Assembly: GCA_021826025.1 (NCBI GenBank)
Contig: JAKBBG010000012.1
Coordinates: 1 to 33,829, forward strand
DNA from: Pseudomonadota bacterium
Lineage (GTDB): Bacteria > Pseudomonadota > Gammaproteobacteria > Burkholderiales > Ferrovaceae
Direction: 5' to 3'
Length of the DNA stretch: 33,829 nt
Shown here: piece by piece, positions 1 through 33,829 of the stretch
Numbering within the stretch: position 1 is the stretch's first letter
Layout of the letters: every line of letters starts with the position of its first letter
Position numbers and translations under genes: made by a program
Notes under the pieces: generated by a model
Databases searched by the model: none
Seen by the model: only the letters and a program-made list of their open reading frames with translations
Told to the model about the DNA's origin: nothing

Positions 1-9
1 CATGCGCCC

Positions 10-804
10 ATGCAACCGTACCTTCAGTTCGTTCGCGACATCCTCGAGCGCGGCACGCACAAGACCGACCGCACCGGCGTGGGCACCCTGAGCCTGTTCG
101 GATACCAGATGCGATTCGACCTGCAGGCCGGCTTTCCCCTGCTCACCACGAAAAAACTGCACCTGCCGTCCATCATCCACGAATTGCTGTGGTTCCTTTC
201 GGGCGACACCAACATCGGTTACCTGAAGCGCCACGGCGTGAGCATCTGGGATGAATGGGCCGACGCGCAGGGGGACCTCGGTCCGGTTTACGGCAAGCAG
301 TGGCGGCGTTGGGAAACGGCGGACGGGCGGGTCGTCGACCAGATGTCGCAGGTGCTGGAACAGATCCGCAGCAATCCCGATTCGCGGCGCCTGATCGTTT
401 CAGCCTGGAACGTGGGAGACGTGGAGCGGATGGCGCTGCCGCCCTGCCACCTGCTGTTCCAGTTCTACGTGGCGGGCGGCAAACTCTCCTGCCAGCTGTA
501 CCAGCGTTCCTGCGACGTGGGGCTGGGCGTCCCCTTCAACATCGCCTCCTACGCCCTGCTCACCCATCTGGTGGCCCACCAGTGCGACCTGATGCCGGGA
601 GATTTTGTCTGGACCGGAGGGGACTGCCACATTTACCTGAACCATGAGGCGGCCCTGCGCGAACAGCTCACGCGCGCGCCCTACCCGCTGCCGACGCTGT
701 CCCTGCTGCGCAAGCCGGCTTCGCTCTACGACTATCGCTTCGAAGACATCCGCATCGAAAACTACCAGGCGCACCCGCATATTCCCATGCGGGTGGCCGT
801 CTGA
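10..804 (+). CDS. thyA: Thymidylate synthase ThyA
   Basis: Cytosolic enzyme that methylates dUMP to dTMP using 5,10-methylene-tetrahydrofolate as both carbon donor and reductant. At 264 aa it has exactly the length of E. coli ThyA, and the key residues keep the same numbering: Arg21 in the RTG motif, catalytic Cys146 in PPCH, Arg166, Asp169 and Asn177 in the QRSCD...[10 protein letters not shown] block. The C-terminus ends MRVAV, as expected for the closing tail. Only nine bases precede the start in the window, so no ribosome-binding site or promoter can be judged. It converges with clpA, with 24 bp between the stop codons. Function is secure from motif conservation. Confidence 0.97.
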
Positions 805-828
805 ATTCCGTAACCGCCGCCAGCCCCT

Positions 829-3090
829 TCAGTGCACGGCTTCGGGCCGGGCCTCCTCGTCGAAGTGGAGCACCACCCCGTCGTCTTCGCCCAGGTCGAT
901 GGTGACCTTGCCCCCGGACACCAGGCGTCCGAACAGCAGTTCGTCTGCCAGGGCGCGGCGGATGGTGTCCTGGATGAGGCGTGCCATCGGGCGCGCACCC
1001 ATGAGCGGGTCGAACCCCTTTTCCGCGAGGTAGCCGCGCAGCGTGTCCGTGAAAGTGACTTCCACGCGCTTTTCCTGCAGTTGCGATTCCAGCTGCAACA
1101 GGAACTTGTCCACCACCTGCAGGATGACCTGCTGGTCGAGCGCGGCAAAGGAAATGATGGCATCCAGGCGGTTGCGGAATTCCGGCGTGAACAGGCGCTT
1201 GATGTCCACCATTTCGTCGCCCTTGCGCGTCCCCGTGACGAACCCGATGCCGGTCTTGGTGAGCGCGTCGGCGCCGGCATTGGTGGTCATGATGATCACC
1301 GTATTGCGGAAGTCCGCCTTGCGCCCGTTGTTGTCCGTAAGCGTCCCGTGGTCCATCACCTGAAGCAGGATGTTGAATATGTCGGGGTGGGCCTTCTCGA
1401 TTTCGTCGAGCAGCAGGACCGAATAGGGGTGCTTGGTGATCGCTTCGGTCAGCAGCCCGCCCTGGTCGAAGCCGACGTAGCCGGGAGGTGCGCCGATCAG
1501 GCGCGACACGGCATGGGCTTCCATGTATTCGGACATGTCGAAGCGGATCAGTTCGACCCCCAGGGTGTAGGCAAGCTGGCGGGCCACTTCGGTTTTTCCC
1601 ACGCCCGTGGGACCCGAAAACAGGAATGAGCCGATGGGCTTCTGGGGGTTGCCCAAACCGCTGCGCGCCATCTTGATGGCGGCTGCCAGGGCGTCGATCG
1701 CCTTGTCCTGCCCGAACACGACCGCCTTGAGGTCGCGATCGAGGGTTTTCAGGGCGTTGCGGTCGGTATTGGACACGTTGCGGGCGGGAATGCGGGCAAT
1801 TTTCGCCACGATCTCTTCGATGTCCCCTTTCCCGATCACTTTGCGCTGGCGCGACTTGGGCAGGATCCGTTGCGCGGCACCCGCCTCGTCGATGACGTCG
1901 ATCGCCTTGTCGGGCAGGTGGCGGTCGTTGATGAACCGGGCCGACAGCTCCGCTGCGCTGGACAACGCCGATTCGCTGTAGCGCACGCCATGATGGCTTT
2001 CGAAGCGCGACTTGAGCCCGCGCAGGATCTGCACCGTCTCGTCGACGGTGGGCTCCACCACATCGATTTTCTGGAAACGGCGGGACAGGGCATGGTCCTT
2101 CTCGAAAATCCCCCGGTATTCCGTATAGGTGGTGGCCCCGATGCAACGCAGGGTTCCTTTGGAAAGCGCCGGCTTGAGCAGGTTGGATGCGTCCAGCGTG
2201 CCGCCCGAAGCGGCGCCCGCGCCGATGAGCGTATGGATTTCGTCGATGAACAGGATGCTGCTGGGGTCGTCCTGGAGCTGGCGCAGCACGGCCTTGAGGC
2301 GCTGCTCGAAGTCGCCGCGATATTTGGTGCCGGCCAGGAGCGCGCCCATGTCGAGGGAATAAACCGTGGCGTGGGACAGGATTTCCGGTATGTCGCCGGC
2401 CACGATGCGGGAGGCCAGCCCTTCGGCGATGGCCGTCTTGCCCACACCAGCCTCGCCCACCAGGATCGGGTTGTTCTTGCGGCGCCGGCAGAGAGTCTGG
2501 ATCACGCGTTCCACTTCGCGCTCGCGCCCGATAAGGGGGTCGATTTTCCCGGCGCTCACCTGGGCGTTGAGATTGAGCGTGAAGCTTTGCAGGGCACCGC
2601 CGTTCTGGCTTTCGGCCTCGCTTTCCTGTGCGGGTTCTTCGCGCGGGGTGCCCTGGGGCACCTTGGTGATGCCATGGGCGATGTAGTTGACCATGTCGAG
2701 CCGACTGATGCCCTGCTGGGTCAGGAAATAGACCGCGTGGGAATCCTTCTCCCCGAAAATGGCCACCAGAACGTTGGCGCCGGTCACCTCTTTTTTGCCC
2801 GAGGACTGCACGTGCAGGATGGCGCGCTGGATGACCCGCTGGAACCCCAGGGTGGGTTGCGTGTCCACGTCCCCTTCCCCGGGAACCTTGGGAGTATGTT
2901 CGCGCACGAAATCGGCCAGTTCCTTGCGCAGGGCCTCGATGTCCGCACCGCAGGCCCGCAACACGTCCACGGCCGACGGGTTGTCCATCAGGGCGAGCAG
3001 CAGGTGCTCCACCGTGATGAACTCGTGGCGCTTCTGGCGCGCATCGACGAAGGCCATGTGCAGGCTGACTTCCAGTTCTTGAGCGATCAT
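829..3090 (-). CDS. clpA: ATP-dependent Clp protease ATP-binding subunit ClpA
   Basis: AAA+ unfoldase that threads substrates into ClpP. The 753-aa product (E. coli ClpA is 758) has an N-terminal Clp repeat domain (about 1-140), a first AAA module with Walker A GEAGVGKT at 212-219 and Walker B FIDE near 281-284, and a second with Walker A GPTGVGKT at 493-500 and Walker B LLLDEIE near 559-565. An IGF loop at 615-617 is the ClpP-docking tripeptide. The start at 3090 is chosen because MIAQELE matches the family N-terminus, a GGAGG site precedes it, and its ATG overlaps the clpS stop as ATGA. A longer reading frame upstream is just clpS in another frame. Expected to be translationally coupled to clpS. 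Confidence 0.97.
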
Positions 3091-3401
3091 GTTCCGTTTT
3101 CCTCCATCACGCATTGCAGCGGATGTTGATGTTGCCGTGCATAACTGGTCACACGTTCCACTTTGGTCGCGGCCACATCGCGCGGATAGATGCCGCAAAC
3201 GCCGCGGCCTTCCGTATGGACCTTGAGCATGACCCGGGTTGCCGCTTCGCGCTCCAGCGCAAAAAATTGCTGCAGCACCTGCACCACGAACTCCATGGGC
3301 GTGAAATCGTCATTCAGCAGTACGACATTGAAAAGCGACGGCGGTTTCGTCCTTGCGCGCTGTTTTTCCAGAACGGGTTCTGCTGGATTCCTGGCTGTCA
3401 T
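3087..3401 (-). CDS. clpS: ATP-dependent Clp protease adaptor ClpS
   Basis: Adaptor that delivers N-end-rule substrates to ClpA and inhibits recognition of other tagged substrates. The 104-aa protein has a variable, charged N-terminal extension followed by the conserved core: [13 protein letters not shown] (about residues 29-41, containing the N-degron binding pocket residues), a helix [14 protein letters not shown], the [19 protein letters not shown] segment and a C-terminal helix. The stop codon overlaps the clpA start (ATGA), giving the standard clpS-clpA operon. A plausible promoter lies 60-90 bp upstream. Confidence 0.96.
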
Positions 3402-3460
3402 GAATGGTGCGTATTCAAACCGGTATCGGCTGCGATCAGAAATGCTGGGCCATGGCTTTC

Positions 3461-3488
3461 AGTCTAATCATTTCTGGCTTTTTGGCAA
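3461..3488 (-). promoter_or_regulatory. Putative sigma70-type promoter for clpS-clpA
   Basis: Reading the minus strand, TTGCCA (plus-strand 3483-3488) is followed after 16 bp by TAGACT (3461-3466), about 60 bp ahead of clpS. Five of six -35 and four of six -10 bases match consensus. Assigned by eye only. Confidence 0.4.
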
Positions 3489-3545
3489 GGGCCGCGCTCG
3501 CTCCCGGGAGCCCTCGCCGGACCCCGATTAATTCGCCTTAACTAC

Positions 3546-3575
3546 TTGACTTTTCCGGTAAAAGTCGCGTAAAAG
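3546..3575 (+). promoter_or_regulatory. Putative promoter of the cold-shock gene
   Basis: TTGACT at 3546-3551 and TAAAAG at 3570-3575 with an 18-bp spacer. A start near 3582 would leave a roughly 110-nt untranslated leader before the cold-shock ORF. Long leaders are typical of cspA-type mRNAs, where leader folding controls translation at low temperature; that role here is inferred. Confidence 0.4.
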
Positions 3576-3690
3576 GTGTACTGGCGTTTGGTTCAAGATG
3601 TCTGCATCACCGGTTTCCTCCGTTTGCTGGCCTTGAAACTCAAACCGTTCCGGGTGTAACAGGCCCATTTCAATGACAGGAAAGCAAACA

Positions 3691-3894
3691 ATGGCAACAG
3701 GCACAGTCAAGTGGTTCAACGATTCCAAGGGATATGGCTTCATCACCCCTGACGATGGCAGCGAAGATCTTTTCGCACATTTCTCGGCAATTCAGATGGG
3801 CGGCTTCAAAACCCTGAAAGAAGGGCAAAAGGTCACTTTCGAAGTCACGCAAGGCCCGAAAGGCAAGCAGGCTTCCAACATCCAGACCGCATAA
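3691..3894 (+). CDS. Cold-shock protein, CspA family
   Basis: Small OB-fold nucleic-acid chaperone of 67 aa. The RNP1-like motif KGYGFIT (about 13-19) and the RNP2-like motif DLFAHFSAI (about 27-35) are both present, after the usual [10 protein letters not shown] start. The start at 3691 is preferred over an in-frame ATG 18 nt upstream because it gives the canonical N-terminus and an AGGA site lies about ten bases ahead. Single gene, with its own promoter, a long leader and a strong terminator. Which Csp paralogue it is (cold-induced or constitutive) cannot be decided from sequence. Confidence 0.95.
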
Positions 3895-3933
3895 ATTCCG
3901 CATGTCGCAGGCAAAAGCCTGCGGGATGCCCTG

Positions 3934-3963
3934 AAAAACCCCTGCTTTTGCAGGGGTTTTTTT
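3934..3963. terminator. Bidirectional rho-independent terminator between csp and icd
   Basis: Seven-bp stem CCCCTGC (3939-3945) / GCAGGGG (3950-3956) with a TTTT loop, a T run on the right and an A run on the left. It can therefore end the cold-shock transcript and the convergent icd transcript. A second hairpin, CGCAGGC/GCCTGCG at about 3907-3923, lies just before it. Confidence 0.85.
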
Positions 3964-3975
3964 ATTCCGAAGCGG

Positions 3976-5214
3976 TTACAGGTGCTGGACCAGGGCGCGG
4001 CCAAACCCGGAGCAGGACAGCTGGGTGGCGCCTGGCATCAGCCGGGCAAAATCGTAAGTCACTGTTTTTGCAGCGATTGCCTTTTCCATGGCTCCCACGA
4101 TGGCGTCCGCAGCCTCGACCCACCCCATGTGACGCAGCATCATTTCGGCGGACAGGATCATGGAGCCCGGATTGACGTAGTCCTTGCCGGCATATTTCGG
4201 CGCCGTGCCGTGCGTGGCTTCGAACATGGCCACCGAATCGGACAGGTTGGCGCCGGGAGCGATGCCGATCCCCCCCACCTGAGCCGCCAGGGCGTCTGAA
4301 ATATAGTCCCCGTTCAGGTTCATGGTGGCGATCACGTCGTATTCCTCGGGCCGCAGCAGGATCTGCTGCAGGAAGGCGTCGGCGATCACATCCTTGATCA
4401 CGATGCCGCCGGGCAGCTTCATCCACGGTCCGCCGTCCAGCGGTTCGGCCCCGAATTCGCGCTGGCACAGGGCATAGGCCCAGCTCTTGAACGCCCCTTC
4501 GGTGAATTTCATGATGTTGCCCTTGTGGACGATGGTGACCGAATTGCGCCCGTTGTCGATGGCGTACTGGACAGCCTTGCGCATCAGGCGCTCCGTGCCT
4601 TCGCGCGACACCGGCTTGATGCCGATGCCGGACGTCGCCGGAAAGCGGATGGCGGTGACTTTCATTTCCTTCTGCAGGAACTCGATCACCTTGCGGGCTT
4701 CGGCGGAAGCGGCGTCCCACTCGATGCCGGCGTAAATGTCTTCCGAGTTTTCCCGGAAAATCACCATGTCGGTCTTGTGCGGTTCGCGCAGGGGGCTGGG
4801 CACCCCGGTGAACCAGCGCACCGGCCGCAGGCAGACGTACAGGTCGAGTTGCTGGCGCAGCGCCACGTTGATGGAGCGGATGCCGCCGCCCACCGGAGTG
4901 GTGAGCGGCCCTTTGATCGACACCACGTAGTCCCGAACGGCCTGGAGCGTCTCATCGGGAAGCCAGACGTTGTCGCCGTACACCCGCACCGACTTTTCTC
5001 CCGCAAAGACTTCCATCCAGGAAATCCTGCGCCGGTCGCCATAGGCCCGGGCAACCGCGGCATCCACCACCGTTTTCATCACCGGCGTGATGTCCACTCC
5101 CGTACCGTCCCCTTCGATGAACGGAATGACCGGCCGGTCGGGCACGTCCAGGGAATAGTCCGGCCTGACGCGAATCTTTTCCCCCGCCGCAGGAACCTTG
5201 ATGTGCTGATACAT
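3976..5214 (-). CDS. icd: NADP-dependent isocitrate dehydrogenase
   Basis: Oxidatively decarboxylates isocitrate to 2-oxoglutarate in the TCA cycle, making NADPH. The 412-aa protein is E. coli-type. Substrate residues sit in [13 protein letters not shown] (Ser114, Asn116, Arg120), with Arg130, Arg154, Tyr161, Lys231 and the metal aspartates around 279, 303 and 307. HGTAPKY at 335-341 carries the Lys-Tyr pair that selects NADP. Ser114 is equivalent to the serine that AceK phosphorylates in E. coli to send isocitrate into the glyoxylate bypass; no aceK is in this window. The start at 5214 is fixed by an AGGAGG site and the family N-terminus; further upstream the frame runs through the intergenic region. 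It is divergent from rraA-aceA. Confidence 0.96.
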
Positions 5215-5243
5215 GATGGTCGATGCCTCCTGTGAAAAAATGC

Positions 5244-5273
5244 TTGTGTCATATGTCTTATATATGATATACC
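5244..5273. promoter_or_regulatory. icd/rraA divergent control region with imperfect dyad
   Basis: The 119-bp gap between icd and rraA is strikingly AT-rich. Positions 5253-5270 form an 18-bp imperfect palindrome (half-sites ATGTCTTAT and ATATCATAT, 7 of 9 matching). It overlaps a possible plus-strand promoter, TTGTGT (5244-5249) to TATACC (5268-5273). The dyad size and layout suit a dimeric repressor such as a GntR-family protein, but the regulator is not in the window and this is inference. Confidence 0.4.
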
Positions 5274-5333
5274 ATTCACCATGCGCCGGGGAAATTGTTT
5301 TTCCCGGTCCCCCCGATACCGCCGGAGCCCGCC

Positions 5334-5819
5334 ATGGCCCTGAAAACCACGGATCTTTGCGATCAGCTCGGAGAGGCTGCGGCCGTGGCCGAGCCTCTGT
5401 TGGCCAATTATGGTGGCATGGGCTCATTTGGCGGGCAAATTGCGACAGTCAAGGTATTTGAGGACAACTCTCTGGTGCGCGCCGCCCTGGAAACCCCGGG
5501 ATTCGGACGCGTGCTCGTCATCGACGGGGGCGGATCCCTCCGTTGCGCCCTGGTGGGCGACCAGCTCGCCACCCTGGGCGTCAAACATGGCTGGGCCGGC
5601 ATCGTGGTGTACGGCTGCATTCGCGACTCGCAGGCGATTGCCGAGCTGGACATCGGGGTGCAGGCCCTGGGCACCCATCCCCGCAGGTCCATCAAAAAAG
5701 GCGAAGGGGCAGCGGATATCCCCGTGACCTTCGCCGGCATCACGTTCAGGCCGGGCGCCTGGCTCTATGCGGACGACGACGGCCTGGTCGTCACCGCCCA
5801 GCGCATCAGCGCCCTCTGA
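5334..5819 (+). CDS. RraA-family protein (HMG/oxaloacetate-type aldolase fold or RNase E regulator)
   Basis: A 161-aa member of the RraA/HMG-aldolase family, the same length as E. coli RraA. Visible family motifs are TTDLCDQLG at the N-terminus, [18 protein letters not shown] (about 63-80), [11 protein letters not shown] (about 91-101, with the conserved Arg-Asp) and a C-terminal [14 protein letters not shown]. Family members either cleave 4-hydroxy-4-methyl-2-oxoglutarate and decarboxylate oxaloacetate, or bind RNase E and dampen RNA decay; sequence does not separate these clearly. It lies 24 bp ahead of aceA and may be co-transcribed with it, so a link to C4/C2 keto-acid metabolism is plausible. 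A weak GGAG precedes the start. Confidence 0.85.
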
Positions 5820-5843
5820 CCCCACCCCATTCAGGAGACTTTC

Positions 5844-7121
5844 ATGAGCGTCGAACAGGAAATTGCAAGACTCAAGCAGGACTGGGCGGAAAACCCCCGA
5901 TGGAAAGGCATTCACCGGCCTTACAGAGCCGAAGACGTGGTCCGCCTGCGCGGCAGCCTGCAGGTCGAATACACCCTGGCGCGCCGGGGCGCCGAAAAGC
6001 TTTGGCACCTCTGCACCACCGAACCCTACGTCAACACCCTGGGCGCCCTCACCGGCAACCAGGCCATGCAACAGGTGAAAGCCGGACTCAAGGCCATTTA
6101 CCTCTCTGGCTGGCAGGTGGCGGGCGACGCCAACGATTCGCTCCAGATGTATCCGGACCAGTCGCTCTATGCCGTGAGCTCCGTTCCCACGGTGGTACGC
6201 CGCATCAACAACGCGCTGCGCCGCGCGGACCAACTGCATTGGGCCGAAGGAAACCACAGCATCGACTGGTTTGCCCCGATCGTGGCCGACGCGGAAGCCG
6301 GATTCGGCGGCGTCCTGAACGCCCACGAACTGATGAAAGCCATGATCGAGGCCGGTGCCGCCGGCGTCCATTTCGAGGACCAGCTCGCCGCGGCCAAGAA
6401 ATGCGGCCACCTGGGCGGCAAAGTGCTGGTGCCCACCCAGGAAGCGGTACAGAAGCTGGTGGCCGCCCGGTTTGCAGCCGACCTCCTGGGAGTCCCCACC
6501 ATCCTGCTCGCCCGCACCGATGCGGAAGCCGCGACGCTGCTCACGTCGGACGTGGACCCCCGCGACCGCGAATTCTGCACCGGCGAACGCACGTCCGAAG
6601 GGTTCTACCGGGTGCGCAACGGGCTTGAAGCGTCCATCGCGCGCGGGCTGGCCTATGCCGAAGTGGCGGACATGGTGTGGTGCGAGACCGGCAAGCCCGA
6701 CCTGCAGTTCGCCCGCCAGTGGGCCGAAGCCATCCGGCGCCAGCACCCCGACAAGATGCTGGCCTATAACTGCTCGCCGTCCTTCAACTGGAAAAAACAC
6801 CTGGACGACGCCACCATCGCCAAATTCCAGCGCGAACTGGGCGCCATGGGCTACAAGTTCCAGTTCATCACCCTGGCCGGTTTCCATTCCCTCAATTACG
6901 GGATGCACGAACTGGCCCGGGGCTACGCCACGGAAGGCATGACGGCCTACGTGAAACTGCAGGAAGCGGAATTCGCCGCGGAAAAGCACGGTTACACGGC
7001 CACGCGCCACCAGCGCGAAGTGGGAACGGGCTACTTCGACGAAGTGACCCAGGTCATCCAGGGCGGAACGTCATCCACGACCGCCCTGGCAGGTTCCACG
7101 GAAGCAGAGCAGTTTCACTGA
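5844..7121 (+). CDS. aceA: Isocitrate lyase
   Basis: First enzyme of the glyoxylate bypass, splitting isocitrate into glyoxylate and succinate so that acetate or fatty acids can be used without carbon loss. The 425-aa protein carries the signature KKCGH at 185-189 with catalytic Cys187. Upstream are [10 protein letters not shown] (about 88-97) and [10 protein letters not shown] (about 147-156) for metal and substrate binding, and downstream ARTDAEAAT and [11 protein letters not shown]. Length matches the E. coli-type enzyme (434 aa). A GGAG site precedes the ATG. It sits between rraA and a strong terminator, with aceB next on the same strand. Confidence 0.97.
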
Positions 7122-7156
7122 ACGCTTTCTCGGCGCCGGCGATCCCGGCGTTTTCA

Positions 7157-7183
7157 CCGCCCCGCTCGCCGGGGCGGATTTTT
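7157..7183 (+). terminator. Rho-independent terminator after aceA
   Basis: GC-rich stem CCGCCCCG (7157-7164) / CGGGGCGG (7170-7177) followed by ATTTTT. It separates aceA from aceB transcriptionally, unlike the E. coli aceBAK operon. Confidence 0.8.
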
Positions 7184-7258
7184 ACATTTGTTTTTTGTCT
7201 AATGCGTTGGCTTGTGCCAATATATTGCAGCGCAACATGACCGCTTGGAGAGGCCCCC

Positions 7259-8860
7259 ATGAACGCCAACTTTCGCCCCACCGGCCTGACCTTCACCGGC
7301 CCCCTGCACCCGGACTTTGCCCAGATCCTGACGCCCGAAGCCCTGGAATTCCTGGCCATGCTGTGCCGGGCCTTCGAACCCCGCCGGCAGGAACTCCTGG
7401 CCCTGCGCCAGCGGCGCCAGGCTGAATTCGACCGCGGCCTGCGCCCGGATTTCCTTGCCGAAACCGCCGCCATCCGGCAGGCGGACTGGCGCGTGGCGCC
7501 CTGTCCGGCCGACCTGCAGGATCGCCGCGTGGAAATTACCGGCCCGACCGACCGCAAAATGGTCATCAACGCCCTCAATTCCGGCGCCAATGTGTTCATG
7601 GCGGATTTCGAGGATTCCACCACCCCCACCTGGGAAAACTCGGTGCGCGGGCAGATCAACATCCGCGATGCCGTCAACCGGACCATCGCTTACGAAAGCC
7701 CGGAAGGGAAAACGTACCGCCTGGGGGATACGTCCGCCGTCCTGATGGTCCGGCCCCGGGGCTGGCACCTCAACGAAAAGCACGTGCTGCTGGAAGGCGT
7801 TCCCGTATCGGGCAGCCTGTTCGATTTCGCCCTGTACTTCTTCCATAACGCCCGGGCGCTGCTCGCCCGGGGCAGCGGCCCCTACTTTTACCTGCCCAAG
7901 CTTGAAAGCCACCTGGAAGCCCGGCTCTGGAACGACATTTTCCTCACGGCCCAAACCGCCCTGGGGCTGCCTTCCGGCACCATCAGGGCGACCGTCCTGA
8001 TCGAAACGGTGCTGGCCGCTTTCGAAATGGACGAAATCCTCTACGAGCTGCGCGAACACAGCGGCGGCCTCAATGCCGGGCGCTGGGACTACATTTTCAG
8101 CTGCATCAAGAAATTCAGGAACGATCCGGACTTCGTCCTGGCGGATCGCAATCTGGTCACCATGACCGCACCGTTCATGCGTGCCTATGCCCTGCTGCTG
8201 GTCAAAACCTGCCATCGCAGGGGAGCGTTCGCGATGGGGGGAATGGCCGCCCAGATTCCGATCAAGAACGATCCCGTCGCCAACGATGCGGCCCTTGCCA
8301 AGGTCAGGGAAGACAAGACGCGCGAAACCACGGACGGCTATGACGGCACCTGGGTCGCCCATCCGGGCCTGGTGGCCGTGGCGCGGGAAATTTTCGACCG
8401 GCACATGCCCGCTCCGAACCAGATCGGACGGCAACGCGACGATGTCCGGGCCGGGGCGGCCGACCTGCTGGCCTTTTCCCCGCGCGGCCCGATCACCGAG
8501 TCGGGACTGCGCATGAACATCAACATCGGCCTGCAGTACCTGGGCTCGTGGCTTGCCGGAACCGGCTGCGTCCCCATCCACCACCTGATGGAAGACGCGG
8601 CCACCGCCGAAATTTCACGCGCCCAGATCTGGCAGTGGATTCGCAGCCCGCACGGCGTCCTGGAGGACGGCCGCAAGGTCACGGTGGCTCTGCTCCGTTC
8701 CCTGCTTCCTTCCGAGCTGGAAAAAATCCGTGCGGAGCTGGGCCAGGCCCGCTATGCGGCCGGCGACTTCGAAGCGGCGGCCCGCCTGTTCGACGCCATC
8801 ACCACTTCGGAACATTTCGTGGAGTTTCTCACCCTGCCGGGCTATGAAACTATTCCCTGA
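7259..8860 (+). CDS. aceB: Malate synthase A
   Basis: Condenses glyoxylate with acetyl-CoA to malate, the second step of the glyoxylate bypass. The 533-aa product equals E. coli AceB in length. Catalytic Arg165/Arg167 lie in VRPRGWH, the magnesium-binding region is around [14 protein letters not shown], and the general base is Asp446 in [11 protein letters not shown]. The start at 7259 is preceded by GGAGAGG. The upstream gap has a TATATT at 7221-7226 that could be a -10 element, but no good -35 was seen. Together with aceA it gives a complete bypass pair next to icd, the competing enzyme. Confidence 0.97.
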
Positions 8861-8885
8861 ACAGGGTCAACCGGCCCGGGCTGGT

Positions 8886-8914
8886 TTGCGTTAGTGTCGG
8901 ACGGCGTCTAGAAT
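8886..8914 (+). promoter_or_regulatory. Putative promoter of the small exported peptide gene
   Basis: TTGCGT (8886-8891), 17-bp spacer, TAGAAT (8909-8914), with the ORF starting about 40 bp downstream. The -10 matches five of six consensus bases; the -35 is weak. Confidence 0.4.
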
Positions 8915-8962
8915 TGATGCCTGTTTCTGGTTCTAATTTTCGATAACCCAGAGGAATCGACC

Positions 8963-9175
8963 ATGTCCAAATTGCTGTCTGCCCTGACCGCAGCCGCTTT
9001 CGCCGCTGTCAGCCTTTCCGCCGTTGCAGCCGACGCGCCCGCCAAGCCTGCTGCCGCCCCGATGGCTGCCCCGGCTCCCGCCGCCAGCAAAGCCGCCAGC
9101 AAGGCACCTGCGGAAAAGCATGCCAAGAAACACAAGAAGCACAAGAAGGCCAAGAAGGCCCCTGCAGCAAACTGA
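8963..9175 (+). CDS. Small exported Ala/Lys/His-rich protein (acid-shock-peptide-like)
   Basis: A 70-aa precursor with a clear signal peptide (about residues 1-22, hydrophobic Ala/Val/Leu core, predicted cut after AVA). The remaining 47 residues are almost only Ala, Pro and Lys, ending in a strongly basic KHKKHKKAKK stretch. Composition resembles E. coli Asr, a periplasmic acid-shock protein, but low-complexity composition is weak evidence of homology. It has its own promoter and terminator and an AGAGGAA site, so it is a real single-gene unit. Function unknown; a basic periplasmic buffer or envelope-binding role is conjecture. Confidence 0.8.
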   Translation: MSKLLSALTAAAFAAVSLSAVAADAPAKPAAAPMAAPAPAASKAASKAPAEKHAKKHKKHKKAKKAPAAN

Positions 9176-9196
9176 GTCCGGCGCAAGCCGGCACCC

Positions 9197-9224
9197 AAGG
9201 CAGGGGCATCCCCTGCCTTTTTCA
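9197..9224 (+). terminator. Rho-independent terminator after the small exported peptide gene
   Basis: Ten-bp perfect stem AAGGCAGGGG (9197-9206) / CCCCTGCCTT (9210-9219) with a CAT loop and a T-rich tail. Confidence 0.85.
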
Positions 9225-9253
9225 TTTTCGATTGATGCTGACTGCCTGACACC

Positions 9254-10312
9254 ATGGCCAAACCCCGTGTTGTCGTCGGACTTTCCGGCGGCGTGGATTC
9301 TTCAGTTTCGGCGCTCCTGCTCAAGGAACAGGGATACGACGTGATCGGCCTGTTCATGAAGAACTGGGAAGACGACGAGCACTGCAACGCGCGGGAAGAC
9401 CTGGTGGATGCCGTGTCCGTGGCAGACCTGCTCGACATCGAGATGGAAGCGGTCAATTTTTCGGCCGAGTACCGCGAACGGGTTTTCCGGAATTTCCTGT
9501 CGGAATACCAGGCCGGACGCACCCCCAACCCGGACATCCTGTGCAACTCCGAAATCAAGTTCAAGGCCTTCCTCGACCATGCCATGAGCCTGGGCGCCGA
9601 CTTCATCGCGACCGGCCACTATGCCCGCGTGCGCAAAAACGGGGAACGTTGCGAACTGCTGCGGGGACGCGACCCTTCCAAAGACCAAAGCTATTTCCTG
9701 TACCGGCTCAACCAGGCGCAGCTTTCGCACACCCTGTTTCCGGTGGGCCACCTTCTGAAATCGGAAGTGCGCGCCCTCGCCCGGAAAGCGGGGCTGCCCA
9801 CGGCGGGAAAAAAGGACAGCACCGGCATCTGCTTCATCGGCGAACGTCCGTTCCGGGAGTTCCTGCAGCGCTACCTGCCGATCACGCCCGGGCCCATGAT
9901 GACGCCCGACGGCGCTGTGGTGGGCCGGCACCAGGGGCTCATGTACTACACCATCGGGCAGCGCCAGGGGCTCGGGATCGGCGGAGCCGGGGAAGCCTGG
10001 TACGTGGCGGGCAAAAACCTTGCGGAAAACACCCTCGTGGTGGTGCAGGGGCACGGCCATCCCGCCCTGCAGAAAGGGTGGCTTGAAGCGGACCAGCTGT
10101 CATGGATCGCGGAGGAGGCGCCGGCCGCCGGGGAAGGATACGGCGCCAAAAGCCGCTACCGCCAGCAGGACGCGGCCTGTGCGCTGGCCTTCGAGGACGA
10201 CGGATCGATCACCCTGCAGTTCCGGGAGCCCCAGTGGGCCGTCACTCCCGGGCAGTCCGCCGTGCTCTACGACGGGGACACCTGCCTGGGCGGCGGCATC
10301 ATCACCGCCTAG
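9254..10312 (+). CDS. mnmA: tRNA-specific 2-thiouridylase MnmA
   Basis: Inserts sulfur at C2 of the wobble uridine (U34) of tRNAs for Lys, Glu and Gln, using ATP and sulfur relayed from IscS/Tus proteins. The 352-aa protein has the PP-loop SGGVDSS at 11-17, Cys97 in [12 protein letters not shown] as the nucleophile, Cys193 in [10 protein letters not shown] as the persulfide cysteine, and the family C-terminal beta-barrel ending [10 protein letters not shown] strong SD is not evident before the ATG. Its TAG stop overlaps the stop of the convergent GST gene through a shared CTAG, so the genes are packed tail to tail. Confidence 0.97.
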
Positions 10313-10917
10313 GGGTTGGGCGGCGTTTCCTTGAAGGATTTGCGCTGGGCCAGCTTGTTGGCCAGGGCATCGAGGTTGGGATATCGCTGCCGCCAGTCGA
10401 GGTCGGGAAAACGGAAATCAAGCCAAAACAGCATGCAGCCGCTCGCGATGTCCGAAAGGTTCATGGCGTCAGCCGTGCACCAGGCCCGTTGGCCCAGTTC
10501 CCGCGACATCTGGGCCAGGCCCCGTTCCAGTTTTCCGCGCTGTTTTTCCATCCAGGCGGCGCTGCGCTCGTTTTCCGGACGGCGCAATTCCAGCACGATG
10601 GCGACCCCCGCGTCCAGGATGCCGTCGGACAGCGCCTCCCAGCGCTTGACCAGGGCACGCTCGCGGGTGGGCTCGGGAATGAGGTGGCCGACAGGGCTGA
10701 TCGCGTCCAGGTATTCCGTGATGACCTGGGAATCGAACAGGCAGACGCCATCGTCGAGGACCAGGGCAGGAATTTTCCCGAGGGGGTTGAACTGTTCGAT
10801 GGGAGGCGGCGATCCGGTCATGCAATCGGAGACAAATTCGAAATCAATACGCTTTTCCAGCAGCACAACACGCACCTTGCGAACGAAAGGGCTCGTAACG
10901 GAACCAAGAAGCTTCAT
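10309..10917 (-). CDS. Glutathione S-transferase family protein (YibF-like)
   Basis: A 202-aa protein with the thioredoxin-fold N-terminal domain (SPFVRKVRV at about 9-17, NPLGKIPAL around 44-52, [10 protein letters not shown] around 63-72) and the all-helical GST C-terminal domain. Length and layout match E. coli YibF. The Ser/Thr-Ser-Pro start of the first helix suggests a serine-type rather than tyrosine-type active site. Substrate unknown. A TATAAT -10 is present on the minus strand (plus coordinates 10952-10957) about 35 bp upstream, with no convincing -35. The gene is divergent from purB. Confidence 0.9.
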
Positions 10918-11015
10918 GGCCAGCCTGCATCTCCAGTGAAAACAGGGGGCGATTATAGCATCCGCATCGCCGCCCGCCCCGGTCCCGCCCGGTGGCCGGG
11001 CAGGAATTCCTGTAA

Positions 11016-12434
<1,419 letters not shown>

Positions 12435-13082
12435 TCAGGCCCGCTTCCTGAAGCGGGCCCACAGCCCTGCGAGAATCAGCGGCAGCAGCGTGATGGCCAC
12501 GATGCCTGCGATCATGAGGCTCAGGTTGTTTTTGATGAACGGCACGTTGCCGAAGAAATAACCCGTCAGCAGCAGGGTCAGCACCCACAGGAAGGCACCC
12601 AGAGCATTGAAGGCCATGAAGCGGGAATGGGACATGTCGCCCACGCCCGCCACGAACGGCGCATAGGTGCGCAGGATCGGCAGGAAGCGCGAAATCACGA
12701 TGGTCTTCCCGCCGTGGCGCTCGTAGAACGCGTGCGCTTCCGCCAGATGGCGCGGATTGAACAGACGCGATTTTTCCCAGTGAAACACTTTCGGACCGAT
12801 CCATCGGCCGATCTGGAAGTTGAGCAGATTGCCCAGAAATGCGGCCGCCGTGAGGGTCACGACGAGCATGGGCAGATTGAATACGGCGTGGGCCGACACG
12901 TCCAGCGCCGCCACCGCTCCCGCCACGAACAGCAGGGTGTCGCCCGGAAGGAACGGCGCGATGACGAGCCCCGTTTCACTGAAAATGATCAGGAACAGGA
13001 TGATGTAGGCAGCGTATCCGTACTGCTGGCTGAGCGTCAGCAGATGGGCGTCGAGATGCTGAAGGAAATGGACAATTTCCAA
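12435..13082 (-). CDS. DedA-family membrane protein
   Basis: A 215-aa inner-membrane protein of the DedA/SNARE-associated superfamily, thought to move lipid carriers or phospholipids across the membrane with proton coupling. The family hallmarks are seen: an acidic-glycine motif in the first membrane segment (FSETGLVIAPFLPGDTLLF, about 34-52) and the SRFLPILRTYAPFVAG segment (about 131-146) with the two functional arginines. Around five hydrophobic stretches and a basic C-terminus (RFRKRA). It starts 14 bp after secF and is probably the last gene of the tgt-sec operon. Confidence 0.92.
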   Translation of the reverse strand: MEIVHFLQHLDAHLLTLSQQYGYAAYIILFLIIFSETGLVIAPFLPGDTLLFVAGAVAALDVSAHAVFNLPMLVVTLTAAAFLGNLLNFQIGRWIGPKVFHWEKSRLFNPRHLAEAHAFYERHGGKTIVISRFLPILRTYAPFVAGVGDMSHSRFMAFNALGAFLWVLTLLLTGYFFGNVPFIKNNLSLMIAGIVAITLLPLILAGLWARFRKRA

Positions 13083-13096
13083 ATGTCAGGCCTGCC

Positions 13097-14032
13097 TCAG
13101 GCGCCTTCCGCTTCGCGCGCGGGCTTTTTTTCCGGCGAGACGAAATCGGCGCGCGTCATGCCCAGCCACATGGCGATGGGGCTTGCCACCAGCACAGAGG
13201 AATAGATCCCGAACACGATGCCGATGGTCAGGGCGAGGGCAAAGTAATGCAGCGCTTCGCCGCCGAAAAACAGCATGGACGTGACCATGAGCTGGGTACA
13301 GCCATGGGTGATGATGGTGCGGCTCATGGTGCGCGTGATGGCGTTGTCGATCACCTGGGGCACGCTGGCGCCGCGCATTTTACGGAAGTTTTCGCGCACC
13401 CGGTCGAACACCACGACCGACTCGTTGACCGAATAGCCGAGGATCGCGAGCACCGCCGCCAGCACGGAAAGCGAGAACTCCCACCGGAAAAAGGCAAAGA
13501 ATCCCAGAATGATGACCACGTCGTGCAGGTTGGCCACGATGGTGGCCACGGCCGGGCGCCAGCGGAAACGCAGGGACAGGTACACCACGATGCCCAGGGA
13601 CACGAACAGGAGCGCGGCCGAACCGTCTTTCACCAGCTCGTCCCCCACCTGCGGCCCGACGAATTCGACCCGGCGCATCCGGGCCGTGGCGTCCGCCTGC
13701 TTGAGCGAAGCCATCACCTGGTCCGACAGGCGGGCCGTGGTCAATCCGCTCTTGAGCGGAAGGCGGATCAGGACATCGTGGGAAGTGCCGAAATTCTGGA
13801 CATTGGCGTCGGCAAAACCCAGGCTGGCGAGGGCCGAGCGGATTTTCCCCACGTCGGCCGCGTCCCCGTAATTCACTTCCATCACGGTGCCGCCCGTGAA
13901 ATCCACGGAAAAGTTGAGTCCCCGCGTGAACAGGAAAAACACCGCGAGCAGAAAGGTCACGAGGGATATGGCTGTGGTGTACCGCCCCCAGCTCATGAAG
14001 GGAATGTCTTTGCGGATGCGGAAAAATTCCAT
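13097..14032 (-). CDS. secF: Protein translocase subunit SecF
   Basis: With SecD and YajC it uses the proton gradient to pull exported proteins out of the SecYEG channel. The 311-aa protein starts with a first transmembrane helix (about 18-37), then the GLNFSVDFTGGT motif and the periplasmic P domain, followed by five membrane helices. The conserved SecDF motif GYSVNESVVVFDRVREN (about 201-217) replaces the common Asn-Asp-Thr with Asn-Glu-Ser. It lies 14 bp after secD on the same strand. Confidence 0.96.
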   Translation of the reverse strand: MEFFRIRKDIPFMSWGRYTTAISLVTFLLAVFFLFTRGLNFSVDFTGGTVMEVNYGDAADVGKIRSALASLGFADANVQNFGTSHDVLIRLPLKSGLTTARLSDQVMASLKQADATARMRRVEFVGPQVGDELVKDGSAALLFVSLGIVVYLSLRFRWRPAVATIVANLHDVVIILGFFAFFRWEFSLSVLAAVLAILGYSVNESVVVFDRVRENFRKMRGASVPQVIDNAITRTMSRTIITHGCTQLMVTSMLFFGGEALHYFALALTIGIVFGIYSSVLVASPIAMWLGMTRADFVSPEKKPAREAEGA

Positions 14033-14046
14033 GGCGCGTCTCTCGC

Positions 14047-15903
14047 TCAGCGGGGCTTCTGGTGCCAGTCCACGTTGCCGATGGACAGCTTCTCGATTTT
14101 GCGCCGGCTGCCGTAGATCAGGTTGACCAGGCTGCGCGACACGATCACCGCGCTGAACATGGACGTCAGGATCCCCAGCACCAGCACCACGGCAAACCCC
14201 TTGACCGGGCCCGACCCGAAGGCGAACAGAGCGATCCCGGCGATCCCGGTCGTCACGTTGGAGTCCAGGATGGTGCCGAAGGCCCGGTCATATCCGGCGT
14301 GGATGGCCGCCCCGGGCGAATTCCCGTTGCGCAGTTCCTCCCGGATGCGCTCGTTGATCAGCACGTTGGCGTCGATCGCCATGCCCACCGTGAGCGCGAT
14401 CCCCGCCATGCCCGGCAGGGTCAGGGTGGCCTGCAGCAGCGACAGCAGACCCACCAGCAGCAGCACGTTGATGCCGAGGGAGGCGACCGAAATGACGCCG
14501 AACAGCAGGTAATAGGCGATCATGAACACCGCGATGGCGGTGAAGCCGATCCACGTGGAGTGGAACCCGCGCGAAATATTTTCCGCACCCAGGCTGGGCC
14601 CCACGGTGCGCTCCTCGATGAAGTCCATGGGAGCGGCCAGAGCGCCGGCGCGCAGCAGGAGGGCCAGGTCGTTGGCTTCCTTCGGGTTGCGCAGTCCCGT
14701 GATCTGGAAACGGGCGCCCAGTTCGTCCTGGATGGTGGCCACGCTGATCGCTTCGGTCCTGCCTTTCTCGATGAGCAGGATGGCCATTCGCTTCTTGAGG
14801 TTTTCGCGCGACACCTCGCGGATGATGCGCGCGCCCTTGCTGTCCATGCTGATGTTGACGGATGGACGGTTGGTCTGGGAATCGAATCCGGCGCCGGCGT
14901 CCGTGATGACGTCGCCTGTCAGCACCACCTGCTTCTTGACGAACACCGGCAAGCCGTTGCGCTCCAGGACGAGGTCGTCCCCGAACGGCGGCACGTCATG
15001 GACCGAAGCAGGCCCGGGATGGTCTTCGTCCACCAGCCGGATTTCCAGGGTCGCGGTGCGGCCGATGATGTCCTTTGCCTTGGCCGTATCCTGCACGCCG
15101 GGCAACTGGACGATGATGCGGTCTGCCCCCTGCTGCTGGATGATGGGCTCCTTGGCGCCCAGCTCGTTCACCCGGTTGCGCAGGGCGAGGATGTTCTGCT
15201 TGAGCGCCTGGTCCTGGATGGCGGTCACGGCTTCCTGCTTGAGGGCCGCCGTGATGAGCAGGTCTGTTCCCGCCCCTTCGTCCCGGAAAATCAGGTCACG
15301 ATACGCGTCGTCCAGCGCATGGTGCGCCGCGGTGCGCGCTGCCTCGTCGCGGAAGTGGAGCGTGATGCGGGAGCCGTCGCGCGCAATGCCGTCATAGTAA
15401 ACCCGCTTGTCGCGCAAGGTTGCGCGCATTTCCGACGCATAGCCGTCCAGGCGCTTGGTCAGGGCCGCCTGCATGTCCACCTGGAGCAGGAAATGCACGC
15501 CGCCCGAAAGGTCGAGCCCCAGGTACATGGGCAGCGCGCCCAGGGAAGTCAGCCAATGGGGGGAATTGGGCACCAGGTTGAGCGCCACCACGTAGCCGGG
15601 CTGCTGCCCTTCGGGATTGAGAGCCCGGTCCACGACATCCCGCGCCTTGAGCTGGCTGTCCGTGTCGGCAAAACGGACCTTGATGCCGCTGTCGTCCAGG
15701 GTCACCCGCGTGTAGGCCAGGCCGGATTCGTGCAGCACCTGCTCGACCCGCGCTTCCAGGGTGCTGTCCACCCTGGCGGCCGTGCCCTGGGCGGAAATCT
15801 GCACGGCAGGCGACTGGCCGTAAAAGTTCGGCAACGTGTAAAGCATCCCCAGCACCAGGGCCAGGACCACCAGCGCGTTCTTCCAGAGCGGGTACTTGTT
15901 CAT
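14047..15903 (-). CDS. secD: Protein translocase subunit SecD
   Basis: The 618-aa partner of SecF (E. coli SecD 615 aa). It has an N-terminal membrane helix, a large periplasmic part with GLDLSGGVHFLLQVD (about 128-142) and a NRVNELGAKEP motif (P1 head/base), and a C-terminal six-helix domain. That domain includes FGVISVASLGINVLLLVG and GIALTVGMAIDANVLINERIREE, whose acidic residue is the proposed proton-path site. It starts 6 bp after yajC, so the yajC-secD-secF order is standard. Confidence 0.97.
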   Translation of the reverse strand: MNKYPLWKNALVVLALVLGMLYTLPNFYGQSPAVQISAQGTAARVDSTLEARVEQVLHESGLAYTRVTLDDSGIKVRFADTDSQLKARDVVDRALNPEGQQPGYVVALNLVPNSPHWLTSLGALPMYLGLDLSGGVHFLLQVDMQAALTKRLDGYASEMRATLRDKRVYYDGIARDGSRITLHFRDEAARTAAHHALDDAYRDLIFRDEGAGTDLLITAALKQEAVTAIQDQALKQNILALRNRVNELGAKEPIIQQQGADRIIVQLPGVQDTAKAKDIIGRTATLEIRLVDEDHPGPASVHDVPPFGDDLVLERNGLPVFVKKQVVLTGDVITDAGAGFDSQTNRPSVNISMDSKGARIIREVSRENLKKRMAILLIEKGRTEAISVATIQDELGARFQITGLRNPKEANDLALLLRAGALAAPMDFIEERTVGPSLGAENISRGFHSTWIGFTAIAVFMIAYYLLFGVISVASLGINVLLLVGLLSLLQATLTLPGMAGIALTVGMAIDANVLINERIREELRNGNSPGAAIHAGYDRAFGTILDSNVTTGIAGIALFAFGSGPVKGFAVVLVLGILTSMFSAVIVSRSLVNLIYGSRRKIEKLSIGNVDWHQKPR

Positions 15904-15909
15904 GAGCCG

Positions 15910-16230
15910 TTACTGCTGGGCCGTGCCTTTGGGGAGCAGCATGCCGACCGCGCCCCGCTGAACCTGGAGGGTGACGCCTTTGGCCACTTCCAGACGCACG
16001 TGATTGGCATCCAGGTCGACGATCTTGCCCACGATCCCGGACACAACGACTTCATCGCCCCGGCTCAGGGCTTCAAGCATGGATTTCTGATCCTTCTGCC
16101 GCTTCATCTGCGGACGGATCATCATGAAATACAGGACGGCGAACATGATCACGATGAAGATCAGGTTCATGCCAAAGTCGGGTGAAGCAGCGGCGCCGGT
16201 GTCGGCAAAAGCGTTCTCGATCATGCCCAT
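15910..16230 (-). CDS. yajC: Sec translocon accessory protein YajC
   Basis: A 106-aa single-pass membrane protein of the SecDF-YajC complex. One membrane helix (about 21-38, IFIVIMFAVLYFMMIRP) is followed by the basic QMKRQKDQK segment and a small cytosolic beta domain with GDEVVVSGIVGKI. A GGGAGG site precedes the start at 16230. It sits 31 bp after tgt. Confidence 0.95.
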   Translation of the reverse strand: MGMIENAFADTGAAASPDFGMNLIFIVIMFAVLYFMMIRPQMKRQKDQKSMLEALSRGDEVVVSGIVGKIVDLDANHVRLEVAKGVTLQVQRGAVGMLLPKGTAQQ

Positions 16231-16261
16231 GATGGCCTCCCAGAATCAAAACTGCGGGATT

Positions 16262-18402
<2,141 letters not shown>

Positions 18403-18411
18403 GATCGAACC

Positions 18412-18420
18412 TGCTATGAT
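18412..18420 (+). promoter_or_regulatory. Extended -10 promoter of tRNA-Leu
   Basis: TGCTATGAT matches the extended -10 form TGnTATAAT with one change and sits 11 bp before the mature tRNA 5' end, as expected for a tRNA promoter. The CTATGATAG core is near-palindromic and may also serve queA. Confidence 0.55.
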
Positions 18421-18431
18421 AGCGGGTTCCT

Positions 18432-18518
18432 GCCCGGGTGGCGAAATTGGTAGACGCATCAGACTCAAAATCTGACGCTGGCGACAGTGTGCCGGTTCGA
18501 GTCCGGCCCCGGGCACCA
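18432..18518 (+). tRNA. tRNA-Leu (anticodon CAA)
   Basis: An 87-nt class II tRNA with acceptor GCCCGGG (18432-18438) pairing CCCGGGC (18508-18514), discriminator A and encoded CCA (18516-18518). The anticodon arm is TCAGA-CTCAAAA-TCTGA, giving CAA for UUG codons. It has a long variable arm and a T arm with loop TTCGAGT. All arms pair. It is the attachment site of the mobile element that follows. Confidence 0.97.
18496..18518 (+). other. attL core (tRNA-Leu 3' end, T loop to CCA)
   Basis: The 23 nt from the T loop through CCA are the expected crossover region for P4-type integrases in tRNA genes, and the integrase locus begins about 100 bp downstream. A partly matching copy lies at 33553-33574 (19 of 23 positions with one gap). 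Confidence 0.55.
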
Positions 18519-18613
18519 AACACCCCTCCGCAGTCATCCAACCCAGTCCAGAACCCCCAGTAAAAAAGCACATTCTAGCCGTTTTCTCGTCCAAGGTCGT
18601 CCAAACAAATCTA

Positions 18614-18643
18614 TTGCAATCTACCCCTTCGTGGGGGTATATA
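18614..18643 (+). promoter_or_regulatory. Putative integrase-operon promoter overlapping an arm-type site
   Basis: TTGCAA (18614-18619), 18-bp spacer, TATATA (18638-18643). A GGGGGTAT motif (18633-18640) overlaps the -10, and an inverted TACCCC lies at 18622-18627. The same GGGGTA motif is repeated near the right end. Binding of integrase here could repress its own transcription. Confidence 0.45.
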
Positions 18644-18667
18644 TGGTGGTCAAAGGGAGGCGCGGAA

Positions 18668-19120
18668 ATGCTCTACCCCCAGAAAACCATCAAATCCACA
18701 TCAATTGACGCACTGCGGCCGTTGCTTAAGCCGTACAAGGTGGGCGCCGGCGGCGGCCTTTACCTTCTGGTCACGCCCGGTGGCGCCAAGTACTGGCGAC
18801 TGAAGTACCACTTCGACGGCAAAGAGAAATTGCTCTCCCTGGGCGTATACCCGGACGTGAGCCTGACGAAGGCCAGGGAGCGCCGGAAGGAAGCCCGGGG
18901 GATGCTGGCGGTCGGGATCGACCCATCTGACCTCGCCAGGAAAGCCCGGGAGGAACGCCATAATGAACGGCTGCGCCAAGAAATCGCCAACCGGTTCACC
19001 CTGGACAGCGATGGTGCGTTGCATCTCCGGCTGGGGAGGCGCTACCTGGCACTCACGGCAGCAGAAACGAACGACCTCCGCCATTTCCTCCGCGCGCAAC
19101 CCGCCGGTTCTCAGGGATAG
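18668..19120 (+). CDS. Stand-alone integrase arm-DNA-binding-domain protein (DUF4102-like)
   Basis: A 150-aa protein whose first 90 or so residues clearly parallel the N-terminus of the integrase encoded next: [19 protein letters not shown] against KGLFLLVHPNGSKYWRQKY, then [21 protein letters not shown] against EKLLALGVYPEIGLSQARERR. It lacks the core-binding and catalytic domains. Instead it ends in an unrelated segment of about 40 residues ([18 protein letters not shown], then a helix). The start at 18668 is set by GGGAGG seven bases upstream; the stop is three bases before the integrase ATG, so the two are coupled. It could compete for arm sites, direct excision or control int, but no function is established. 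Confidence 0.8.
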
Positions 19121-19123
19121 GCC

Positions 19124-20332
19124 ATGGCGCTCTCAGACGTCACAATCCGCACCGCCAAGCCCAAGGCCAAGCAGTACAAGCTGGCCGACGAAAAGGGGCT
19201 GTTCCTGCTCGTCCACCCCAACGGTTCGAAATACTGGCGCCAGAAATACCGCTTTGAGGGAAGGGAAAAGCTGCTGGCTCTGGGCGTCTACCCCGAAATA
19301 GGCCTTTCCCAGGCCAGGGAGCGGCGCGACGAGGCCCGCAAGCTGCTGGCGCAGGGCGTAGACCCCGGGCAGCACCGGAAGGCCCTCAAGGCCTCCAGGG
19401 AGGAAGCGGCAGCCAACAGCTTCGAGGTGATGGCCAGGGAGTGGCTTGAGAACCGCAAGGCGTCCGTCGAACACGCGCAGCACGTCAAAACGCTGGCCCG
19501 GCTGCAGCGGGACGTTTTCCCCTGGCTGGGCCGGAAGCCCATCGCCAGCATTGAGGCCACCGATGTTCTGTCGGTTCTGAAGCGGGTGGATGCCCGCGGC
19601 GCCCGGTTTACCGCCCACAGGATCCGCAGCGAGGTCAGCCAGGTCTTCCGCTATGCAATCGCCACCGGCCGGGCCAAGCGCGACCCCTGCCCTGACTTGA
19701 AGGGGGCCATTCCTGCAGCGCAGACGGAGAATTTCGCCGCCATCACCACACCGGCCGAGGTTGGCGCGCTGCTGAGGGCCATAGACGGCTTCAGGGGCAC
19801 CTTCCCCGTACAGTGCGCCCTACGCTTGGCGCCGCTGCTGTTCGTGCGCCCTGGCGAGCTCAGAAAGGCCAAGTGGCAGGAGTTCGACCTGGACAAGGGC
19901 GAGTGGAAGTACACCGTCAGCAAGACCAAAACCGAGCACCTGGTGCCCTTGGCCCCCCAGGCCGTAGCAATCCTGCGGGAGCTGCAGCCCCTGACCGGCC
20001 AGCGGGATTACGTCTTTCCCGGCGCCCGGGATCCTCAAAGGCCCATGAGCGACGCTGCCATCAACGCCGCCCTGCGCCGGATGGGGTACGACACCAAATC
20101 CGAAATCACCGGCCACGGCTTCAGGGCCATGGCGCGCACTATCCTGGCCGAACAGCTCCACCAAAAGCCGGAAGTGATCGAGCACCAGCTGGCGCACAGC
20201 GTGCCCGACTCCCTGGGCAAAGCCTACAACCGGACAAAGTTTCTGAAGGACCGGAAAGAAATGATGCGCCTTTGGGCGGACTATCTGGATCAGCTCAAGG
20301 CGGGCGCGGAGGTCATTCAGTTGAGAGGGTAA
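19124..20332 (+). CDS. P4-type tyrosine-family site-specific integrase
   Basis: The 402-aa recombinase that integrates and excises the element at tRNA-Leu. Domains: arm-binding DUF4102 (about 1-90), core-binding SAM-like domain (about 98-190), catalytic domain (about 205-390). The catalytic set is complete: Arg242 (VRPGEL), Lys268/Lys270 in the SKTKTEH hairpin, His331 and Arg334 (GHGFRAMA), His358 (LAHS) and nucleophile Tyr368 (AYNRT). It is translationally coupled to the upstream arm-domain protein. Intact, so the element may still be mobile if both att sites function. Confidence 0.95.
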   Translation: MALSDVTIRTAKPKAKQYKLADEKGLFLLVHPNGSKYWRQKYRFEGREKLLALGVYPEIGLSQARERRDEARKLLAQGVDPGQHRKALKASREEAAANSFEVMAREWLENRKASVEHAQHVKTLARLQRDVFPWLGRKPIASIEATDVLSVLKRVDARGARFTAHRIRSEVSQVFRYAIATGRAKRDPCPDLKGAIPAAQTENFAAITTPAEVGALLRAIDGFRGTFPVQCALRLAPLLFVRPGELRKAKWQEFDLDKGEWKYTVSKTKTEHLVPLAPQAVAILRELQPLTGQRDYVFPGARDPQRPMSDAAINAALRRMGYDTKSEITGHGFRAMARTILAEQLHQKPEVIEHQLAHSVPDSLGKAYNRTKFLKDRKEMMRLWADYLDQLKAGAEVIQLRG

Positions 20333-20429
20333 TACCGCCGCCTGACGGTTTCAGGCAAACGGGAAGCCCTGGTGATAGCGCACCGGGGCGACCCTAACCA
20401 CAAAGCAACCTAGCAAGGAGGTTCGCATC

Positions 20430-20702
20430 ATGGCTGTAGACCAGAGTAGCACACCCGCCCCAGCGGAGTTTAACCCGACCATTATTGTCGATTACCCCGA
20501 CTATGAGCCGTGGCGCAAGATTGCCCTCGCGCGTGAGTTGGTAGCGGGAAGCCTTGCCCTCTTGAGCTCTCAAGGATGTGGAACACCCCTCGATCCCTCG
20601 GATGAGATTGACCGCATGAACTGCGCTCAGAATCTGCTGCTGCAGGTTTTCGGGATTTTGGTGGAGGTTCAACCCCCGTCAAAGTGCCTGACCACAAACT
20701 GA
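20430..20702 (+). CDS. Hypothetical 90-aa protein
   Basis: No family recognised. The sequence is acidic at the N-terminus with a helical middle (WRKIALARELVAGSLALLSSQ) and no signal peptide or membrane segment. Support for being a gene is the strong AAGGAGG site nine bases before ATG. The leader AAGGAGGTTCGCATCATGGCT is nearly identical to that of the next gene, so the two start regions look duplicated. The product is probably cytosolic. About 100 bp without a gene separate it from the integrase; that gap holds only a small GCCTGA/TCAGGC hairpin. Confidence 0.65.
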   Translation: MAVDQSSTPAPAEFNPTIIVDYPDYEPWRKIALARELVAGSLALLSSQGCGTPLDPSDEIDRMNCAQNLLLQVFGILVEVQPPSKCLTTN

Positions 20703-20719
20703 ACAAGGAGGTTCGCACC

Positions 20720-21013
20720 ATGGCTAAATCCACAACAGCAAACGCCTCACCAGAAGCAACAGAAATCCCGAATGCGGGGACGAAGGAAACTCCAGACTTG
20801 TATGACGAACTTACATCGGTGATGGATGACCTGCATACCGTTTCGGCAAAGGTCAGAGCCGGTCATGCATTGGTTGCCGCCGCCGAATCAGAATCGGATC
20901 CACAGAACGACCTGGCAGCGGCTTTTCGCGTTTTTGATGACGTAATGTGCGATATTGCCAAGGTCATCACAAGAATCGACGTGCTCTCGATAGAACATTC
21001 GGCGGAGGCATAA
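20720..21013 (+). CDS. Hypothetical 97-aa protein
   Basis: An acidic protein with a disordered N-terminal 25 residues rich in Ala, Thr, Glu and Pro. Two amphipathic helices follow, DLYDELTSVMDDLHTVSAKVRAGHALVAAA and NDLAAAFRVFDDVMCDIAKVITRID read in sections, suggesting a helical hairpin or small four-helix dimer. The start at 20720 is preferred over an in-frame ATG 36 nt upstream because of the AAGGAGG leader duplicated from the preceding gene. Function unknown. Confidence 0.65.
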   Translation: MAKSTTANASPEATEIPNAGTKETPDLYDELTSVMDDLHTVSAKVRAGHALVAAAESESDPQNDLAAAFRVFDDVMCDIAKVITRIDVLSIEHSAEA

Positions 21014-21030
21014 TTGATAACCAGGTTTGG

Positions 21031-21525
21031 ATGTTTCCATATAGCTGGGTAAACGCCGTGCAAGAAGAAATCTACGGCACCAGGGATCGCGCCTATTCCG
21101 CATGGCATAGGCGCGGTTCTACCCGACGGTTTGTCGGCATCGACAGCGCGCAGCTGCTGGCCATGATCGACCTGGATGCAGCCCTGTACGTCGAGTACGA
21201 CAACGGCACCAAGGAACCGCTGGCGCTCATTGAAACCGCCCTCGATGTCGGGCAGCGACACAAGACAGCGACCGTAACCAAAATGCTGGCCAAGCGTGCT
21301 GGCGTTCCCTGCTATTGCGTGCTGTACATGCCTGGGCGTAATGCGAACCCGGCTGATTCTCGCTGGCGGGACATTCGGCAGTTCCGAGTCCGTAGGATGT
21401 GGCCACGGCCTGAGAAGGAATGGCGCGTGCTGACACCGCAGGAGTGGGCGCACGGGCTCATCAAGATCCGGGCCTGGTCAGCAAAGCGGCTGGACCTGCA
21501 AGCTGCAAACGATGAAATGTACTGA
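21031..21525 (+). CDS. Hypothetical 164-aa protein, possible PD-(D/E)XK-like fold
   Basis: Not recognised with certainty. The order of elements (a helix, DLDAALYVEYDNG, LALIETALD, a lysine-bearing helix TVTKMLAKRAG, then VPCYCVLYMPG) resembles the beta-alpha-beta core of restriction-endonuclease-like proteins, in which an acidic residue ends one strand and a Glu the next. However, the usual Lys after the Glu (E-x-K) is missing: the sequence reads IETA. The ATG at 21031 has only a weak AGG. A better-placed GGCGGAGG (21001-21008) precedes an in-frame ATT at 21013, so the true start is unsettled. It ends just before the next gene. Confidence 0.6.
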   Translation: MFPYSWVNAVQEEIYGTRDRAYSAWHRRGSTRRFVGIDSAQLLAMIDLDAALYVEYDNGTKEPLALIETALDVGQRHKTATVTKMLAKRAGVPCYCVLYMPGRNANPADSRWRDIRQFRVRRMWPRPEKEWRVLTPQEWAHGLIKIRAWSAKRLDLQAANDEMY

Positions 21526-21618
21526 TTGAGTTACGCCGCGCCTAGGCTGATCCCCGAAAACCTGCTCCCTTGGCAGACTGGCGCGGCTCCTTTGTTCAAG
21601 GGGCGCAGAAGGGGCGTT

Positions 21619-22248
21619 ATGAAGAAATCCTATTTCTTAGCGGAGATGGATGGTGCAGCAGACGAGGCATTGCGCTTTGCATTTACCGCATTCATCCAGA
21701 AGCAATTCTCGCCCCCCGCGCCGGCCGACGGACCAGGGATTATCAACAGAGCGCTTAATCACGGGGAGAGCAAAAATCAGCACCCTGCCGCAGCACAATC
21801 AAAAGCACTTTTATCCGAGGCTTATAGAGCATTTTCCGCTATACAACCCGCTCCCACTCCTGATGAAGAGGAACTTCTTCACGAGGCGATAGGGGAAGCC
21901 CTGGATTCCGCATTAATTGCACGTGAAGCAGCAGAACTGGCAATTGCAAAATTGTTCACAAATTTAGAGTTCATGAAGGCGCTTAAAAAGGATGGTCAGC
22001 GAGGAAGCAGCCGCCAGATGGTGGTACAAAAGCGTCGCAAAGCGGCAAATCAAAACGACCCCTTTAAGAACTTCGTTCTAGCACATCCACGAATGAGCGC
22101 CCTTGCGCTTGAAAAATTGATGGAAAAAGCGGGAATTATCCTTCGTGACAAAAATACTGGTCAGATATTAGACATTCCAGCAAAGAAATTGCTAAGTGGC
22201 GCAACAATGGCTTCCAGAATTAGCCGGATACGAAATGGCCGCATTTAG
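21619..22248 (+). CDS. Hypothetical 209-aa protein
   Basis: No family recognised. Mostly helical and soluble. An acidic central part ([20 protein letters not shown]) is followed by a basic linker (QKRRKAA) and a C-terminal block ([24 protein letters not shown]...IRNGRI) that looks like a small domain of its own. The start at 21619 has an AAGGGG site; a TTG 93 nt upstream in the same frame, right after the previous stop, is a weaker alternative. Codon use becomes less GC-rich here than in the host genes. It overlaps the start of the next, broken gene by 14 nt. Confidence 0.6.
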
Positions 22249-22698
22249 GAAAATCTTTTCAGGAGGCCAAACGGGCGCCGACCGTGCGGCCCTGGACTGG
22301 GCAATTGCCAACGGCATCCCTCACGGTGGCTGGTGCCCAAAGGGCCGCATTGCCGAAGACGGGGTGATCCCTCATGCTACCAGCTGGAAGAGATGTCGGA
22401 GGAAGGCTACCTAGCGCGCACAGAGGCCAATGTCCGCGACTCGGACGCTACCCTGATCCTGACACTCAATCCGACATTGGCCGGCGGCAGCAAGAACACC
22501 GCCAAATTTGCGGCCAGGCTTGCAAAGCCGTGCTTGCATCTACATCCGGCCATGGACTGGAAAACTTCCCTGACTGATTGGCTCAGTGCCCACCAGGTTC
22601 AGGTTCTCAATGTGGCTGGACCCCGGGAGAGCAAAGAGCCCAATGTAGCCGCTTTCGTATTCCAGGTTTTAGACTGTGCGATGAAACCCGAAAAGTAG
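22235..22698 (+). pseudogene. Frameshifted YpsA/SLOG-type putative molybdenum carrier protein
   Basis: Two overlapping frames join into one recognisable protein. The first part holds the nucleotide-binding signature [18 protein letters not shown] and [13 protein letters not shown]; the second holds YQLEEM, the segment ending in TEANVRDSDATL, TLAGGSKNTA and the C-terminal Rossmann half. The break is near 22376-22379. One base missing from an alanine codon after ATCCCTCAT would restore IPHAYQLEEM. The family (cpYpsA, SLOG superfamily) is found in mobile elements and is proposed to bind nucleotide-derived ligands; molybdenum carriage is an annotation, not shown here. It could be a true mutation, a sequencing error or a programmed shift. 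Confidence 0.75.
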
Positions 22699-22708
22699 GG
22701 AGGGCAGC

Positions 22709-23155
22709 ATGAAGAGGTTTATGTGTACTCGGCTGTTTGTCGGACTGCTTTCAATGGGCCCATTTGGGTATGTTCATGGAGAATCGCCTCTTGGAACATA
22801 TGTCGAAGGCCAGGGAAACGATTCGGTTGGCCAAAGATTGGTCTACGCTATTAAGCAACAATTGAGAAAAGACCCGTCGGTAGCTCTTAAAGATACCCCA
22901 AAAGGCGCGTCTCTCGTGCTTCATGTTATGACTTTAGACCCGAATGCGGACGCACCCACCTCAAGTGGATTAGCCAACAACTTGACCGTCTATTCCGCCA
23001 TTTGGCTGATCCCACACCCAGGCGCTCTTGACTCATTGATATACGACGATTTTGGCGTCTGCGGTACTCGACGGATCGTGGAATGTTCTGAAGCGATAGC
23101 TGCCCGGACTGACAAATACGCATCCCAGGTCCGTGCAGCACTCCAAGCGCAATAG
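22709..23155 (+). CDS. Hypothetical exported protein, 148 aa
   Basis: It begins with a basic residue pair and a hydrophobic stretch (about 8-22, LFVGLLSMGPFGYVHG), consistent with a signal peptide cut before ESPLG, so periplasmic or outer-surface. The mature part has an alpha/beta look (VGQRLVYAIKQQLRKD, ASLVLHVMTLDP, NNLTVYSAIWLIPH) and two cysteines (CGTRRIVEC) that could form a disulfide. GGGAGGGC precedes the ATG. AT-richer than the host. Probably element cargo; no function known. Confidence 0.65.
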   Translation: MKRFMCTRLFVGLLSMGPFGYVHGESPLGTYVEGQGNDSVGQRLVYAIKQQLRKDPSVALKDTPKGASLVLHVMTLDPNADAPTSSGLANNLTVYSAIWLIPHPGALDSLIYDDFGVCGTRRIVECSEAIAARTDKYASQVRAALQAQ

Positions 23156-23189
23156 CGTCTTGAAGAGTGCGCGAGGCAGGACCTAGCAG

Positions 23190-23534
23190 CTAGTTACAGA
23201 ACGTTTGGTTTCCGATTTGCTGGCATGTCTTGCCATTCGAAAAATGAGTCTGGTTCCCAATTTGCTGGGAACTCATACCGTTTGAATAGAACGTCTGATT
23301 TCCAATTTGCTGCGCGTTCAGCCCGTTCGAATAATAGGTCTGATTTCCAATCTGCTGAGCCGTAACACCGTTTGAGTAGTAGGTGTTGTTGCCGATTTGC
23401 TGGGCATTGAGCTGCCCCTGAGGTCCATTGTCACAGAATGTCTGGTTCCCAATTTGCTGGCAGTTTGGGAATGCGAAAGAGACACAGGGAATGAAAGCCA
23501 GCGCGAGCATGAGAATCTTGTATTTCTGACCCAT
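23190..23534 (-). CDS. Exported 15-residue-repeat protein (QQIGNQT repeats)
   Basis: A 114-aa precursor with a signal peptide (about 1-21, cut near SFA-FPNC) and a body built of tandem 15-residue units of the form AQQIGNQTYYSNGLN. There are four regular units plus flanking partial ones. The first and last copies carry Cys (CQQIGNQTFC), suggesting disulfide caps at each end of a small beta-solenoid-like stack. The start at 23534 has a GGAGG site. The DNA repeat is 45 bp, with third-position differences showing some age. Convergent with the preceding exported-protein gene. Role unknown; surface or periplasmic binding is possible. Confidence 0.75.
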   Translation of the reverse strand: MGQKYKILMLALAFIPCVSFAFPNCQQIGNQTFCDNGPQGQLNAQQIGNNTYYSNGVTAQQIGNQTYYSNGLNAQQIGNQTFYSNGMSSQQIGNQTHFSNGKTCQQIGNQTFCN

Positions 23535-23645
23535 AGTGAACCTCCATAAGTTCTTGTTGTTAACTTCAGAGACGTTGTTTTTATGGGAGAAAATCACAGA
23601 GCAGCGCTTGACGTATCTCATGGAAAACACGTCAGTCGGTGGATG

Positions 23646-24725
23646 CTATCCGAGTATCTTGCTTACCGCAACTTGGCCTTTTTCTGACGCCAAATATGAA
23701 ACCACCCATTTAGGAGCGATGAGATTTACTAGCTCATCTAGCCACGTGACTACTTCAGAATGAGGCGATGAGGTTAATAAAAATCCGATGTCACTTTGTT
23801 TTTCATGGACTACAAGGCCTTGTGGGGTAAGTTTTAGGGAGTATCCAGGGTCATTCACCCCTCTTTCTAAAACTGTTTTCTGGCATCCTGATTGAGGGTT
23901 ACATACATAGCGCGCTAATTCCTCGATAAGTCTTGCAAGACGCATGGCAGCCATTGAAACCCTCGTTGAAGTTGATGCACTGGTGACGCCCATTCCAGGT
24001 GATGTGTAAATATGGCCATCGATTTTCAGGAAAGAATTAACACCGTTGGTACGAAGGTTATGCACTTCTTCCATTGATCTAGCGCTTTCATCGCTTAACC
24101 CACTGACCCCTTTAAGCCTAGACCGTTCGAGATATTGCGGCCAGCATCTGTGCACAATTGTCATTAACTCTGGGTCTGAAAAACCTTTCTTGCAGGGATG
24201 TCGTCGCACATCAATGAAACCAACGGCCTCGTTTTCGACTATGCAAAACGCGAGGTAATCTGACGGCTCCGAAAAGAACTGACCTTCTGGAATTGGAGCT
24301 GCCGTAAGATGGAAATGCAAAACTCCCCAGTCTGCCCATAGCAAATCAGTTCTTTTATCTCGGGTCTGAGAGCTAGTATCATTTTTCAAAATCAGGCCTC
24401 TTCCTTGGTACGGATTAATGTCCTTCCCAGAGGTGATTAGATTTGCTAGATGTTGAAGCCCTTTAATGGCCCCTTTTGGCAGATTCCGTTTTGGAAACAT
24501 GTCTGAACAAAGAATCCGTCTAGGCTTTGACTCAACATATCGCAGTACAAAGTCGAGCCAGCGGAACAATGGCGAATCGAGATGATTCAACTCCCTGGAG
24601 AATTTTAGGCCATATGATTTTATGAAACCTTCTGCCAGTATTTCTGCATCGGCCTGAAATTTTTTTGCCAGCTGCTGCGCGTCCAAGTCATTCCTCAACC
24701 ATAAGATCCATGAGATGCATAGCAT
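23646..24725 (-). CDS. Hypothetical 359-aa protein, AT-rich cargo gene
   Basis: No family named with confidence. A central region, WADWGVLHFHLTAAP, then YLAFCIVENEAVGFIDVRRHP and ELMTIVHRCWPQYLE, forms a conserved-looking block with HFHL and an RRH motif. Such His/Arg clusters suggest a catalytic site, possibly nuclease-like; this is inference. It is clearly lower in GC than both the host and the phage-like genes to its right, as typical of recently gained cargo (a moron). The start is uncertain: the ATG at 24725 has no ribosome site, while a TTG 14 codons in follows GAGGA. It lies 27 bp past the 1463-aa virion gene, in the position where satellites and prophages often carry defence or conversion genes. 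Confidence 0.65.
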   Translation of the reverse strand: MLCISWILWLRNDLDAQQLAKKFQADAEILAEGFIKSYGLKFSRELNHLDSPLFRWLDFVLRYVESKPRRILCSDMFPKRNLPKGAIKGLQHLANLITSGKDINPYQGRGLILKNDTSSQTRDKRTDLLWADWGVLHFHLTAAPIPEGQFFSEPSDYLAFCIVENEAVGFIDVRRHPCKKGFSDPELMTIVHRCWPQYLERSRLKGVSGLSDESARSMEEVHNLRTNGVNSFLKIDGHIYTSPGMGVTSASTSTRVSMAAMRLARLIEELARYVCNPQSGCQKTVLERGVNDPGYSLKLTPQGLVVHEKQSDIGFLLTSSPHSEVVTWLDELVNLIAPKWVVSYLASEKGQVAVSKILG

Positions 24726-24752
24726 CTCTGTTTCAGAGAATTAAAAGTTAAC

Positions 24753-27700
24753 TCATCGTCCAGCTATGCCGTCAAAGGCCTGACGCTGCTCCTCGGTGGC
24801 GTGCTTTTGGAAATCCTCCACTGCACGCGCACTGAGCCTGCTTTCAGGCACCAGCATTCTGGTGAGCATTGACCCTACCTCCGCAGGCACCATGCCGGCA
24901 TCAAGCAGCTTCTGGGCTGCATCGTCTATCCTGCCATACTTGATGTCGCGCTTCACGTCTGGCATCACCTGCTCGATTCGTTCGCGGTATTCCTTCTTGG
25001 CCTGCAGCATCTGACCGACAGCGGGGCCGCCTGGCGCACCGTGGGATGGTGTAATGCCTGTCACATACCCCAGGAGCTGTGCCGTGTCCGAACTATCCCC
25101 GGCCTTATTGGCAAGGTCGAAGGCCGACATCATCACCGGCAGTGGGATCTGATTCTCCATGAAGTTGGTCACAATGCGGCCCATGTTCTTCAACGACTCC
25201 AGGCTCACCGCATGCGCATCTGGGTTGTAGACGTGCTTTCCGAACCCTTTGTCATTGGCGGCCGTCTCGGCCATCGGCCGCAGGAACGTGCTCTCCTTGC
25301 GCTTGAATTCCTCGATGGGCGACGTAGCCCAGCCGATCAACTCTTCTCCGATTTTCCCCACGGGGTTGCGCAGGTAGATGGCTGTGCCGCTCTTGTCCTT
25401 CTCCCAGAAAATGCGCCCTTCGTGTCCCGGCTCGTTTTCGGCCAGCGACCACAGGCGCGAGGGTGCTGACAGGATGTTGAGCGGGTTTTCCTTGATGCGC
25501 TCGAATTCCTGGGCAAAGCGATCCAGATAGCCGCGCCCCACATCGCCCCAGGTTTTCCGGTCCTTGTAGACGTTGACGGCATCTTGCAGGAATGAGTTGA
25601 TGACGTAGTAACCCAGGATGGTGTCGAGCGCAATGGCCATGAGGGCTTTGCGCCTTCCCGCATCCCTGGCGCCACGCAGCGCGAACTCGCCCATGTCGCG
25701 CTTGATCTGGGCCGCAACGTCTCCGGGCAGGCCGTGAATGGCGTCCTTCATGATCCCCAGATTGGTCATCGTGAAGCTTCTGGAGAACAGGGTGAAGTTT
25801 GCGATTGCGCGCGACATGTAGGACATGGACTCGTTGGGGATGGCCCCAGCAAAGCGGTTGGCATCGTGCGCCGCTATGCGGGAAGCGGTCTGGGGGTCGT
25901 GCCCTTCAGCAATCAGCCGATCCCTGAAATTGGCGTAGAGGCCGACCTGCAGCTTCTGCACCTGGTCCCACAGCAGCTTGTTGTGGACAAAATCGCCAAC
26001 GGCATCCACAACCTCCCGCACCCGCTGGCCAGAACCGGCCCTGAGCTTGTCGGCAGCGTAGCCCAGGGCCTTGGCAGTCCAGCTGCGGCCGGCCCGGATG
26101 CTGTCGGGTTCAAGAACGCCGGTCATCTCCTGTTTGAAGCCCTGATGCCCGATAAGCACCAGGCCATTGGAAATCGCTTCCCGAATGAAATCGTGGTCAT
26201 CCAGGTATCGGGCGCCGTCCCGGTAAATCTGGGCTGTGATGACCTTCCCCGGGAGCGCCGGCAGGGCTTTGCCAAACACAACCATGTTGTGGATCATGGG
26301 CGACGCCATAATCGCGTTCATCACTTCAGCCTTGGCCTGCATGAAACCCTGATAGATGGCGCCCGGCTTCTCCGACATAATCGCCTTCAGCGGGCCCTCG
26401 AATTGCCTGCTGACCCACAGCGGCTTGTGATCCAGGATAGTCTCGCCATTCTGATCCATGGCTGGAACCTTGGCGCCGTCGCGCTCTACCATGCGCGGAG
26501 CGTAGGTCTTGAAGGCGGGATGATCCAGGGTGAAAAACCCCGGGCGCTCGTAATCGCTCACCAAGTTTTCGCCAATGCGCTCACCCAGCTCCTTGATGGA
26601 GTTGATAAGCTCGCGGCCGGCGACCGCGTTCTCTATCCTGGACAGGGCCAGCGGGATCACCCGCAGATTCCTCACGAGGGTTGCTCCGCTCCCCAGCTTG
26701 GCTTTCATGGCCGCCTCGGTTTCGTCGGCAGTCAGGTGCTTCCGGTGCAGCAAGTGCGGCGAATCCACGGTGATGTTGCTGCCTGCGCCATCGTTGCTCG
26801 GGCTGCCGGCAGGCTTCTCCTTCGGTGCATGCATGCCGCCATCGTCCCCTATCATTGCCGCCATGCGCGGGGTCCAGTACGGCAGGCCCTCCCCGCGAAG
26901 CATGCCCGCCGCCTGCATCTGGCCCCGCACCTCCTCGTTGTAGGCCTGCATCCGTTCCACGACGGCACGCTCGGCCGGCGCCAGTGCGCCCAGACCCTTG
27001 GCAGGATCCGTGAGGCCCTGCTGACGCATGACGCTTTCCTCGTCGCTGGCATTCCACATACGCTCGAGCTGCTGGGGGGTGAAGTCCTTTTTCAGCACGC
27101 CGTCCACCTGGTACCAGTTGTACTGGGCGACGCGCATCGCATTGGCTGCGTCCTTGGCTGCAGCCTGGGCATATTCCGACCCGGCTGACATCGGATCGAC
27201 TTTCATCCGCAGGTCATCGGCCAGCTTTGCAATGTAATTCCGGATTGGGGAGCGTGCCGGCGACGACTGGGCAGCCGGGACCAGATTCTGGGCGCCTTCC
27301 CTGCTCAACAGGGGAGCGTTCAGGGTTGGCTCGACCGGCCACGCGTTCCGATACAGCCGGCGCTCACCCTCGCGCAGCATGGCAAACACATCCTGCTCGG
27401 TCAGCCCTGTAGCCCAGCGTGCGTTGATCCCGTGGCTGATAAGGGCATCCTTGAGCCGGAAAGAAAGGTCAGACACGATCCGGGAGAGCGTCTTCACGTC
27501 CTTGTAGGCTCCAGTCTCGACCGCCTGCGCCAGGATTTCCTTTGCTCGCGATTGAGGGTCAAGGCCAGGCTGGCTCTCATCCACCCGCTGCGCCAGCGCC
27601 CGGACGGTCTTGTTGCCGCCCTTGTCCAGGAGTCGCACATTGTCCAGAGCGTTCTGGTAGGTCTTGGCACCGATCAATTCCTCGGGCGCCAGGTGCCCAA

Positions 27701-29144
27701 TGACTTCATGGGCTGCCACCTGCTGCACGCGGCCCATGTCCTGAAGCTTGCTGGCCACCAGATAAACACGGCCATGGCCGGCATAGACGCCTTCCACGCC
27801 ATCCCCGAGGCTATCCAGCCGCGGGCGAACATCGGCGGGCAGGTCATCGATGGTGGGCACAACCTCCAGAGTCTTGCCGTGGGATGCCAGGGCGTTGGCA
27901 ACGGGCTCCAGGCTACGCCGGATGTCCTCAACAGGCAAAGCCAGGGGCTCGGGTTCAGGTGGCGTGCTTGGCTGCGCCCCAGTGGCCACTTCATGGGCTT
28001 TCTGGATGGCGTCTTCAAGGGTCGGCTGGTACAGGATTTCCGAAGCAGATTGCTCCAGTTTTTCACTCGGGGGCGGTTCCGCTGCCTTGACCAGCTCCTG
28101 GGCGGCCTGGGTGAACTGTTCGGGCTGGGCGCTCCCGAAATCACTTTGCCCGGCTGGCGCCGCTTCTGCGCTCGCAGCCATGGCGTTCCGGGATGCGTCA
28201 GTTTCCAGGGGCCGAATGGCGTCCAGCTGGTCGATGGTTGAGGTAACCGGAGGGCCCGGGGGTGCTGTTTGAACCGGTGGTGCGTCTTCAGGGGGCGCCT
28301 GGATTCCTGTGCTTGCAGGGATGGCATCATCGGGAGCTCGCATTGAGCCGGCAGCGTGCGCCAATTCGCCAGCGGCATGCACAGCCCCGGCGGTAGCCGC
28401 CCACTGGCCGGCCGTGTTGACGACCTGCTGCGCATCCAATGGGCGGTCAGGGTCAGCCACTTGCGCCACAGCCTCGGCTCCGGCACCCACAGCACCGGCT
28501 TTGCCGGCCTCCATGGCAACCTTTGCTGCTGCGCCGGCCACTTTCCCGTATTCGGCAGCCCTGGCAGCAAGCATGGCCGTGCGTACGGTCGCCAGCTCCG
28601 GGGTAAAAAGCAACTCCGGATCCTCCTCGATGCCTTTGACCAGGGCGCCCAAGGTCATGCCCGGGCGCGTCTTGGCGAGCTCGTAGAGCTGCGACATGGC
28701 ATCGCTGAAGCTGGGGGTCGGCTGGTTCGCGGCAGGAGACTCGCTGTGCTGACCAGTCACTCGCTTGGCAATTCCGGTAACAATCTGCCCCGCCACCCCT
28801 TCACTCAGGTCTGGATGCAGCACCTGATCCAGAAAATCCCGCACATCCCGGTTTTGGGCCAGGCCCGAATTGGGCATGTCCGCTTCGGTGAACGTAGGCG
28901 TCTGCTCGGGCGTGTCCGTGGTGCTGGCTGCCATGTCCTGGCGAATGGGGCTGTCATCCTCCCAGTCCGACCCCGAGCCTTGTGCACCGGGAGCCGGTGC
29001 TGAGTCGGACGGCGCGCGCTCGCCCCCAGGCCCACCCGGGGCAAACTGGGGGAAGTTTCGGGTAATCGCGTCGGCCATGGCCCCCTGAGACATACCATCA
29101 GGAAAGTTGAGCCGGGTCTGGTCGGGCAGGATGACGGTCTGCAT
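24753..29144 (-). CDS. Large polyvalent/ejection-type phage virion protein (1463 aa)
   Basis: Layout: a short N-terminal motif (LNFPDGMSQGAMADAI, about 12-27) common at the start of large phage virion proteins; long Ala/Pro-rich linkers to about 400; a domain with VAAHEVIGHLAPEE, whose HEVIGH at 479-484 fits the HExxGH form of zinc peptidases; a helical middle; and a C-terminal region with NRFAGAIPNESMS, TLFSRSFTMTNLGIMKD and ARDAGRRKA (about 1100-1180). That last region matches what I know of large polyvalent-protein domain LPD38. Such proteins are packaged and probably injected with DNA (internal virion or pilot protein). Its ATG shares one base with the upstream stop (TAATG), so expression is coupled. 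Confidence 0.8.
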   Translation of the reverse strand: MQTVILPDQTRLNFPDGMSQGAMADAITRNFPQFAPGGPGGERAPSDSAPAPGAQGSGSDWEDDSPIRQDMAASTTDTPEQTPTFTEADMPNSGLAQNRDVRDFLDQVLHPDLSEGVAGQIVTGIAKRVTGQHSESPAANQPTPSFSDAMSQLYELAKTRPGMTLGALVKGIEEDPELLFTPELATVRTAMLAARAAEYGKVAGAAAKVAMEAGKAGAVGAGAEAVAQVADPDRPLDAQQVVNTAGQWAATAGAVHAAGELAHAAGSMRAPDDAIPASTGIQAPPEDAPPVQTAPPGPPVTSTIDQLDAIRPLETDASRNAMAASAEAAPAGQSDFGSAQPEQFTQAAQELVKAAEPPPSEKLEQSASEILYQPTLEDAIQKAHEVATGAQPSTPPEPEPLALPVEDIRRSLEPVANALASHGKTLEVVPTIDDLPADVRPRLDSLGDGVEGVYAGHGRVYLVASKLQDMGRVQQVAAHEVIGHLAPEELIGAKTYQNALDNVRLLDKGGNKTVRALAQRVDESQPGLDPQSRAKEILAQAVETGAYKDVKTLSRIVSDLSFRLKDALISHGINARWATGLTEQDVFAMLREGERRLYRNAWPVEPTLNAPLLSREGAQNLVPAAQSSPARSPIRNYIAKLADDLRMKVDPMSAGSEYAQAAAKDAANAMRVAQYNWYQVDGVLKKDFTPQQLERMWNASDEESVMRQQGLTDPAKGLGALAPAERAVVERMQAYNEEVRGQMQAAGMLRGEGLPYWTPRMAAMIGDDGGMHAPKEKPAGSPSNDGAGSNITVDSPHLLHRKHLTADETEAAMKAKLGSGATLVRNLRVIPLALSRIENAVAGRELINSIKELGERIGENLVSDYERPGFFTLDHPAFKTYAPRMVERDGAKVPAMDQNGETILDHKPLWVSRQFEGPLKAIMSEKPGAIYQGFMQAKAEVMNAIMASPMIHNMVVFGKALPALPGKVITAQIYRDGARYLDDHDFIREAISNGLVLIGHQGFKQEMTGVLEPDSIRAGRSWTAKALGYAADKLRAGSGQRVREVVDAVGDFVHNKLLWDQVQKLQVGLYANFRDRLIAEGHDPQTASRIAAHDANRFAGAIPNESMSYMSRAIANFTLFSRSFTMTNLGIMKDAIHGLPGDVAAQIKRDMGEFALRGARDAGRRKALMAIALDTILGYYVINSFLQDAVNVYKDRKTWGDVGRGYLDRFAQEFERIKENPLNILSAPSRLWSLAENEPGHEGRIFWEKDKSGTAIYLRNPVGKIGEELIGWATSPIEEFKRKESTFLRPMAETAANDKGFGKHVYNPDAHAVSLESLKNMGRIVTNFMENQIPLPVMMSAFDLANKAGDSSDTAQLLGYVTGITPSHGAPGGPAVGQMLQAKKEYRERIEQVMPDVKRDIKYGRIDDAAQKLLDAGMVPAEVGSMLTRMLVPESRLSARAVEDFQKHATEEQRQAFDGIAGR

Positions 29145-30103
29145 TACTTGAAGCTCCCTGTGCTGGGATCCCAGGTTAGCGTGCCCGATCCGCTTGCCGG
29201 CGAGGCAGCAGGTGCAGCGGGTTGCCCGTTACCGGAAACAGCATCAGGCGTGCTTGGCAGTCTTCCTCCAAACATCGCGCGGGCGACTGCATTGCGCATG
29301 AGTCGAACGTTGGACAGGGCCTGCTGGTGGTCTGCAAGCTGGCTCTGGAGGTTCGTCACATGATCCTTGTGGGCACTCAGCTTGTCCGGGTCTTTGCCGA
29401 TCAAAGCCATGTTCATGGGGCTGATTGCGGTATCAAGCTCCTTCTGCAGCTGGGTGATTTGCTGCGTCTCGGCACGCTCGTCCGCGTTGTAGCCCTGCAT
29501 GAGCATCATCCGCTCACCGCTGTGCATCCCCTTCACGTCGGACATCATCTTGGCAATAGCCAGGGAGGTTTCGTTCTTGGCCGCAGCCGCATCCAGCTTT
29601 GCCTGCATGTTGTCGCGCCAGGTATCCATACGCAGCTGCATCAGCTCCTGCCTGTTGGCGAGGCCAGCATCAGTGGCTGGGTCGATGTAGCCCGTATCCA
29701 CGCCGGCCTGGCGTCGGATGTCGGGGTTATTGGGATTGATGGCGTCGAACCTGGCCTGATCCTCGGGCGACAGGTCATCGCGGGTGACTGGGCTCGATGT
29801 GCCGGTGGGCTGCCCATTTGCGTCTACGTCAGCCGGGTCGTACTGGTTGAGGATGTTCTGCTGCTGTTGGGCAGCGATGTCTGCAGCACGGCCGCCCACG
29901 GTCGCTGCCATCTTCTGGCGTTCCGCATCAGCCAGCTGCAGCTTCGTTTCCTCGATACGCGCGGCTTTTTCCACGTCCATGTTGGCCCTCGAGTTTTCGA
30001 GAACCTGCATATTGGCGAAGTGACCATACTGCGATGCGGCATCGGCAATTCCTGCCCCGGCGCCTGAGGTTGCGCCAATCATCAAAGCGTCTAGCATTCC
30101 CAT
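29144..30103 (-). CDS. Phage virion-associated protein, 319 aa
   Basis: A helix-rich protein. A Gly/Ala-rich start (MIGATSGAGAGIADAASQYG) is followed by long coiled-coil-like stretches with many Gln, Glu and Met, and a disordered Pro/Ser/Gly-rich tail. The pattern is like the internal virion or ejection proteins that accompany large polyvalent proteins in T7-like and related podoviruses. It lies between terS and the 1463-aa gene in one leftward operon; AAGGAG precedes the start. Structural role inferred from context and composition only. Confidence 0.65.
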   Translation of the reverse strand: MGMLDALMIGATSGAGAGIADAASQYGHFANMQVLENSRANMDVEKAARIEETKLQLADAERQKMAATVGGRAADIAAQQQQNILNQYDPADVDANGQPTGTSSPVTRDDLSPEDQARFDAINPNNPDIRRQAGVDTGYIDPATDAGLANRQELMQLRMDTWRDNMQAKLDAAAAKNETSLAIAKMMSDVKGMHSGERMMLMQGYNADERAETQQITQLQKELDTAISPMNMALIGKDPDKLSAHKDHVTNLQSQLADHQQALSNVRLMRNAVARAMFGGRLPSTPDAVSGNGQPAAPAASPASGSGTLTWDPSTGSFK

Positions 30104-30120
30104 GTTTTTCTCCTTGAAAG

Positions 30121-30678
30121 TTACCGGCCGCCGGCCAGGTTGAGGTTTAGCGTGACTGTCGGCACCTTCTGGGAGTTGTCACGCTCGAACATCCCCAGGT
30201 GTTTCATCAGCTGCTCCCGGGCCTGCCCGCGGGTCGCCCACTTGATCTTGCGCACCAGGATGGGCATGTCGGACGTTCCGGCCATTTCCACTTCCAGGGA
30301 GGTCAGCGCCATGCGCGTGTCCTCGTCCAGCTCGGTGACTTTCTTCAGCGTGCCGTCATCGTTGTAGAGCTTGGCGGGGTCGAAAGTCAGTTCCTGGACG
30401 ATGCTACGGGCGGCCAGCTCGGTGGTCATGCGGTATTTCTCTGCGATTTCCTTGGCGCGCGCCGCAATTCGGGTCGAAACATACGCATCCTTCAACAGCC
30501 GCTGCCCCTGGCTTGCGGCCGTCTTTGGACTGAACCCAGCCTCTCGTGCAGCCTCTGTGGCGTTGCCACCGTTGGTGATGTAGGCCTCGACAAACACCGT
30601 TCTGCGCAGGGCCACAGCCTGTTTCTGCGTGCCAACCCTTGCGATGCGCCTCCCGTTGTTTCGTTTCGTCATGGTCAT
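30121..30678 (-). CDS. Phage terminase small subunit (TerS)
   Basis: DNA-recognition subunit of the packaging motor; it binds the pac or cos site and recruits the large subunit. The 185-aa protein contains the Terminase_2 helix-turn-helix block FVEAYITNGGNATEAAREAG-FSPKTAASQGQRLL (about 29-63), followed by an oligomerisation part and a C-terminal segment (RGQAREQLMKHLGMFERDN). The start at 30678 overlaps the stop of the upstream RHH gene as ATGA; an ATG two codons later has better ribosome-site spacing. No large terminase is found anywhere in the element, which is the main reason to suspect a satellite that borrows a helper's TerL. Confidence 0.88.
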   Translation of the reverse strand: MTMTKRNNGRRIARVGTQKQAVALRRTVFVEAYITNGGNATEAAREAGFSPKTAASQGQRLLKDAYVSTRIAARAKEIAEKYRMTTELAARSIVQELTFDPAKLYNDDGTLKKVTELDEDTRMALTSLEVEMAGTSDMPILVRKIKWATRGQAREQLMKHLGMFERDNSQKVPTVTLNLNLAGGR

Positions 30679-30884
30679 TGGCCTCCCGTCTTGTTTCCGG
30701 TAACAAGCTGCTCCAGGGCTTCCTCGACGACTTCCCAAAGCTTGAGGCCTTTGCCGGCAGCGTAGGCCCGGGCCTGTTCAATCAGCGCCTTGCCGATTGT
30801 CACCTCCAGCCGGGCGCAGCCCTGTGCCGCCTGTTCCTGGCGCCATTGCCGAAGCCGGGCATTGCTGGTCTGTCGTTCAGTCAT
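30675..30884 (-). CDS. Small ribbon-helix-helix-like protein
   Basis: 69 aa. The core RLEVTIGKALIEQARAYAAGKGLKLWEVVEEALEQLV, read in sections, has the strand-helix-helix pattern of ribbon-helix-helix DNA-binding proteins, after a basic Arg/Gln-rich N-terminus. The start at 30884 is set by GGGAGG; the stop overlaps terS. The imperfect palindrome TTGTTTCCGGTAACA occurs on both sides of this gene (30690-30706 and 30991-31006) and could be its operator, in keeping with RHH repressors binding near their own genes. Function inferred. Confidence 0.65.
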   Translation of the reverse strand: MTERQTSNARLRQWRQEQAAQGCARLEVTIGKALIEQARAYAAGKGLKLWEVVEEALEQLVTGNKTGGQ

Positions 30885-31006
30885 CGCGGTTGCCTCCCTG
30901 CTCCCTCGCGCGCGCGTATTTGTGCAAAAATGTCGTGCGTTCCCTCGCGCGCGTGCGCGTACATGTCGCAAAACTCGGCGGCGCGCTGCCCTTGTTTCCG
31001 GTAACA
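30690..31006. repeat. 16-bp repeated near-palindrome flanking the RHH gene
   Basis: CTTGTTTCCGGTAACA occurs at 30690-30705 and again at 30991-31006. It is an imperfect dyad (TTGTT-CCGG-AACAA). Shorter copies lie at 29228-29240 (inverted, GTTACCGGAAACA) and 28772-28782 (TTCCGGTAACA). Operator or packaging/recombination motif; function unknown. Confidence 0.6.
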
Positions 31007-31014
31007 GGCTTCAT
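30877..31014 (-). CDS. Small basic ORF, 45 aa
   Basis: A short ORF starting MKPVTGNKGSAPP and rich in Arg, Thr and Ala (CTRTRARERTTFLHKYARAREQ), with an imperfect internal repeat around the two RARE segments. It has a strong GAGGTGAG site six bases before ATG and overlaps the RHH start by a few bases, so it fits the tight leftward operon. The VTGNK near its start is encoded by the repeated palindrome also found in the RHH and virion genes. The GC-rich CGCG runs could instead mean this is a non-coding site region; coding status is uncertain. Confidence 0.4.
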   Translation of the reverse strand: MKPVTGNKGSAPPSFATCTRTRARERTTFLHKYARAREQGGNRDD

Positions 31015-31019
31015 GGCGC

Positions 31020-31388
31020 TCACCTCGCCCCCGGCCTTCTGGATTGGATCTGGTTGACGTTGAAGCCGACTGCCGACAGGAATGCCAGGGCAATGCATAT
31101 CGCAGCTTGGGCACCGTATGAGCGGGCGCTGTAGCGATCCATCAGGGCATCCTCCAGCTCGAACACGAGGCGCCACACCGGAGACAGGTGCGAGAAGTCG
31201 CTTTTCCGGCGCGGCCGGCCAGTGCCTGGTGGGATGCGGGAGCCACAAGCGGCCAACACGGCCATGGCGACAGATGCAACAGCGTGGCGCCAGTGTTGAT
31301 TGGACTGATAGGCCGAATTGAGCCAGTTGTCGGTGGCCATGGTTGCGTGCCAGATCCGAGGGCGCAGACGGGCGTTCCAGAGTTTCAT
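31020..31388 (-). CDS. Hypothetical 122-aa protein with two hydrophobic segments
   Basis: No family recognised. It has a first hydrophobic stretch with a following cysteine (AVASVAMAVLAACGS, about 36-50), a basic/polar middle and a second hydrophobic stretch near the C-terminus (AQAAICIALAFLSAVGF, about 93-109), so it may be a small inner-membrane protein. AAGGAGAG precedes the start at 31388. It is one of a row of leftward genes between the 148-aa gene and terS. Confidence 0.55.
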   Translation of the reverse strand: MKLWNARLRPRIWHATMATDNWLNSAYQSNQHWRHAVASVAMAVLAACGSRIPPGTGRPRRKSDFSHLSPVWRLVFELEDALMDRYSARSYGAQAAICIALAFLSAVGFNVNQIQSRRPGAR

Positions 31389-31399
31389 AGTGCTCTCCT

Positions 31400-31846
31400 T
31401 CAGGCTGCCGCCGGCGACGTCAGGGAAAACTCCGCGGCGCGCAAACCTGGTGGGTTCCCATCAGGTGCGGTTTCGGTTTCATCCCCAGGCTCTTCGAAGT
31501 AATCGTCCATCACGTCCTCCAAGGCCACGACGGCATCCCACAGCGCCTGAACCTCTGGATCGTCCGCCGACGAACCCGAACCTGGCGGATAAATCGGGGC
31601 GGCTGCCAAGTCGTCGTGGATGTCCACCAAGCGGCTACGGAGGCGCTCCAGGCGTTTTTTGAGGGCTCGGGGTTGCCCAGGTGGCTTGGCAGGCTCCAGG
31701 AGCCCCACGGCCTCGGCAACGTGCCGAAGCTGTGAGGGGTGAACCTCGATGGTGACGGGGTCATCAATTCCCCATTGCTGTTCAAGCTGGATCGTGCCGT
31801 CCTCAAGTTTCCGGAACGTCAGGTCATGCATTTTTGCTGTGGTCAT
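31400..31846 (-). CDS. Hypothetical 148-aa protein
   Basis: A soluble acidic protein. The N-terminal 50 residues (LTFRKLEDGTIQLEQQWG, then VTIEVHPSQLRHVAEAVGLL) look like a small beta-rich domain followed by a helix. Then come a basic helix (ALKKRLERLRSRLVDIHDDL), an acidic helix (DPEVQALWDAVVALEDVMDDYFEEPGDE) and a disordered tail. GGAG lies eight bases before the ATG. The gap upstream (31847-32005) contains a stable hairpin at 31872-31895 and another at 31920-31948 but no gene. Function unknown. Confidence 0.6.
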   Translation of the reverse strand: MTTAKMHDLTFRKLEDGTIQLEQQWGIDDPVTIEVHPSQLRHVAEAVGLLEPAKPPGQPRALKKRLERLRSRLVDIHDDLAAAPIYPPGSGSSADDPEVQALWDAVVALEDVMDDYFEEPGDETETAPDGNPPGLRAAEFSLTSPAAA

Positions 31847-32005
31847 TGGGTTAGCTCCGTTGGGTTTTGGAACCCGGGAGCCGAAGCCCCCGGGTGGCAG
31901 GCACTCAGACAGTCAGATGTCGGGCCGCCGCCTTTTTCCAAGGCCCGATTTGCCATAAGGGTTCCCGGAAAGCCTTTTAGGACGGGCATTCCGGCTGTTT
32001 TGAGG

Positions 32006-32067
32006 CAGGTACAGGTATCAGGTAACAGGTTCAGGTAACTGCTATCTGCTAACTGCTTACTGCTACC
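32006..32067. repeat. Tandem CAGGTA and CTGCTAn short-repeat block
   Basis: Five CAGGTA/CAGGTT copies at 32006-32037 are followed by four CTGCTA/CTGCTT copies starting at 32039, 32046, 32053 and 32060, an exact 7-bp period. The 11-mer TTACTGCTACC at 32057-32067 recurs at 33269-33279 inside the right-end iterons. The block runs into the last codons of the 152-aa gene. Confidence 0.7.
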
Positions 32068-32521
32068 CGGTTTCAGCGCAGAGGATTGTGTCGATGACGG
32101 AGTAGCGCGCAGCCTCCGGAAGCTCCCTTTGCCGGTAGTCGTGGGTGACAGTCCGGGTGCGGACCCGCCAAACCTTCCCCTTGAGGTCATGCAAGGAAAT
32201 CCGGTCTGGGCGCCGGGTAACGTCCAGGAGCCGTGCCAGGTCCTTGAAGAGGTCGGATCCGCGCGCCAGGGTGAACTTGCCGCCTCGGCCCGGCCGCCCG
32301 ACGAGGGCCCGGACGCGGTATGGCCGGAAGAGCTTCGTGTCGAGGTAGGGCCCCATGTCGATGATGGCGAAACGCAGGAACACCTTGCCGGTCTTGAACG
32401 CGAGGGCCGTGTCGTGACCGTCGTAGCGCACCAGGTATTCACCGTCAGGGATGAGAGGGGCGACATCCCCGACGATTTCGGCATCCCACGCGCCCCCATC
32501 ATCATCGACCCGCGCCGTCAT
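32063..32521 (-). CDS. Uncharacterised 152-aa element replication-region protein
   Basis: The protein reads as an OB-fold- or beta-barrel-like domain: LIPDGEYLVRYDGHDTALAF, KVFLRFAIID, a basic loop RALVGRPGRGGKF, then a helix and KGKVWRVRTRTVTHD. This resembles small phage proteins near replication genes, possibly single-strand-DNA binding, but I cannot name a family. The start at 32521 has GGAGG seven bases ahead and overlaps the upstream winged-helix gene by 20 nt. Function not established. Confidence 0.6.
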   Translation of the reverse strand: MTARVDDDGGAWDAEIVGDVAPLIPDGEYLVRYDGHDTALAFKTGKVFLRFAIIDMGPYLDTKLFRPYRVRALVGRPGRGGKFTLARGSDLFKDLARLLDVTRRPDRISLHDLKGKVWRVRTRTVTHDYRQRELPEAARYSVIDTILCAETG

Positions 32522-32882
32522 GGCGCGCCTCCAGGCAGCCTGCGGCAAACTTCTGCCCATCCTCGCCGGCAGCGGCAATGGCCCCAGGGGGGAGTTCGTA
32601 GACCGCAATAACGGCTCGGCGGTTTCCATCAGACGTCGGAACCGTCTGGTCGGTCGTTGTGATTGGCCAGCCGTCTTGTCGGAGGTCCCATGCGTGGTGT
32701 GCCAATCTGCTGCTTCCGAATCTTCGCCAGCAGTCTAAATGCGTCAGCGCATCGCCCCGCAGCAGGGCGGCTAGGCACCGCCCCTTGACTGTGTCACGGC
32801 GTGGGTAGCACAATGGGACTTGAAAGTTTTGAGCATTACCGACGCCCGCTTGCCCGCGGGCGTTTTTATTGGAGGGTTCCAT
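32502..32882 (-). CDS. Winged helix-turn-helix domain protein
   Basis: 126 aa. Residues about 32-75 (VKGRCLAALLRGDALTHLDC, WRRFGSSRLAHHAWDLRQDGWPI) match the compact HTH_39-type domain in which a Leu/Gly pattern, a recognition helix around SSRLAHH and LRxxGW follow one another. Such proteins in phages and islands likely bind DNA near replication or control regions. The start at 32882 has AAGGAGGGG. The first 30 residues (KNARGQAGVGNAQNF) resemble, as far as I recall, N-termini of Ash/Icd-like reading frames of P4/P1-type elements. They overlap a hairpin on the opposite strand, so this part may be a read-through of a conserved RNA site. Confidence 0.65.
   Translation of the reverse strand: MEPSNKNARGQAGVGNAQNFQVPLCYPRRDTVKGRCLAALLRGDALTHLDCWRRFGSSRLAHHAWDLRQDGWPITTTDQTVPTSDGNRRAVIAVYELPPGAIAAAGEDGQKFAAGCLEARHDGAGR
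32785..32867 (+). ncRNA. Candidate short antisense RNA over the winged-helix gene start
   Basis: On the plus strand TTGACT (32785-32790), an 18-bp spacer and CACAAT (32809-32814) form a promoter-like pair. From about 32821 a transcript would run to an 8-bp hairpin, ACGCCCGC (32842-32849) / GCGGGCGT (32856-32863), and a T run, giving an RNA of roughly 45-50 nt. It lies opposite the 5' codons of the winged-helix gene, so it could pair with that mRNA. P4 and P1 control immunity with a small RNA (CI/C4) in a similar location; any homology is untested. Confidence 0.4.
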
Positions 32883-32891
32883 AGCCCCTCC

Positions 32892-33107
32892 TTACGCTGC
32901 AGCCTTCCCGGCTTGGGAAGTACGCTCAATGAGTTCGGCAATGTCGGCTGCGCGCCAGGCCGTGGTTCGTTCAGACAACCGCACCGGCGCAGGATACTTG
33001 CCAGCTTTTACGCCGGCCCACCACGACGAACGACTCACCGGAAAGAGCTTAAGGACATCCGGAAGGCGGATAAAGCCTGTCGGCGCTTGGGTGTTTTGAA
33101 TGTGCAT
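32892..33107 (-). CDS. AlpA-family transcriptional regulator/excisionase
   Basis: A 71-aa MerR-like helix-turn-helix protein: GFIRLPDVLKLFPVSRSSWW (about 11-30, recognition helix at VSRSSWW), then the wing GKYPAPVRLSERTTAWR (about 36-52) and a short C-terminal helix DIAELIER. AlpA proteins activate int or act as recombination-directionality factors in P4-like elements and mark the regulatory end of PICIs. The start at 33107 is chosen because GGAG lies six bases ahead; an ATG four codons upstream has no ribosome site. It heads the leftward operon. Confidence 0.88.
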   Translation of the reverse strand: MHIQNTQAPTGFIRLPDVLKLFPVSRSSWWAGVKAGKYPAPVRLSERTTAWRAADIAELIERTSQAGKAAA

Positions 33108-33186
33108 TTTGGTCTCCATTTAGTCCAACTGTGTGTTGCTGGACAGGAGGTTTCATTCAACACCGCCCCGATGGCGCTGAAAAGCA

Positions 33187-33216
33187 ATTAGATTTGCGGA
33201 AACGTGTTAGCGCAAA
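33187..33216 (-). promoter_or_regulatory. alpA promoter with overlapping inverted repeat
   Basis: On the minus strand TTGCGC (plus 33210-33215), a 17-bp spacer and TCTAAT (33187-33192) form a promoter about 80 bp before alpA. The inverted repeat TTTGCG (33193-33198) / CGCAAA (33211-33216) spans the spacer and -35 and would suit a dimeric repressor, perhaps AlpA itself or a helper-phage-encoded switch. Confidence 0.45.
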
Positions 33217-33265
33217 AAACAGAAGATGGGCGCTTGGCATATCCGCTGCGCCAGTCAATACCCGG

Positions 33266-33327
33266 CTGTTACTGCTACCGATTCTGTGCTGTTACAGCTA
33301 CTGTTACGCACCCTGATACAGCTACCG
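33266..33327 (-). repeat. Three iteron-like 15-bp direct repeats
   Basis: Read on the minus strand: CGGTAGCAGTAACAG (33280-33266), CAGTAGCTGTAACAG (33303-33289) and CGGTAGCTGTATCAG (33327-33313), spaced 23 and 24 bp apart, about two helical turns. They lie in the 560-bp gene-free stretch upstream of alpA and may be a replication origin or activator array. No replication initiator was recognised in the window. Confidence 0.6.
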
Positions 33328-33451
33328 GTTTCCAGTCACAGTAACGTGGGGAGAAAAGGGTAAGGGCAAAATGACGCCCTCCAAAAAGTGACTGGGCAGA
33401 CTCAGGAAGCGGGGTTCAACTCTATATTCGCTGGTATCATGCAGGTGCATC

Positions 33452-33503
33452 CTCGGGGTACAGCCACCCAGCAAGGCCTGGGGGTATATTTTGGGGTACA
33501 TTT
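33452..33503 (+). repeat. Right-end GGGGTA repeats (candidate integrase arm sites)
   Basis: CTCGGGGTACA (33452-33462), CTGGGGGTATAT (about 33478-33489) and TTGGGGTACAT (about 33491-33502) are imperfect direct repeats near the candidate attR. The same GGGGGTATAT word is at 18633-18642 beside the integrase promoter. Arm-type binding sites at both ends are usual for P4-type integrases. Confidence 0.55.
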
Positions 33504-33552
33504 GAAAACAGAAAAACCTAGATTGAGAACCCATGCGGGTTTCCGGGCGCTG

Positions 33553-33574
33553 TTCGATTAAGGCCCCGGCACCA
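33553..33574 (+). other. Candidate attR (decayed tRNA-Leu 3' end)
   Basis: TTCGATT followed by AAGGCCCCGG and CACCA aligns to the T loop-to-CCA end of tRNA-Leu at 19 of 23 positions with one gap (GGCCCCGG-CACCA). The displaced host copy is free to decay, so mismatches are tolerable. It sits right after the arm-type repeats, as expected. A chance match cannot be excluded. Confidence 0.45.
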
Positions 33575-33680
33575 TCCCCCAGCCCTCCCAAAATCCAGAA
33601 AACCGGGCCAGCGCAAGCAGCCTTTCGATGAAAGGGAAATAGGCAGATAATTTTGCCATCGCACGGTTCCGGAGTAAGCA

Positions 33681-33829
33681 ATGAGCGACTGCTGCGCTTC
33701 GTCTGAATGCGGCCCAAGCCACCCAAAGAAGCACCGCTGCCCAGCAAATGGACGGGAATACCCGGAGGTGTCGGTACGAACCATCTCGCACCACATTGTC
33801 GACGTCTGGGAATGGCGAGCCAGCGCAAG
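33681..33829 (+). CDS. CopZ-like metal/iron-sulfur-binding protein, N-terminal part (runs off window)
   Basis: The first 49 codons are open to the window end with no stop. The N-terminal CC pair (residues 4-5), Cys10 and Cys20 (RCPANG), followed by VSVRTISHHIVDVW, match the Zn/[2Fe-2S] N-terminal domain of CopZ-type copper chaperones, where Cys ligands precede a helix with Thr-x-x-His-His. A GGAG site precedes the ATG. It lies past the candidate attR, so it is probably host chromosome, or the next island. Confidence 0.7.
   Translation, partial: MSDCCASSECGPSHPKKHRCPANGREYPEVSVRTISHHIVDVWEWRASA

Follow-up and report, generated by a model that had tools for sequence, protein, structure and literature searches.

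What might a protein that carries the DNA-binding arm domain of an integrase, and none of the other integrase domains, be doing directly in front of an integrase gene? The question was raised by a reading frame, hereafter the arm-tail gene, at positions 18668-19120 of the window, by which we mean the full 33,829-nt stretch of contig JAKBBG010000012.1 (GCA_021826025.1); features are on the + strand unless stated otherwise. The initial annotation described the frame as a free-standing arm-binding domain located just ahead of the integrase gene (int) and coupled to it, and its ends, its domain and its position were all borne out: it runs from an ATG at 18668 to a TAG at 19118-19120, its 150-aa product matched Arm-DNA-bind_3 (PF13356, which we take to be DUF4102) with an E value of 3.5e-23 and 82 bits versus a curated cut-off of 27, and int (19124-20332; 402 aa, with Pfam matches to arm, core-binding and catalytic domains) begins after a gap of 3 nt. 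By sequence reading, a Shine-Dalgarno-like GGGAGG is present at 18655-18660, 7 nt ahead of the ATG. Relatives of the gene are referred to by labels (L003, L058 and so on) that denote the genomic loci carrying them.

The arm-tail protein and its element

The arm domain occupies residues 11-92 (18698-18943), and in the AlphaFold2 model of the full-length protein (mean pLDDT 86.9), which superposes on 3ju0, it also matches 3jtz and 3rmp. It is followed by a predicted linker helix (residues 86-107; 18923-18988) and by a tail (residues about 108-146; 18989-19105) that, based on predicted structure and alignment, consists of three short strands plus a helix. Hairpin residues of the arm that would be expected to touch DNA have been kept, W38, R39 and Y42 in 11/11 arm-tail arms and R43 and K47 in 10/11. 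In the window protein, Pfam identified no core-binding or catalytic domain and nothing above chance in the last 43 residues, and the NCBIfam integrase model scored 46 bits against a cut-off of 434. The PHROGs integrase family phrog_1 aligned weakly over residues 10-141 (E 2.1e-5). There was no match of the protein to known RDF families (AlpA, Xis and TorI type) in Pfam, PHROGs or NCBIfam.

Thirteen columns of the tail were invariant in 12 sequences, and when it was modelled alone the same three short strands and helix were obtained (mean pLDDT 79.9). The initial annotation had designated the last ~40 residues as a novel segment; a distinct and conserved segment it is, but the word novel is not supported, given its likeness to a module at the C-terminus of wHTH-like proteins. 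Comparison of the tail with the module of three other proteins gave a probability of 95.9% in hhalign (one of the three had been found using the tail profile), and comparison with four proteins, that one excluded, gave 92.3% with a score of 33.2, where 200 column shuffles reached at most 15.7. Conversely, a search with the module profile recovered the arm-tail protein of L055 (E 2.6e-7). With an HMM of the three modules, 12/12 tails outscored all 2400 shuffles; with one built from only L071 and L072, 5/12 did so, the window tail not among them, and the window tail alone versus phrog_18765 reached an E value of 0.067 only. As judged from these profile comparisons, the tail as a family is homologous to the C-terminal module of phrog_18765-like proteins. 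Among the module carriers L057, L071, L072, L130 and L134, four of the five N-termini were wHTH-like (two above the curated cut-off) and one was unmatched. From the 10 places returned by the phrog_18765 search, L070-L072 were kept (C-terminal part of the profile, E below 1e-4), L073-L077 and L079 were set aside as outside or across the module, and L078 was set aside as a spurious-looking frame; 1/14 control genomes also matched. The 13 places from the module-profile search included the three query members, one arm-tail protein, L130 and L134, which were kept, and L132, which did not have such a look.

No relation of the tail to the integrase profile was found (probability 0.3%). By eye it resembles the hairpin-helix of the catalytic domain, and Cre was among its weak fold matches; an origin from the catalytic beta-hairpin plus helix was considered and rejected, the hhalign score being 7.4 versus a shuffled mean of 8.3. 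Foldseek identified no match to the tail fold in the PDB with E up to 0.001, the VIA-align neighbours all had Z under 4 with tied rows, and the best fold neighbours, none significant, had MRP, PC4 and Pur-alpha folds among them, with Z near 3. In the viral structure library, the four matches with E up to 0.001 were integrases. We consider that the tail probably serves in self-association or in binding to a partner.

The attachment gene is a tRNA-Leu(CAA) gene (18432-18518; ARAGORN), whose 3' end (about 18495-18518) represents the attL side. A degenerate copy of this 3' end, the likely attR, was recognized by eye at 33552-33574 and was missed by an ungapped search allowing up to three mismatches. 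Given that this copy is just beyond the right-end repeats described below, the element probably spans about 18495-33574 (~15.1 kb). Pfam matched a terminase small subunit in the element at 30121-30678, and in two scans of 10 element ORFs each against Pfam and PHROGs there was no family above its curated cut-off and no known RDF family; ORF 30678-30971 had a sub-threshold ribbon-helix-helix match. The window also contains two overlapping frames at 22196-22698 that resemble one broken gene, presumably for a putative carrier-type protein, and whose translation includes TLAGGSKNT. A 146-aa protein encoded at 23190-23630 (- strand) has tandem QQIGNQT(Y/F)YSNG-like repeats, and neither Pfam nor PHROGs gave a match to it at E values up to 0.01. 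A 1463-aa protein encoded at 24753-29144 (- strand), without an above-chance Pfam or PHROG match, belongs to the same gene run as the terminase match and is perhaps a virion protein.

Occurrence, decay and exchange of the gene

A search of the family identified a first relative in L003, at 53% over residues 13-145 and directly before an integrase. The first two tails matched six of 300 genomes of the order: the window's own, four others that carry arm-tail genes, and one in which the match was to a 301-aa protein of another kind (E 7e-4). A tail-only scan of genome_contigs produced 85 pattern matches, from which 12 loci were confirmed, and in all 12 an arm domain precedes the tail and int begins at once after it; other mobile elements of bacteria thus show the arrangement as well. 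Ten of the 12 are uninterrupted, and L060 and L064 are frameshifted within the sequence that encodes the arm. Adding the window and L023, which is also frameshifted, brings the number of distinct loci to 14 (several were recovered twice under other locus numbers), of which 11 are open; L060, L064 and L023 still have a recognisable tail. A programmed frameshift in the broken copies is unlikely because L064 and L060 are broken, by eye, at different places. The spacing from stop codon to int start was +3 nt in the window and ranged from -14 to +2 nt in the 11 other loci measured, the adjacency in L060 having been read separately, and in 6/11 loci the int start overlaps the upstream ORF by 10 nt. 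The gene in front was tmRNA in three loci, tRNA-Ala in four, tRNA-Ser in two and tRNA-Thr and tRNA-Val in one each, with Leu in the window and Met in L023; it was cut off in L068, and in L061 int itself is cut short. Named hosts, which we take to be beta-proteobacteria, include Paraburkholderia, Caballeronia, Nitrotoga, Ferrovaceae, Burkholderiales, Candidimonas and Hydrogenophilales.

When 321 genomes of the class were searched with the tail, only the window and L023 copies scored strongly, four other matches being weak (E 2.4e-4 to 0.009), and genome G697 had a second, weak tail match (E 0.0018, locus L122). In viral_contigs, 22 and 15 pattern matches to the tail yielded no confirmed locus, and with one tail as query each there was no match in phages or in plasmids. 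The whole arm-tail protein as query matched 221 phage and 142 plasmid records, and the four inspected among the matches listed were all single genes of 340-421 codons, which is integrase-sized. No such protein was described in the titles and opening abstracts of the papers listed, among which coverage of subscription papers is thin. A search of 300 genomes of the order located int at 53 places; among the 30 int loci examined from these, four had an arm-tail gene. The four ints nearest to that of the window are 72, 72, 70 and 69% identical to it, and the three examined (all but the 70% one) are without the gene, two of them at tRNA-Leu(CAA). The arm-tail gene is an optional companion of int.

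Selection on the protein was assessed from the 11 loci other than L060, L064 and L023. In all 55 pairs pN was below pS in both arm and tail, with pS near saturation in most, and tail identity equalled or exceeded arm identity in 52 of the 55 (rounded values). A decaying, functionless remnant of a duplicated integrase is the least probable of the readings considered here, given these ratios and the absence of a profile match between tail and integrases, even with frameshifts in three of the 14 loci, the patchy distribution (4/30) and the phrog_1 alignment in its favor. Further opposing it, six short arm ORFs elsewhere in the family look different: four continue into core-binding sequence, two stop after the arm, and the tail is absent from all six. 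A truncated integrase, which the initial annotation had named as the contrary case, was rejected on the grounds of tail conservation in 12/12 relatives, the dissimilarity of tail and integrase and pN/pS, the one contrary hint being the weak phrog_1 alignment. The arm-tail gene is real, conserved and not an integrase fragment.

The claim that the arm duplicates the integrase's own domain was too strong. The window arm is 52% identical to the arm of its own integrase, but that arm ranks 5th among 11 integrase arms for the window arm-tail protein, and the own int's arm was the closest match in 1/11 loci. In a 45-arm tree most arm-tail arms were apart from int arms, with weak support, and AT_L063 and AT_L069 were placed beside their own or other ints, also with weak support; four changes were needed, at least one of them forced, and the arm-tail arms may have a single origin or several. 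Distance tests were performed on 10 of the 11 loci, L061 being omitted since its int is cut short. Arm-tail arms are more diverse than int arms (mean identities of 0.47 and 0.62, respectively), and their co-variation with the arm of their own int was not significant (r 0.22, p 0.14; r 0.42, p 0.065 without L059). The distances between tails follow those between int arms (r 0.75, p 0.001; r 0.57, p 0.008 without L059). Loci L058 and L059 occupy the same tmRNA site and have ints that are 96% identical and tails that are 90% identical, but arms that are only 47% identical. Most of the difference between them falls in the segment for the arm and linker (46-60% identity in most intervals there), whereas the upstream stretch is at 76-100% and the tail-int region mostly above 90%. 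This one case indicates that the arm can be replaced by another without the tail being parted from int.

The region between the tRNA gene and int

A candidate operon promoter, TTGCAA and TATATA separated by 18 nt, is located at 18614-18643. On its own it is weak: 103/200 shuffles contained a pair as good, and the promoter scan tool did not report it. Its offset recurs, as a promoter-like pair with its -35 ~95 nt past the end of the tRNA or tmRNA gene was top-scoring in 7/11 arm-tail loci and in 15/24 arm-tail-free loci, versus means of 1.4 and 3.4 and maxima of 5 and 9 in mononucleotide shuffles. These counts covered 11 of the 14 arm-tail loci (without L064, L068 and L023) and 24 of the 26 arm-tail-free ones (without L099 and L110); the remaining 4/11 arm-tail loci had no top promoter-like match at this offset. 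Common descent of the DNA could also explain the recurring position. The recurrence places the arm-tail gene between the likely promoter of int and int, and the gene seems to have the position, immediately after promoter and arm sites, in which int is found at other loci. Such a fixed-distance, promoter-like -35/-10 pair is common to ints with and without arm-tail genes (L087-L115 and the arm-tail loci).

The GGGGTA repeats reported in the initial annotation are real and are present at both ends of the element. Three copies of TACCCCCA were identified in the window versus 0.56 expected, a number reached in 0/100 shuffles; two are at attL (18632-18639 and 18674-18681) and one is near the other end (33479-33486), where near-copies at 33453 and 33491 flank it. 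By itself, the looser TACCCC is unremarkable in frequency (14 in the window vs 8.1 expected, with 6/100 shuffles reaching that). At attL the putative arm-type sites comprise a half site, TACCCC, at 18622-18627 within the promoter spacer, TGGGGGTA at 18632-18639, which overlaps the candidate -10 by 2 bases and has 11 bp (TGGGGGTATAT) in common with the right-end site, and a site on the - strand at 18674-18681 in codons 3-5 of the arm-tail gene. The putative right-end sites (33453-33498) are TCGGGGTA at 33453-33460, TGGGGGTA at 33479-33486 and TTGGGGTA at 33491-33498. Arm-like repeats between or on the -35 and -10 were present in the window, L061, L065 and L067, and no exact repeated G/C-run 7-mer was identified upstream in L062 and L069.

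Possible roles and comparison with known systems

The sequence favours a promoter-proximal arm-site binder and is compatible with any of the roles put forward in the initial annotation (competitor, architectural factor or directionality switch). We propose, with a probability of roughly 0.4, that the arm-tail protein is a dedicated arm-site-binding protein and promoter-proximal partner of int that restrains int. The protein would bind the arm-type sites at attL, one on the candidate -10 and one in the start of its own gene, and also those at attR. Once bound, it would shut down the promoter of the arm-tail-int operon and compete with Int for the arms, and repression and competition together would keep Int low and the element integrated. 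An arm-only reader that is translated first and beside int could thus repress and compete without catalysis. Counted in support of the arm-site binder were the arm fold, the kept hairpin residues, the lack of a Pfam catalytic part, the tight spacing, the recurrence of the promoter-like site at ~95 nt, the arm-like repeats between or on its -35 and -10 in the window and three further loci, the tail common to wHTH-like proteins and the precedent of Int autorepression. Counted against it were the 26/30 ints examined without the gene, the frameshifts in 3/14 copies, the weak window promoter, the 4/11 loci off the offset and the lack of repeats in L062 and L069. Binding to the same sites as Int stays at conjecture in view of the greater diversity of the arm-tail arms and of their non-significant co-variation with int arms. 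It is more doubtful whether the protein is a modular anti-integrase, in which the int operon opens with a gene for a dedicated, exchangeable arm-site reader fused to a regulatory tail; such an arrangement would separate the control of Int from catalysis and would allow elements to retune by swapping the arm while the tail, which may be a small self-association module, stays with int.

The main rival to the arm-site brake is an architectural or directionality role, in which the protein would occupy selected arm sites in the intasome with its tail on Int or another subunit and favour integration or excision. We consider it rather unlikely, despite the constant pairing of the gene with int, the putative arm-type sites near either end of the element in the window and the lack of a known RDF family among the scanned element ORFs. 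The correlation of tail with int-arm distances is also consistent with such a role, and physical linkage explains it equally well. The nearest ints examined dispense with the gene, even at tRNA-Leu(CAA), the protein itself matches no RDF family, and the elements of L119 and L121 contain reading frames that, by eye, we take to be AlpA-like, which implies that the arm-tail protein is not the sole RDF candidate there.

The exchange of arms between elements with nearly identical ints at the same tmRNA, and the failure of arm-tail arms to follow significantly those of their own ints, would fit an arm that reads other sites, with the protein controlling some other promoter or a rival element, for example by blocking superinfection by elements that use the same tRNA. 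That possibility appears improbable in view of the conserved hairpin residues and of the position of the gene, which in the window adjoins the int's own arm-type repeats. Still less credence is given to a translational leader, an ORF that matters mainly because its translation gates that of int; the 10-nt overlaps with the int start are as such a leader would have them, but neither the conservation of the arm fold nor that of the tail, both with pN below pS, would be required of it.

Arm binding has so far been studied as part of the integrase, and possession of an integrase arm domain does not make a protein an integrase. An arm-only reader encoded in front of int could serve elements as a natural competitor for tuning integration and excision, and such a protein would be a ready tool with which to determine the effect of arm occupancy alone on promoter activity and intasome assembly. 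Its closest structural counterparts are the arm domains of the HPI and HAI7 integrases (3jtz, 3rmp and 3ju0), which are alike in fold (Foldseek E 1.6e-7 to 2.1e-6) and sequence (47-52%; E 2.3e-36 for the arm-tail arm versus the 3ju0 profile); there the arm is the N-terminus of a full recombinase, whereas here it belongs to a separate protein with another C-terminal part. The 157-aa arm-domain family phrog_3423 matches arm-tail residues 10-110 (E 1.6e-30), but its profile also covers int residues 1-151, into the core-binding part, and the tail is outside the match. The phrog_18765-like proteins share the C-terminal hairpin-helix module and differ at the N-terminus, which is wHTH-like in 4/5 of them rather than an arm domain.

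With respect to regulation, the report on KplE1 (PMC2951348) describes an int promoter that overlaps attL, repression by IntS of its own gene through sites located there, and a reduction in excision when IntS is in excess; P4 Int is reported in the same source to be self-repressing as well. The intS gene of KplE1 and int of P4 are comparable to the locus studied here in the order of tRNA gene and int, and would further be so in an attL-overlapping promoter with arm sites, at this locus a candidate one, and in the arm domain as the DNA reader. They differ in that the repressor is Int itself (and the RDF), whereas the candidate here is a separate arm-domain protein preceding int, which would play the part of negative autoregulator that in KplE1 and P4 belongs to Int itself. 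It looks like a known kind of control, arm-site autoregulation, performed by a new kind of part.
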